A stretch of DNA of 64,000 bases. It comes from Turritopsis dohrnii. Lineage: Eukaryota; Cnidaria; Hydrozoa; Anthoathecata; Oceaniidae. The position numbers and the translations under genes are program-made. Positions 1-64,000 of this stretch are shown in pieces. The stretch spans positions 124,001 to 188,000 of the forward strand of contig BQMF02000043.1 of NCBI GenBank assembly GCA_027922465.2. Reading direction: 5' to 3'. Below the pieces are notes generated by a model, which had not been told where the DNA came from, did no database searches, and saw only the letters and a list, made by a program, of their open reading frames with translations. Within the stretch, counting starts at the first letter, position 1; every line of letters begins with the position of its first letter.

Positions 1-1376
1 TTTTCTTCACTTTCGGGGAATTTCACTTTAATGTTGTATTCTCCCAAGTTGTGATGTGATAGAACGTCATACAACTCCTTTGCAGCAACGAATTCTTGAA
101 TTGAGCTCATAATTTCACATCGTTTCTCGCTATCAAAGCCTTTGTTTTCGCTTGTTGAAATGGAGAAAAACATATTTATTGAGTTAAACTCATATCCTGT
201 TTGAGTCGACTCAACTTCATTTGAAAAAATCTCTTGAAGTTTTTTGAAGATAACCTTTGTAACATCAACTTGGAGTTTTTCAGAAGCAATGGAAGTAGTA
301 GATTTATAATCATCAGAAATAATTTCCTCCTTGGAATCAATACTAACTTGCAATAACAGTTCCCTGCTATTCTTGTTGATTTCTTTAAAATGCACCCCAG
401 ATAATGTCACAGTTAAGAGATTTTCTGAGTTATTTACGCGTAAACATTCATGCAGTATTTTTTTTGCTTCAATTTCAAGATGTTTTCGGAATTCTTTTGA
501 TAACTTACTGCGCATATTTTCCAGATCTTTTAATTTTGGACTGTCCGTTGCGATGCGGTAATAGAATTTAACTTTATTTGTATGTTGTTTTGGAAGTTCT
601 TCCTTCAACGAACGTTTGGGGAAAATAGCATCCCAATACTTGTCTTTGGTATTTTTATATACTAAATCTAGATCTGTCTTTAGTTTCTGAAATTCCTCAG
701 CTTCTTGTTTTTCCTTAATTAACCAGTTGAGAAGTTTTTCAATGGCAGCTTTCCATACTTTAATTTCCGTGTTAGTTGGCAGTTTATCAAGTGGAGAATG
801 TTCTTCCAGGTGTCCCCAAGTGTTACGTAAATTTCGAATTTCACCAATATTGGTTGGTATGCACTTATTTTTTTTGCTCTGATTACACTTCATACACATC
901 ATACACTTTGAACAACATACTGATACGTTAGGACATCCTTTAACTAAGTGTGATATATCTGATGGTTCTCTTGGATAGTAGTGCTTGCCACAAGTTGAAA
1001 ATTCACTTACACACAGCAATATTTGACAAGCTGCTGTAGTGTCTATCTTTTGGATATCAATGTTATTTTTGACTTCATCTGTGTCGTCAAAGAACGTGTT
1101 CTTGTTCTTGTTCCATGAAAGCGATCTAAGATCATTGGACTTAAGTAATGTCGGATCTTGACTCTTTAAAATGATTGAAAGTGCTTTTCCAGGATCTGTT
1201 AATTTTTTATCTTTTGCAATTTTACTTTCGAGAGATAAATATTCCAACAATCGTGTTACAGGATATGCTACTATCTTTTTAAAACATACAATTTTACTTA
1301 GTGTTTCTTGACTGTTTGTGGTTGGTTGTGTTTCTTTACTGTTTGTACTAGTTGCTGTTCCTTCATCCATGTCCAT
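1..1376 (-). CDS. Partial HEPN-domain protein, DZIP3-like (5' part only)
   Basis: An open frame runs from an ATG at 1376 to the left edge with no stop, about 458 codons; an in-frame TAA lies at 1394-1392, just upstream. The protein opens MDMDEGTATSTNSKETQ. A Cys-rich patch (residues about 140-170: CGKHYY, CPNVSVCCSKCMMCMKCNQ) is followed by IRNLRNTWGH (845-810). This matches the RX4H motif (here RNTWGH) of HEPN ribonuclease-fold domains, and the LRN..GH context is that of the DZIP3/hRUL138-type HEPN domain found in many cnidarian and mollusc proteins, often with NACHT or death-fold partners. A Lys/Glu-rich helical stretch follows, then a region of alternating strands and helices to the edge. 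Seen: open frame, motif, Cys cluster. Known: active HEPN domains use R and H for RNA cleavage. Inferred: an innate-immunity or RNA-binding role. What lies beyond the edge is unknown. Confidence 0.8.
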   Translation of the reverse strand, partial: MDMDEGTATSTNSKETQPTTNSQETLSKIVCFKKIVAYPVTRLLEYLSLESKIAKDKKLTDPGKALSIILKSQDPTLLKSNDLRSLSWNKNKNTFFDDTDEVKNNIDIQKIDTTAACQILLCVSEFSTCGKHYYPREPSDISHLVKGCPNVSVCCSKCMMCMKCNQSKKNKCIPTNIGEIRNLRNTWGHLEEHSPLDKLPTNTEIKVWKAAIEKLLNWLIKEKQEAEEFQKLKTDLDLVYKNTKDKYWDAIFPKRSLKEELPKQHTNKVKFYYRIATDSPKLKDLENMRSKLSKEFRKHLEIEAKKILHECLRVNNSENLLTVTLSGVHFKEINKNSRELLLQVSIDSKEEIISDDYKSTTSIASEKLQVDVTKVIFKKLQEIFSNEVESTQTGYEFNSINMFFSISTSENKGFDSEKRCEIMSSIQEFVAAKELYDVLSHHNLGEYNIKVKFPESEE

Positions 1377-1831
1377 GCAGCGCACATATTTTTATCGAAT
1401 TAATGATTTTTTTATTTCTTTATAATGTTCTTGGAGAAATATGAGCACTCAAATGTTCTACAGTCAAAAATGATTCATTTTGAAGAATACTGACTTTGAA
1501 ACGTTTTACAAAAAAATCATAAGTCTAGAATGTATTGGGTACTAATAAAGACTGCAATGAATTAGTACGTAGTTGCGTTACACTTTTTAGAACTTTGAAG
1601 TCCACACAAAACACCAGTCAACAAGTAGAAGTATTTATGTACAAGTATTTATAGACAGTCATTTCAGTATAAAGTCAAAACATAGGATTAAATCATTCAA
1701 TCATGATCCATAACAAGACTTACGGTAAAAATAAAGCGTCGAGATTGGCGTGATAACCTTCATCGCCCAGTAGGAACCTTCTTTAACACGTCTTGCAGTT
1801 TGAAACAAAAACACAACCATACTTACCTTTC
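1377..1831 (-). other. Possible 5' UTR intron of the HEPN gene
   Basis: On the minus strand a strong splice donor (GAAAG|GTAAGTATGG) ends a possible noncoding exon at 1827. The nearest acceptor before the ATG at 1376 is a pyrimidine-rich ...TTTCTCCAAG near 1430. This would make a short 5' UTR intron. The donor is convincing; the acceptor is only fair. Confidence 0.35.
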
Positions 1832-4326
1832 AAAGTCACTTTGTAAAAACTTCATACCGTCTAGGTTTTCGAGAACATAATGTATTACAGTTCCTTGTAA
1901 TATGCTGAAAAACACCTTGAGATAAGACAAGATATCTAACTCTTCTTCGTTATATAAATTGTTTTGTTAACTTTGCAATCAAAAAAAAATTCTTAATCAC
2001 ACAAACCATACGTATTAACATTAACTTCATCATCGAAATTTCGCATTACTATGTATTTTCTATATGTATTTCTATATCTATTCATCGTTTGCAAAGAATT
2101 TATACATGCTTAATCTTCTAAATAAACTTTAATGTATGGAAAGTTATTCCTTATAATTACTGATTGATTGAATAAATATAATAATTTTCCTGTATCTGCT
2201 GTTCTTTTGTTTGAAGATTATTGTCAAATTTGTTTACTTCTGCCTCAGGAGGGCGGTATCAACAACCAGGCGTGGGATTGGCTTAAAATTCATAGCCGTT
2301 TTAGAAATTCCGCGATATTATTAGTTAGGTAGCTTGATTTTTTTTCAGTGTTGCGTTAACAGACATTTAGCATGAAATAGCAAGACTAGCATTGATTGCT
2401 ACATTCCAAGTTGTGTTGAAGAAACATCATTTGGATCACGATGCAAAGCAGCTTTAAAACACTCAATGATGTAAATGCGAGCAAACTTGGATAGTTTTAC
2501 TCAAAAAACCATTCTTCATGTTGTATGATTAGGTCTTTGTATCAAATGATTCTGACCAAGCGAGTTTTTTTTAGTATTTTGTCTTAAATCATCTGGTTGT
2601 AAGCCTCCTAAGAATGCTTTATGTGAAATAAGTGTGACTTCTTTCGTATTTTCCTCGCTCTGATATGCAGTAGAATACATGTCAGGTTGTGCCTACCAAA
2701 GTTAAAATCTTCATTTCCGAAATAACTTATTTTCGTGCAAAGAACAAGTAAGAATGGAATAGATTTTTCCTGAACTTTCTGTTTAAACACCGTGTTAATG
2801 ATTAGTTATCAAGATTCGCTTCGTTTCTTTATATTCTATTGCATCACTAATTGCATTTCTTACTACTGAGTAATATTCATTACCATTCCCTTTGTAAGAT
2901 AATCAACAGCAATTAAAATCTTAAAAACGTCATGCGTAGTCCACGGAATAGCTAAAGATTTTCAACCAATAATAACTTGACTAATCTAAAGTATGGCATT
3001 AACGGTTCAGGTTCTCAAGTCTCTTTGTCATTTGCTTTTCTGTGGCCATGGTACAAATCTTAATGATTTTTCGTCAGCACGTAATGATAAATGAATTTCA
3101 AGTAAAACAATAGTCCACAGAGATAAACTTTTCTTAAATATAGATCTATTGTGTCAGCTTTTTATGTCTTTCTGACAAGTATTGATGTTAACAGGGAATT
3201 ACCTGCGTGGCTATTCTTGTTTTATTTAGCCATGGTAGCTGAATTGTTCCTTTTTATACAGTTTCAGATATACCCTCGTTTTGTTCTTAAAGAAAATATA
3301 AACATTTTTGCTACCATTGTTCTTCTCGTTTCCATCTTGACAATTTGATTTGTAACGCAGCATGGTCGTGAAACAAATATATATTGAAAGTGGTTGCCAT
3401 TCGTTACTAATCCAAAGAGCATACAAGTTTTATTTGTATTCATTGAATTCGATTTGTTTGGCTTCAGTGGTGCATCTCAAAATTCCCAACATCTCTCGCA
3501 TGTAAAAACAACATGCTTCTTAACCATTTATCGATATCCTGAGAGAATATTAAAAGAAAATTCACATCCTGGATAGTTTTTAGTTTCCTAGAAAATTTTC
3601 CTAGAAAACTCAGACTGATCACACTGTTTGAAACAATGACAGGTTTGTCTTATTATTATAAGGTCGAAGCATTGTGGTGCAAATAAAAGTCAAAAGCGCA
3701 CAACCTTCTTCAACAGCATTTCAATGGCAGAAAACATCGGGTGTGTATGGGTTCCTTGTTGTGTGTAATTCTAATGGGAGTTCTCCAGTCGTCAGTAATA
3801 CTATTTCGTTTAAAATCTTTTTAAACGATCTATTATTTAAGCTTACAGAAAATGCATGCAACCTTGCTGGCGATAACACCTGGTATGTTTGCGGGCAGCA
3901 CATTACCCCGTCGCTTTTACAGTAAATTAGAAATCGCATTAGAAACCGTATTTCAAACTCTTATAAATTTAAGCCCATATTTTTAGGTACCAGAGATAAC
4001 AATATCGCAGTTTAAATATGTCCGTTTGAAATTGTCAGCTCACACGGTGTTGAACTTTTAAGCGTTACGATGATAAGTAGCTAAGTTTTTATCGTGTAAA
4101 TTTCCAAAAAGGTTAAAGAATTATCTGAATTATTATCTGAGTCAAAAGCAAATCGATCTTCTTCAATCTTCTTAATTCTAAAATCCCTTACACTAAACGC
4201 AAAATCTTGAAGTTCTTATAAATTTCGTGCTGTTTAGCATGGAATCATGTACCATGTAAACTAAAAGAAACCATAACGGTAGCATGTTGGTTGGCACAAC
4301 AGAGGCTCCGGCTCCGAATCCCCATT
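1832..4326. other. Intergenic, no gene recognised
   Basis: AT-rich sequence with only short random open frames on both strands. I see no domain, splice-supported exon or terminal-repeat element. The open frame at 3151-3348 is hydrophobic, but it starts at GTG and lacks any other support. Confidence 0.6.
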
Positions 4327-4925
4327 CCCAGTAAGCACCCGACGTTTAAATGACGGTCAGATTAACGTCGGTCACATTAACGTCGTGACCAAAGCTGACG
4401 TTTATTCGACGTCGTGTTATGGTCATAGTTAGTCATTACCATATCTGACGATCATATGACGAAGATGTTAAAATCATAATAATGAAAGAAAAGCAACTTT
4501 TGTTGCTATATCTACATTTCGTTCTCTTGTAATTGAACAAAAATATGTTTCCTTCTTCAATAACGGTAAATGAATCGTATACGTTGTGTTCACGGTCAAA
4601 CAACGGTCATTAAAACGTCGATATGACGTCGCTCTTTTCTTAGGAGTTTGATCACAAAAAAAACATAGAATGCGTGAAAAGTCAAAGAAGCTATATGAAA
4701 TAAAAGCGCTGCCCCAGGCAAAATAGAATTTAATCCTTTAAAACCAAACTAAATAAATGACTTTTGAAAACGTTTGGGAGATGTCGTAACAACCGTTTCT
4801 TCGACGTCCACACAACTTCATTTACATTCATTATAATCAAAACAATAATACTCAAAAGCTGCAAAGGAAATTAACAATCCAATTTTCAGCTATTTTTCCG
4901 CTGATCCTTTCTATTTTTTTGTTAG
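4327..4925. repeat. CCCAGT/AACGTC repeat family, incomplete copy
   Basis: Starts CCCAGTAAGCACCCGACG, the same end as the complete element at 4926-5175. It is strewn with AACGTC, TGACGT and CGTCGT words in both orientations (for example 4340-4420 and 4585-4640). The matching ACTGGG end is not present before 4926, so this copy is truncated or merged with its neighbour. Confidence 0.45.
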
Positions 4926-5175
4926 CCCAGTAAGCAAAAAGACGGTATTTCAACGTTGTTTCGAAGTCGTATTCCATCGTCGCATGACGGTTGTTTAATG
5001 GTCGAAATGGAAACGGGACTTCCAGAATAGCAGTATTTGTATATATTGTATATGTATTTATAACTGAGGGACCATCCTGTAATAAATATTCGTAATAATA
5101 ATAATAATGACAGCAAAACAGCGACGTTAGAACGACTATTAAACAACGTTGTATTGACGTCGTGTGTTGACTGGG
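4926..5175. mobile_element. 250-bp MITE with CCCAGT terminal inverted repeats
   Basis: The left end CCCAGTAAGCAAAAAGACG pairs with the right end ...GTGTTGACTGGG (5164-5175). The match continues inward through CAACGTTGTTT and (A/T)AGTCGT in both arms, giving imperfect arms of about 50 bp. No coding capacity. I see no clear target-site duplication, so the superfamily is not assigned. Confidence 0.55.
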
Positions 5176-6145
5176 AGGTGTTTCCCACCAACGTGTTTAA
5201 TTGTCTAATACGGTAAAAAACTAGTTTATAATTGATCAGCGCGGGAGCAGCTGATCTTTCATTAGCATTCGTGTTCGTCCGTCCGTCCACAAATTTTTTT
5301 CGCCAGTTGTAGGCTGATACTATTAAACACACAAGCCTTTGTTTTAGGGCTGGAATAGAGGCTATTTGTTGATCGTGGCTTATTTAAGAAGTGTTTATTA
5401 ATTGTTAACTACAACTATTTTATTAAGGTAAGTGTGGCCTTCAGAAAATTCACGTGAAATTGCTTAGTTAGAGTTTGTGTTTTCAAATATCTGAAGCAAA
5501 TGAATTCTTTATTATGAATGATCTTAATATTATAAATGATCCTGTGATTATATACTTCTGATTTTTTCTGGGTAGCTATTGCTGATTTGGTGATTTGTGT
5601 TATTATACTGGTCATAGACCTTTATCGAGATATGAGAGCTCTGCTACCTCCAAGAAAGCATATTATATATATACATACATATTAAGTTATACATTGCATA
5701 TCCTATTTGTATATGCATACCATTTGTTATTTTGTATTTGTTAATACAACAGTGACATCCATCAATTTAGACGAGCTTCAAATTTTACCTTTTATACCCT
5801 GTTTGAACTAAAAGTTAAATCAGATGCACACCAAAATAGAATGAAAATCTCTAGTAGTCACCCAATTATACACACATCGACAACATTTTGGAAGTAAAGC
5901 ATTTAATTACCTGTGAAGGTGCATTGTGTCCTACTCAAAATTGACTTAATGATATTCTGTGTTTATTGTAATGCATTTATCAATCAAACCACTTACCCAC
6001 ACGTTTACATGTTGTCTTTTCATTCGAAAAAATTCCCTATGGAATCATTATCCTCTTCACTTATATATAGTGTTATTGTTTACCTTTTTTTTTTAATTTC
6101 GTTGTTTAGTTTTTGTGTCGTCTATTAGTTTTTACTGTGTCTCTG
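5176..6145. other. Intergenic, nothing recognised
   Basis: AT-rich sequence with a TA-rich run near 5665-5690. An AAG|GTAAGTGTGG donor-like site on the plus strand near 5427 has no partner that I can identify. Confidence 0.5.
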
Positions 6146-6152
6146 CATGGAT

Positions 6153-6869
6153 CATGGAGGTATAAAACAGAAGGAGAACGAACTCTTATTTTTCTATTAT
6201 TCAGATAATGACTATTCTATTCATTGCGGTATCACTTTGATGTCATCCGTGATGCGCTTTCGGCTGGTTGTCGGTGAAACGAATACATTTTTAAAAATTA
6301 ACGACAATTTAAAAACCAAATATCATCCATTATAACAACGGATCAACTTGCTGCATAGTGACAAGCAGATTATTAAACCTAAAGCTTCCTTGAGAAACAA
6401 ATGAAAATCTATGTTTTTATACAGAGTTGAAGATATCGCGTAATTCATGTATAAGTTCCAATCTACATATCTTCTGACTTAAATGCGCCTCGATAGTGCC
6501 GCGGTACGTGCAAAAGCTTAGGATTATTCTCTCTTCAAAAACTGAAGCTCAGCGAAACTGCTTGAGGGGATCACGAGATATATAGACCTAAAGTTGCAAT
6601 GTTTTCGTTGCATATTTGTGACGTTTTTGCATAATTCTCCCAATTCCTACAGATTATGCATGCTAAGAACTTTACCCTAACGATCTTTAATCACATTGGA
6701 GAATTGATATGAACGAAATTTTCACGCAAGAACGCCAAAATTATAAAAATTATGCAAGATGATAGCAATTATATGTTATTACACACTGAGGACTTAAACA
6801 ATGCAGCGCATCACGGATAGTACAATAGCAGATTTGGAGTTCGTTCTCCTTCTGTTTTATACCTCCATG
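6153..6869. mobile_element. Non-autonomous TIR element with 7-bp target duplication
   Basis: Perfect 33-bp terminal inverted repeats begin CATGGAGGTATAAAACAG (6153-6185) and lie inverted at 6837-6869. A second inverted pair, ATCCGTGATGCGCT (6245-6258 and 6805-6818), lies inside. Direct repeats CATGGAT flank both ends (6146-6152 and 6870-6876), as expected of a 7-bp target-site duplication. The interior has no transposase reading frame. A cut-and-paste DNA transposon derivative is well supported; the superfamily is not. Confidence 0.75.
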
Positions 6870-6876
6870 CATGGAT

Positions 6877-8009
6877 GGATAGCAATTTTATGTTCTTAAT
6901 CTTATAAATAATCGGCAGTTGCTTTCCTTTTATTCAGGTCACGGCAAAGCCGAGAACTGTTTAATTACGGCTGTGGTGGCGCGAGGCGAGGCGAAATTTT
7001 GGCAAAAAGTAGATCCCGACTGTATTTCTTACTATTATTACTTTTTTCTTCCAAATTCTCAAAATGTTTGTTCTGTAAATTACACGTACATTGTTTTCTT
7101 AAAATTCCGGCGTACTGCTACTGGCATTTGGATCGTTGAAAATAAAGTGAAGTCGAAACAACTGTAATTATGGTATCTAATCTTATTCTCCACCATTACT
7201 TTTACACTTTGTCAGAAATACGGCGATACAGATTTATAGAAATACAGAAGTATAGAGATTTAGAAATAAAGATAAAAAATTGTACAGCACTGTAAATATT
7301 GAAAAAGAGAAAGTTAAAGACACAGAAATTAAAGAGCATCAGAAAAAAAACATTAAAAGAAACTCAGCCAAGCCAAGCCAAGCCAAAACTCAGCCAAACC
7401 AAGCCAAAACTCAGCCAAGCCAAGCCAAAACTCAGTTAAACTCAGCCAAGCCAAGAGAACACAGCCATAATCCAAAGCATATATAGAGTACGCTGCAGTT
7501 TTATAAGTAACAAAATTGATTGTCTATAGTAATAAAACGAGAAAATAACGAAAATAAACAACAATATGAAAAACTACGAAAAACCACAAGAAAAATCCAA
7601 AAACCACGAGAAAAACAAACAACTACGAGAAGAAACCATAACTTGTGTGTGTGGTTACGATTACGATTTCGAATTCGAATACAAAACGAGAAAACTGTTA
7701 CATAGAACTAGAGGTTCCTTGAGTGTTAAAACTATTTTAACAATACTTTTGCTATTTTGTCTTTCTAATATTGCTACACATTCTAACAGTTTTTACACAG
7801 TATCAAATATATATGTTGTTTTCTAAAGTAACACAGGGTCTTTTCCATCAAGGCAATTTTGAACGTTTTGGATCAACTGCTGGGAAGCAATGTACGTGTT
7901 GTGCACTTATTTCTATTGGGTTTTCTATAGCCAAAAATTTGGGAACATGGGATTCTACAGATGTTGATTTTGTTGTAGACAATGGGGATCTGATTTACAA
8001 AAAATTAAA
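6877..8009. other. Intergenic stretch with one minisatellite
   Basis: Apart from the minisatellite at 7361-7466, only short unsupported open frames are present. The frame at 7280-7486 is Lys/Gln-rich only because it reads through that minisatellite. Confidence 0.5.
7361..7466. repeat. Minisatellite, (AACTCAGCCAAGCCAAGCC)n
   Basis: About five imperfect units of CTCAGCCAAGCCAAGCCAAAA, each 15-21 bp long, in tandem. On the plus strand they read as SAKPSQAKTQ-like peptide repeats, but nothing else supports translation. Confidence 0.7.
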
Positions 8010-8303
8010 TACCGTATTCTCTCTAATTAGCGCCCATCTCCAATGAGCGCCCCTCTCTAATAAGCCCCCCTCTAGTCAAAAATATATATATATAAGTGCC
8101 CCTCTGCAGTACAAAATCTTATTTCGTTGCCATGAAAAATACAGTTGTTAGTATTCTTTTATGATAAAAAGAAATGCCTCATTCACAGTTAGCATGACCA
8201 TTTCAAAATTTTTTTGTAAGCGCCCCTCTCCAACTAGCGCCTCTCTCTAATAAGCGCCCTTCTAATTTCCAAAAATATTTTATAAGCACCCTGGAATACG
8301 GTA
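8010..8303. mobile_element. CCGTATT-family MITE, copy A
   Basis: Begins TA-CCGTATTCTCTCTAAT and ends GGAATACGG-TA, with GCGCCC/AAGCGCC-rich subterminal repeats. The interior carries a conserved core (cattcacagttagcatgacc) seen inverted in copies B and C. The TA at both ends suggests a TA target site as in Tc1/mariner-type elements, but no transposase is present. Confidence 0.7.
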
Positions 8304-8690
8304 TCGACAAAGATTTAGTATTTACAGACCTTCCATCTGAAATTGAAATAATGAATCTCATCTTTACTGTGGAGTTTTTATATAGGTTTTACAGTTGTTT
8401 TATGCTTAAAGAAACTCTGAATCACTAGTTTATTTTACAGCTTTGACAGATACAGTATGTTTTCTTATTTTTATTTTTCTGTTAATCCAGTATACATTGT
8501 TTATTCTTGCTTCATATTTTGTTTTGCTTTGTTGTTATTTCATTTAAAGTTTATAAAGGTTTGTGTCGGTGCAGCTTCGCTTAGTTTTTTTCTAATCATT
8601 TTGTAAAGTTATCTTCTGTTCAGCATTTAAGGAATATAAAAATTTAAAACTGAATTTAAATTCTTCATATAGACATATAGTTCATATATA

Positions 8691-9034
8691 GTTTTGGCGC
8701 AAAAAAAATGCACCAAAATAAAACTGCACCAAATTTACAGTGAGCTGATTAAACATTTTGTTTAATAACTCTGAACTTTATCATTTTGTAATTACCTTAA
8801 GTGGAGAAGTTTTGGCGCAAAAAAATGCACCAAAATAAAACTGCACCAAATTGACAGTGAGCTGTGCCGAAGATATAAATCCTTTCTTCGAAAAACATAA
8901 AAATAGTCTGAAATTAGTGTAAATTTTGACCAAGAAGTCCGAATTGCGCCAAATTTAAAATAATCTTGACTGCGCAAAATCAAACCTGCGCCAAATAAAT
9001 CGAATTGACTGTGCACCAAAATTTCTTCATTTAA
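8691..9034. mobile_element. TTAA-flanked hairpin element (GGCGCAAAA family)
   Basis: The complete unit is 8797-9034. TTAA at each end encloses GTGGAGAAGTTTTGGCGCA and its inverted mate CCAAAATTTCTTCAT. A direct duplicate of about 55 bp of the left end (tttggcgcaaaaaaaatgca...) lies at 8691-8748. The interior alternates GCACCAAA and GCGCCAAA words. The TTAA target and GC-anchored ends recall piggyBac or Kolobok MITEs. The same layout recurs at 30478-30870 and 36529-36615. Confidence 0.6.
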
Positions 9035-9686
9035 GGTATTTTGCCAAACTCGTATTTTCATTTGGGCAGTTTCTCTATTTGAGCCTTAAATTGAAATTAA
9101 TTTCACTTTAAAAACATAGAATGAAAAGTTTAGAAAGGGTCGTTTACTTTCAGCATTTTGCATGGAATTTTTACTCCTTATTTAAGGTTTTCATGCTACT
9201 AATTTTAGATAATATGTGCGGTTCCTTAGTATTTAATCCTAAATTTCAGATGTAAATATTTGCTGCTAGTTATTGTGTCATACTCATATAACCTTTTCAT
9301 TTGTTGAGTTGTCTCTTGTCTGCATATACCCCTGACAAACTTTTTGCATAAAAATTGACAAGTGTTGACATCTTTTGTCCAATTTTTGAAACTAATGACC
9401 TTTCATAACTACCGTTCTACTTAACTTTTTTGACTGAAGTTTTTATATTTAAGCCTGCATAAAAATTTTCAAATTCAAAAATTTTCGAACAGCAAAATAC
9501 CAATACCGACAAATAAAAAAACCCATCAAAATACATGCTAATGGTCTTATTTTGAAAGGTCGGCGTAATAATTTCAGAGACCTCTAACGCCGGCCCTAAT
9601 ACCGCCACTCAAAAATAACGCCATTTAAGGCTGGTGTAATAAGGACCGATAAGGTAATTTAAAGTTCTGAAACATTTGTAATCAAA
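9035..9686. other. Intergenic, nothing recognised
   Basis: AT-rich, with no supported open frame, repeat or splice-flanked exon. Confidence 0.5.
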
Positions 9687-10121
9687 TACCGTATTCTCTC
9701 TAATAAGCGCCCGGGCGCTTTTAAAATTTTTTTGGAAATTAGGGGGCGCTTATTAGAGAGAGGCGCTAATTGGAGAGGGGCGCTTATAAAAACGTTTTGA
9801 AATGGTCATGCTAGCTGTGAACGAGGCATTGCTTTTTATCATAAAAGAGTAAATACAACTGTATTTTTCATGGCAACGAAATAAGAATTCAGACATCACA
9901 AAAACATAGCCTTCTGTTTCTATACAGAATATTCGTGTTTGGTTCAAAGTTCTAATAACCGCCCGGGTGCTTATAAATTTCTGAGTAATGTCTAGTCACT
10001 CTATAAGCGCCCGGGTGCTTATTGGAGAGGGGCGCTTATAAAAATATTTTTGACTAGAAGGGGGCGCTTATTAGAGAGGGGCGCTTACTGGAGAGGGGCG
10101 CTAGTTAGAGAGAATACGGTA
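9687..10121. mobile_element. CCGTATT-family MITE, copy B
   Basis: TA-CCGTATTCTCTCTAATAAG at the left pairs with CTAGTTAGAGAGAATACGG-TA at the right. The subterminal regions are multiple GGGCGCTTATTAGAGAGG blocks. The interior (gaaatggtcatgctagctgt...) is shared with copy C and is inverted in copy A. 435 bp, noncoding. Confidence 0.75.
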
Positions 10122-10742
10122 TGCAGATTTTACCTTTTGGGAATGCATAGTTCAACGAATTTAGAGTTGTCAAGTTATATAAGCGTTCACCCCCCCCAAA
10201 ACTGAACATTTTAAAGCATGACCCAGCATGGTTGGGGGAAGGTTTACCTAACCTACTTTTCCGCGAGTGAGAAGAAAAAGTACAAGCGTATCTTTCGACA
10301 CAATTCCAACACATAAATTTGTTATAATATCACATTTTATTTTAAAATTTCAAATTAAAATATCTACAAATAACCCTTAGTTTTCACGCTCCTTGGCCTG
10401 TTTCAGATGTCTACAAACTCTAGAAATGTATAGTAAAAGTATATAATACAGTTAAAATGAAAAAACATAGCAAAATAAAAAACACCTATTCTTCAGGCAA
10501 TCAATAACAGTAAAGCTTTAAGTCGTGACCTGTTGCAGCCATGCGGCTTGTTTTTATTTTCAATGGAGAAAGACGATGTATTTGTATTTGAATTTTTATT
10601 GTCTAAGCTTTATTAAACGAATCAGATGGAAAACATATTTTTACGAAAAACGGAACGACAATGATGTTGACAACAATGACGACGCCAGAGAAACATTGGG
10701 TTTCAAAACATGTGTTACGCCACCACAACATGAACTAAAGTC
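10122..10742. other. Intergenic, nothing recognised
   Basis: Includes a C-rich run near 10190 and short open frames without support. Confidence 0.5.
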
Positions 10743-11099
10743 TATGTCAACCGATTTGGCAGTTTGAACATTTTTTATGATTACTAAGTCAAAATAAATG
10801 ATTTTAAAATAATTTTTTTTGCATTGTCAAGAGCACAACATTATAAACGACTTTTTTGGAAAAAATAATAAAATTTTAGCGTTAAAATTTGCGTTAGAAA
10901 AAAAGCAACTTTTTTTCTAGTACACCAAAAGCGTTGAAACTTACACAGGAGCAAGGTCAACCAAAGAAGTGTACAAAGTTTTATAACAAAATCTCTATTC
11001 TATCGGAAGTTCTCAGCCCAAATATGGAACCCGGTAAAGCCCTAACAATATCTGAGATTTTGCCATAAACCGGGGGTTAGAGTGTCTGTTTACATCAAA

Positions 11100-11340
11100 T
11101 GTTGAGGTTTTAGAAAATCGATTAAACTTTTATGTTTTTAAATATCAATTTGGGGGTCTCAGCGCAAAAATAAAATTAATAAAATATTTGAATGAAAACA
11201 CATTAAAAACATATATCTTTTTCAACAAAGTTTTTCGTAACGAAGTTACATTATCAAGTCAAAATTTGAATGGATTGAGTGTTTTGAAAAAATGAGCACG
11301 TTGCGTGTTAATCGACCTGACAACAAGGTTTGGAATGAAA
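11100..11340. repeat. Inverted repeat arm matching 15690-15850
   Basis: Words such as TTTATGTTTTTAAATATCAA, the oligo-G/C motif around 11151, and GCGTGTTAATCGACCT reappear in reverse complement at 15700-15840. The arms are diverged and lie about 4.4 kb apart, so they enclose both the hairpin element and the Harbinger fragment. Confidence 0.5.
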
Positions 11341-11989
11341 ACACATAAATACTTTGAATTAGTTTCTTATGGTGTCACTATACATAATTGAAACAGTTTT
11401 TTAGTTCTTGTAAACCCCATCATGTGTAATTTTTCCTAAATGTTAAAGCTACACATGAAGCACAGCATGTCTATTTCATTTTCCCAAGCGGCCCCATGTT
11501 TCCACAGAATTGCCTGTAGGGTGCTTTCCTATAATTATTGCTATTGAAATTCCAATCCTTATGTAAAAGCTTTCACTTTGATATTGAAAAGCAAACAATC
11601 TCTGATATGATTAAAAAGCAACTTGCAACTTGCGAACATGCGGTATAATGTTTGACACATCTCTTTTCTCTTTTGTAACAAAATTATTTTGTTTATGCAC
11701 ATAAAAAACTTTCTTTGAAAAAACAGCTGCAAAAATGATTTTTTTACCTGTAGAATCGTTTTCATAAATAAAAGAACCGAAACGCGTTCTGCCACATGGC
11801 TAGTTTTGTTTTTATTTTGTGTTATGATCACGTGATCATTTTTCATCCGTCAATAGACTCTTTAAGTGTCATACGCAAAGACAAAAGCACTGAAATTTTT
11901 TTGTCATCCATTTTTTTTATTTTTCTAATCTGCACATCTAATTGTCTAAAGAATTCCCTTGCCTCTCTTAAATATATCATACATGTATC

Positions 11990-12783
11990 TACAGTGTGTC
12001 CACGAGAAAGTGGGCACCTGGTTTAAAACACAAATAACTTTTCGAATTTTCACCAATACAGTGCAATTTTTATACCGTTGGAAAGAAGAATTTGCGAGCT
12101 TTTCAAAAATATAAGTTGTTATTTGTAAAAAATTTTATTTTAAAGAATAATGACTATTTTTTCTTTCGACACGGTTGTTAATTTTGTAATGATCAATAAA
12201 ACAGACTTTTAACGAGCAATTAACCTTTTGTTTCGTTGAAACAACCGCTGTTGGTGGTGTTGTGATAAGCTTGTCACGAAATATTTTGAAAAGGCATAAA
12301 TGTTTTTCATTGTGTAAATTTACTTTAAGTTTTTTATTATGATTTAATAACTTTGTATTCCCAAAGCCTTGCCAAAATCTTTATAAGCAAAAAAAACATT
12401 TTAAAAAGTTTTTTTAAATCTTCGTAAAAGATTTTTAGAAATGAAACTTTTATGTTTCAAGTTTCTAAAAAAAATATGTGTTTTCCAAGTTTAAATGCAG
12501 CTTTATCACAATATTTTAATTTTTCACGACTTTCTTTATTACTCGAGTCATTAACTCCTATTCAAGCAAGCGTTAATTGATCATTATTGATTTAATTGCG
12601 TGGTTTCATGGTAAAATCGATTATAATTCCCCCAAAATTAATTTTTCTATTAAACACGTCATGTACTTAGAGAGAACAAAAAATTTTCTTTCTTTTGGTA
12701 TAAAAACTGAAAAAAACAAGCACGAAAAACATAAGATATGCTTCTTGACAGTTAGGTGCCCACTTTCTCATGGACACACTGTA
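11990..12783. mobile_element. Mariner-like MITE nested in the larger hairpin element
   Basis: A 30-bp TIR begins TACAGTGTGTCCACGAGAAA (11990-12019) and lies inverted at 12754-12783 with one mismatch. TA at both ends and the ACAGTGTGTCC type of end fit Tc1/mariner elements. The 794-bp interior is AT-rich with no DDE transposase, so it is non-autonomous. Confidence 0.75.
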
Positions 12784-13189
12784 TATAAAATATTTAATTG
12801 CCTTTAATCGATCAAATAATTATTAAACGCAGTCATAACAAATAATCCAACCCTCGGTTTATGGCAAAATCTCAGATATTGTTATGGCTCTACCGGGTTC
12901 CATATTTGGGCTGAGAACTTCCGATAGAATAGAGATGTTGTTATAAAACTTTGTACACTTCTTTGTGAAAGGTTGATCTTGCTCCTGTGTAAGTTTCAAC
13001 GCTTTTGGTGTACTAGAAAAAAAGTTGCTTTTTTCTAACGCAAATTTTAACGCTAAAATTTTAATATTTTTTCCAAAAAAGTCGTTTATAATATTGTGCT
13101 CTTGACAATGCAAAAAAAATTATTTTAAAATCATTTATTTTGGCATAGTAAACATAAAAAATGTTCGAACTGCCAAATCGGTTGACATA

Positions 13190-14157
13190 GCCTTTACTTG
13201 TGGGTTCTGAGAACGATTTGTACGGAATAGTTAGAGACATAAAGTTCCGTAAACAACCCAACAGATTCTTGCTGAATTTGAATGTTGATGTAAAAAGCAT
13301 TAAATAATCGAAGAATATCTTGGTATTTGCCGATAAATCCATCAACATCTACGAAATGAAAAGCAATGATTACAAATTATTATATGACAACATCACAAAA
13401 TCATACCAAAAGCCGACGTGTCAGTAAAGAAAGAAATCGACATTGAAACAAAAGCATTTGCGAAAAAATTGAATCTCTTTTAACATATGCATTTTATTGT
13501 CAGTATTTTTTAATATTGTCACTTATTTTTAATATACAGTCATTCCTGTTTGGAATTCCTCTGTACAGAGAGAAGTTTGTTTTGAACTCTTTATGATTAA
13601 GAGAATCGGTCTGCATGAAATTTTGTGAAGTATACTGTAAGCTTTTTTAAACAGTTGGTAACTTCTTTTCACTTTAATACCAACTTTTTTATAACTGGAA
13701 AAGATTAGTTAATACCGTACATGAAAGTCTTTTTTGTGTATAAAATTAATTTCATGTCTACCCAGGTGCAAATTAGGCATTAAAAATATTTGAATGATTT
13801 ATCTTTAATTTCCATGATATATAAAGATTTTGTTGGATTAAGTTTCGTTTCAATGATACTGGTATATTATAAGCACTAAATTTTGACGGATACGGTCTGC
13901 TTTTTTTAACTCAATGTCCAATAATCGCTGTCACACCTAGAGCAAAATGTTTTAGATTTTGTTTTGCACCCCAACATTTTTCAACTTTGCTGAAAGCGCT
14001 GACCTTCAGGCCTCACGGCCTCTTGTTAGTTTCTCACGTATGACTTGCCCTGCTTATTTTTTGTTTGTTTCTTGCGTCTTTTGTTATATCCCTCGGGACT
14101 CGTAGGGCTTGTCTTTTTACTTGCATCTTTATTCTCATTAGAACATAATTTAAAAAA
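13190..14157. other. Intergenic, nothing recognised
   Basis: AT-rich without a supported gene or a bounded element. Confidence 0.5.
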
Positions 14158-14479
14158 GATGAAACATAACAAATACGACCATAGTATGTTTTAAAACGGG
14201 GGTTGAACATATGATTCTATAGAAAAGTTGAACAAAGATTATTTTTTCCATAATTGCTACATTGTGTCCTTTAAAAAACCTTGTTCTTTTGAAATGTTAC
14301 ATTGAATATGTTACTCACATTTCAACGAAAGCCTATTGTTCTTATATTTTCATCAAAACAACTTATACGCGCGATGTTTTAGTATTCATAAATTATCTAT
14401 GATGTGTGTTTCCAACCTCCTGAAAATTTTAAAACTTCAGACATAAGAGTTAGCTTTATTTATGATAGCGATCATTAAA

Positions 14480-15238
14480 GGCTGGTTCTCACTAGCGTCG
14501 TAAGGCTTACGTTACGACGATCGGAAGCCTTGCGACAGTTTTAAGGCTTGCGCTAGTGTGAATAAAAAAATCAGGAAACCCATCTTAAATCTTACAACTG
14601 TATTTTAAGGCTTATGATTGATATCAAAAAATTTGCTTACGACGGGCTAGAAAAATAATAAACAAAACACAAAACACAATGGCGCCGCTCTCATTGAGAA
14701 AAAAACGAATTTGTGCCTTAGCTATCCTTACACTCATGGAAGATGAAGAGAAATGTAGGCCCAAACAAAGAAGATTTTGGGTAAGAAAGCTTTTTCAAGA
14801 AAGAAAAAGTCATGGTTATTACCATGTTTTGGTACAAGAACTTCGATTATTTGACAAAGAATATCTCTTTCGATTTGTTCAAATGGCACCAGATCGTTTG
14901 GAACATTTAATTCCTTTAATGAATAGGACCTTCTCTGCAACGACAAACAACAAGAATGAAGGAACCAATTTCTGCTGCTGAAAGACTGGTTTTAACATTG
15001 AAATTTCTGGCATCAGGAGAATCACAACAATCCCTCTGTTTTTCATTCAGGATCAGTCGAGCATCGATTTGTGTTATTTTAAGCGAAACTTGCCATCCAA
15101 TCGAATAATTCCGGAGGATGTCAATTTCAATCCGAACGTTGCGGTCTGAAAATTTTATCTTTGTCGTAAGCCCTAAAACTGTCGTTAGGCTTACGATCGT
15201 CGTAACGTGAGCCTTACGACGTCTAGTGAGGACCAGCC
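14480..15238 (+). mobile_element. PIF/Harbinger element, internally deleted
   Basis: The termini GGCTGGTTCTCACTAGCGTC (14480) and, inverted, GGCTGGTCCTCACTAGACGTC (15238) continue inward as GTAAGGCTTACGTTACGACGATCG in both arms. GGC(T/C)GGTTC.CACTAG ends are characteristic of animal Harbinger elements. It carries only the start of a transposase (next entry). A clean 3-bp target duplication is not evident. Confidence 0.8.
14679..15108 (+). pseudogene. Harbinger transposase, N-terminal fragment with frameshift
   Basis: From ATG 14679 the frame gives about 100 residues, including RRFWVRKLFQERKSHG, YHVLVQELRL and FRFVQMAPDRLEHL. These are the N-terminal helices of HARBI1-type transposases (RRFWVR...YHxLxxELR...FRxxxRMxPxxFxxLL). 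One frame shift near 14960 later, the reading continues as ISAAERLVLTLKFLASGES, then LCFSFRISRASICVIL, the next conserved block of the family (S.AERL.LTLRFLATGES). It stops at 15106-15108. The whole DDE catalytic domain, usually about 200 further residues, is absent. It is therefore dead and cannot supply transposase; the intact ends could still be moved by an autonomous relative. Confidence 0.88.
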
Positions 15239-15689
15239 AAGGTTTTTTAAAGGACACGATGTAGCAATTGTGGAAAAAATAATTTTAAATAAACTTTTCA
15301 ACAGATTCATATGTTCAACCCCTGTCTTAAAACATACTATGGTCGTATTTTATATGTTTTATATTTTTTAATTGATGTGTTAGTGAGAAATCCTATCAGA
15401 CTGAAACTAACGATTTGGCCATAAATGTGGTGAACAGACTATAATATACGCGTATCGAAACTTTTCTAAACAAATGATTATTAATTATTATCTAGAGAAC
15501 CAATCAATGAACTCAAAGTCAAACGTGTTGTACAGTGTGTTTTATAATGTTGTTTTTTTAAATGAATATACCGAATTTTAAAATAATTTTTACATCGATG
15601 GAAAGCCATTTCAAGCTCCTTCGGCTAGTATATTTTTGTGAAAAATGAAAAAGTGGTTTTTGAACAAATAAGGAAAAATGTCTTGGAAA

Positions 15690-15850
15690 AATGTAATTAA
15701 ATTTTTAATGGTCGATTAACACGTAGTTTAATTGCATCGTGCTTACTGTTTCAAAGCACTAAATCCTTTCAAATTTTTTGTTAATTTTATCTTTGCACTG
15801 AAACCCCCAAATTGATACTTAAAAACATAAAAGTTAAACGTTTTTCGTGA
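15690..15850. repeat. Inverted repeat arm matching 11100-11340
   Basis: GGTCGATTAACACG, AATTTTATCTTTGCACTGA and the CCCCCAAATTGATA stretch are the reverse complement of words in 11130-11325. This is the second arm of the 4.4-kb inverted duplication. Confidence 0.5.
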
Positions 15851-16392
15851 ACACACAGCTTAAATTTGTTTATTGTTTTCCAAATTGCTAAGTTCAGTTT
15901 TGTGAAGTTTAAGAGTTTGTTTAGTAGAGAATGCAGTATAAATTATTGATGTCGTTTGTATTTTATGGATATGGTTTGTTGTTTTTTTAGCGTGTGAAGA
16001 GACTGCTTGACCTTAGGGCGATTGATGATAATCATTTCCACAAGTGAGTCAAAATCCAAAAACGTACTTAAACCTTATGTTTGAAATGTTGAAAAATATA
16101 CTAACTTTTTCCTGGAATTTGTGAGTACAATTTTGGGATAAATTTTATGGATTTACCCTCGTGATTATTAAAACAATATTTGTGTTTGACTACTTGCCTA
16201 TTGTTTTCGAATTTACAATTTTGCAAATTCTGTAGAAACCTTCCGGAAAACTGCCTTTAAAGTAGATCAAAATTTCTTTTAACAATTAAAAGTATTCCTA
16301 GCTGTGCCACCAAATGTAAAGTCTGTCTGCCCAAATTACAAGAAGGTTGATCTGTCAGCAGTGTTCTCAGTCTCAGCTCACCAGATCTCACA
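15851..16392. other. Intergenic, nothing recognised
   Basis: AT-rich, no bounded element. The open frame at 16304-16600 mostly lies inside the following MITE. Confidence 0.5.
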
Positions 16393-16836
16393 TACCGTAT
16401 TTCCTTTAATAAACGCCACGACGTTTATTACAAATCCCAGTTTTGGCATGCGGCGTTTATTACAAACTGAAAAATGCGATAAAATTCAAACACCAATATG
16501 TTTTTATCCTACAAAAGGTCACAAAAAATGTGTGAAACTAACATTTGTTCACAAAACTGTCAAAAAAGAGCAATATCGCTGTCGCCGTTCTCTTATTTGA
16601 GATGAAAGCTCTTACAGCAATCAATTACACATCAAATATTCATGCAAACGTGAAAGAATTTGTTGATAGAAAACAAATAAAGCTATTGAACTATTTAAAC
16701 TAATACCTCTTTAGCCTGTTTTCTAATAAAGGCCGCTTTTAAAGATACGTTTATTAGAAGGTGGCGTTTATTACAGATGTTCGGCTATAAGTGCGGCGTT
16801 TAATAGAGGGCGGCGTTTATTAGAGGAAATACGGTA
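16393..16836. mobile_element. CCGTATT-family MITE, copy D (AACGCC subfamily)
   Basis: TA-CCGTATTTCCTTTAATAAA at the left pairs with TTATTAGAGGAAATACGG-TA at the right. Subterminal blocks read GCGTTTATTA rather than the GCGCTTATTA of copies A-C, so this is a distinct subfamily. 444 bp with no transposase. Confidence 0.72.
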
Positions 16837-17409
16837 ATCATTTATATATTTAAACTTCTAGGGCGTGCATTGACTGCATGATTACATCCATGATTACATC
16901 CATGATTGACTCTCTTGGTGATTCTCTTTGTAGAAAAATTATAACTTTCTCAAGATTTTCACTACTGTTCCTGATAATTCTTAACGTGCTCTTAACATCA
17001 TATTTCAATTTCAAAAGTCTATTAGCATTCCAATCTGCTGTTTTTATCTATTTGAACCAGTTGGAGGTACAATGAAATAACCATTTTTTGACTTTTCCTA
17101 TTTATCAAATTAATTTAATTTAACCTGATTTAACAATAATTCCAAACTTCAAAATCGCCTGACCTGTCAGAACTTCTCAAAATTTTTGAAAACTTGTCAG
17201 ACCTTAATTCACCTAAATCTGACCTAGAATCAGAACTAGATAATAATCGATTTTATTATCACCTCCAAAAATGATATTCATTGAAGAATGTTGCATAACC
17301 ATCATTAATATTAACAGTTTGCATGGAAACGGTGTATCAACCTTGAATAAACCCGCGGAAGAACATTTGTTCTGTATTTCACTATTAAGCTTTTAACTTC
17401 TGAGGACAT
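16837..17409. other. Intergenic, nothing recognised
   Basis: Contains a tiny triple repeat of CATGATTACATC near 16876-16905 and otherwise no recognisable feature. Confidence 0.5.
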
Positions 17410-18930
17410 CCCAGTTAACATTTGACGTTCATGAGATGTTACTTTATGGCCGTGTTAACGTCAAAACAATAGCGATTATTAACAGACGTCAAGAAAACAC
17501 CTTGGTTGGTCGCAACTCAATACAACCTGAAAAAAAATCATTTCAAAATCCTACAATGGTTGAAAGCTTATGTCGTAAATATAGTGGTATAACCTCGAAT
17601 TTTGTATTTAAACTATTAAAATCATTTGTTTACTTACAATTCTGACGTTCTTCCAACGTCAAAAGAACGAGGAAAGCTTCACCTTATATTTTGATCTTCT
17701 TCATGCATCATTGTTTTAGTTATTTACTTTGAAAACTATGAAAACTGTGTCTACCATTATCAATATGGATGTGTAGATGAAAAAATGCCTGAGTGAATTG
17801 ATATATATATTAAGGGTTATGCATAGGTTATCACGTCAACAAAGAAACGAAAAACAATAGTGCCGTTTGCATACCTCACACAAAATTTAAATCGATGACT
17901 TAAAGTGCAAGCAAATATTATATTTCCTTTGTTATTTTCATAAGTCAAGGTTAAATTGCCCCTTGTGGAAATTCAGTGCGCGTGGAAAATAGATGCAATA
18001 GCAAATGAGTGTTGCTAACTATGTAAAACAGTATCTAAAAAATAAATAAATAAATCGGCTCTTTTTGTTTGACCATGACACAACCCCAATACAACGTTGT
18101 TTTTGATCAATTGACCGTCTACCGCGTCTGCACAACGTCACTTTTTCTTTTCTTTCCACTTCTTCTCAACAGTCAGGGAAACAGGAATAGAAAACAACAT
18201 TTATGGAAGAATTGGTTCTTTCGTCTTGGTTGGTATCACAAACGTATCATTTACACTTACTCAAACGTATCATTTACAGTTAATCTTCTGTATGGCGACT
18301 AGCCGGCAGCGAAAAACCCCCTCAGAGGAAACATCGTCTTCGAACCAATTGCATTAGTCGCCTATACCCCCGAAGTTTAAGGGTTTCTTATTCCTTATTT
18401 ATCATTATCACTATTATTATCATTATCGTTTGTATCATTTCTGTAATCTTTCTGTACTCTTTTTTATCAGGAAAAACATGCGTTTCTTTCTCGTCGTAAA
18501 GTTTGTACAATCCAGTGTTGCAGAGGATGCGGTATAAAAGAAAAGTGAAGATAATCAGTTAAATCAATCAAAAAACATTAACATGCTAACAAACAATTTA
18601 GCTCGAAGAAAACTAAAAAGTTTGCGATACTCAAAGCCAAGTGACGAGAGAGAGAGCTGGTTGTGCACCAGATCCGACTTATATACAAGTCGGAATGCGT
18701 ATGCGCTGACTCGCTCCCCCAAGCATCCGACAGTGATGCAGAATACGCAAAGAAACTCTGTTTCCAATATCTGCGATAGTGAAAACAACGCTTTTGTTGA
18801 TTGTCGTTTTAACGTCAAATTCCGACGTTGATTTACTGTTTTCATTTCGACCATTAAACAACGGTCGACCGAACATTAAACACGAAGTGGAAACAACGTT
18901 GATAAAATGTCATTGTATTTTCGGGTTAGA
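17410..18930. repeat. CCCAGT/AACGTC repeat region
   Basis: Starts CCCAGTTAACATTTGACGTT, like the elements at 4327 and 4926. It again shows scattered AACGTC/GACGTT words at 17455-17490, 17643-17660, 18090-18140 and 18805-18900, where CATTAAACAACGGTCGACC echoes the 5.1-kb copy. I cannot find the ACTGGG right end, so the span is approximate. A short palindrome (cgacttatatacaagtcg) lies at 18675-18692. Confidence 0.35.
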
Positions 18931-19301
18931 AACTAGGACCCGGGAAGTTAAGAAATGTTCATGTTAATTATCCCAGAAATAATGACCAAGATTCAATGTT
19001 GTATCTTCACAAGTCTCTTCACAAGGCTTGCTATTTTAACTTAACTTAACTTCCTTTTTATATACCACCTTCTTACAGAATTTAAAACATGTGCTGGTAG
19101 CGCTGAAAGTTGTTGTAAACATGCGTTCCTTGGAAAATTTACAAGTTGATAACCAGATCTCTTTTCAATCGATGTTGACCATGAAAAAGACGTAAATATG
19201 GACATTTGGTTTGACATTATTTCGGACATTACTTTAAGAAGAAAAATATTGAAAAATTAAATTTTTCTTGTCATAATAAGAAGAATTAATAAGCATCTCT
19301 G

Positions 19302-19394
19302 CTTGAATAACCGCCCCTGCCGAATAATCTCCCCTTCTAAAGACTGAAATTTTAAATAAGCGCCCCGGGCGCTAATTTTGTGATTTACGGTACA
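19302..19394. repeat. CCGTATT-family MITE fragment
   Basis: GAATAACCGCCCC, AATAAGCGCCCCGGGCGCTA and TTTACGGTA are degraded blocks of the family seen at 9687-10121. Only part of one end remains. Confidence 0.5.
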
Positions 19395-19549
19395 GTGTGT
19401 ATCAAAAAAGTTTACTCAAGGCATAGTTAATAGAAGAGATGGTTCGGCATGTCGGCGAAATCAAAGGATTTCAATATCGAAGCTAAAACTGCTTGTCACG
19501 TGACGTGAACCTGCACAAGTGTTTTTCCAATATGGAAGCGTAAGGGGAA

Positions 19550-19892
19550 AACAATTATTTTGATGATGAATTAGATGAAATTGTGGGAGTATTTGATATC
19601 AAATTCCATGAAAGTAGTGATTCCTTTTGTGATGATGTAAGTAGCGAGTAGTTTTTCAGGAAAAAGGCAGCAAATATCGTGATTTTGTGGCTGTTTTCTG
19701 TTTACATCTTATGTCCTTTTTTTCGAACCAAAAGAGGCTCTCTTTTGATATTTTGCCTTCCACGTACACGAATTAGCTATTTTTTTAAGATGCAAATGGG
19801 TGAATTCCAGTGTGACTTGTGTAACAAGAAAATGCAAACGTAAAGTTGGACTTGCTAGACATGTCCAGAAAAGTCATGTTCTTTTTGCTTAA
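19550..19892 (+). pseudogene. Two-exon remnant with a frameshifted C2H2 zinc finger
   Basis: The first piece reads ENNYFDDELDEIVGVF, then FHESSDSFCDD, ending at a consensus donor (GATGAT|GTAAGT, 19636/19637). A 153-bp intron would end at TATTTTTTTAAG (19789). The next exon continues in the same phase as MQMGEFQCDLCNKK. One extra A shifts the frame; after it the reading is CKRKVGLARHVQKSH, completing a C-x2-C ... H-x4-H zinc finger, and the frame ends at TAA 19890-19892. The first piece also has a stop directly upstream. Seen: splice signals, finger residues, 1-nt shift. Inferred: a decayed host gene or a finger from a transposon-encoded protein. Confidence 0.4.
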
Positions 19893-20318
19893 AATTAAGA
19901 GCATGATGCAAGAAACAATACAAATTTTAGCCAAAAGTGACTTGTATTCGCAAAATGTGACTAGTGTCTACCATAATTTAAATACAAACAATAATAATAA
20001 TTGTTATTTGGTACTTTGGAATTAGTGTGTCCAGGCTTAATTTAAATAGTATGGTTTTATCTTCATTCAAGCTAATTTGCCAGTTTGTTGAACATTGTAA
20101 AGTAGAGATTTTATTATTTACATCGGGAATACTTTCATAGCATATATTTGTTTTTGTTGTATTTTGTTGTTTTCTCTCTCATGTCTACGTGCTTTAGTTT
20201 TCATGAATGATTTTACGGGCATGTTGAGAGTTGGAAGATCGTTTGGTTTATTTTCTTTCCAACATAGAATTTTGCAGGAAATAAACAAATCCATTGAAAA
20301 AATAAAATTATATATAGA
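19893..20318. other. Intergenic, nothing recognised
   Basis: AT-rich sequence up to the first Helitron end at 20319. Confidence 0.5.
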
Positions 20319-20814
20319 CTAGTAACCCGGGTAAAACTTTTTACCAAGTTTAACTTCGAAAAGGATGTGTCAAATACCGCGTTCCCCCCGTGACGAAAAT
20401 TTTAATTACGGATTCGCGACTTAAAAGTATAACCATGTTGTAGACCTCGAAAAACTGATCAAAAAAATGTATGGGTTCGTTTAACTATGACCAACCGTTA
20501 TCCTCGATCAAAGATTTGATGACGTCATAGCCGCAGTACCAAAAAAAAATTTAGGCCCATATGTTGCGTCACCCCATCGCCCGTATCGCGGACCCCAAAA
20601 AACGTCAGTTATCCCTATTGGTGCTCGAGATATTTCCCCAAAAGCATCACGTTCGATTGGGAATGCAATGCAATGGTTCCCCCGTGATAGCAAAAAATAA
20701 ATGACGTCACGCCATGTGTTTTTTATATTTTGTGTAAAATTATGTGGCGAATCCACATTGTGGTTTTACGCGCAACTAAGAACTTGACCATAAATTTGAA
20801 CTAAATATATCACT

Positions 20815-23731
20815 TATCAACCATAATTTCAAAAATATACTTTTAACATGTTGTTACAGACCGCCAAATGGTGACACAACATCATTCGGTGAATATATTG
20901 AGAAAGTTTATAACACATCAAACAAAGAAGAAAAAATATTGTTTGCTATCGGAGATTTTAACTTGAATTGTTTGAACTACCATCAAGATAAAACACACAG
21001 AATTTTATAACAATGTCTTTGCTCACAGCGTAGTACCTTTAATTAATAAACCTACGAGAGTAACAAGTACAACTGCAACACTTATTGATAATATCTTAAC
21101 CAACTGTTTTTATGAACAACCTCTTACGATAGGCATAATAAAATCAGATATCTCAGACCATTTTCCAATATTTGTTTCTTTTAATAAACATACTCGATCG
21201 AAAGAAAAAACTCATAATCAGAAAACGTATTTTTAATGCATCTTCGAAAATCCAATTCAAGGCTAACTTGCAGAAAATGGACTGGAACTTTCTTGAGCAA
21301 TCTCATAATAGTGACGAAACATATGAAAGCTTTTTAAAGATATTTACTGAACTTTATAATAAGTATTTTCTCCTTAAAGAGATTTCTTATAAACAGAAAG
21401 ATTTAAAATCGCCCTGGATTATGAATGGTATAAAAAAATCTTCTAAGACAAAGCAAAAATTATATGTAAAATATCTTAGGAGTAAAACAGTATCTTCGGA
21501 AAGTGAATAAAAATCCTATAAAAATCTCTTTGAAAAAATTAAAAAGAAAGCAAAAAGTATCTGTTATAAAAAATTGAACAGTACAAAAATTGAAAAGTAG
21601 AAAAATGACTCTAAAATGTCTTGGCAAATAATGACAGAAATAACCGGAAAATGTAAAACAACTCCAAAATCACTACCAAAAATGCTCAAAACTGACAGAG
21701 GAATGTTGTATGACGAAACGGCAAAAGCTGAAGAATTTATTACTTTCTATGCCAATGTAGTTTCAATTTTAGACTAATTTCGAAGAATACCTGAACAGAA
21801 ACGACTTAATAATTAACGATGAAGAAGTTGCATTTCATGAGTTTAAAGTCGCATTTAATAACTTAAGTAAAAATAAAGCAGCTGGAATCGATGATATAAC
21901 AATTAATGTAGTACTAGACGTTCGCGATGAAATCAAATTACCCTTGTATAAGATATTTTAAAAATGCGTTAACGAAGGAATTTTTTCCAAATCAACTAAA
22001 AGTTGAAAAAGTATTCAAAGCAGGTGACCCCTCAATTATGGGTAATTATAGACCAATATCTGTACTTCCAGTTTCTTCAAAGATTATAGAAAGAATATTA
22101 CATAATCGAATCTATAATCACTTGATTTCAAAGAAATTGATTTTCCCCAAACAATTTGGATTTCAAGAAAACGTATCTACAGAACGTGCAATTCTTCAGC
22201 TAGTCAACGATATCACTGAATCTTTCAATGATGGTAAATTTACGCTCAGGATATTCATTAATTTATCAAAAGCATTCGACACTGTTGATCACTAGATTTT
22301 ACTTCGAAAACTGAAACACTATGGCATTAGGAGTAACACATACAATATTCTTGAAAATTATTTAACTAACCGAAGGCAACATGTGAGTTTTGGAAGCAAA
22401 GGTCTTTCCAGACCACTGAATATGACGTGCGGGGTACCACAAGGCTCAATACTAGGTCCTCTACTTTTTTTAATCTATGTGAACGATTTTGTGAACTGTT
22501 CATCAAAACTTAAACCAGTAATGTCTGCAGATGATACAAACTTATTTCTATCAAACCATGACATAAAAAAACTCTTCAGTGACATGAATGAAGAACTACA
22601 AAAAGTGACCATATGGTTTCAGGCAAACAAACTGTCGTTAAATGTTAAGAAAACTAAATTTTCACTATTCCATTCATATAGAAGAAAATCTCTTATTCCA
22701 AATGAACTTCCCAAACTATCAATAGGTGATACTGAATTTAAAAGAGACACGGTCACAAAATTTCTTGGTGTGTTAATTAATGAAAATTTAAATTGGTCAG
22801 ACCACATTCAATATATCAACTCTAAAGTATCAAAGGGGATTGGAGTATTATATAAAGCAAAACATATTTTAAACAAACATCTAGTAAAACAACTTTACTA
22901 TGCTTTTGTACATAGTTATTTGAACTATGCCAATATAATATGGGCTAGTACACAAAAAAGTAAGTTAATTTCTCTTGCTCGTCGTCAGAAACATGCCATA
23001 AGAGTTATAAACAACAAAGATCGCAATGCGCATTCTAAACCTCTCTTTGAAGAGTGTGCCATATTAACGCTTTATGAATTAAATATTTTTCAAACCCTAA
23101 CATTTATGTTTAAGTGTGAAATGAAAATCTCTCCACCTGTCTTCTATGACCTCTATACACCTAAAGCCAAGAACAAATACACAACTCGAATGAACAAAAT
23201 GCTAGTCAAACCAATTTGTAAAAATAAACTTAGTCAATTCTGCATCAGATATCGTGGACCACACTTGTGGAATCTTTTTGTTACTCCTTCATGTTTTCTA
23301 TCACACAGTGAATCCTTGCCTATCTTCAAAAATCTATTAAAAAGAGATGTAAAGAAATTTGTAAACTTGTTACAGTACTTCTAATTATAACTCAACCCTT
23401 GTTTCATTTTCCTACCTTTGCATCTAATCTTGTTTATTAGATCACACTATATCTTATAAAATCCGAACATTACAAATTCTTGTCCAAACGTCTAAGACAA
23501 TGAAACATTGGCTGTCGCTACTAAATCGGTTCTCAACGATAAGATCATTATGATCTTCTACGAGTTTCCCGTGTTACTTGGAAACAACTGGTCATAGTTT
23601 ATAGTTATTCTACTCGAATGTACTTTTACTCACGATTTATGATTTCGCATCAACTGCACCTAATATAATGTGGCGTTGTTATATAAACTAGATGAACCAT
23701 GTATGTTTCTTATAACAAAAAATAAAGTATC
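20815..23731 (+). mobile_element. CR1/L2-like LINE, copy 1, 5' truncated
   Basis: Inserted in Helitron H1 and flanked by the 8-bp target duplication ATATCACT (20807-20814 and 23732-23739). The other Helitron copies read AAATATATCACTCTCTAAAA without a break, which confirms the empty site. It starts inside the endonuclease domain and ends with a short tail, CAAAAAATAAAGTATC, not a long poly-A. A near-identical copy lies at 60371-62945. Confidence 0.88.
20850..23384 (+). pseudogene. LINE ORF2: endonuclease C-terminus, reverse transcriptase, thumb
   Basis: Pieces in order: the end of an AP-type endonuclease (CCYRPPNGDTTSFGEY, FAIGDFNLNCLN, ATLIDNILTNCFYEQ, SDISDHFPIF; 20850-21180); a linker (21238-21508); the reverse transcriptase (NYRPISVLPVSSKIIERIL; FINLSKAFDTVDH; GVPQGSILGPLLFLIYVND; SADDTNLFLS; TKFLGVLINENLNWSDHI); and a C-terminal region to LLQYF (23384). 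Disablements: stops at about 21508, 21598, 21775 and 22293, frame shifts before and after the linker, the motif-A first Asp changed to Asn (FINLSKAFD for FIDLSKAFD), and F/YADD changed to SADD. It cannot encode active enzyme. The family is CR1/L2-like by motif order and AP-type endonuclease. Confidence 0.9.
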
Positions 23732-23783
23732 ATATCACTCTTTAAAATAAAAGTGGGATGCACACTCGCTATAATATATAAAA

Positions 23784-24337
23784 CTAGTATCTCGCGTAAA
23801 AGTTTTTTACGACTTTAATTTCGAAAAGAATCTGCCGACGTACGACGCGTTCCCGTGTGTGTACCCCGTGATGAAAATTTTAATAACGGAATTGGAAATG
23901 GAAAGTGTACCCATGCTGTAGAGCTTGAAAAACTGATCAAAAAAATATATGGGATCCTTTCGCTACGATCAACCTTTGCAGAGATATCAGCGATCAAAGA
24001 TTGTGATGACGTCGTAGCCGCAGTACCAAATAAAATTTAGGTTCAAATGTTGCGTCACCCGTATCGCCGACCCTTAAAAACGTCAGTTATTCCTATTGGT
24101 TCTCTAGATATTTCCCCAAAAACGTCGCGTTCGATTGGGGATGCAATGCAATGAATCCCCCGTGATAAGGTAAAAGAAACTGACGTCACGCCGCGTGCTA
24201 TTATACTAATTGTCAATTATCAATGGTCTAACGAAAAAATGACCAAGATTAAGAAGATTTTGACCGTAAATTTTAAAACAACACAACACTCTCTAAAATA
24301 AAAGTGGTATGCACGATTGCGAATTAGTATAAGTAGA
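23784..24337 (-). mobile_element. Non-autonomous Helitron H2
   Basis: The minus-strand 3' end CTAG lies at 23784-23787, behind the hairpin-forming CGTAAAAAACTTTTACG. The 5' end TCTACTTATACTAATTCGC (reading down from 24337) abuts the next unit. The body has the family words GACGTCGTAGCCGCAGTACC and TTCCCCAAAAACGTCGCG. It has no coding capacity. Confidence 0.7.
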
Positions 24338-24905
24338 CCAGTAACTCGCGTAAAAGTTTTTTACGGCTCTATTTTCGAAAAGGATGTGCAAAAATCCTGC
24401 GTTTCCGTGTGCGAACCCCGTGACGAAAATTTCAATTACGGAATCGGGACTGCAAAGTGTGTCCATGTTGTAGAGCTTGAAAAACTGTCAAATAAATGTA
24501 TGGGATCGTTTCGCTACGATCAACCGTTGCAGAGATATCGTCGATCAAAGATTTTAATGATGTCATAGCCGCAGTACCAAAAAAATTAAAATAAATTTTA
24601 GGCCCAAATGTTGTGTCACCCCATCACCCGTATCGCGGACCCTTAAAAACGTAAGTTATCCCTATTGGTTCTCGAGATATTTCCCCAAAAACGTCGCGTT
24701 CGATTGGTGATGCAATGCAATGATTCCCCGTGATATACTAAAATGAAACTGACGTCACGCCGCGTGCTATTATACTTATTGTCAATTATCAGTGGCCTAA
24801 CGAAAAAATGACCACGATTAAGAAGATTTTGACCGTAAATTTTAAAACAACACAACACTCTCTAAAATAAAAGTGATATGCACAACGCGGATTAGTATAT
24901 ATAGA
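24338..24905 (-). mobile_element. Non-autonomous Helitron H3
   Basis: The 3' end is CTGG on the minus strand (CCAG in plus), a CTRR-type terminus, with the stem CCGTAAAAAACTTTTACG. The 5' end TCTATATATACTAATCCGCG finishes at 24905 and touches H4 directly. Body nearly collinear with H2. Confidence 0.7.
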
Positions 24906-25322
24906 CTAGTAACCCAGGTAAAATTTTTTACCAAATCTAACTTCGAAAACGATCAAATATCGCGTGTCAAATATCGCGTTCTGCCCCGTGACGAAACTTT
25001 TAATTACGGATTCGTGACTTAAAAGTGTACCTATGTTGTAGAGCTCGAAAAACTGATCAAAAAAATGTACGGGATCGTTCCGCTACGATCAACCGTTGCA
25101 GAGATATCGTCGTTCAAAGATTTTAATGACGTCATATCCGCAGTACCAAATAAAATTTTGACCCAAATTTTGTGTCACCCCCTCACCCGTATCGCAGACC
25201 CCAAAAACGTCAGTTATCCCTATTGGTTCTGGAGATATTTCCCCAAAAACGTCGCGTTCGATTGGGGACGCAATGCAATGATTCCCCGTGATCATAAAAA
25301 AACTGACGTCAAATATTTTAAA
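24906..25322 (-). mobile_element. Non-autonomous Helitron H4, 5' truncated
   Basis: The minus-strand 3' end CTAG (24906-24909) is followed by the usual stem and body. The 5' third is missing: after AACTGACGTCA the sequence switches to AATATTTTAAA, and the first plus-strand Helitron unit starts. The two arrays therefore meet with their 5' sides together. Confidence 0.65.
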
Positions 25323-26402
25323 TCTATATATTAATAGCCGATTCTCTGTCTGTCTGTCTGTCTGTCTGTTTGTTTGTAAGTCACGCAAAATGGTAGATTG
25401 AGTTGTGAGCGAAATTATTTCTTTTTTTGTGTGCGACGTGAGTTCGAAGCAAATACATTGCAAACCCAATCGAATGTGACTTTTTTTTGGCTGATGAACT
25501 AATAGGAATAACGTTTTGTTTTTATCATTATTGTTAGTTTTATATTCCACATTGACTTGGCTTTGAAAACAGTACATCAACTAAATACAAAGAAACTAAC
25601 TGATTAAACATTTTGGACAAAAAGCAGCAGTGGCAGAACGTGGCAGCATATGTTCGGTTTGCCACTAACTCTTGCCTGACTGTCTGAGACGGGTGAACTT
25701 TTTTTTTGAGCAATCAAAATGTTTAAAAACCGATAGGTAAATAAAATAAAACATAATGTTCATAAAACAAATTGTTTTTTTTTTGCTTTTCTTTTAATAA
25801 ATTAATTTCTTCTTTTAATTGTTAAGCGTTCTGATCGAACGTTTTTTTATTCTATTTATTCATTTAGCACGTGCCTTTTTTCTCTCCTCCGTGTGAACTT
25901 TTTAAGAAGAGAAACCATTTTCCCCCTGTTTGATAGCACCCATGTTAGAGCGCGTAACGTTTTTAAAACAAAAGCTAATAAAAAGTTTTTTTCTCTCTAC
26001 GTTTTGAGTGCATTGTTGTACTGATCAACGATTGTTTTAAAAAATAAATAACACATGAAATTTGGGTTTTTTTGGAACCATTGTAAACTGATATTTGATA
26101 TTTGATTTCGAATCTGCCTCTAGGATAACTGAAGTTTTTTCAGGTCCGCGATACAGGCGATGGGGTGACAAAAAATTTGGGTCTAATTTTTTTGGGAGGG
26201 GTCTGTGACGTCATCAAAATCTTTGAAGAATGATATCTCTGTAACGGTTGATCGCAGCAGAACGATCCCATACATTTTTTTAATCAGTTTTTCGAGCTCT
26301 ACAACATGGTAACACTTTCGGTTGCCAATTCCTTAATTTTATTTTTCGTGAAGTCAACGCATGCTGAACATGGGCGGCGAGCGACGCCGCCTTGGCGGCT
26401 AG
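25323..26402 (+). mobile_element. Tandem Helitron unit P1
   Basis: The 5' end TCTATATATTAATAGCCGAT follows an A. The 3' end is the stem-loop GGCGGCGAGCGACGCCGCC, then TTGGCGG and CTAG (26399-26402), the Helitron pattern of a hairpin about 10 nt before CTRR. A (CTGT)n tract follows the 5' end. The left half is shared with P3 and P4. The right half (ccgcgatacaggcgatgggg ... ctctacaacatgg) is homologous, in reverse complement, to the H1-H4 bodies. Confidence 0.8.
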
Positions 26403-27070
26403 TCTATATATTAATAGCCGATTCTCTGTTTGTCCGTTTGTCTGTTACGCAAAATGGTAGATGTGAACTGCGAAAGAGAGTCATCAATGTAAGATCACAC
26501 ATAAATTATTTCTCTTCTTGTGCGCGACGTCAGTGTGAAACCATTGTATTGGAGAATTGAAAGAAATCTCCGACAGAAATACATATTCAAGAATCTAAAT
26601 CGAAGTTTCAAGTACAAATCGAATTAATCGAGTTTATTTCTTGTCCAAAATGTTTTGTATATGTAAATTGACGCTTTGTATTATATTTTACAGAAAAAAC
26701 TTTTGATGTTGCATTGTATTGAGACCCTAATCGAATGCGACGTTTAGGGAAAATTATCTCGATAACCAATAGGGATAACTGACGTTTTATGGGGTCCGCG
26801 ATACAGGTTATGGGGTGACGAAAAAATTTAGGCCAAATGTTTTTTTGCGACGGGTGTGTGACGTCATCAAAATCTTTGATCGACGATATCTCCGTAACGG
26901 TGCGTCATAGACATATGATCCCATACATTTTCTTGCTCAGAATTTCGAGCTCTACAAGATGGTGACACTTTGTATTGTCAATTCCTTAATTCCATATTTC
27001 GTGAACTCTTTGGGAGGTGACACAACGCAGGCTGAACCTGGGCGGCGAGCGACGCCGCCTTGGCGGCTAG
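26403..27070 (+). mobile_element. Tandem Helitron unit P2
   Basis: Begins TCTATATATTAATAGCCG directly after the CTAG of P1, and ends with the same GGCGGCGAGCGACGCCGCC hairpin and CTAG at 27067-27070. 668 bp. The central part again matches the H-type body (GTCCGCGATACAGGTTATGG, TCATCAAAATCTTTGATCG). Confidence 0.8.
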
Positions 27071-27934
27071 TCTATATATTAATAGCCGATTCTCTGTCTG
27101 TCTGTCTGTCTGTTTGTTTGTAAGTCACGCAAAATGGTAGATTGAGTTGTGAGCGAAATTATTTCTTTTTTTGTGTGCGACGTGAGTTCGAAGCAAATAC
27201 ATTGCAACCCCAATCGAACGTGACTTTTTTTGGCTGATGAACTAATAGGAATAACGTTTTGTTTTTATCATTATTGTTAGTTTTATATTCCACGTTGACT
27301 TGGCTTTGAAAACAGTACATCAACTAAAAACAAAGAAACTAAGTGATTAAACATTTTGGACAAAAAGCAGCAGTGGCAAAACGTGGCAGCATGTGCGATT
27401 TGCCACTATCTCTTGCCTGACTGTCTGAGACGGGTGAACTTTTTTTTTGAGCAATCAAAATGTTTAAAAACCGATAGGTAAAAAAAGAGTATTATATCAA
27501 AACAAAATGTGTTTTTTTTTTTTTTTTTTTTTTGCTTTTCTTTTAACAAATTAATTTCTTCTTTTAATTGTTAAGCGTTCTGATCGAACGTTTTTTATTC
27601 TATTTATTCAATTAGCACGTGCCTTTTTTCTCTCCTCCGTCGTGATGTTTTTAAGAAGAGAAACTATTTCTTCCTTACGTTTGATAGCATCCATGTTAGA
27701 GTGGGTAACTTTTTTAAAACAAAACCTAATAAAAAGTTGAAGTTTTCTTTCTCTACATTTTGAGTGTATTGTTACACTGATAAAAGATTGGTTTTATCAG
27801 AGGTTGTGACTTCGAATATGCTTCTGGTTGAACACAAGTTGTACGAGCCGTTTATAAGGAAATTTGACGTTTATTGATACAGTGATACAGAGCATGTGAA
27901 CATCGGCGGCGAGCGACGCCGCCTTGGCGGCTAG
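27071..27934 (+). mobile_element. Tandem Helitron unit P3
   Basis: Same 5' and 3' termini as P1 and P2, with CTAG at 27931-27934. The left and middle parts are almost identical to P1 (TTTGGCTGATGAACTAATAG, GGACAAAAAGCAGCAGTGGC). The right part (ggttgtgacttcgaatatgc ... gatacagtgatacag) differs from P1/P2 and is shared with P4. A pure T run lies near 27511-27532. Confidence 0.8.
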
Positions 27935-28792
27935 TCTATATATTAATAGCCGATTCTCTGTTTGTGCGTTTGTTTGTTTGTTTGTAAGTCACGCAAAATG
28001 GTAGATTGAGTTGTGAGCGAAATTATTTCTTTTTTTGTGTGCGACGTGAGTTCGAAGCAAATACATTGCAACCCCAATCGAACGTGACTTTTTTTGGCTG
28101 ATGAACTAACAGGAATAACGTTTCGTTTTTATTATTTTGTTAGTTTTATTTTCCACGTTGACTTGGCTTTGAAAACAATACATCAACTAAATACAAAGGA
28201 ACTAACTGATAAAACATTTTGGACAAAAAGCAGCCGTGGCAGAACGTGGTAGCATCTCGGTTTGCCAGTGTATCCTAACGTATCCTTGCCTGACTGTCTG
28301 AGACGGGTGAACTTTTTTTTCGAGTAATCAAAATGTTTAAAAACCTATAGGTAAAAAAAGATATCATAAAGCAAAATATTTTTTTTTGCTTTTGTCATAA
28401 TAGTTGTCTTTAATCGATTTCTTTTAATCTATTTTATTTTATATCAGATCGAACGTTTTTTTTATTCACTTGATTCATTTAGCACGTGCCTTTTCTTCTC
28501 TCCTCCCGTGTGATCTTTTTAAGAAGAGAATCCATTTCCCCCTTACGTTTGATAGCACCCATGTTAGAGCGCGTAACTTTTTTTTAAACAAAAGTTAATA
28601 AAAAGTTGAAGTTTTCTCTCTATACGTTTTGAGTGTATTGTTACACTGATAAAAAATTGGTTTTACCAGAGGTTGTGACTTCGAATCTGCTTCTGGTTGT
28701 ACGAGCCGTTTATAAGGAAATTTGACGTTTATTGATACAGTGATACAGAGCAGGTGGACATGGGCGGCGAGCGACGCCGCCTTGGCGGCTAG
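27935..28792 (+). mobile_element. Tandem Helitron unit P4
   Basis: Last unit of the plus-strand array. TCTATATATTAATAGCCG starts directly after the CTAG of P3. The 3' hairpin and CTAG (28789-28792) are followed by T, the expected 3' flank for Helitron insertion between A and T. Content matches P3 in its right part and P1/P3 in its left part. Confidence 0.8.
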
Positions 28793-28998
28793 TATTTATA
28801 ATTTCTTTATGATTTTTCTTTTTGCTCACCAACGAATACAATATTTTTACATGAGTTAGTCATAAATAAACAATTTCTAAAGTGGTAAAGTGTTTTGATA
28901 AATAATATTAACGCTCGTCTTCATGATGTTCATTGTTTATTCTCGACCCTTTCGTACACAGATTGGACCTTTTCAATAGCCTCGCTTATTCCAGGAAG

Positions 28999-29266
28999 GA
29001 ATCCACAGGAAAAGAGAAAGGCGCCGGTAATAACAGAAACTTCCAATGAAGGTGATAGCGAGGTAGTTCAAAAGAAAATGAAGAAGACAGCCATAATGGA
29101 AGAAACGCCTGAAGCTAATGCGGGAACCAAAATAGATTTTGTACTGATCAGGAATATGACATTGAAATTAAAGAATAAAATTATACTACAACCCTTTTAA
29201 TTAGGATTTTTTTCCGACGGCAAAATTGTACCGTCGTGGTATGATGATTTTGATGAATAGTTTCTA
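28999..29266 (+). CDS. Two exon-like pieces of an unrecognised plus-strand gene
   Basis: After an acceptor-like CTCGCTTATTCCAG the frame reads GRNPQEKRKAPVITETSN, then EGDSEVVQKKMKK and EETPEANAG, a Lys/Glu-rich, nuclear-protein-like segment (to about 29130). A second piece follows ACCCTTTTAATTAG (29204): GFFSDGKIVPSWYDDFDE and a stop at 29259. No good donor joins them; between them lies a short alternate-frame piece ending EYDIEIKE-stop. Codons look sensible, but I recognise no family. It may be a decayed gene end, and it runs opposite to the microexons just to its right. Confidence 0.3.
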
Positions 29267-29318
29267 TTAGTGAAAAAGTACATGTAAAATTTGATAATAT
29301 CTATAATGAGAAACATAC

Positions 29319-29336
29319 GTTCTGTGGCTTGAGAGT
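29319..29336 (-). CDS. Candidate 18-nt microexon
   Basis: Minus strand: a strong acceptor (TTTGCTTTTTTATAG) precedes 18 nt reading (D)SQATE in phase 1, then the donor GTATGTTTCT. It lies 85 nt downstream of the 24-nt candidate and has the same phase 1-1. Because it is so short it could be chance; support comes from the neighbours. Confidence 0.35.
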
Positions 29337-29421
29337 CTATAAAAAAGCAAAAACAAAAGGCAATTAAGACATAAATCTCAGGCAAATGCCTTGTTCAGCT
29401 TAAAATCATAAGAGGTATTAC

Positions 29422-29445
29422 CCTTTTTAGATGATGTAGCAATGG
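29422..29445 (-). CDS. Candidate 24-nt microexon
   Basis: Minus strand: the acceptor ACATTCATTTAG, then 24 nt reading (A)IATSSKK in phase 1, then the donor GTAATACC. The donor is less canonical than at the 30-nt exons. Its position after a 30-nt exon repeats the 30/24 order seen at 35715/35386. Confidence 0.35.
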
Positions 29446-29617
29446 CTAAATGAATGTAATAAGAGGATTGAGAAAATTGTGACATATGGATGTAATGAAA
29501 CATCAATAAAAATGTGGAAGTTGGATAATATATTGTTAGTAATCTTCATACACACATTCCAGATTACAAATACTACATTTTAAAACAAATTGAAATGAAT
29601 TCTGATTGAATCCTTAC

Positions 29618-29647
29618 CATTTTCACCACCATTACTAGCTGCAAAAT
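29618..29647 (-). CDS. 30-nt microexon (DFAASNGGEN)
   Basis: Minus strand: the strong acceptor TTTTATTTGTCAG, then 30 nt in phase 1 reading (D)FAASNGGEN, then the donor GTAAGGATTC. It has the same length, phase and donor as the exon at 35715-35744, and the same type of flanking intron (..TTGAATCCTTAC in plus). Part of the proposed microexon gene; function unknown. Confidence 0.5.
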
Positions 29648-30192
29648 CTGACAAATAAAATGAAAATGTGAAACATGGAAACTAAAAATAAAAACTAGAA
29701 GCCTCAGGGCTTGAACAATTTCTGCATCAGGCCTAGAGGAAATAGCTTTAGGCTAATTTTCAAGATATCTGAATGACTATCCATTCTGTTCTTGTTGCTT
29801 ACGTGAGAACAGGTCTATCACAATTCCCAAAATATGACTTATGGTTCACATGAAGGATAAAATAATATTCGATAGAAGTGAACCAAAATCATTTGAAAAT
29901 CAGGGAAAAATCAGGGAAGAATCTGCAAGTAACTGCCAACTTTAATATCAGGACCTTCCAATTGTTCTTTGTGCACACCTTCCAAATTTCGCCAGAAATG
30001 TGAATTTGGTAATATATTTAAGTAAACATTACATGAAATTGTTCATAACTTGCATTAATAGGAGCAGGAGAAACTTGGGCATTTCAAAGATTTTAATCCA
30101 TGACATTTAACAGGATTACAAGAAGATAAAAATTATACATAACTTAAATCAACATAACATACATAACATAAATCTATTTCTACTAAACTCGC
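29648..30192. other. Intron-like sequence of the microexon gene
   Basis: AT-rich; no further exon with the right phase was found. A 12-nt possibility near 29803 (donor GTAAGC) has a poor acceptor and is not called. Confidence 0.35.
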
Positions 30193-30357
30193 CAGTGGCG
30201 GATCCAGAGGTAAGCCACAACTTGTGTAGGAGAGTGTTAGCAATTCAAACATAAAAGAAAAAGGTTCAAATAATCCCATTGATAACATGAACTGAATTCA
30301 TAACTTATGTTAATGCGCTTCTCCACAAGTTGCGACTACACTCTAGATCCTCCACTG
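30193..30357. mobile_element. 165-bp MITE, CAGTGGCGGATC family, copy 1
   Basis: CAGTGGCGGATCCAGAGGT at the left pairs with ACTCTAGATCCTCCACTG at the right, with CTTGTGTAGGAGAG / CTTCTCCACAAG inside. It has exactly the same length as the copy at 58019-58183 and a similar interior. CAGTGGCGGATC-type ends occur in hAT MITEs, but no clear target duplication is visible. Confidence 0.7.
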
Positions 30358-30477
30358 TCTGCATATTACCACTTCTATGGAGTCTATAAATAACACCAAC
30401 GTGCCCGAAGAGACAAATGACACAATAAAACTTTGTTAGAATCTGTATGAAAATGTTCTTTTCGAACATGATATACC

Positions 30478-30870
30478 TTAAGGGGATTTTTTTTTGCGTG
30501 GACTAATTTTTGCGAGCCAAGGTTTGAGAGCGTTTTACGTGGATTAATATTTTCAATTCAGAGCTTCTCAAGGAAAATGTTTGGATTTATATTTGCGAAT
30601 AGGCACAAAGGGCGATGTGTGTACTTTATAATATAGCTTAGAAGTAGCAGCAAAAATCACCATTTCCATGCCAGCCACATTGCAAAACCAATATATAGGT
30701 GCTTGATAAGTACAAGGAAATAGTTAATATGTGAAAGGTACGCAGAGCCAAAAAATGAGCAAATAAAATCATGAAATTTTGCGTGGATTTATTTTCGCGA
30801 ATCGTTTATGTCTTGACGTTTTGCGTGGATTTATTGCAAAACTTAATCCACGCAAAAAAAATCCCCTTAA
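30478..30870. mobile_element. TTAA-flanked hairpin MITE (GCGTGGA family)
   Basis: TTAA-GGGGATTTTTTTTTGC at the left is mirrored by GCAAAAAAAATCCCC-TTAA at the right, followed inward by GTGGA/TCCAC in both arms. GCGTGGATTTATT words repeat inside (30781, 30821). 393 bp, noncoding, related in layout to 8797-9034 and 36529-36615. Confidence 0.7.
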
Positions 30871-32089
30871 CGTATTGTGTCCTAGAACATATTACACTCC
30901 AAATTTTCACAAGGCTTTACTGATCTCATTGTATGTATATAATTGGTTGGATTCTAATCATCATCCAAAGTTTCTTTTCCTCTGACATATATCCAAACTA
31001 AATCATTGTGCCTCCATTGAGCGGTTTGCAGGATTATTTTGAACGATGTCATCTTAAAATCTTTTAAACGTGAATTTAAAACTAGTCAGTTCCACACAAG
31101 TGATAACTTGACCGAGCATTGTACAGTGATGAATAATTTGATACAGTCTGGAATTCCCCAAATTACTCCCTTCTTTAATTTATTACTGCTTTTCAATTCA
31201 TTATGACGTTTCGGAGCCAGAAAAACAGTTTTATAAGACACATCGTTCACCAATATCTTGCACATGTTTATACTTTCAGTATGTATGTTTGGGTCAATTC
31301 ATTCACTGAGATTTGTGCTGCAATGACAATTTCATTTGTTTGTTTTTTTTCAATATCTTCAACTTTCGGTGTAATATTTATTAAATGAAAAGAACATGTT
31401 TCATGCATTTATTGATAAGATGTATTCACCAGTAATGTTGATACTACATACTTCTGCTGTGATATTGAAAGTTTTTTTCACAACTAAGTTTCGTTTACTA
31501 TCAAACCTTCACCTTCTTTTTCAAGAATGTTTCCCAGAGTCAGCTAAACATCAATATTTCCTCCATAAGTAATGTTCTCATGATTATATTTCGATTGCAA
31601 TAGTAGACAAGATGCCCTTACGGCCAGAAGGATTTCTGCAAAATCAGCTGAAGTATGAAAATGGAAGACTAACAATAACATTCTTGAAACTTGAAAGATT
31701 TTGAATGATTGAACAATACAATACAACATTGACTGCTGCTCAGTGTAGACTGCACACAGCAGGTGGGGATTGTGACACACAAATTAAAATGAGATTTGTT
31801 ATTGAAATTTTGAAGTTAAATATGTTCAAACAGCTGGCCAAAGGTGTGCTACCAGTGAAAATTTTCATGACTAAATTATTTGAAATTATATGTTGACTCT
31901 TTTGAATGTTTGAATGAGAGTGAGAAATGTAAAAAGTACTTTTATAATTACATAAACAATACACAAATTACATATAAAAGATACGCATGACATAACAATC
32001 AACCCAAAATGACCTAATTTAATCTAACACAATAGAAGAAAAGTTTATAAAAATTCTTTTAGAAATTCGAAAAGGTTGAATGATCTTTA
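30871..32089. other. Intron-like or intergenic sequence
   Basis: No supported gene. A degenerate exon-like match to the 29618 microexon (GATTTTGCAGAAATCC before GTAAGG) lies on the minus strand near 31620-31645, but its length (26 nt, or 14 nt) is not a multiple of three. I read it as a decayed copy at most. Confidence 0.35.
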
Positions 32090-33260
32090 CAAGGCATGCC
32101 GAAAGTGTACTATGTAAAACTTTATTGCATATATACATCTGAATGACATGAAACATTGTTTATTTTGGGTATACAACATACGATTAAGTTTATATTGATC
32201 TTTTCTGATATCACAGTGATTACGTATGAAAATCATGTAATATGCTTTAAACATTTGATATGTACTTCCAATCTTCTTAATTACATACAAACAGAATTCC
32301 CAATGTTGCAAATACAAAAAATAATCAAAGATCTTCATCATTAAAAGTATATGCTCTATAAATTTATACCAAAATTTACCAAAATTTTGTATTGTGTTAC
32401 TCATAGTACAGTAATTTGAATTTATACACAGAACATTTCAATTTGCCAGGACGATGATCAGGGCTACATTACAAAACAAAACGCGATTATAGAAAGAACA
32501 TCAACAAACAAATCAACAAACATAACATAATAATAAATACGTATTTTATACTGACGCTCGACCCACACACAAGCCACATACAAACAGGAACTAATTCACA
32601 ACAGATAACATGAGCAAATAAAAACGTTCAACTACAAAGAAACATATCAACTGTGACTAACAATACAATACGACATTAACACTACATACACGGGTCCACA
32701 CAGCACGTAAAAATTGAACACAACATAATTGTTCATTAACAATCGTGATTAGGAAGATCATTCGTAAATGGGGGCATTGTCAGTATATCTTAGCTAAACA
32801 ATCATCAAGCAAAAGTGGTGCAGAGCTGAGGAGAAAAAGGTGTTAAAGTATTACAACCCAAACAAGAAACAAAAAAATTCTTTCGTATCTAGAAAGGCTT
32901 AAACATTGAAACATTTTCCCCTAATACAAACACATAGCTCTTTGACTCAAAACTTCTGAAGTTGCAACTTTTTAGTTAGAAAAGAATTATCACACTACAG
33001 TTATTAAGTGTACGTACTCCCCAGAGCTTCATGAAAGCATAATTGACACTACAAAAACTTTAAACTATATATACCACCAGACCTATATTTATTAACATCT
33101 GAATGAAAAATACTTACTTTATTTTGGAATAAAGTATACAGAATAATGTTAAGTGTACATTGATCATTTCTGATTTCAAAGTAATTACGTGAGTATATCA
33201 TATAGCTACATACTTCAAACATTAAAGATTGCTATCAATCTTCCTAATTACCAATGGACT
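32090..33260. repeat. Diverged direct duplication, about 960 bp apart
   Basis: 32110-32290 (ACATCTGAATGA ... TTGATCTTTTCTGATATCA ... CCAATCTTCTTAATTAC) recurs in the same orientation at 33095-33255 (ACATCTGAATGA ... TTGATCATTTCTGATTTCA ... TCAATCTTCCTAATTAC). It is an intron-scale tandem duplication, in keeping with the duplicated microexon unit to the right. No exon is evident in it. Confidence 0.5.
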
Positions 33261-34225
33261 AATTTCAAACAAAACAGTAAACACAAATTTTGATCATGAA
33301 AAATACAAAACTGAAAGTTGAATGTTTTTTACAGGATGTGAAGTGTTTCGAATTATATATCAAAATTAGGAAGGCTGTCCATAATTATAGACATTGATAA
33401 CCTAAAAACTACTGATCACCGACAAAAAACAATACTGCATTTCAAAGCATTATACAAGCACATAAGCTTAAAATATAGCTAGAGTGAAACATTAGCTAAA
33501 GATATAAAAGGTGATGCTGAGCAGGCAGACATTTGGAGCTGAGATGGAACTTAAGCTGAGCTGTACGCATCATGAGCTTAAAAAACATTACAGCCCACAT
33601 TTGAAACGAACATTGATCTTTTTTTAGAAAAAATCTCAGACATTAGTCACAAAAACATTCTATTTATAAAACGAAACGAAAAATCTCCATTGAATCATAA
33701 TAATATAATGTAAGATAATAATAAATTACTGCTACAAATTTTATTCTTCGTCTTCAGTTTTGGAAATGTGCTTCTAATTCTACTGACTAAAGCTGCTTTG
33801 GGATCCTTTTGGTTGGTTATTTGTTGTGAGTTTCTTCTTCGACTGAAATGCGTGACTTTGACTTTGGCTTCGTGTAAACATTCGCACGAGATTTCAAAAA
33901 ACCGCTAGGTTTGGACAGCAGAAAAAAAAAACGAAAAACAAAGCCGGTTTTAAAGTATTTCTTGCTTTCGCAGAAATCCAATAAAGTCTTAAAATTCTTC
34001 TTCAAAGCTTCTTCTACATCTACAACTTTGAGGGTAGCCTCAAAACATAAAACAAATCGGTTCGAGAACGTGTTCGGTGTGCATATTTTACTGACTTTTT
34101 AAAGAAATTTTAAAGATATTTGAATTGGGAAGTTTTAAATATAAAACGGCTAAAATAACTTCTAAAATAATTTCAAAAGTATAAAAAGCTTTATATTTTT
34201 ATGAATTAATATTGAAAGTGGCCTT
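33261..34225. other. Unassigned sequence with one coding-like patch
   Basis: On the minus strand 33817-33900 reads FLKSRANVYTKPKSKSRISV before a stop, and an adjacent frame (33835-33720) reads DPKAALVSRIRSTFPKLKTK. Both are basic and look coding-like, but they are in different frames with no splice support. I do not call a gene. Confidence 0.3.
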
Positions 34226-35036
34226 TTTACGGTAGCAGCGAAAGCGAATACCGTATTAAAACACCCTTGGACTCCTACTACTACTCCTACTACTACTACT
34301 ACTCCGGCCGAAACGGCAGTTTTTAGCCTACGATTTAGAGTATGCGAGTCCCTACTAAAAACTCAATATACATTCTAATGAACGAACGCAGCCTTTTTGA
34401 ATTTTCGAAGGTTTTCAATCACATACATTTAAAATACGTTTTCTTTGATATTTTATCACTTAATTGATGAAGGAATGGATATTAATCAAATAGGTCTACA
34501 TAAAACTGGGACTTTTAGTTACTTTTATGGTACTGAATCAATGAACTTTGGCACTTGAAAATAGATATGTTTTTCGTGTCGGTAAAGCACAGATCAGACT
34601 TTCTTATTACTTTCTACGTTTGTTAGCTATCTGTTTTGTCTTTGAACATCAAGGTTTTCAAAAATCGAGTTAAAAAAAGGCAGTTATCTGTTTGAATTCA
34701 TTTTCGGTTTCAAAAAATTATAATTCAAAACATACATTTTTTTTTTCGAAGAAACGCGTTTTTTTTTCTACATAAGCTCTTATAAAAAAAACGTACGTTA
34801 TAAACAGCTCATGCATGTATAATTCTTTTGTCTTCTAATAAATTAAATTGCTGGTGTGTTGCGATTAGACCCTATTTACACGAGTTAGTAATTTTAAACA
34901 TTATAATATCGTTTATGCCTGTTTTCCACCAGTAAGATATCTCAAGAAATAACATTTACAGAACGTTTAAGAACTTTAAGTAAAATTTCAAATTTAAAAG
35001 TATTCTTGTGGCAAGTACTTTTGCTGCTACCGTTTT
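34226..35036. mobile_element. Putative TIR element with a (TAC)n tract
   Basis: TTTACGGTAGCAGCGAAAGCG (34226) and its inverted mate ACTTTTGCTGCTACCGTTTTG (35016) bound about 810 bp. A (CTA)n microsatellite lies at 34271-34302, next to the left end. No transposase and no obvious target duplication. Confidence 0.45.
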
Positions 35037-35385
35037 GCGCCATCTGGCTCTTGTTGTATTACATTTTGCATATAGTTTTTGGGTCTGTCACTAACTATTC
35101 TGAATAAACAAACAATCCGAAATCCGGAACGGACTTTCCGAAAACGACAAAAAACTGTTACGGAGAGAGATAGATAGAATGTATAAATTAAACAATTTCC
35201 TTCACTAAGGCGCGGAAATTGAATAAGATGATTTACTTCTCAAATCTTTGAATGAAACAAAAATACTGCCTACTTCCAGCTATTGACGACGATGATAATG
35301 CAACTAAATGAAATGCAATAAAGCGATTGTAAAAGTTAAAACATGTGGCACTAACAATGGAACATTAATGTGTAACAGCTCTTAC

Positions 35386-35409
35386 TATCAGCTGTTGGTA
35401 AAGCTTGAT
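35386..35409 (-). CDS. 24-nt microexon (DQALPTAD)
   Basis: Minus strand: a very good acceptor (TTTTTTTATTTAG), then 24 nt in phase 1 reading (D)QALPTAD, then the donor GTAAGAGC. It follows the 30-nt exon of the same unit by 305 nt of intron. The corresponding site in unit B has lost its acceptor AG (now AA) and 3 nt. Confidence 0.5.
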
Positions 35410-35714
35410 CTAAATAAAAAAATATTAAAAAGTGACTGTCATACAAAATTTCATACACTTGAAAGCAACTCTATGGATAGAACATAAAAACGCAATATCT
35501 ATATCAAACTGGTATCTATATCAAATAGAGTAAAAGAAGATGTTATAATGACAGCATACAAAAATCCACAATATATTTGAGACAAATTAGTGTTCATAAA
35601 AGAAAAGTAGTAGATTTTGATAAAAAAATACATTTGAATATCATAAATATATTTAGGAAGAATGGTAAACCTGGTCAGTACAATATAGGAAATAATTTCA
35701 ATTAAAATCCTTAC

Positions 35715-35744
35715 CCTTTTCAACATTTTCTTCATTACCAGTAT
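35715..35744 (-). CDS. 30-nt microexon (DTGNEENVEK)
   Basis: Minus strand: the acceptor TTCTTCCTTCATTAG, then 30 nt in phase 1 reading (D)TGNEENVEK and ending G, then the donor GTAAGGATT. It is paralogous to the 30-nt exon at 39134-39163: both start ATACTG, and the flanks are nearly the same. Only the phase-1 reading is free of stops. Confidence 0.55.
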
Positions 35745-36528
35745 CTAATGAAGGAAGAATGATGTTATAAAAATGTTGTAAAAGTTACAACATATGGAAA
35801 GGAGACATTAATGTGTATTGACTCTTACCAGGGATATGTTAAAGCGTAGCTGGATGCAGAGCGATAGATTTTGCTATGTTCTATGTGTGTTGTCAGGAAT
35901 TTCAGGAATGTATGTGATTGTTTTTTTTCGCCAATTAAATTGCTTGAAAGCGTATTTTCAACCAATGAAAAGACGTGAAATAAATCGTGCAAACTTCTGT
36001 TTGACTTGTATTTTATCCTAGCTATACGCGGAATAGTGTTCGAAGCTACAAGATTTTGATTTGGGATTTTGATCAAGAGGAAAAAGTGTACAAGTGAACT
36101 GGGTAATATGCTCAGCATCTTAAAAATTACCCAAACGTTAGCTTATATATATTTAGAACGCCTGCTTTGAAAAAAAAACATGTTTCATTTTGAGGAAAAT
36201 AATTTATTTGGTAAAGAAGGTCGTTGAAAAATGCAGTACAATACTGATGTGGACCTACTGCATGTATAATTAAATATAAACATAACACTTGACAAAGATT
36301 TTTAATAAATCGAAATATTGTGAAAATTTCTTGTGTGTTTTTTTTGTCTTATATATAAATATAAACGTACTTATAAAAGGATGAAAGAAGAAAACTATTC
36401 ATTCATCAGCTAACTGAATGGTTTTAAAATAAAGTAAAATTGCTCCTGACTGTCGAGCATTTTCAGAGAAGAGAAATGTATGCTAATATATATAATTGAC
36501 TAAAATTCCTCTCTGATAATTAACTACC

Positions 36529-36615
36529 TTAAGGGAAGAAATTTTGGCGGGGTTTTGCCCGATTTGGCGGATTGCTTCAAAAACCGCCAAAATCCGCCAA
36601 AATTTCTTCCCTTAA
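36529..36615. mobile_element. 87-bp TTAA hairpin MITE
   Basis: TTAA-GGGAAGAAATTTTGGCGG and its exact inverted mate form an almost perfect hairpin with a short loop. Further GGCGGATT/AATCCGCC words lie inside. TTAA on both sides is the presumed target site. Confidence 0.75.
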
Positions 36616-36632
36616 GGTAGTAGGAGTTTACA

Positions 36633-36989
36633 TACCGTATTCTCTCAAATAAGTGTCCGGGCGCTTATAAAATTTTTTTGGAAATTAGGGGGGCGCTTAT
36701 TAGAGAGGGGCGCTTATAAAAACATTTTGAAATGGTCGTGCTAGCTGTGAACGAGGCATTGCTTTTTATCATATAAAAGAGTAAACACAACTGTATTTTT
36801 CATGGCAACGAAATAAGATTTTGTACTTATAACTTAAATTTAGACGTCACAAAAATATAGCGTTCCGTTTCTATTACAGAATATTCGGTTTTTGTTCAAA
36901 GTTCTAATTACCGACCAGGCGCTTATTAATTTATGAGTAATGTTAAGTCACTCTAATAAGCGCCCGGGCTAGTTAGAGAGAATACGGTA
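36633..36989. mobile_element. CCGTATT-family MITE, copy C
   Basis: TA-CCGTATTCTCTCAAATAAG at the left, AGTTAGAGAGAATACGG-TA at the right. The interior (gaaatggtcgtgctagctgt, catggcaacgaaataag) matches copy B. 357 bp. Confidence 0.78.
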
Positions 36990-39133
36990 CTTAGATATAT
37001 AAAAATAAATAAAAATAAGTATAAATATAAAAACATGGGGAAAAACAAAAAACAAAAAAAACCCCTGAAAATCTAAAAAGCTGAAAAAATGACCAAGAAC
37101 AAAAGGATTAAGAATTTAGAACCTAGATTAGCATGCCTAACAAGACAAAAAGAACAAAGAACCAAGGGTTTAGAGTAATGATGTGTAGTTCTCAAAGGGA
37201 AAATAGAATATAATAATAAAAGAGCTACTGATTTTTTTTATCTTCTTCCATGCAGCATGTTCAAAATATATTTATATAAAATAAATTAATTAATTATATA
37301 ACTATATATACTAAATAAAATAGACAGTGTATATGTAAAATACAATGAAATAATACTAAACAGTACGATATGCAAGAAGACATACTACATTTCAGAGAAT
37401 ATAACCACATTTTTTTAGGCACAGCAAAAATGTGTTTATTTGTTCATTAAAGGAAGTGACGGTTAATAGCATTTTTGTTATTTTTTATATACATGAGAAT
37501 ATATTTTCTGTAATGTGCAGGCAATTTGTATCAACACAAAAGTATATATTCACCCATAACTGGAAAATAAAACATCCAAAATCAGCATTTTTGTCTCTTT
37601 TATAACACTTTTTCAGCAATAATATTGACGTCTATTCTCTCTCTTATATACGTCATCTTGTATTTTCATGCATTGCCAGTTATCATATCTGACTTGACAA
37701 CAATTAACTTTCTTTCATTGAACATATCATTCTAAGCTGTGATTATCAACACAGCCACTGTGCACTATTTGCTTACAAAAGATTCAGTTTATTGGACCAA
37801 CAGTCTTCAATTCCATCCAAGTAAAATAACAATGGCTCAAGCTTGATGATTGAAGGAATGCATTGGAATGCAGATATATAAACCTCAATAAAAGGGGTAG
37901 CTACATAATCTAGCCTAACATTCTGCACTTAAATTAATAGAGGATTCAAATCAAAGAATAAAATATCAAGTCAGGAATTTTTATCATTGATTTATATATA
38001 ACAGGAACATTAACCACCAGTAATTCTAATACTTTCAAAACTCTGCTATATCTGTTTTTGTCCCTGACACAGTCATTGTCTCCTCTTGCCACTCATTTAA
38101 GTATTTTAGAAAGACATTGTTGGTATTTTTTTTAAATATTTCATGCACAATCTAAAAACAAAAACATGACTGCATATTTCATATAGATAAAAGCTTACTA
38201 CTTCATGTCTACATACACCTCTTAACACATCTACATCTGGAAATGCAAAATCATATGAAAATAGACAAACATAGTAAGGAAAACTGAAACAGCCAGCAAC
38301 CACACTCAGCCATAACCTAACCACAGTGAAACGAAGCGATTTCTTGCACATAGTAGATATTCATACCGAGTTTTCGTTTGTTTTGAAATAGAAAATTTCT
38401 GCCATTTCATTACAGGTGTCCTTGCAGTTCAGAATAATATCACATGACATACAAGAATTTAGTGAAAGTCACGTGATTAAAGTGACGGAAAAAGATATAG
38501 ACGAAAAGAAAATGACGTAGATATATGCCCCAGAAAAATGAAAGTCGTGGGAGATCGTGGTCTTCCCTGATTCTATTTTCACAAGATTTGCTCAATTTAA
38601 TGCTTTATCTTGCCTTGACAATTAGCATGATATCAGGGAATTCCTCCTTCCATCGATATAACACCAACAGATTTCGCTCTGTGCGAGGCTATAAATGGCT
38701 GTTTATCATCCTTATAAGGCAGGATACGATTTAAATCTTGTTTAAAAGTCTAAAAGCTTCTTTGACAAAAGTCTATCTGAACTGAGATTGTACAGAAAAC
38801 GTATAGATGAAGTAAAAAGTGGCTTTTTGTGACTTATCATTTTGATCGCTTCATGCCGCTTGGCCGCCATTTTTGACAACACACATAGGACCGTCTTTGT
38901 TTTCTTAAAACAAAAGAAATTCAATGAACATTTTTGTTTGTCGAATCTCGCTCTGCATCCAGCTACGCTTTAACATATCCCTGCTCTTACTATAAGCTGT
39001 TGAAGAAGCATTTAAATAAAAAAAAGGTTTAAAAAATAGGTGTCATAAACTTCATACACTTAAAAGAAAAAAAATAAAGAAAAAACAAATTGAAAACATT
39101 GAAAACCAAAATAGTTTCAATAAAAATTCTTAC

Positions 39134-39163
39134 TCGTTTCTGGATTTTCTATATCATCAGTAT
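39134..39163 (-). CDS. 30-nt microexon (DTDDIENPET)
   Basis: Minus strand: the acceptor CCTTTCCTTTAATAG, then 30 nt reading (D)TDDIENPET in phase 1 and ending A, then the donor GTAAGAATT. The two other frames contain stops. It is the paralogue of the exon at 35715-35744 within the duplicated unit, and the peptide is acidic like its partners. Confidence 0.55.
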
Positions 39164-39296
39164 CTATTAAAGGAAAGGATGATGGTGATGGTAGCATACA
39201 GAAAAGCCTGAGACATCATAAGGGTATGCGAATGAAAAGTTATTGATAAAATGAAATTTCTGCAGAAATTTTCATCTGAAGCAAAAAAAATTTTAC

Positions 39297-39323
39297 CTTT
39301 TCCTAAAGGTGTATCTTCTGTCC
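39297..39323 (-). CDS. 27-nt microexon (GTEDTPLGK)
   Basis: Minus strand: an excellent acceptor (GGATTTCATTTCAG), then 27 nt in phase 1 reading (G)TEDTPLGK and ending G, then the donor GTAAAATT. It sits 133 nt upstream of the 30-nt exon at 39134, in the same phase, so the two would join as ...GK-D-TDDIE.... Confidence 0.5.
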
Positions 39324-39840
39324 CTGAAATGAAATCCATAAGCTTTAAGTATTTTAATTACTTTAATAGATAGTTTTAAAAATAATGTTTTATCCTGAGA
39401 CAATTCCATGGGGCTTTCAAAACCAACAGCCATTATAGATTTTATTTATATAGCACTAAATGAAGAAAAAAATTACAATTACGGAGAGATAATATGGAGC
39501 ATGCCCTGCCTTTTGGTTCATGAATTGTTCACAAAGTTTCCTTCAGTAACAATTCATTCAGAACGTAAGTCAATGGGACTTATTTTATAAGTATACAGAT
39601 TTTTCAATAGGTACACAGTCGCGAAACAACAACAATTTCAACAGTGGTCACACCAAATGATTACGATTTTTTTTGTTTGTTCAATTTATTTAATGTCCGA
39701 TTTTTACTTTACATAGCTAAAAATACACTATATATAAATATGCATATAAATAGCCAATCTATCACGACTGAAATATTTACAATTACTTTTAACGGTATAA
39801 ATACTTGTATAGATAACTACAAGACATTCAGGATTTGAAA
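39324..39840. other. Intron or intergenic plus LINE 3' UTR
   Basis: No further in-phase microexon was found. The right part is probably the 3' untranslated tail of the minus-strand LINE that follows. Confidence 0.35.
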
Positions 39841-42800
39841 TTACAACTTGCATTCTTTACATTCACAGTTTTGACTGTTACACATTTTTATGACATTTTT
39901 AAAAGCGTAGACAGTTGCAGAGGATTTCACATGATAAGGTAATTTGTTTCAAATCTTTGGACCCAAATATGAAAGACTCCTTATTCCAAAAGTCACTTGA
40001 TTGCGTTTATTAATTGCTAAATTTAGTTTATATTGATCTCTAGTTGCTCGATCCGTAGTTCTCAGTTTGAAGATTTTTTTCATAAAAACAGGATTTAAAT
40101 CATTAATAGTTTTAAAAATTTTAATACAAATATTTCTTTCTATTGCGAGTTTCATTGTTGGTCTTCCAGACTGTCGGAGGAGAAGGGGATATGGAGTTTC
40201 ATTATCATTATAAAGGAATCAAATTGATCTTTTGTGAATGCTTTCTTTCAGTTGCAATGATTTTGCACTGGAGAGACACCATACTAAAGGGCAGTAGTTG
40301 AGATTAGACAGAATAAAGCTATTTATCAAAACTTTCCTCTTTTCAAAATTAAGAAACGCGTTAAAACTCACGAGAGCATTCAGCTGATTTGATGCTGATC
40401 TGCAGATATTTTTAACGTGACAGTTAAAATTTAACTTATCATCTATTTGTACACCTAGCAGTTTAACTGCGGAAACTGTTTTTATTTGTTTTCCTCCTAT
40501 GATTAATGTTTTATCAGTTACATCGTTTTTCCTTTTATCTATGATGAAATTTATTAGGGTTGACAATAATTTTGTTCCTGTGAAACCAGTTGATTGCATT
40601 GTTAGATTCTTTTTCTAGAACATCAATAAAATCAGGTAGAAATTTAGCAGATTAAGACAAGGTATTATCATCAGCAAAATTATGATTCACAGCATTTTCT
40701 ATAAAGAAAAATAAGTCGTTGATAAATATGTTAAACAAAATCCGTCCCAATATGGAACCCTGGAGGACACCTGTTTTTATTGTCATAAAACCACTTTTTG
40801 TATTGTTGACTTTTACACATTGCCTTCTGTTTGTTAAATATGACAATAAGTAAAGGCAAATATTCTTATCGACTCCATATGCTGCCAGCTTTGCAATAAG
40901 CAGGTCATGAGGGACACAATCGAAGGCTTTTGAAAGATCCATCAGAATTCCTCCAACGAAGTTATTGTTGTCTAATTTTTCCTTCCATTCTTCAATAAGT
41001 CGGATAAGCACATGTTGAGTACTATAGCATTTTCTATAGGCAGCAACAAATTTTGACATGAAAGGCTCTATTTGCATTTGTAAATATTCACTTAATACTT
41101 TTTGGTATATTTATGAAAAACTGTTTAGAACGCTTATGGGGCGAAAATTTGACATCTCATTTTTATTTCTTCTACCTTTGTCCAAAGGAATAACTGTCTC
41201 TAGTTTTGCGTTTGCTGGGAATATATTTTGATCGATACTGTTTTTGATTGCAGTTTCCAGTGGTGGTGCTAAAATTCCTGCTGCTAGTTTTACTAGTTTT
41301 GGTGGAATTTTGTCAATCCCAGTAGCTTTTTTTGAATTTATGTTTTGTAAAAGTTTTTCAATTTTGGCTGAATCTAATGGCGAGGCAGGTGTCTTTTTTA
41401 AAATTACATGATTTCACTTATCATCCTTCACAATAATTACATCTGTTGATTCAATAGAACCCTTGTTTGTAAGAAAAGGTCTTATGGTGTGCCAAAAGTT
41501 TTTATTTGTACTTACATTTTCTTTGCAAATTTTAGAAAAGTAATGTTTTACTGCTTTTCTGCGAAGCGATACACACTTATTCCTTTGCTTTTTGTAAATA
41601 TCTTCATTTTCCTTTGTGGGAAGTTTATTTTACCTACTTTTAAGCCTACGTCTAGTATATATTTCTTTGAGCAAAGTTTTGTTCATGAACGGTGAGTCAT
41701 TTCCTCTGATAGATTTTTGCTTCTGTGGAGCATGCCTTTCAATTACTGTTAATAACGAATGGGTTATAAAATCGTAGTTCTCGATTGGATTTTTAGACTG
41801 ATTTATTGGAGTTGTAGTCAACCAACCTTTCAGAAAAGCGGACTCATCAAATTTTTTACAGTCTCGATAAAGGATTATCTTTGGCTTTAATCGTGAATAA
41901 TGGGATTTGCTAAAAATAGAAATCACTAGTAACCCGTGTAAAAATTTTTTACAGGTTTTAATCGATGTGAGCTGAACAGAGAGAAAGGCTTAGTATAATG
42001 AATTTTAGTATGATAAAGTTCCTCAATTGTTTGGAATGTAGAATGTTTAGAATGTAGTATCCCGTGTAGAACAGCGTGTAGAACACGGGTTTTAATTCAT
42101 CAAAAATAAAAATACGCGCTGTGCGTCCACTTTTTTCACTTTGTATACATTGAAGATGCAATGCAATGGTTCCCCACGATTAAAAATATCTAACGTCAAT
42201 ACAGAAAAAAACACTCTTCACTCTTTTAATTAAAAATCTCTAGGTATTCCGGCTAAAGCATATTTAGTTCAACACTGGAGTTATGAACAGAAAAACTTTT
42301 TAATCAGAAGATCTGAAACACATCAAAATATTCGTAATAAATCCTTCACGATACGATATATGCAGTAGTAAAAATAAATTGTGCGTACAGGTAAACAACA
42401 AAAAGATTAAAATTGCTGTAACTGTTCATGGAATCCACACCCCAATGTAAACGCGAAAGTCGTAAAAGTGTCAAAATGTGAATTAAAAACATTGCGATTT
42501 TCTTTACGAACCCAGAGCGTCATGATTAAAAACCATGATATTCATTTCTTTATTTGAAAAGTAATGACGCAGAAACCCTATTAATGCTATAAGAAAAAAC
42601 AAAACAAACGAAAAAGTTCTAAAGCGTACTTACCCTAAAAACATTAATAAATCTTCGCGCAATACTTTCGTTGTTGTCTATTGTTTCTTGACCTCGCGAA
42701 TAATCAAAACATTTGAAACGTTTAAATGCAATGCAATGTTTCCCCCTATACTAATCGTAGAAAAATATTAACCGCCGTGGTCTGACACTCCATTATGAAT

Positions 42801-42987
42801 AAGTAACCGCAAAAACGACCCGAAATTTCAGAGAGTGAAAATGTGAAAAAAGCGGATGCACAGCGCGTATTAGAATATAGATTTTATGGCGATCGCTTAG
42901 ACCTGTCTCTGTTACCATAGTGTGTTGAAAATGTTTCGGCCTATTTGTAAGAACCAGATCAATTACTGATTTATGACTGCGATACAC
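39841..42987 (-). pseudogene. LINE B (CR1-like) endonuclease end, RT and C-terminus, split by a Helitron
   Basis: Reading down the minus strand: the endonuclease C-terminus (SVIDLVLTNRPKHFQHT, ETGLSDRHK; 42980-42882); then a 956-bp Helitron; then the frame resumes (MISIFSKSHYSRLKPK; 41925 on); a linker; the RT (FRPISVLNSFS-stop, ILMDLSKAFDCVPHDLLIAK, GVLQGSILGRILFNIFINDL, NHNFADDNTLS; 41200-40652); the thumb and connection (VKLLGVQIDDKLNFNCHVKN; 40599-40219); and a tail ending CNSQNCECKECKL with its stop at 39841-39843. The catalytic DLSKAFD and FADD are intact, and the P of GVPQG is L. Damage is light: a few stops (41120, 40651, 39951) and one frame shift near 40580. This family differs from LINE A at 20.8 and 60.4 kb. 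Confidence 0.88.
41926..42881 (-). mobile_element. Non-autonomous Helitron H5 inserted in LINE B
   Basis: The minus-strand 5' end TCTATATTCTAATACGCGC starts at 42881 after A. The 3' end lies at 41926: hairpin TGTAAAAAATTTTTACA, then CGGGTTA and CTAG, followed by T. Removing it rejoins the LINE endonuclease frame in register, with no target duplication, as Helitron insertion between A and T predicts. The interior repeats GATGCAATGCAATG(G/T)TTCCCC twice. Confidence 0.85.
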
Positions 42988-43001
42988 TTAACATAAACCT
43001 T

Positions 43002-43152
43002 AACATCAAACAGCGGCTGACGTACAGAAAAAGCCCCAACAACTATCAACAGCAGCTCCCCTGTAGGTATTTAAATTACACTTATAATAATTCACAACAT
43101 CAAACAGTGGCTGACGTGCAGAAGAAGCTGTGACAACCACTGTAGGTTTATT
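43002..43152. repeat. Two-copy direct repeat next to Helitron H6
   Basis: AACATCAAACAGCGGCTGACG (43002) and AACATCAAACAGTGGCTGACG (43095), each followed by AGAA..AGC and CTGTAGGT.TTT, stand in tandem about 93 bp apart. Confidence 0.55.
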
Positions 43153-43169
43153 TGCGCTATTTTATTATA

Positions 43170-45340
43170 CTAGCCGCCCAGGCGGCGTCGCTCGCCACCC
43201 ATGTTCAGTATGCGTTGTGTCGCAGAATTTAATTTGAGTAAAAGTTTCTTTTCAGGCATTAATTTTTTAATTAATTTCTTACATTCAGAAAATTTAAAAC
43301 AGAAACAAATAGCAATATGGCTCAGATTATATATCTATATGCAGAAGAGATGAGAAGTAACTTTTGTGTAAAAATAGCAAAAGCACAGAACAATACAAAA
43401 CATTGAATAACATTACGAAATGTGCATTGAAAACAAATCGATACCTTCCAATTGTGTTTCTTTTGTGCCAAAGTTACATTGGTTAGCAACCATTAATGAA
43501 TTTTTAAAATGATAGTCTGTTCTTCCCAAAACCATCAACATCATGATTAAAACCATGAGTTTCACTTCTTTATGCTTTTTTTATTGTTGCCTAAAAGATT
43601 AATATTTCAATTGTTACACCGAAAACCTAATCATGCTATAAGAATATTGAAATAAATAACAACAACAACAACAACAACAAAAAAGAAAGGAATTCTAGTA
43701 CGCATTTATCCTAAAAACAATATATAACTAAGAACAAAAATTTACCCAGAAGATAAAAAGTCACAAATAAAATCATAAAGCCAAAGTTATATACCTAGGC
43801 ATAGTACGTAAACAATTATCATAACACAAAATAATGCATAAACATGATAAAATATAAACTTAAGAAAAATCCACCCAATAACGTTTCATTGCACAGTCAT
43901 AATTAATGATCTTCTTAAATACATAATCCATTCTTCTCTTAAGTTACCCACTCAACATTATAATTCAACCCATCATGTGCATCATTTCTTTTTTAACAGA
44001 TGAAAATATTCAAAAAACATATAAAAAAACCTAATCATGCTATGACGAAATCGAAAGAAAAACAAAACAAACTAAAAGACACTTTGAAAACATATTTACC
44101 TTAAAAATTATAATTAAAAACACAAACATAATGACAGAATTAGTATAGCTAAAAAAGAATTTTTAACATATGAAAACATTCACATTGTGAAGCCATTTTT
44201 TATTTCCAGTTCAAAGCTCCTCCCTGGAAAATTCAAAACACAAAAGTAAACATCCCTCATATCCTTTATTTATTCACTAATACTAACTGTGTTTTAACTA
44301 AATAGATACTATTTTAACTTTACCTTTCAATACCAATTCACATCATCATGATAGTAAACAATTTTGATCATCTGTAAGCCATTATCAAACACTTCTAAAC
44401 TCTTTACTTTCTATACTTCATACCTGTAAACAAATTAATACACTCGATTTACTTCCCAGCATAGTTTTCTGACACTGAAAGGCATAAATAAAGAAAAAGA
44501 TTTCAGACAAATAAAAGAAATAAAAACATTCATAGCTGTAGGACCATTTTTAATGTAATAATAGCGCGCGTTACCAAAACAAATTTCTCTCGTCTTCCTT
44601 TTAATCCAGCAGCATATACACATACTAAACGACAGAATAACTGAGACATCCACTCAAAGCTTTCAAAACTAAATTAAAACCATTCCATACTGTGTAAATA
44701 AACATCAAACTGCTTTCTTCTGTATAGCGATATTTGATAACTAAAACGTAAACAAACATTTAAATACATACATACATAACTCACCTGTTCTTTTATTAAT
44801 CTAAAATATTAAACAATAAAAGTTTTACGATAATACTACTTTGTATAGACCTGTTCGTTCGTTCTGCACAGCCAATTTTTAAAAACTTTACTGCACTTCT
44901 TCTGTATTCTCAATATGCTTTCACATTGTAAACAAACTAATCACTTACACTGTTACTGTTCTTTTATTAATCTAAAATAAAATCTGAAATACAATAACAA
45001 TAAAAGTTTAACAATAAACAGTTTCATAAGCAGCACGTATACAAACCTGTGTTTCTTCGTGAAAACAACTGCGATAATGAAAATCAGTTATTAACGAACT
45101 TATTTTTGGAAATCGTCAACCAATCAAATTGGCGAAAAAATAATTTCTTGCGTTTTGATTGGTTTAAAAATTTAGACGTCACACTTAAATTACGTAACAT
45201 TAAAAAAAGTGTCTGTCGCGGCTGCGTGGTTTTACGACGAAAAGGGAAAAAATAAGAAGGTTTTGACCGTGCAAAAAAACCCAAATATATCACTCTCTAA
45301 AATAAAAGTGGTATGCACAACGCGGATTATTATAATAAGA
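43170..45340 (-). mobile_element. Non-autonomous Helitron H6
   Basis: 5' end at 45340: TCTTATTATAATAATCCGCG after A. 3' end at 43170: hairpin GGTGGCGAGCGACGCCGCC, then TGGGCGG and CTAG, followed by T. The 3' hairpin is the same as in the plus-strand units P1-P4, while the 5' end matches the H family. The 2.1-kb interior is AT-rich, with a run of (ACA)n near 43655-43680 and no protein domain. Confidence 0.7.
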
Positions 45341-45378
45341 TAACCGAATAGGCCACAACAATCAAACAATCGCGACAT

Positions 45379-48300
45379 TCACAGCAACACTTGTGGAAAG
45401 ACAACATTTTGAGTATACATCTTTTCATTAATATAACCTTGCTTACCCGTACCGTCAACTTTGATTTTGACATTAATAAATGCTTTTGCCCTCGAACAGG
45501 CGACGTACAAAACACGTGAAAAACAAGGTCTCAGCAAAAACAAACCAATTTTTTCAAACGTTTGACCTTTACTTTCGTTAATAGTAAAGGAGTACGCCAA
45601 CCGAATAGGAAGTTGTCTGCGCTTCAATGCAAAAGGCATACCTATGTCGGACAGTGAAAATTGCATTCTAGGTATAAAAACATTTCCCCAACAGCTGACC
45701 CTGTCAAAACTTCAGCTTTAATAAAATTATGCGACAATTCAGGAACAATCAAGCGGGTGCCATTACAGAGTCCCTTCCTGATGTTCAGATTCTTCAAAAG
45801 CATAATAATAGCCCCAGTTTTAAGTTTCAAACAATGTGGAGGCATAAAGGATGGTGTAATACTATTCAGAAAATACACCAGATAGTTTTGTCGCTCTTCT
45901 TCATCGTCGCATACCACCTCATCAGCACTGTATTAGCAAACTGCATCTCTAGGCAGTCTGCCTAACACCTCATTGTTAATGATCAATGATTGCTCGTTTG
46001 TCGGTATCAGAATGGCTGTGATGGCATATTCGTGAGGCTCCAGTCCATCATACATTACAGATATAATCGAAGTGTCTTGAGGAACAACACAACAATCAGG
46101 AATTTTAATGGAATCTTTTACCTTATAAAGATGGGACTAACATCATCACTAAATGCAAACCTATAAGTATCATATTGCAACATAGTCGTACGACGTTGGG
46201 GAAATGGGGAATGTCAGAACTCTAACCCAACTCTTCTCTTGGAAAGAATAGGGGATACACCATTGGATCGAGATTAGGTGAATGAACAGGCAAATTCAGG
46301 AATTTTAATGGAACCTTTAGCTGGTTGGGTTTGTTTTGTTGGAAGTTTACTATTGCCAAGTTGCAACAGCCAAGCACAGAATTCTTGCTCTTCCAGTCTG
46401 GCTTTCATATTTTCAATTAAAGAGTATTTTGTTATTGAAACCTATAATGCAGAACTAGTCAAGCAAACTTCAATAACATCGGTTGGCTTTGCCTTTTTCA
46501 CAACCGGCAAACACTGACGAAAAATCTCCATCCTATAAAAGAACCTTGCCACCAAAAAGTGCACAACTATCTCTGAGTAATCTGTCTACAGCATGGAAAA
46601 TGTGCATAAAAACCATTGTCGCTTCATCAATCAGAAACAGGTCGACACTTCGAAGGTATTCCGCATGTTTCGATGCTGGTGTTATATTACATATGCTATT
46701 TTCTAAAACAGGAACAGGCAAACGAAATAATGAATGTAATTTTCACCCACCACACAGAAAGGTGGCTGCAATACCTGTATATGCAGATGTAGCAACTTTT
46801 CAACCTCTGGTTCTACATGCTGCAATAACATAAATGTATGTAAAACTCTTACCTGTGCCAGCCTGTCCGTCCAGATAAAACAATGTTTCAACTTAAGTTA
46901 ACCCATTACGCACATTTGAAACTTCAGACAAAATGGCATCTGGAACAACTAACTGCTTTTCTTAAAGCAGAGGCCTTGCCTGTTCCACCCTGTCAATGCA
47001 AATATTCTCATCATCCTTTTCCTGAGCAACCTGCTGGCAATATCTCCTTCTCTGAATATGTCATAAACCACTCCATTGAAAGTACACAAATCCTCGAAAG
47101 ACGTAACACCTGCAACATGTAGCAACAAAACTCGAAGGAAAAAACGTTCTCCTTCTGACGGTCGAGCATTATATAACTGAGCGACTATAGGCTTAAATTT
47201 TCCATTTCGTTTTTGCCATTTTTTCTCTTTATCATGAAACACATAATGATACGGAATATCTGAGTAAACATATCGCCGAGCATCAGAATATTTCACATTT
47301 AGATTAAACCATGCTGTTAGGTGACTATCTTTTAATGCCCTTTCAGCAGCTGCCTCCTCTTCACCAGCTTTAAAATAAGCTCGATGACGAACAAAATTAG
47401 CGCAATCGTGTCCTTTGTAAACATCTTTTAAAAGATATTTCACGCTCCTGATCGTGGTACATGCGTCCAAATTGACGTGAGCATTACATTTCTTGTTAAC
47501 CACGGAGAGTATAGAACTACCCATTGATTATCTAAGTCTATAGTTTTTACTTTCACTGTACGACCATTGTCACGTCTGCGATAGAGTAGATACCCATTTG
47601 CATTCATTTGGGTTACAGCACAAAATCGCTTTGGAAAATCGTTGGTGCAGTTGCCATCATCTCCCATACAGACTGCATTAGGGTAAGCATTGCAACAGGG
47701 ACCATGAATCATACATGATCTGATGATATTATGAAGTTCTGGTTCCTGTTTCAGATCTGGTATTTGAGAAGAAATTAACCTGTCAATATCATCAGCATTC
47801 TGAAATTTGTCGTCTTGCGCTAAATGGATAAGAATCTGTGCATGAGGCAAAGAATGTTTCTGAAATTCAATAACATACAAATGAGAAATGGCTTTCCCCA
47901 AGACACCATTTTTATTTATGTCCTCCAAAAGGGCTTTTAACCCACGAAGCCCACGGACATAAGAAAGACGGTCAGATTCAACTTTGCAGTAACAATCTAC
48001 ATCATGTTGTTGAAGTAATCTTTTACCTTATAAAGATGGGACTAACATCATCACTAAATGCAAACCTATAAGTATCATATTGCAACATAGTCGTACGACG
48101 TTGTTGGCCTGTTGCATATTCTGCTACATGGGGAATGTCAGAACTCTAACCCAACTCTTCTCTTGGAAAGAATAGGGGATACACCATTGGATCGAGATTA
48201 GGTGAATGAACAGGCAAATTCTGCTCGAGGGTAAACAACGATGTCCCAAGCCAATGGTGGAGCACCATCTTCATCAACCAAAACACCAGTTACTTCATCA

Positions 48301-49240
48301 TGATGAGGTCGATTGTATCGACGTTGGTCACCCCCGCTTCTTGTATGCATTCTAACCTGGAAAACAATAGTAAAGATCTCTAAATATTAGTTCAAAGGTT
48401 TCTAATTATTAATTTTCACTTATCGTTTTCCATTTACCTCAAATGGGCAACGATTTTGTTCATTTGCAAGTTGAAATTCCTCCGCTTCTACCTCACGCAT
48501 GTGTTTGTAAGCAGCTGCATACTCTCCCTTAAAAAGATGTCTTGCAAATTTGCATCACTTCGGGGGAGCAACCTCGATTTTCTGGTCTTGCCATTCCCTC
48601 ATGCATCCATACCATCATAGATGTATAAGTGACCAAAGGATGGAGGAATATCCGGTGGTGGGTACAGATTACCTGTTCGGTGACATACCTGGCCATTAAT
48701 ACGAAAAACTGGTGGACCACAACCTTGTGGTACAACCAATTTTGCACTCATTGAAGCAAAAGCAACAGAACTTTTGAACTTTCAAATATTGAAAGTTCTT
48801 TGATTTATTAGAATCACCTATTGAAAGCTCTTTAAGATCATTAGGATAATAAATGTGATCTAAATGAACTTTACCATTGTGACAGCACTTAAAATGCTCT
48901 CATCAGCAAACATCTTGCCATCACAAAATTGGCAGACCTTTTCCACGGCGCCAAGATAATGTGGCTCAGACATTTGGTCTTGTCGAGCAGCAAGAGGATT
49001 AGCATCATCCCGTCTAGCCCTCATAGGTTGTGCATTCTCATTCCTCCTGGCTAATCTCTCATCTGGCTGTTGAGCTTGACGATAATCAACTTGTCATTGA
49101 GCATTGTTGCTTCTAGGTCTCTCATTTTCTGATACTGGTTGGATGTTATTCGCCTGAAGCTGTTCACGCCTTGCTTCACCTACATCCTCATTTGCATGCC
49201 TACGCTGAATAATAGAGCGCATTTGTTGTTGATCAGGTGG
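45379..49240 (-). pseudogene. Helitron Rep/Pif1-helicase protein, decayed
   Basis: Domains in N-to-C order: zinc-finger-like start (HYLGAVEKVCQFCDG ... CCHNGKVHLDHIYYPNDLKE; 49240-48790); FRINGQVCHRTGNLYPPP and FGHLYIYD (48720-48600); QRRYNRPHHDEVTGVLVDED (48340-48210); Rep (EFQKHSLPHAQIL, MIHGPCC, YRRRDNGRTV; 47928-47440; then VKYLLKDVYKGHDCANF); then GERFFLRVLLLHVAGVTSFE. Pif1 helicase follows: Walker A GQAGTGKSF (about 46870-46840), Walker B FLIDEATM (about 46630), [38 protein letters not shown], and YSFTINESKGQTFEKIGL (45600). At least six frame breaks exist. The HUH motif reads HAQ (47844-47836) and the Rep Y-x3-Y reads Y-LLK-D, so the nickase is dead even apart from the frameshifts. Confidence 0.92.
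46115..46294. repeat. Copied Rep-region segment inserted in the helicase region
   Basis: Near-identical to 48017-48220 in the same orientation (TTTTACCTTATAAAGATGGG ... TGAATGAACAGGCAAATTC), but lacking about 27 bp after ACGACGTTG. It is flanked by a duplication of TCAGGAATTTTAATGGAA (46094-46111 and 46294-46311), which encodes the helicase-linker SIKIP on both sides. It disrupts the protein. Confidence 0.8.
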
Positions 49241-50473
49241 CTGTAAACAAACTGACCATTCCTAAAAACTGCTTGGAAGCCAGGAAGAACGTTAGTGCCT
49301 CATATTAATTATCACAGCACAGAAACACTAACAAAAATAGATAGAATAAAGAAATTGACACCCCCAGTGACTAATGCACAGAACAAACCGGTGGAAGCGA
49401 AAACAAACTTTTTTTTTCTACAAGATAACAGACACTGAAGGGACAATAGCACCAAATAGATAGCTAAACAACCTAGGAGAAAGCGAAAAACGTGCATTAC
49501 ACGTCAATAGCACGTTAATAGAATAACAGATGTACATCTAAGTTTAAAGTGACAAACCTTCTTTTTTACTCTGTCTTTCTATTGAGGCATTTTAGCAGAC
49601 AATGCCACAATGTAGGTTTGACTAGAGTTTTAACACAATTGACGTAAAATAAAATAAAACCATCTTAACATATAAACTAAATATAAACTCACATTAACAT
49701 GACCTAACCACAGTACATAGAGAAACAACAAGAAAAGCAAAACCTGACATAAGAGCGAAGAAACTGAAAACCTAACATAACAATATCAAGGCACAAAGGA
49801 GAAACATATAAGAAGATACCGAATAAAAAATAAACAACAACATAAAAAGACTTACTAAACCACTGTATATTAACCACCACCACAGTTGCCACCAGACACA
49901 CATACACAGTGTAAAATAAACTCATCACATCACTTATATACAAAGAAATTCAGAAACTAATAAATCATTGAAAGAAAACAGACGTACATGACACACAATA
50001 AAACAATAAAATCATAAGTGGAGTTTTCCATCTTTAAAATAATAAACACAATTGCTACCTCGTTATGTATTTCTTTCGCTTTCGATAAACTGACTTCATG
50101 AACTGGTAAAATTGATAAACTTGATAATTTGATTGATAACTGACGGATAAACTGATTGATAACAATCGCTATTGTCTATACTTATTGTCTTTTCTTTCTC
50201 GAGCGTAACCGCACTGAATAAAAAATTTAACTAGTTTACTTTTCCAACGAAGGTCGTCGCTATTGTTTTTCCGATTTCAGCAACCAATAAAACGACGAAA
50301 CGGTGATCACGTGTCAAAACAAATGTTAATAAATAGGCATTGTAATAGTATCTGCGATGGTGTAACTGTCGCTATATGACCATGATTAAGAAGATTTCGG
50401 CCGTAAAATTAAAAGAAATCTAACATTCTCTAAATTAAATGTGTTACACGCTCAGCGGATTAGTATAATAAGA

Positions 50474-51394
50474 TATTTTTTCTAAATTATTTTGGATATT
50501 CATTGTCACCGTCAATGTTTGATTTGCATCCTTTTATGTATTTGACATAAAAAAGGAATAAAAAGGATTAAGTTAGTCCATAACATTGTGACGGAATTCC
50601 CCTAGATGCGCTGAACTGAGTTGTTTTAATGCTGAGTTTTATCTCACTAACTATTATTGATAGGATTGGTATGTCTCCCAGCGGGCACATTTGTTAAATA
50701 ATCTCCGCGAAGGAGTACATTTCTATAGAAATATGCACGCAATTTCAATATAAAATGTTCCTTGTCGCAGTGACTTGTTGACAATTTTGTTCACTGGGCT
50801 ATGTTGACCCTCCTATTATTGATCGTTGGGTAAATGTCCTGATGGGCTACTGTCCGGTATGACAAACATCCGTAAAACTAACGTCTGTCGAACTAGCGTC
50901 TTTCGGAGTGTCGGTCGGTGAAGTGTCTGTCGGAATATTGTCCTAGAGTCGTTCTAAACTGTATTAAGTTGTAAAATGAACTGTCAAATTTATGATTGTA
51001 ATAATCTGTTCATCACTTTTCTTATATGCACTAACGTATTGAGAGAAGGAAGCCAGGGAACGATGTTGTTGCTGTTGAAAGCTAGATTATTTAATTCTAT
51101 ACTTCCATGTCCTATCGATGTAATTCTTTCACGACGTTCTTTAATGCGATTTGTTTATATCAGAAACGATGCGTAGTCTATTGATAGGAGAAACATTCGG
51201 GGTTGTCGTAGAGATGCTGTGGAGAATTTCTGCTCTTTGGAAGGTCAAAGATTGTAAACAACTTCGATTACAAGACTTCAAAACAATGAAATCAACAACC
51301 TAATATTGATTTGCTGTGTTGAAACATATTTAATCTCTACTTTATTGTAGTTTATTACTTGATTTTTGGCGTTATGTTTCCAGTAACACCCATA
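50474..51394. other. Intergenic, nothing recognised
   Basis: No supported gene. A patch at 50870-50945 has several CGTC-rich words (AACGTCTGTCGAACTAGCGTC) that look like a small diverged tandem repeat. Confidence 0.4.
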
Positions 51395-51566
51395 TACCGT
51401 ATCAACTGCAATAAGTGCCTTCCGTAGAATCAGCGCCCCTGTTTAATAAGCGCCCACTGTGATACAAAAATGATATGCCTTTGATCCACCCTTCTTTAAT
51501 AAACACCACCCTGAGATCGGAAAATTTCACAAACTCCCAGGCGCTTATCACAATGTACATACGGTA
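51395..51566. mobile_element. CCGTATT-family MITE, copy F (short)
   Basis: TA-CCGTATCAACTGCAATAAG at the left pairs with GGCGCTTATCACAATGTACATACGG-TA at the right, with AGCGCCCCTGTTTAATAAGC inside. 172 bp, diverged. Confidence 0.6.
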
Positions 51567-51599
51567 CAATGGTTCTTCTGAAAACAAAGGGTGTTTCAT

Positions 51600-51880
51600 A
51601 AGTGTATATGCATAGCCTTCAATTTATAACAACGCTGATAAAAAACTTACAGAGGGTTTAAACCAGAAGGAATTCACCTGCGGGTAAAATCATTAAAAAC
51701 GTAGAGAAACAGACTGACAGAGAATGTGTGTAAATATAATTGTAAATAAAACATACAAAGTACAGATTATGATGAAGACGTCAATGAAACCTTGAGAACG
51801 CACATAAAGGCTATAATCAAAATGCAGTTACAGTTGAACTGTTGAAGTATTACACACGCACGCGGATTAGTATAATAAGA
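51600..51880 (-). mobile_element. Helitron 5'-end fragment
   Basis: TCTTATTATACTAATCCGCG reads down from 51880 on the minus strand after A, the same 5' end as H6 and H7. No 3' CTAG hairpin was found, so the left limit is uncertain. Confidence 0.5.
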
Positions 51881-52179
51881 TAACACATTTATAACACACG
51901 AACAATAAAAAATGACGTTGGATGGTTGCAAATCACTTTAACAGATACATCATGTAAGGCAACTAAAAATCAGTGCACAAATAAAACAACTTAGAGACAT
52001 CCTGAATAAAAAACTTTGTAATGTTCAATCTGCTTTCACCTAAACGAATTTAACTGAACAATGCAGTACACAAATTATAAACACTACGAAAACCGACATA
52101 ATTGGCAATGAGCTTGAATCAATAATCATGACATGCTTTACTATAGATTCATCGCACCATTTCATCTAGCTAAGAGTCT
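51881..52179. other. Sequence 3' of the ankyrin exon
   Basis: AT-rich, with AATAAAA near 51903 in plus only; no convincing polyadenylation signal was identified on the minus strand close to the stop. Confidence 0.3.
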
Positions 52180-54089
52180 TCATTTTTTAAATGTTTTCAA
52201 TAAATGTAGCATTTGTGGATTATTGTCACTCCGCTCTGCATGCATCAGTGCTGTCAAACCTTCCTTATCCTTTGCATTGACGTCACATTTATTTTCCAAT
52301 AAATATTCTAAACAATAACTACTGTCATTCCGAGCCGCATGCATCAGTGCTGTCAAACCTTTGTCATCCTTTGCGTTGACGTCACTTGTATTTTCCAATA
52401 AACGACGTACGCACCAAAAACTGTCATTCCGTGCAACATGCATCAGTGCTGTCAAACCTTCATTATCCTTTGCATTAACGTCACTTTTGTTTTCCAATAA
52501 AAATTCTAAACAATAGCGACTGTCATTCCGTGCCACATGCATCAGTGCTGTCAAACCTTCGTTATCCTTAGCATTGACGTCACTTTCTCTATGTAATAAA
52601 GAACGTACGCAACCATCATTGTCATTCTTTGCCGCATGCATCAGTGCTGTCAAACCTTTTTTATCCCTTGCATTGACGTCACTTTTGCTTTCTAATAAAC
52701 ATTCTAAACAATAACTACTGTCATTCCGTGCAGCATACATCAGTGCTGTCAAACCTTCGTTATCCTTTGCATTGACGTCACAATTTTTTTCTAATAAACG
52801 GCGTACGCACAAGCCATTGTTATTTCGTGCTGCAAACATCAGTGCTGTCAAACCATTGTTATCTTTAGCATTGACGTCACTTTTGTTTTCCAATAAACAT
52901 TCTAAACAATAACGTTTGCCTTTCCACTTTTCAGGCATCGATGCTACCAAAACTTCCTTACCCTTTGCATTGAAGTCACTTTTGTTTTCCAATAAACGAG
53001 GTAAACACCTTACGCTATTCCTCCGTGCTGCATACATCAGTTCTGTCAAACCTTCGCTATCCTTTGCATTGACGTCACTTTTGTTTTTCAATAAATATTC
53101 TAAGCAATAGTTAAGTTCATTTCGCTTTGCATGCATCAAGGCTGTCAAACCTTCGTTATCTTTAGCATTGACGTCACTTTTGCTTTCTAATAAAGCGCGT
53201 AAGCAACCGTCATTGTCATTCCGTGCTGCATGCATCAGCGCTGTCAAGCCTTTGTTATCCTTAGCATTGACGTCACAATTTCTTTCTAATAAAAGATGTA
53301 CGCACGAATCACTTTTACTCCGTGCTGCATGCATCAGTGCTGTCAAACCTTCGTTATCCTTGGCATTGACGTCACTTTTGCCTTCCAATAAAGGACGTAC
53401 GCAGCCATTTTTGCCATTCCGTGCCGCATGCATCAGGGCTGTCAAACCGTAGTTATCCTTTGCATTGACGTCACTTTTGCTTTCTAATAAAGTACGTACG
53501 CAGCCATCTTTGCCATTCCGTGCCGCATGCATCAGTGCTGTCAAACCTTCGTTATCCTTTGCATTGACATCACTTTTGTTTTCCAATAAAGAAAGTACGC
53601 AGCCATGTGTGCCATTCCTTACCGCATGCATCAGTGCTGTCAAACCTTCGTTATCCTTGGCATTGACGTCACTTTTGCCTTCCAATAAAGAACGTACGCA
53701 GCCATCTTTGCCATTCCGTGCCGCATGCATCAGTGCTGTCAAACCTTTGTTATCCTTTGCATTGGCGTCACTTTTGCTTTCTAATAACCGTCTTACGCAC
53801 CAAGCATTGTTATGTCGTGCCGCATGCATCAGTGCTGTCAAACCTTTTTTATCCCTTGCATTGACGTCACTTCTGTTTTCCAATAAACACTGTACGCAAC
53901 GATAACTGTCACTCCGTGCTGCGCACATCAGTGCTGTCACGCCTTGGTTATCCTCTGCATTGACGTCAATTAGGTTTTGTATTAAAGAACGTACGCAACT
54001 ATCATTGTCGTTCTCTGCTGCATGCATTAGTGCGGTCAAACTTTTTTTATCCCTTACATTGACGTCACTTTCGTTTTTCAATAAACATT
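52180..54089 (-). CDS. Ankyrin-repeat protein, long 3' exon (about 19 repeats)
   Basis: An uninterrupted minus-strand frame of about 636 codons encodes tandem 33-residue ankyrin repeats (consensus DVNAKDNEGLTALMHAARN, then about 4 variable residues, then C(V/L)RxLLExKS). There are 18 full repeats plus partial ends, and only repeat 12 is clearly degenerate (DFNAKGKEVLVASMPEKWKG). It ends LLHLLKTFKK-like and stops. There is no ATG at the front: the open frame begins after TAA with CAATTG. A good acceptor TTTTTGTTTAG|AATG lies at 54090/54089, so this is most likely the last exon of a spliced gene whose upstream exon is further right and not identified. Ankyrin repeats bind proteins; no partner or catalytic domain is visible. 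Low divergence among repeats points to recent expansion or homogenisation. Confidence 0.75.
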
Positions 54090-54109
54090 CTAAACAAAAA
54101 TGTTTCAAT

Positions 54110-54767
54110 TGTTATTTTGGCTTGATGGAAAACTACTGAGTAAAACAACTTTGGGAGTTTTACCATACTTGTAAAAATCATTTTGACGCAGGAATCCTTT
54201 AAGGGAATAAGATCGTGAAAAGTATGATGAACCCTAATTGTCACATGGAGCCAACGTATAATACAAAATAGTTTCATGTAAACAAACTATGATTTTTATG
54301 AATTTGTTGTTTTTCTTTTCAAAATCATGCTTGTCAAAAGAACAAAACAAAACAAAAAAGTCGACAGGCACCCTATCAAAATTGAGTGGATATTATTGGA
54401 ATAAAACTTAGTTGAAGAAACTTTACTCAAATACTTATCAAAGCCTCGTTTATACTTTTATACGTTTATAGATAAATTTATTTGAAATGAAAAGTAATGT
54501 TCCCTTCGAGAAGCAGTTTTTTTTAATTCGATACCTAAATTTTCTACTAGGAAAAAGATAGAATGCCAATGTTTTCTAATGATTGATCAGCAATTTTTTC
54601 TATTTTCTATTTTACCCAATGTGAGAGAGAGAGAGACTAAACCAACCCAAAAAAGGGCATAGGCCGCATACCTAAAGTATGAGGATCACAGCGCATAAAA
54701 TAAATTATAAATACTATACTATTTGATAAAGAAAATAGTATTGTCAAAAAATATATCATTAGGGATC
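54110..54767. other. Upstream of the ankyrin exon; no exon identified
   Basis: Probably intron. A (GA)n run lies at 54625-54636. The open frame at 54065-54277 overlaps the ankyrin exon in another frame and shows no domain. Confidence 0.35.
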
Positions 54768-55260
54768 AATTTTCACTGAGTGAGTCAATTTTCTCCATTC
54801 CATTTTATTCAAAGCCAAAACATGCCAAACATTAGGGTCAATTCCAGATTTTCTCAAACATTTATATAAAGAACGACCATAGGTGTACCTCGGAGCACCA
54901 CGAGGACGTTTGGAACGAACCCAGCAAGACAACATTTTCCGAGGAAGACGATTCCAAGGCATTCGCATAACATGACCAGCCCATCTAAGCTGTTGGCGAT
55001 AGATGTAGGTATCAATTGATTCCAGAGAGAGTTTATCAAGAAGATCTGATGTACGTTTACGATCGAGCAGAGTGACACGACAAATACTTCTTACACAACG
55101 ATGGTGAAACACTCTCAATTTATTCAAAAGTTTTTCGGTCAAACTCCAGCACTCACAACCATATAACAGGATCGATAGAATAAATGATACATAAACTTTA
55201 CCCAATGTAATGCGTAAATTTTCTTCACAGGGGCTGTAAAAATTTGGCACGACACACACA
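54768..55260 (-). pseudogene. LINE C, C-terminal fragment of a non-LTR reverse transcriptase
   Basis: Reads down from about 55250: YVSFILSILLYGCECWSLTE, KLRVFHHRCVRSIC, YRQQLRWAGHVMRMPWNRLP, RKMLSC, KRPRGAPRYTY, ending about 54768 after KMEWRKLTHS. The pattern YGCE.W.L ... L..FH.RC.R.I ... R.QLRW.GHV.RM...R.P is the conserved C-terminal part of RTE/L1-type non-LTR polymerases. The catalytic RT core is missing (5' truncation, as usual for LINE insertions). It is open throughout, but with no true start codon, so not a gene. Confidence 0.85.
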
Positions 55261-55762
55261 TCATTACCGCTTTTACAGTTATTATTTATATAACGTTATC
55301 ATCTAACTCAACAGCAAAATGACTTCATTTCATTCAGTAACAGCGTCGACTTCAGATAAAGAGTACATCATGAATTATGAATTATATTTATCAAATAATC
55401 AGAACAAATCAGTTTTAAGATTTTAAGATCAACATTTTATAACTATTGGATGTGTACTTTTAAAAATACATCGTTCTATAATAGATAAAAGATTCCTAAA
55501 TTTTACAAATAATAAAATAAAAATATACTCATTAACTGATGAAAACATCAGCAGAGCTAGAGGTACTCCTAACTTTTCTAGGAAGCAATATTCATTTTCA
55601 AGATAAATCAATTTTATTTTAATCTAGCATGAAAACATTATTTGGCAAATCTGGGACTATGATATATGTAACTTTGTTTAATGGTTCAAATGGTTCAAAG
55701 GTAGTCATCTTCTTTCACAATAAAACCCAATAGATAACAATGACCCAGTGATTTAAAGTCCA
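55261..55762. other. Intergenic, nothing recognised
   Basis: AT-rich without a supported feature. Confidence 0.5.
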
Positions 55763-56484
55763 TGTCAACCGATTTGGCAGTTTGAACATTTCTTATGATT
55801 TCTAAGTCAAAGAAAATGATCTTAAAATAATGGGTTTTTTTTTGCATCGTCAAGAGCATGATTATCCAGTTATTTCAGTTTGAAATATTATTTGAATTTT
55901 GCGTAACAGTTTTTGAGACTCACACTGTATTTAATTGCTTTTAATCGACCAAGTAATTATTAAACGCAGTCATAACAAATAACCTAACCCCCGGTTTATG
56001 GCAAAATCAGACATTTTTAGGGCTCTACCGGGTCCCATATTTGGGCTGAGAACTTTCGATATAATTAAGATTTTGATATAAAATTTTGTACACTTCTCTG
56101 TGAAAGGTTGATCCCGCTCCTGTGTAAGTTTCAGCGTTTTTGGTTTAATAGGAAAACGTTGCTTTTTTCTAACGCAAATTTTAACGCTAAATTTTTAATA
56201 TTTTTCCCAAAAAGACGTTTATAATATTGTGCTTTTTATGCTCTTGACGATGCAAAAAAACTATTTTAAAATCATGACAAATAGAATCACCAGAAGCTTC
56301 ATATTTGGATAAGAAAGCAAAAATGACAAAATATTCTTTCTTAAAATTTCCTATATATTCGACCTCAACATCGACAGGTCATCATCAGAGTGACCTTAAT
56401 ACGACTTAATTTTTTGATATTTTAAAATCATTTATTTTGACTTAGAAATCATAAAAAATGTTCGAACTGCCAGATCGGTTGACA
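55763..56484. mobile_element. TGTCAACCGATTTGG hairpin-family element, third copy
   Basis: TGTCAACCGATTTGGCAG at the left and, inverted, CTGCCAGATCGGTTGACA at the right. The body matches 12785-13189 in the same orientation (GGTTTATGGCAAAATC, CTCTACCGGG, TTGGGCTGAGAACTT, TTTCTAACGCAAATTTTAAC). A foreign block at about 56270-56415 interrupts it, with TTTTAAAATCAT on both sides, and includes a small hairpin AGGTCATCATCAGAGTGACCT. Confidence 0.7.
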
Positions 56485-56604
56485 TAAACTCTAGTATCAG
56501 CTAGCTTAACGGCTTACAAGTACGTATTTGTAAACAGCAAATTTTTCATGGATTGATTAAAAGAATTTTAAACAAGCTTTTTCAACTACAACACAACACG
56601 GAAT

Positions 56605-56665
56605 AATAGGTATATCATTATTATTATTGTTATTATTTTTATTATTATTATTATTATTATTCATA
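56605..56665. repeat. (ATT)n microsatellite
   Basis: TTATTATTATTGTTATTATT and further ATT units, nearly uninterrupted. Confidence 0.85.
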
Positions 56666-56934
56666 TTTTATCAGGTTGGCTATTTTAGAAAAATACAATT
56701 TCTGTTATCAATATAGGACCTGAGTAAAATAAATAATTAAAAATAAATTGAGGCTAAAACATACTATATTATATATTAACAGTAAAATCGTAAAAACATT
56801 ATGCGCGGCGAAAATCAAACCACGAATAGAATCAAGTATGAAAAGCATGAGAATGCACTTGAGAATTAAAATTGAAACTGCTTAGAAGTAGTTATCTCAA
56901 TCCTTTAGTCAAGTAAGTGATAGCAAAGATAAGG

Positions 56935-57215
56935 ATGACAAATAATTGAGTTAACTCCTCCTTTGAGTTAAATATCCAAGGCCAAAAATAGGCATCGAAG
57001 CATCAGAGTAGGAGAACCACGGACGAATTGGACGAATTGAGAAAGCAAAAGCAGTGTGTGAGATAAAGCACTATAGGGAATTAAGACAACAGAGGGGGAG
57101 TAAGCTCAATTACAGCCACATAGGTAGGAACAAATGACTAATAATTAAGTGGACTCCTCCTTTGAGTTTGGTGTCCAAGGCTGAGCATAAGCATCGAAGT
57201 ATCAAAAGTATAGGC
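56935..57215. repeat. Diverged direct repeat, two copies about 185 bp apart
   Basis: ACTCCTCCTTTGAGTT...T(A/G)TCCAAGGC, then AGCATCGAAG(C/T)ATCA, occurs at 56955-57010 and again at 57146-57205. Nothing indicates coding. Confidence 0.5.
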
Positions 57216-58018
57216 TCATGCAGAACGAAAAATCTTGTTATGAAACATTAAAAGAATGCGAATTAAGGTACAAAGAGGTATATGTAATAGTACTTTCTAT
57301 GTACAACAAAGCTGTTCAGAGCTATTTGGTGCAGCACACTGTAAGTTAATTTGGTGCAAAGCTATACAAGGTGCATAAACACAGGTATTTATTAGGTATT
57401 TCTACATTACTTTGTTGTGACAAAGTTGCGCAGGCTATTATTGTTGGGCGGTCAGAGCTGCACGCGTGTTTCTGTTCTTCTATGTTTCATTTCTTCGAGA
57501 AAGAGTATGCATAAAACAGCAACAGCTAGAAAGTTATGCACAAGCATTTTCTCAAAGACGCTAGTTAGCTTGCTATTTCTCCCTGTGGTAAGAAATATTG
57601 ATTATATCAATAACTTTTCTAATTAAAAAACATGTCTAACATATAATAACATGGGAAAATTTAAGGAATATTTATAGAAATTTTAGTCTGTATGACTAGC
57701 AATTTAGGTCTATATTGTAACTTAAACTGAGACGACGATACATATAAGTATCGGCCTAAAACAACAAAAACGCCGAGCCCCCACGACAATTTTGAACACT
57801 ATTTCCACGAACGTTACAATTGTGAATAATATACCATCCGAAATCAGAAAGCAATTCAAAATCCGAAAATAGCGAAAAAATACGGCGACGACGATGACAA
57901 AACCCTATTCCAATAATCAGCTGTCTAAATCTAATGATTTGGAAATACATGCAGTAAGAAAATGTCGAGAAAGACTTAATTTAGTATCTCTGGCTACTTC
58001 AAATAGTGTAGCCAGAAA
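57216..58018. other. Intergenic, nothing recognised
   Basis: No supported gene; short open frames only. Confidence 0.5.
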
Positions 58019-58183
58019 CAGTGGCGGATCTAGAGGTATGTCGAAATTTGTGTAGGAGAGCATTAACATAATTTGTGAATTCAATTTATATTACCAATGG
58101 GATTATTTGAACGCTTTTGTTTTATGGTTAGATTGCTAACACTCTCCTACACAAATTTCGACATACCTCTAGATCCGCCACTG
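58019..58183. mobile_element. 165-bp MITE, CAGTGGCGGATC family, copy 2
   Basis: CAGTGGCGGATCTAGAGGTA and its inverted mate at 58164-58183, continuing for about 42 bp as an essentially perfect TIR (TGTCGAAATTTGTGTAGGAG). AGAAA flanks both sides (58014-58018 and 58184-58188), a possible short target duplication. Less diverged than the copy at 30193. Confidence 0.8.
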
Positions 58184-59538
58184 AGAAAGAAATAATTTGA
58201 AAGTAAAAAATCAGTGAACTGCTGAGTATTAACAGCAGGGTTCTTAGGGATTCACCAAGGTCTTTGACTAACTATGTTACTTCGTCTTAGAATACTTCCA
58301 AGCAACATTAAGCTAGATTTTAATGAAAAATATCCCTTTCTTTAAAACATTTTTATGAAACGTAAACACACGTGTAACTTCCCTACAATTTTTATTACTA
58401 TCAAGTAGTTCTCATTATTATGAATGCACCCGCAATAGACTGGGAATAAGCAGCACCATGGTTTGACAAGTTTTACAATATTAGGAATAGTTTAATGAGT
58501 GGCATAACCATGTGGCATAGTGTATTGGTGGCGGTATTTCAAAACTCACTTTGAATATGCAAACCAAATACATCTGAACTTAAAACAGCTGAAGATCTGC
58601 ACTGAACTTAGGCCTAAGTCGCACTGATGCTACTATGCATTTTAAAAAGTGTCATTAGGCTTAAAAAGTAATATCACAAAGTATATGCTACAAACAAAGG
58701 AAATGTGTGAACTGCAACCATGGATACGTATTTTATAAGATTTGTTAAAAAAATTATGTAAAAGAGCCAAACGAAAAAAAGCAACAAAATTAATCAAAAA
58801 CAAATTAAAGCGACAGAATCCCTAAAAGGTTTCATTGAATTAAAAAAAATTTATTGAGTGAAAGATTTCTTTTTAGCGCTCCCCTCCAATAAGCGCCCGG
58901 GTGCTTAAAAGAGGAAATACGGTTTATACCGTAAAAGATACGAAAAAACATTCTGCCTCCCACTTATAGTACCATGCGTTGAAACGGGAAATATACCAGC
59001 GTATAACAGTAACACGAATAGTTGGGTGATGATGACGATGATGATGATGAAGATAATTAGCAAAATCGAATACTGACATTCGCTAATCTCGTGAAACTAC
59101 TATGCCTCCTCCCTCCCTAACGTTCGCTGCGGGGGCAAAAACTTGCAGCTTAAACTAATGGAGAAGAGTTGCGTTAGCATGAAAAAAAACATATTTTATG
59201 GAAAGATGGCAGACAACAATAGGCTTGAATGTTAAGATAAACAATATTAGGCACAAGGCTCAAACTTTCTGTAAAAAATGGAGCGACTATTTTAATACTT
59301 ACTGACTAATAAGCAAACTAAAGAAGCTTTTCTTCACAGATAAGTTGCACTAATTTGCGCAAATTCGCTCAACGAATTTACATTATTGGTAAAAACTTTT
59401 TCGGCCAAAAACGACGAAGTGAGGTGACGAAAATTTGTACCGACGAAAAATTTAGACCGACGAAAAGCTGTGCCGACCACTACTTTTCCACGACGAAAAT
59501 TTTCAACCATTTCAAAAATTTCCTGGTTTATGTTTTTT
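58184..59538. other. Intergenic, with small repeat fragments
   Basis: Contains a CCGTATT-family end fragment at 58877-58922 (CCAATAAGCGCCCGGGTGC ... GGAAATACGG), a (GAT)n tract at 59028-59055, and a patch at 59401-59512 where CGACGAAAATTT and CCGACGAAAA words recur five times. No gene recognised. Confidence 0.5.
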
Positions 59539-59740
59539 TTAAAAATCTTTTATTAACGTAAAATCAGATGCCAACTGCCGTAAAAAACAGTTGAACACCT
59601 TTCCATCCATTCTTTCCTCCTTCTTCGCGTAAAATTCTACCAGGTTTTGTGTTAGAAAATGCATTAGCCTTTTCTGAACTTTTACGTGCATTGTTGGTTT
59701 GGGTGGATCAATTTGAGGATACTGGATGTCAAGACAGCCT
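59539..59740 (-). CDS. Hypothetical exon, unrecognised
   Basis: Minus-strand frame: CLDIQYPQIDPPKPTMHVKV, then QKRLMHFLTQNLVEFYAKKE, then ERMDGKVFNCFLRQLASDF, and a stop near 59539. It is preceded by an acceptor-like CTATGTCTAACCCATTAG (about 59741). The stop is followed closely by a short A run. The composition is that of a real helical protein, but I know no family for it. It could be a last exon, a transposon-encoded protein end or a retrocopy fragment. Confidence 0.35.
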
Positions 59741-59775
59741 AATGGGTTAGACATAGAGACAAATTCATGAAACAA

Positions 59776-60370
59776 ACGAAATCAAAGTTTTTTTCAAAAA
59801 TTTTTTTGCAATAGTTATATTCATACGTGTACTATTCAATGCCACCACCTGGAAACATCTTTGGCTATGTTAATATTCACTGATTCCATTACACCCAAAA
59901 TAAATGCGCCTTTACAGACTTACAAACCAAGCACTTTTCCATTTGTTTTGTAAGTAATGTCAAAAATCGATAGGTTCATTCTCATTTTCACTTGAAGACA
60001 TGACTCCAAGTGTCAAGCTTTCACTCTATTCCCACTTCATACGCTTGTTTATGTTTTGTTGTCATTCGAACAATCAAATGTGAGAATCGAATGTGAGAAA
60101 CATTCGAAAAACACTCCATCTTGCGTGTTTTTGCACTCAACGCAGTGGTGAAAGAAAACATTACACCCATCAAACAGAAATGATGAACAGAATTATTTCG
60201 ATGAACGGTTTGTTCGAGAACAAACTTCTTTAAACTCCAACAAACTCGATTTTTTCCTTTTTTTTCTATTTTGATCAAAAAAAGAATTATCTCAAATGCG
60301 TCGAAATTTTTCATAAAAATTTGAGTTTGATGGATTTTGATGGAAATTTTGACGCATTTGCGCCCGCCTT
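59776..60370. other. Intergenic, nothing recognised
   Basis: No supported gene or bounded element before LINE A copy 2. Confidence 0.5.
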
Positions 60371-60570
60371 AACAAAGAAGAAAAAATATTATTTGCTATC
60401 GGAGATTTTAACTTAAATTGTTTGAACTAAAATCAAGATAAAACTAAAATTTAGTTTTTAGCAGCATTTGGAAGACTTTCAAAAAGGATGAGTCAGTTTT
60501 TAAATTTTCAAAAAAATCCTTTTTCGTTCACGAGATATTGCTGTTTAAAGTTTTTGCTCAAAACTTGATC

Positions 60571-60805
60571 TCCATGGAAATGTGACATCACAACGTGCAC
60601 AAATAAATTGCTAACATACAAAACATATAAATAACTCAGGAAGTTATAACGATGCAGCGTTTAAATTAAGTGATTTGTTAGCTGCTGTCGTTTGTCATTA
60701 TACTTACAAAATTCTAGCAGTGCATCACTAAAAGTTTCTAAGCTATTTACATGTTTATATGTCAGCAATTTATTCTTGCACGTTGTGATGTCACATTTCC
60801 ATGGA
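60571..60805. mobile_element. Hairpin element inside LINE A copy 2
   Basis: TCCATGGAAATGTGACATCA... (60571-60599) is perfectly inverted at 60777-60805 (29 bp). Weaker inversion continues (AAATAAATTGCTAACATA against TATGTCAGCAATTTATT), for arms of about 90 bp. LINE sequence resumes directly at GTAACAAGTAC. Confidence 0.65.
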
Positions 60806-60940
60806 GTAACAAGTACAAATGCAACACTTATTATTGACAATATCTTAACCAACTGTTTTTATGAACAACCTCTTACGACAGGCATAATAAAATCAGATAT
60901 CTCAGACCATTTTCCAATATTTTTTTTTCTAAATAAACAT

Positions 60941-61180
60941 TTATTTATTATTTATTTACGAATATTTACCCAGGATAGCCTGTTAAGTTCCTTAAGGTAC
61001 TGTTATCAATGAAGGTCCTGCGAAGGAGGTCATAGAGTATTTAAAGCTCCTGTTTGGGCTACGGAAGCTGAGTGCTAAGCAGAGAGGAGTGATGCACACT
61101 GTTATAGTCGCTGGCATGACTCGGTCGGGGATTGAACGCGCGACCTCCCAAACAGGAAGAGAGCACTCTACCACAAGGTT
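60941..61180 (-). mobile_element. tRNA-derived SINE
   Basis: On the minus strand: an RNA polymerase III box A TGGTAGAGTGC (61172-61162), then box B GCGTTCAATCC (61139-61129) about 22 nt later, then a non-tRNA body (TCATGCCAGCGACTATAACA ... CCTTCGCAGGACCTTCATTG), and an A-rich tail AAATAAATAATAAATAA near 60941. The empty site is seen in LINE copy 1, where AAACAT is directly followed by ACTCGATCG. Confidence 0.8.
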
Positions 61181-62945
61181 ACTCGATCGGAAGAAAAACT
61201 CATAATCAAAAAGCGTATTTTTAATGCATCTTCCAAAATCCAATTCAAGGCTAACTTGCAGAAAATTGACTGGAACTTTCTTGAGCAATCTCATAATAGT
61301 AACGAAACATATGAAAGCTTTATAAAGATATTTACTGAACTTTATAATAAGTATTTTCTCCTTAAAGAGACTTCTTATAAACAGAAAGATTTAAAATCGC
61401 CCTGGATTATGAATGGTATAAAAAAATCTTCTAAGACAAAGCAAAAATTATATGTAAAATATCTTAGGAGTAAAACAGTATCTTCGGAAAGTGAATAAAA
61501 ATCCTATAAAAATCTCTTTGAAAAAATTAAAAAGAAAGCAAAAAGTATCTGTTATAAAAAATTGAACAGTACAAAAATTGAAAAGTAGAAAAATGACTCT
61601 AAAATGTCTTGGCAAATAATGACAGAAATAACCGGAAAATGTAAAACAACTCCAAAATCACTACCAAAAATGCTCAAAACTGACAGAGGAATGTTGTATG
61701 ACGAAACGGCAAAAGCTGAAGAATTTATTACTTTCTATGCCAATGTAGTTTCAATTTTAGACTAATTTCGAAGAATACCTGAACAGAAACGACTTAATAA
61801 TTAACGATGAAGAAGTTGCATTTCATGAGTTTAAAGTCGCATTTAATAACTTAAGTAAAAATAAAGCAGCTGGAATCGATGATATAACAATTAATGTAGT
61901 ACTAGACGTTCGCGATGAAATCAAATTACCCTTGTATAAGATATTTTAAAAATGCGTTAACGAAGGAATTTTTTCCAAATCAACTAAAAGTTGAAAAAGT
62001 ATCCAAAGCAGGTGACCCCTCAATTATGGGTAATTATAGACCAATATCTGTACTTCCAGTTTCTTCAAAGATTATAGAAAGAATATTACATAATCGAATC
62101 TATAATCACTTGATTTCAAAGAAATTGATTTTCCCCAAACAATTTGGATTTCAAGAAAACGTATCTACAGAACGTGCAATTCTTCAGCTAGTCAACGATA
62201 TCACTGAATCTTTCAATGATGGTAAATTTACGCTCAGGATATTCATTAATTTATCAAAAGCATTCGACACTGTTGATCACTAGATTTTACTTCGAAAACT
62301 CAAACACTATGGCATTAGGAGTAACACATACAATATTTTTGAAAATTATTTAACTAACCGAAAGCAACACGTGAGTTTTGGAAGGAGGGGTCTTTTCCAA
62401 ACCTGCGGGGTACCACAAGGCTCAATACTCGGTCCTCTCCTTTTTTTAATCTATGTGAACGATTTTGTGAACTGTTCATCAAAACTTAAATCAGTAATGT
62501 TTGCAGATGATATAAATTTATTTCTATCGAACCATGACATAAAAAACTTTTCAGTGAGATGAATGAAGAATTACAAAATTACGATAACTCAACTCAAACT
62601 CAACCCTTGTTTCATTTTCATACCTTTGCATCTAATCTTGTTTACTAGATCACACTATATCTTGTAAAATCTGAACATTACAAATTCTTGTCTACACGTG
62701 TAAGACCATGAAACATTGACTGTAGCTACTACATCGGTTTTCGACGATAAGATCATTATGATCTTCTACGAGTTTCCCGTGTTGTTTGGAAACACCTGGT
62801 CATAGTTTATAGTTATTTTTAGTCGATTGTACTTTTATTCATGTTGTCTATATGATTTCGTATTAACCGCACCTTATATAATGTATCGTTGTTATATAAA
62901 CTAGATGAACCATGTATGTATGTTTCTTATAATAGAAAATAAAGA

Positions 62946-63159
62946 AAATCATATCATATTTTTAGGTCTACACTGGATGACAATCTTTTATTACGGCATT
63001 TTCCATGGCTTTTCATATTAAGCAAAAAGCTCATTGCTTATGTCTTTAAGCTCAATTTACGATATTATAATCAAAGTTTAGAAGATAACCCTCAAAAGAT
63101 TTGAACAACTACGTCATTACCTAGCATAAAATGCAATAAAAATAAAAAAAAGATCTTAC
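62946..63159. other. Intron-like sequence
   Basis: Lies between the LINE and the donor of the acidic exon; no feature seen. Confidence 0.4.
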
Positions 63160-63501
63160 CAACAGCATCACTTTCATCTGATCCTTCTTCATCACTTTCA
63201 ACTGATCCTTCTTCATCACTTTCATCTGATCTGTCTTTATCACTTTCATCTGATCCTTCTTTACCACTTTCATCTGATCCTTCTTCGTCACTTTGATCGG
63301 GTCCTTCATGAAACATCAGAAGACGTTCACAAGAAGGATTAGCACTTTCTTCAGTATTTTGTCTGCATTCTACGCTTAAGGACGTTTCTATTTCTAATAA
63401 TGCTTCATTTCCATGATGATCATACTTTTTTGTTTTTACAACTTCCAACTCTAAGACAGACAAATTTTTATTAAAAATCAAACTCCTCCCACATGGAAGG
63501 T
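63160..63501 (-). CDS. 342-nt acidic exon with SDESDEEG repeats
   Basis: Minus strand: the acceptor ACAATGTTGCCTAG, then 342 nt (114 codons) open in phase 1, then the donor GTAAGATC. The reading starts (D)LPCGRSLIFNKNLSVLEL, continues EALLEIETSLSVECRQNTEE and CERLLMFHEGPDQ, and ends in five acidic 8-residue repeats of the GSDESDEE type. There is no ATG, so it is internal. Phase 1 at both ends is the same as in the microexons at 29.3-39.3 kb, and the acidic Ser/Asp/Glu content is similar. They may belong to one gene, although 24 kb of transposons and an ankyrin exon lie between them; a separate paralogue is equally possible. Function unknown. Confidence 0.5.
63165..63300. repeat. 24-bp coding minisatellite
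   Basis: Five to six units of CTTTCATCTGATCCTTCTTC, period 24 bp, in frame with the acidic exon, encoding GSDESDEE-type octapeptides. Confidence 0.75.
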
Positions 63502-64000
63502 CTAGGCAACATTGTCACCAAGTGCGAAACAAAACTAATATGCCAGTATAGAGAATCATTGGAGCTCATTGCTTCATAATTAGAACACACTATATCTATA
63601 TCTTTTTTGTAATGGGCATTTTCAGGGCCAATGCCAAAGCACTTAAAACGTACATCAAGTTTGAAGGGAAAAACTGTTAAAATCTTTCCAAGGGCTATGG
63701 ATCATTTCTCATGGAATCATCTCTCATAGAAGAAGAGATTGGATTAAAACCTTTGGAGTTCTAAGGCCTCTTATCATTCTTGAATTGAGCAGTACTTCTT
63801 ATCGATCTCCAATAATGAATGGATGTGTTACAGATGATGGGTTATAGTTGAGTATTTACAAGACCATGCATATCCAAAGAAGAACATCTGAACAAAACCA
63901 CATAAGCAAAAGCGGTTCCTGATTTTGTTATTCTTCTCAAAAAGTCGTTTGTTTGGCATTAAATTTGCATTGTGTAACAAAATAATCCTTCAAGGAGACT
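63502..64000. other. Right edge, nothing recognised
   Basis: No supported exon on either strand; probably the intron upstream of the acidic exon. Confidence 0.4.

Follow-up and report, generated by a model that had tools for sequence, protein, structure and literature searches.

Schistosome MEG genes have coding regions made mostly of very small symmetrical exons that allow in-frame skipping, at loci with introns of 0.1 to 5 kb and an enrichment of transposable elements; their products are described as platyhelminth-restricted, apolar-residue-rich and equipped with a signal peptide (PMC4350168, PMC10526429). The bicycle genes of aphids likewise contain numerous tiny internal exons, almost all of which share a phase, in that case phase 2, and encode proteins with CYC motifs (PMC9168663). 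In cardiac troponin T, exon 5 is described as a developmental cassette of 9-10 mainly acidic residues, and combinations of exons 4 and 5 are reported to give four isoforms (PMC4012202).

The window considered here, a 64-kb stretch of Turritopsis dohrnii DNA analyzed as a whole, carries on its minus strand an array of candidate exons that invites comparison with all three. Like those of MEGs, the array exons are symmetrical and very small (18-30 nt), separated by introns of 82-305 bp inside clusters and 5.6 kb between clusters. Unlike the apolar-rich MEG products, the seven exons of the original prediction are 11% hydrophobic, a figure that refers to these exons and not to the rest of the protein; the schistosome parallel drawn there stands for exon size and symmetry, as an analogy only. 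The array resembles bicycle genes in its tiny same-phase exons and differs from them in phase (phase 1, with 10 stops in phase 2) and in containing no cysteine in its eight joined exons, hence no CYC motifs. The troponin T variable region also has short exons with acidic residues, whose combinations alter a segment's size and charge, and the putative cassette use of the array would be a further likeness, whereas troponin T has few such exons and a conserved core. The locus would work in the manner of schistosome MEGs or of the troponin T variable region, a likeness that need not mean membership in either. Among the papers listed in literature searches, none could be linked to this locus. We put at about 0.65 the probability that 29.3-39.3 kb on the minus strand lies inside a coding gene and carries eight or more cassette-spliced phase-1 microexons for a polar, probably disordered segment.

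Exons, splice signals and reading frame

The features of the array are as follows, in order along the minus strand.
39297..39323, minus strand: E1, candidate microexon, 27 nt, phase 1, TEDTPLGK, weak donor GTAAAA, without duplication support
39134..39163, minus strand: E2, X-type microexon, 30 nt, phase 1, TDDIENPET, donor GTAAGA, paralogue of E3
38991..39011, minus strand: Y0, fossil microexon, 21 nt, ASSTAY, acceptor AA, donor GTAAGAG, a copy of E4 minus three bases
35829..38983, no strand assigned: inserted element, 3,155 bp, perfect 36-bp inverted ends starting CAGGG
35715..35744, minus strand: E3, X-type microexon, 30 nt, phase 1, TGNEENVEK, donor GTAAGG
35386..35409, minus strand: E4, Y-type microexon, 24 nt, phase 1, QALPTAD, donor GTAAGA
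35274..35303, minus strand: E5, microexon, 30 nt, phase 1, ALSSSSIAG, donor GTAGGC
29618..29647, minus strand: E6, microexon, 30 nt, phase 1, FAASNGGEN, donor GTAAGG
29422..29445, minus strand: E7, microexon, 24 nt, phase 1, IATSSKK, weak donor GTAATA
29319..29336, minus strand: E8, candidate microexon, 18 nt, phase 1, SQATE, donor GTATGT, without duplication support

All seven exons first proposed (E1 to E4 and E6 to E8) were located where predicted, each with AG directly 5' and with the donors listed, and their lengths, every one divisible by 3, and translated peptides agree with those given earlier. A mechanical scan added E5, which was absent from that set; the two-exon duplication and the fossil described below had likewise gone unnoticed there. 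The eight symmetrical phase-1 candidates are known here as sequence features. The single open reading claimed for the seven is correct for the exons taken jointly, phase 1 alone being open throughout (joined, they have no stop in phase 1, 2 in phase 0 and 10 in phase 2); taken exon by exon it is not, with E1 also open in phase 2, E4, E6 and E7 in phase 0, and E8 in all three phases.

The claim that any exon could be skipped without a frame change follows from the lengths. In addition, T is the last base of none of the eight, and skipping inside the array could therefore not create a stop at a junction. With every subset of exons in frame and every junction within the array free of stops, the gene could vary how long and how charged the segment is, and evolution could add or remove exons, with little penalty.

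A duplicated two-exon unit and a fossil exon

The alignment demonstrates tandem duplication, at the level of sequence, of a unit comprising an X exon (30 nt) and a Y exon (21/24 nt) together with introns. The unit from E2 to Y0 is collinear with that from E3 to E4 at an alignment score of 77.8 when the 3,155-bp inverted-repeat element is left out; the best of 1000 shuffles scored 32.0. E2 and E3 with their flanks match over 76 nt (79%, E=2e-13), and the Y0 and E4 regions over 104 nt (71%, E=3e-11). The X exon is ungapped, the Y exon differs by three bases, and the introns show gaps of 1, 2, 7 and more bases. This paralogy provides support for the array that is independent of scan settings.

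Similarities extend beyond the unit. The intron preceding E5 resembles that preceding E3 (73 nt, 70%, E=5e-4), and the donor side of E6 resembles that of E3 (37 nt, 76%, E=0.004). In shuffle tests on three intron pairs, the similarity between the introns 5' of E7 and E5, which lie in separate clusters, was matched by none of 2000 shuffles, that between the introns 5' of E7 and E3 by 22, and the intron part of the E6/E3 match alone by 50. The second cluster as a whole scored weakly against the duplicated unit (shuffle p 0.03 and 0.011), the E7/E5 intron pair being the clearer link. A profile built from the X copies recovered only those three below E=0.2 in the window, among the matches listed.

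Accelerated evolution of exons relative to their flanks was considered and set aside, the E2/E3, E3/E6 and E2/E6 comparisons being not significant (Fisher p 1.0, 0.49 and 0.24) in an ungapped test whose upstream flank was possibly out of register. Because exon and flank are equally diverged between copies, the comparison gives no direct indication that the exons are under selection.

That equality, together with splice scores close to chance, would be expected if the locus were no gene at all and consisted of tandemly repeated non-coding DNA in which chance splice-like motifs and short open frames had been copied. Duplicates inherit their signals by descent, and for this reason E2/E3 and E4/Y0 are not independent evidence. 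We nevertheless consider a non-gene origin unlikely, as exons with no evident likeness to one another agree in phase, length class and polar composition, the sole exon length change in the aligned unit is three bases, and the clustering of polar exons described below was reached in none of 400 shuffles.

The fossil exon Y0 bears on whether the array is still alive. Its AG acceptor is now AA, an AG is present within the exon, it is one codon's worth shorter than E4, and its donor is the insertion point of the 3,155-bp element, a mobile-looking sequence with GTAAGAG on either side; the region from 35000 to 39400 gave no plasmid match. Since Y0 lacks an AG acceptor, this portion of the array looks dead and the remainder might be, as would hold for a once-coding array that has become a pseudogene, broken by the acceptor loss and the element. 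Such a dying gene appears improbable when eight of the nine exons retain acceptor and donor and are still open in phase 1, and the loss of a symmetrical exon or the gain of extra intron sequence need not be harmful.

The array compared with chance expectation

By splice score alone the exons are barely above chance. Scans with a generic splice matrix, which were nearly uninformative, gave seven minus-strand phase-1 candidates at score 4 against a third-order Markov mean of 4.95, and three (corresponding to two distinct exons) at score 8 against 0.55; phase-0 candidates were equally many, eight and three. Over the whole minus strand there was no phase excess by openness: of 31 candidates, 21 were open in phase 1, 20 in phase 0 and 18 in phase 2.

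Composition separates the array more clearly. The hydrophobic share noted above, based on 54 phase-1 residues of the seven exons, compares with an average of 42% across the 121 remaining candidates, and none of 200,000 random sets of seven was equally low. All eight minus-strand donors in the 64 kb that follow a polar, phase-1-open peptide of 15-36 nt fall inside this 10-kb stretch. With scan settings and cut-offs picked after the original seven exons were known, the 10.3-kb stretch holds eight such donors, where 400 shuffles averaged 0.87 and never exceeded 5; it has one in phase 0 and two in phase 2. The exons are also richer in purine and GC (59% and 37%) than the surrounding stretch (48% and 31%). 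Frame and composition thus support the view that the array exons are coding now or were until recently.

The seven exons contain 12 Asp/Glu among 54 residues, and the encoded segment is acidic and Ser/Thr-rich and probably disordered. Short acidic cassette exons near the N terminus are the architecture of troponin T, and the array could belong to a known gene of this contractile type, as its variable region. Ser/Thr/Asn/Ala are as frequent in the array as acidic residues, and no troponin T core was found by a Pfam scan covering six window ORFs, none picked for this question; we regard this identity as highly improbable.

Proposed working and other parts of the window

In the favored reading, a cassette-spliced disordered segment, the array would have expanded through tandem copying of the two-exon unit, the spliceosome would take or omit each microexon individually, and all eight exons joined would yield a segment of about 70 residues. 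Were the eight independent cassettes, one gene could give up to 256 in-frame variants of a single disordered segment. For the polar, disordered cassette protein originally proposed, frame, composition and exon duplication bear out a coding microexon segment; cassette splicing is what we infer, and is probable.

Tiny same-phase exons need not imply isoform choice, and elastin, which has many of them, is not known for it. The microexons may be real yet constitutively spliced, the duplicated exons simply lengthening a disordered linker. Whatever in the sequence speaks for the exons fits this account just as well, and we regard it as a possibility of some weight, if an unlikely one. Five of the eight donors are low-scoring (seven judged by splice score, that of E5 by eye), which fits optional exons slightly better; uniform use is unlikely for weak donors, yet several, including those of E3 and E6, are strong. 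The loss of an acceptor by one copy at no evident frame cost also slightly favors optional exons.

A bolder proposal, which we consider quite doubtful, is that of a MEG-like gene outside flatworms encoding a fast-turnover surface or secreted protein, diversified both by splicing and by birth and death of phase-1 microexons, its array enlarged by duplication of the two-exon unit. Microexon arrays easily escape ORF-based and standard spliced annotation, and this locus records both growth and decay of an array in its duplicated unit, its acceptor-less copy and an exon pair three bases apart.

One further feature may belong to the same gene.
63160..63450, minus strand: possible upstream exon, 291 nt, phase 1-1, donor GTAAGA, acceptor identified by eye

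Its peptide is acidic, with DESDEEGS-like 8-residue repeats, and none of 2393 word-sharing candidates for homologues of this 63-kb ORF reached E<=0.001. Signal-peptide-like first exons with phase-1 donors number four on the minus strand (two of them upstream of the array) and one on the plus strand, which is not convincingly an enrichment, and none of them could be connected with the array. The nearest upstream, at 49856-49925, was not adopted as a first exon because it lies between repeats flanking Helitron-type ORFs. A reverse transcriptase ORF in the window gave 7507 matches among 7994 scored; among the 120 listed, identities were at most 61%, and six matches carried a name, in no case that of an animal. 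A repeat motif had no exact match in genome_contigs or in viral_contigs. Neither Rfam families at gathering score nor tRNAs were found in the 64-kb window.

The exon series and its reading frame

The original prediction placed seven microexons on the minus strand (39297-39323, 39134-39163, 35715-35744, 35386-35409, 29618-29647, 29422-29445, and 29319-29336), and all were found as described, each with a length divisible by three. The further claim that phase 1 is the only open reading holds for the series as a whole, since no other phase is open across all seven, but not for the exons singly, five of the seven being open in an additional phase. Read in phase 1, the joined exons yield 54 residues, 12 of them Asp/Glu and 6 hydrophobic, and are free of stops; phase 0 of the same join contains 2 stops and 49% hydrophobic residues, and phase 2 contains 10 stops. 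One exon was added by a composition-filtered scan:

35274-35303, minus strand, eighth exon of the array

Splice signals and reading frame are intact in all eight, and with every exon included in phase 1 the peptide would read TEDTPLGKDTDDIENPETNTGNEENVEKDQALPTADIALSSSSIAGNFAASNGGENAIATSSKKDSQATE. Neither these exons nor Y0, a fossil microexon at 38991-39011, ends in T; hence no combination within the array can produce a stop at a junction. A further candidate lies upstream:

63092-63514, minus strand, acidic open reading frame; in-frame repeat of 24 nt (DESDEEGS-like), GTAAGA as phase-1 donor at its end

Among 2393 candidates, none was a relative at E≤0.001. Its acidic 291-nt stretch (63160-63450), with the phase-1 donor, might be part of the gene to which the array belongs; some 24 kb containing other ORFs separates the two.

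Chance expectation for splice signals and for the filtered series

Splice signals by themselves are insufficient to establish the array. In a generic splice-matrix scan 35715 and 29618 alone stand out, minus-strand phase-1 counts at low cut-offs are close to the Markov null, and phase 0 fares no worse than phase 1. The filtered scan combined donor type, a pyrimidine tract of ≥9/14, phase-1 openness, and ≤25% hydrophobic residues; these settings were chosen after the initial exons had been seen, so its figures are indicative. Across the whole window it returned 18 phase-1 candidates at 16 distinct donors, eight on the minus strand, every one within 29.3-39.4 kb, and eight on the plus strand, including three copies of one repeat. 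An equal filter gave nine candidates in phase 0 and eight in phase 2 over the whole window, with one and two, respectively, inside the array stretch. Shuffling the 10.3-kb stretch 400 times under a second-order Markov model gave on average 0.87 in phase 1 and at most 5 in any phase. Real-sequence tiles of 10.3 kb held no phase-1 sites on the minus strand outside the array, and at most four on the plus strand, chiefly the thrice-copied repeat.

A duplicated two-exon unit and a fossil exon

Exon 39134, taken with its flanks, matches exon 35715 and the sequence on either side of it over 76 nt (79%, E=2e-13). A second match, of 104 nt and partly T-rich (71%, E=3e-11), links the surroundings of 38991-39011 to those of exon 35386. 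Between the copies lies a 3,155-bp element with 36-bp perfect inverted ends and GTAAGAG on each side; once it is omitted, the units (exon X, intron, exon Y, intron) are collinear, with a local score of 77.8, where 1000 shuffles reached at most 32.0. The alignment of exon X is gap-free, and exon Y differs by three bases. Gaps in the introns span 1, 2, 3, 7, and tens of bases; the first intron measures 122 bp in the first copy and 305 bp in the second, which has about 180 extra bases. First-copy Y has AA at the position of the second-copy AG acceptor. The unit is duplicated, and one copy is without an acceptor. Since copies inherit signals by descent, 39134 and 35715, like 35386 and Y0, are not independent witnesses. 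From copy to copy, exons are conserved neither clearly better nor worse than their flanks, and five of nine whole codons differ between 39134 and 35715, all five altering the residue, too few for statistics.

Likeness extends to other introns. That before 35274 matches that before 35715 (73 nt, 70%, E=5e-4). The intron before 29422, which belongs to the second cluster at 29.3-29.7 kb, is similar to the one before 35274 (0/2000 shuffles scored as well); its similarity to the one before 35715 is less clear (22/2000). The donor sides of 29618 and 35715 show a weak likeness (E=0.004; 50/2000 shuffles as good).

Coding status, known architectures, and surroundings

Coding is argued from the phase and polar composition common to exons without evident mutual similarity, and from the fact that, where the units align, exon length changes only once, by three bases. 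The exons would be joined by phase-1 splicing into one protein segment, whose composition suggests a disordered acidic, Ser/Thr-rich linker or stalk. Elastin is the comparison case for constitutive use. The nearest architectures are those of MEG genes (PMC4350168, PMC10526429), the troponin T variable region (PMC4012202), and bicycle genes (PMC9168663). Very small symmetrical exons, as sequence features, are the one point on which the array clearly matches MEG genes; bicycle gene membership fails at exon phase and cysteines. The array is probably a genuine case of an established architecture, and in it the birth and death of exons can still be read.

In 2-kb steps the GC content of the AT-rich window runs from 29% to 41%, and mobile-element remains abound, among them reverse transcriptase ORFs and a Helitron-type ORF. 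Judged by its genes and repeats, the DNA has the look of an animal genome, an impression and no taxonomic assignment. A short way past the last microexon, on the opposite strand, is a polar 103-residue open frame (28889-29197, plus), Lys-rich in its mid-part, which could be another gene's exon or a remnant. Repeated units at 26300-28800 contain at least four copies of CTAGCCGCCAAGGCGGCGTCGCTCGCCGCC, for which an exact-match search of genome_contigs and viral_contigs found none. Helitron-type ORFs (45243-50467, minus; Pfam Helitron_like_N at 47440-48027) have a copy of a 92-nt repeat on either side, and a 643-residue ankyrin-repeat open frame with a 99-base period occupies 52180-54111 (minus). 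A reverse transcriptase element is present in two closely similar plus-strand copies (21142-23384 and 61136-62560), 98% identical over a 300-nt stretch.
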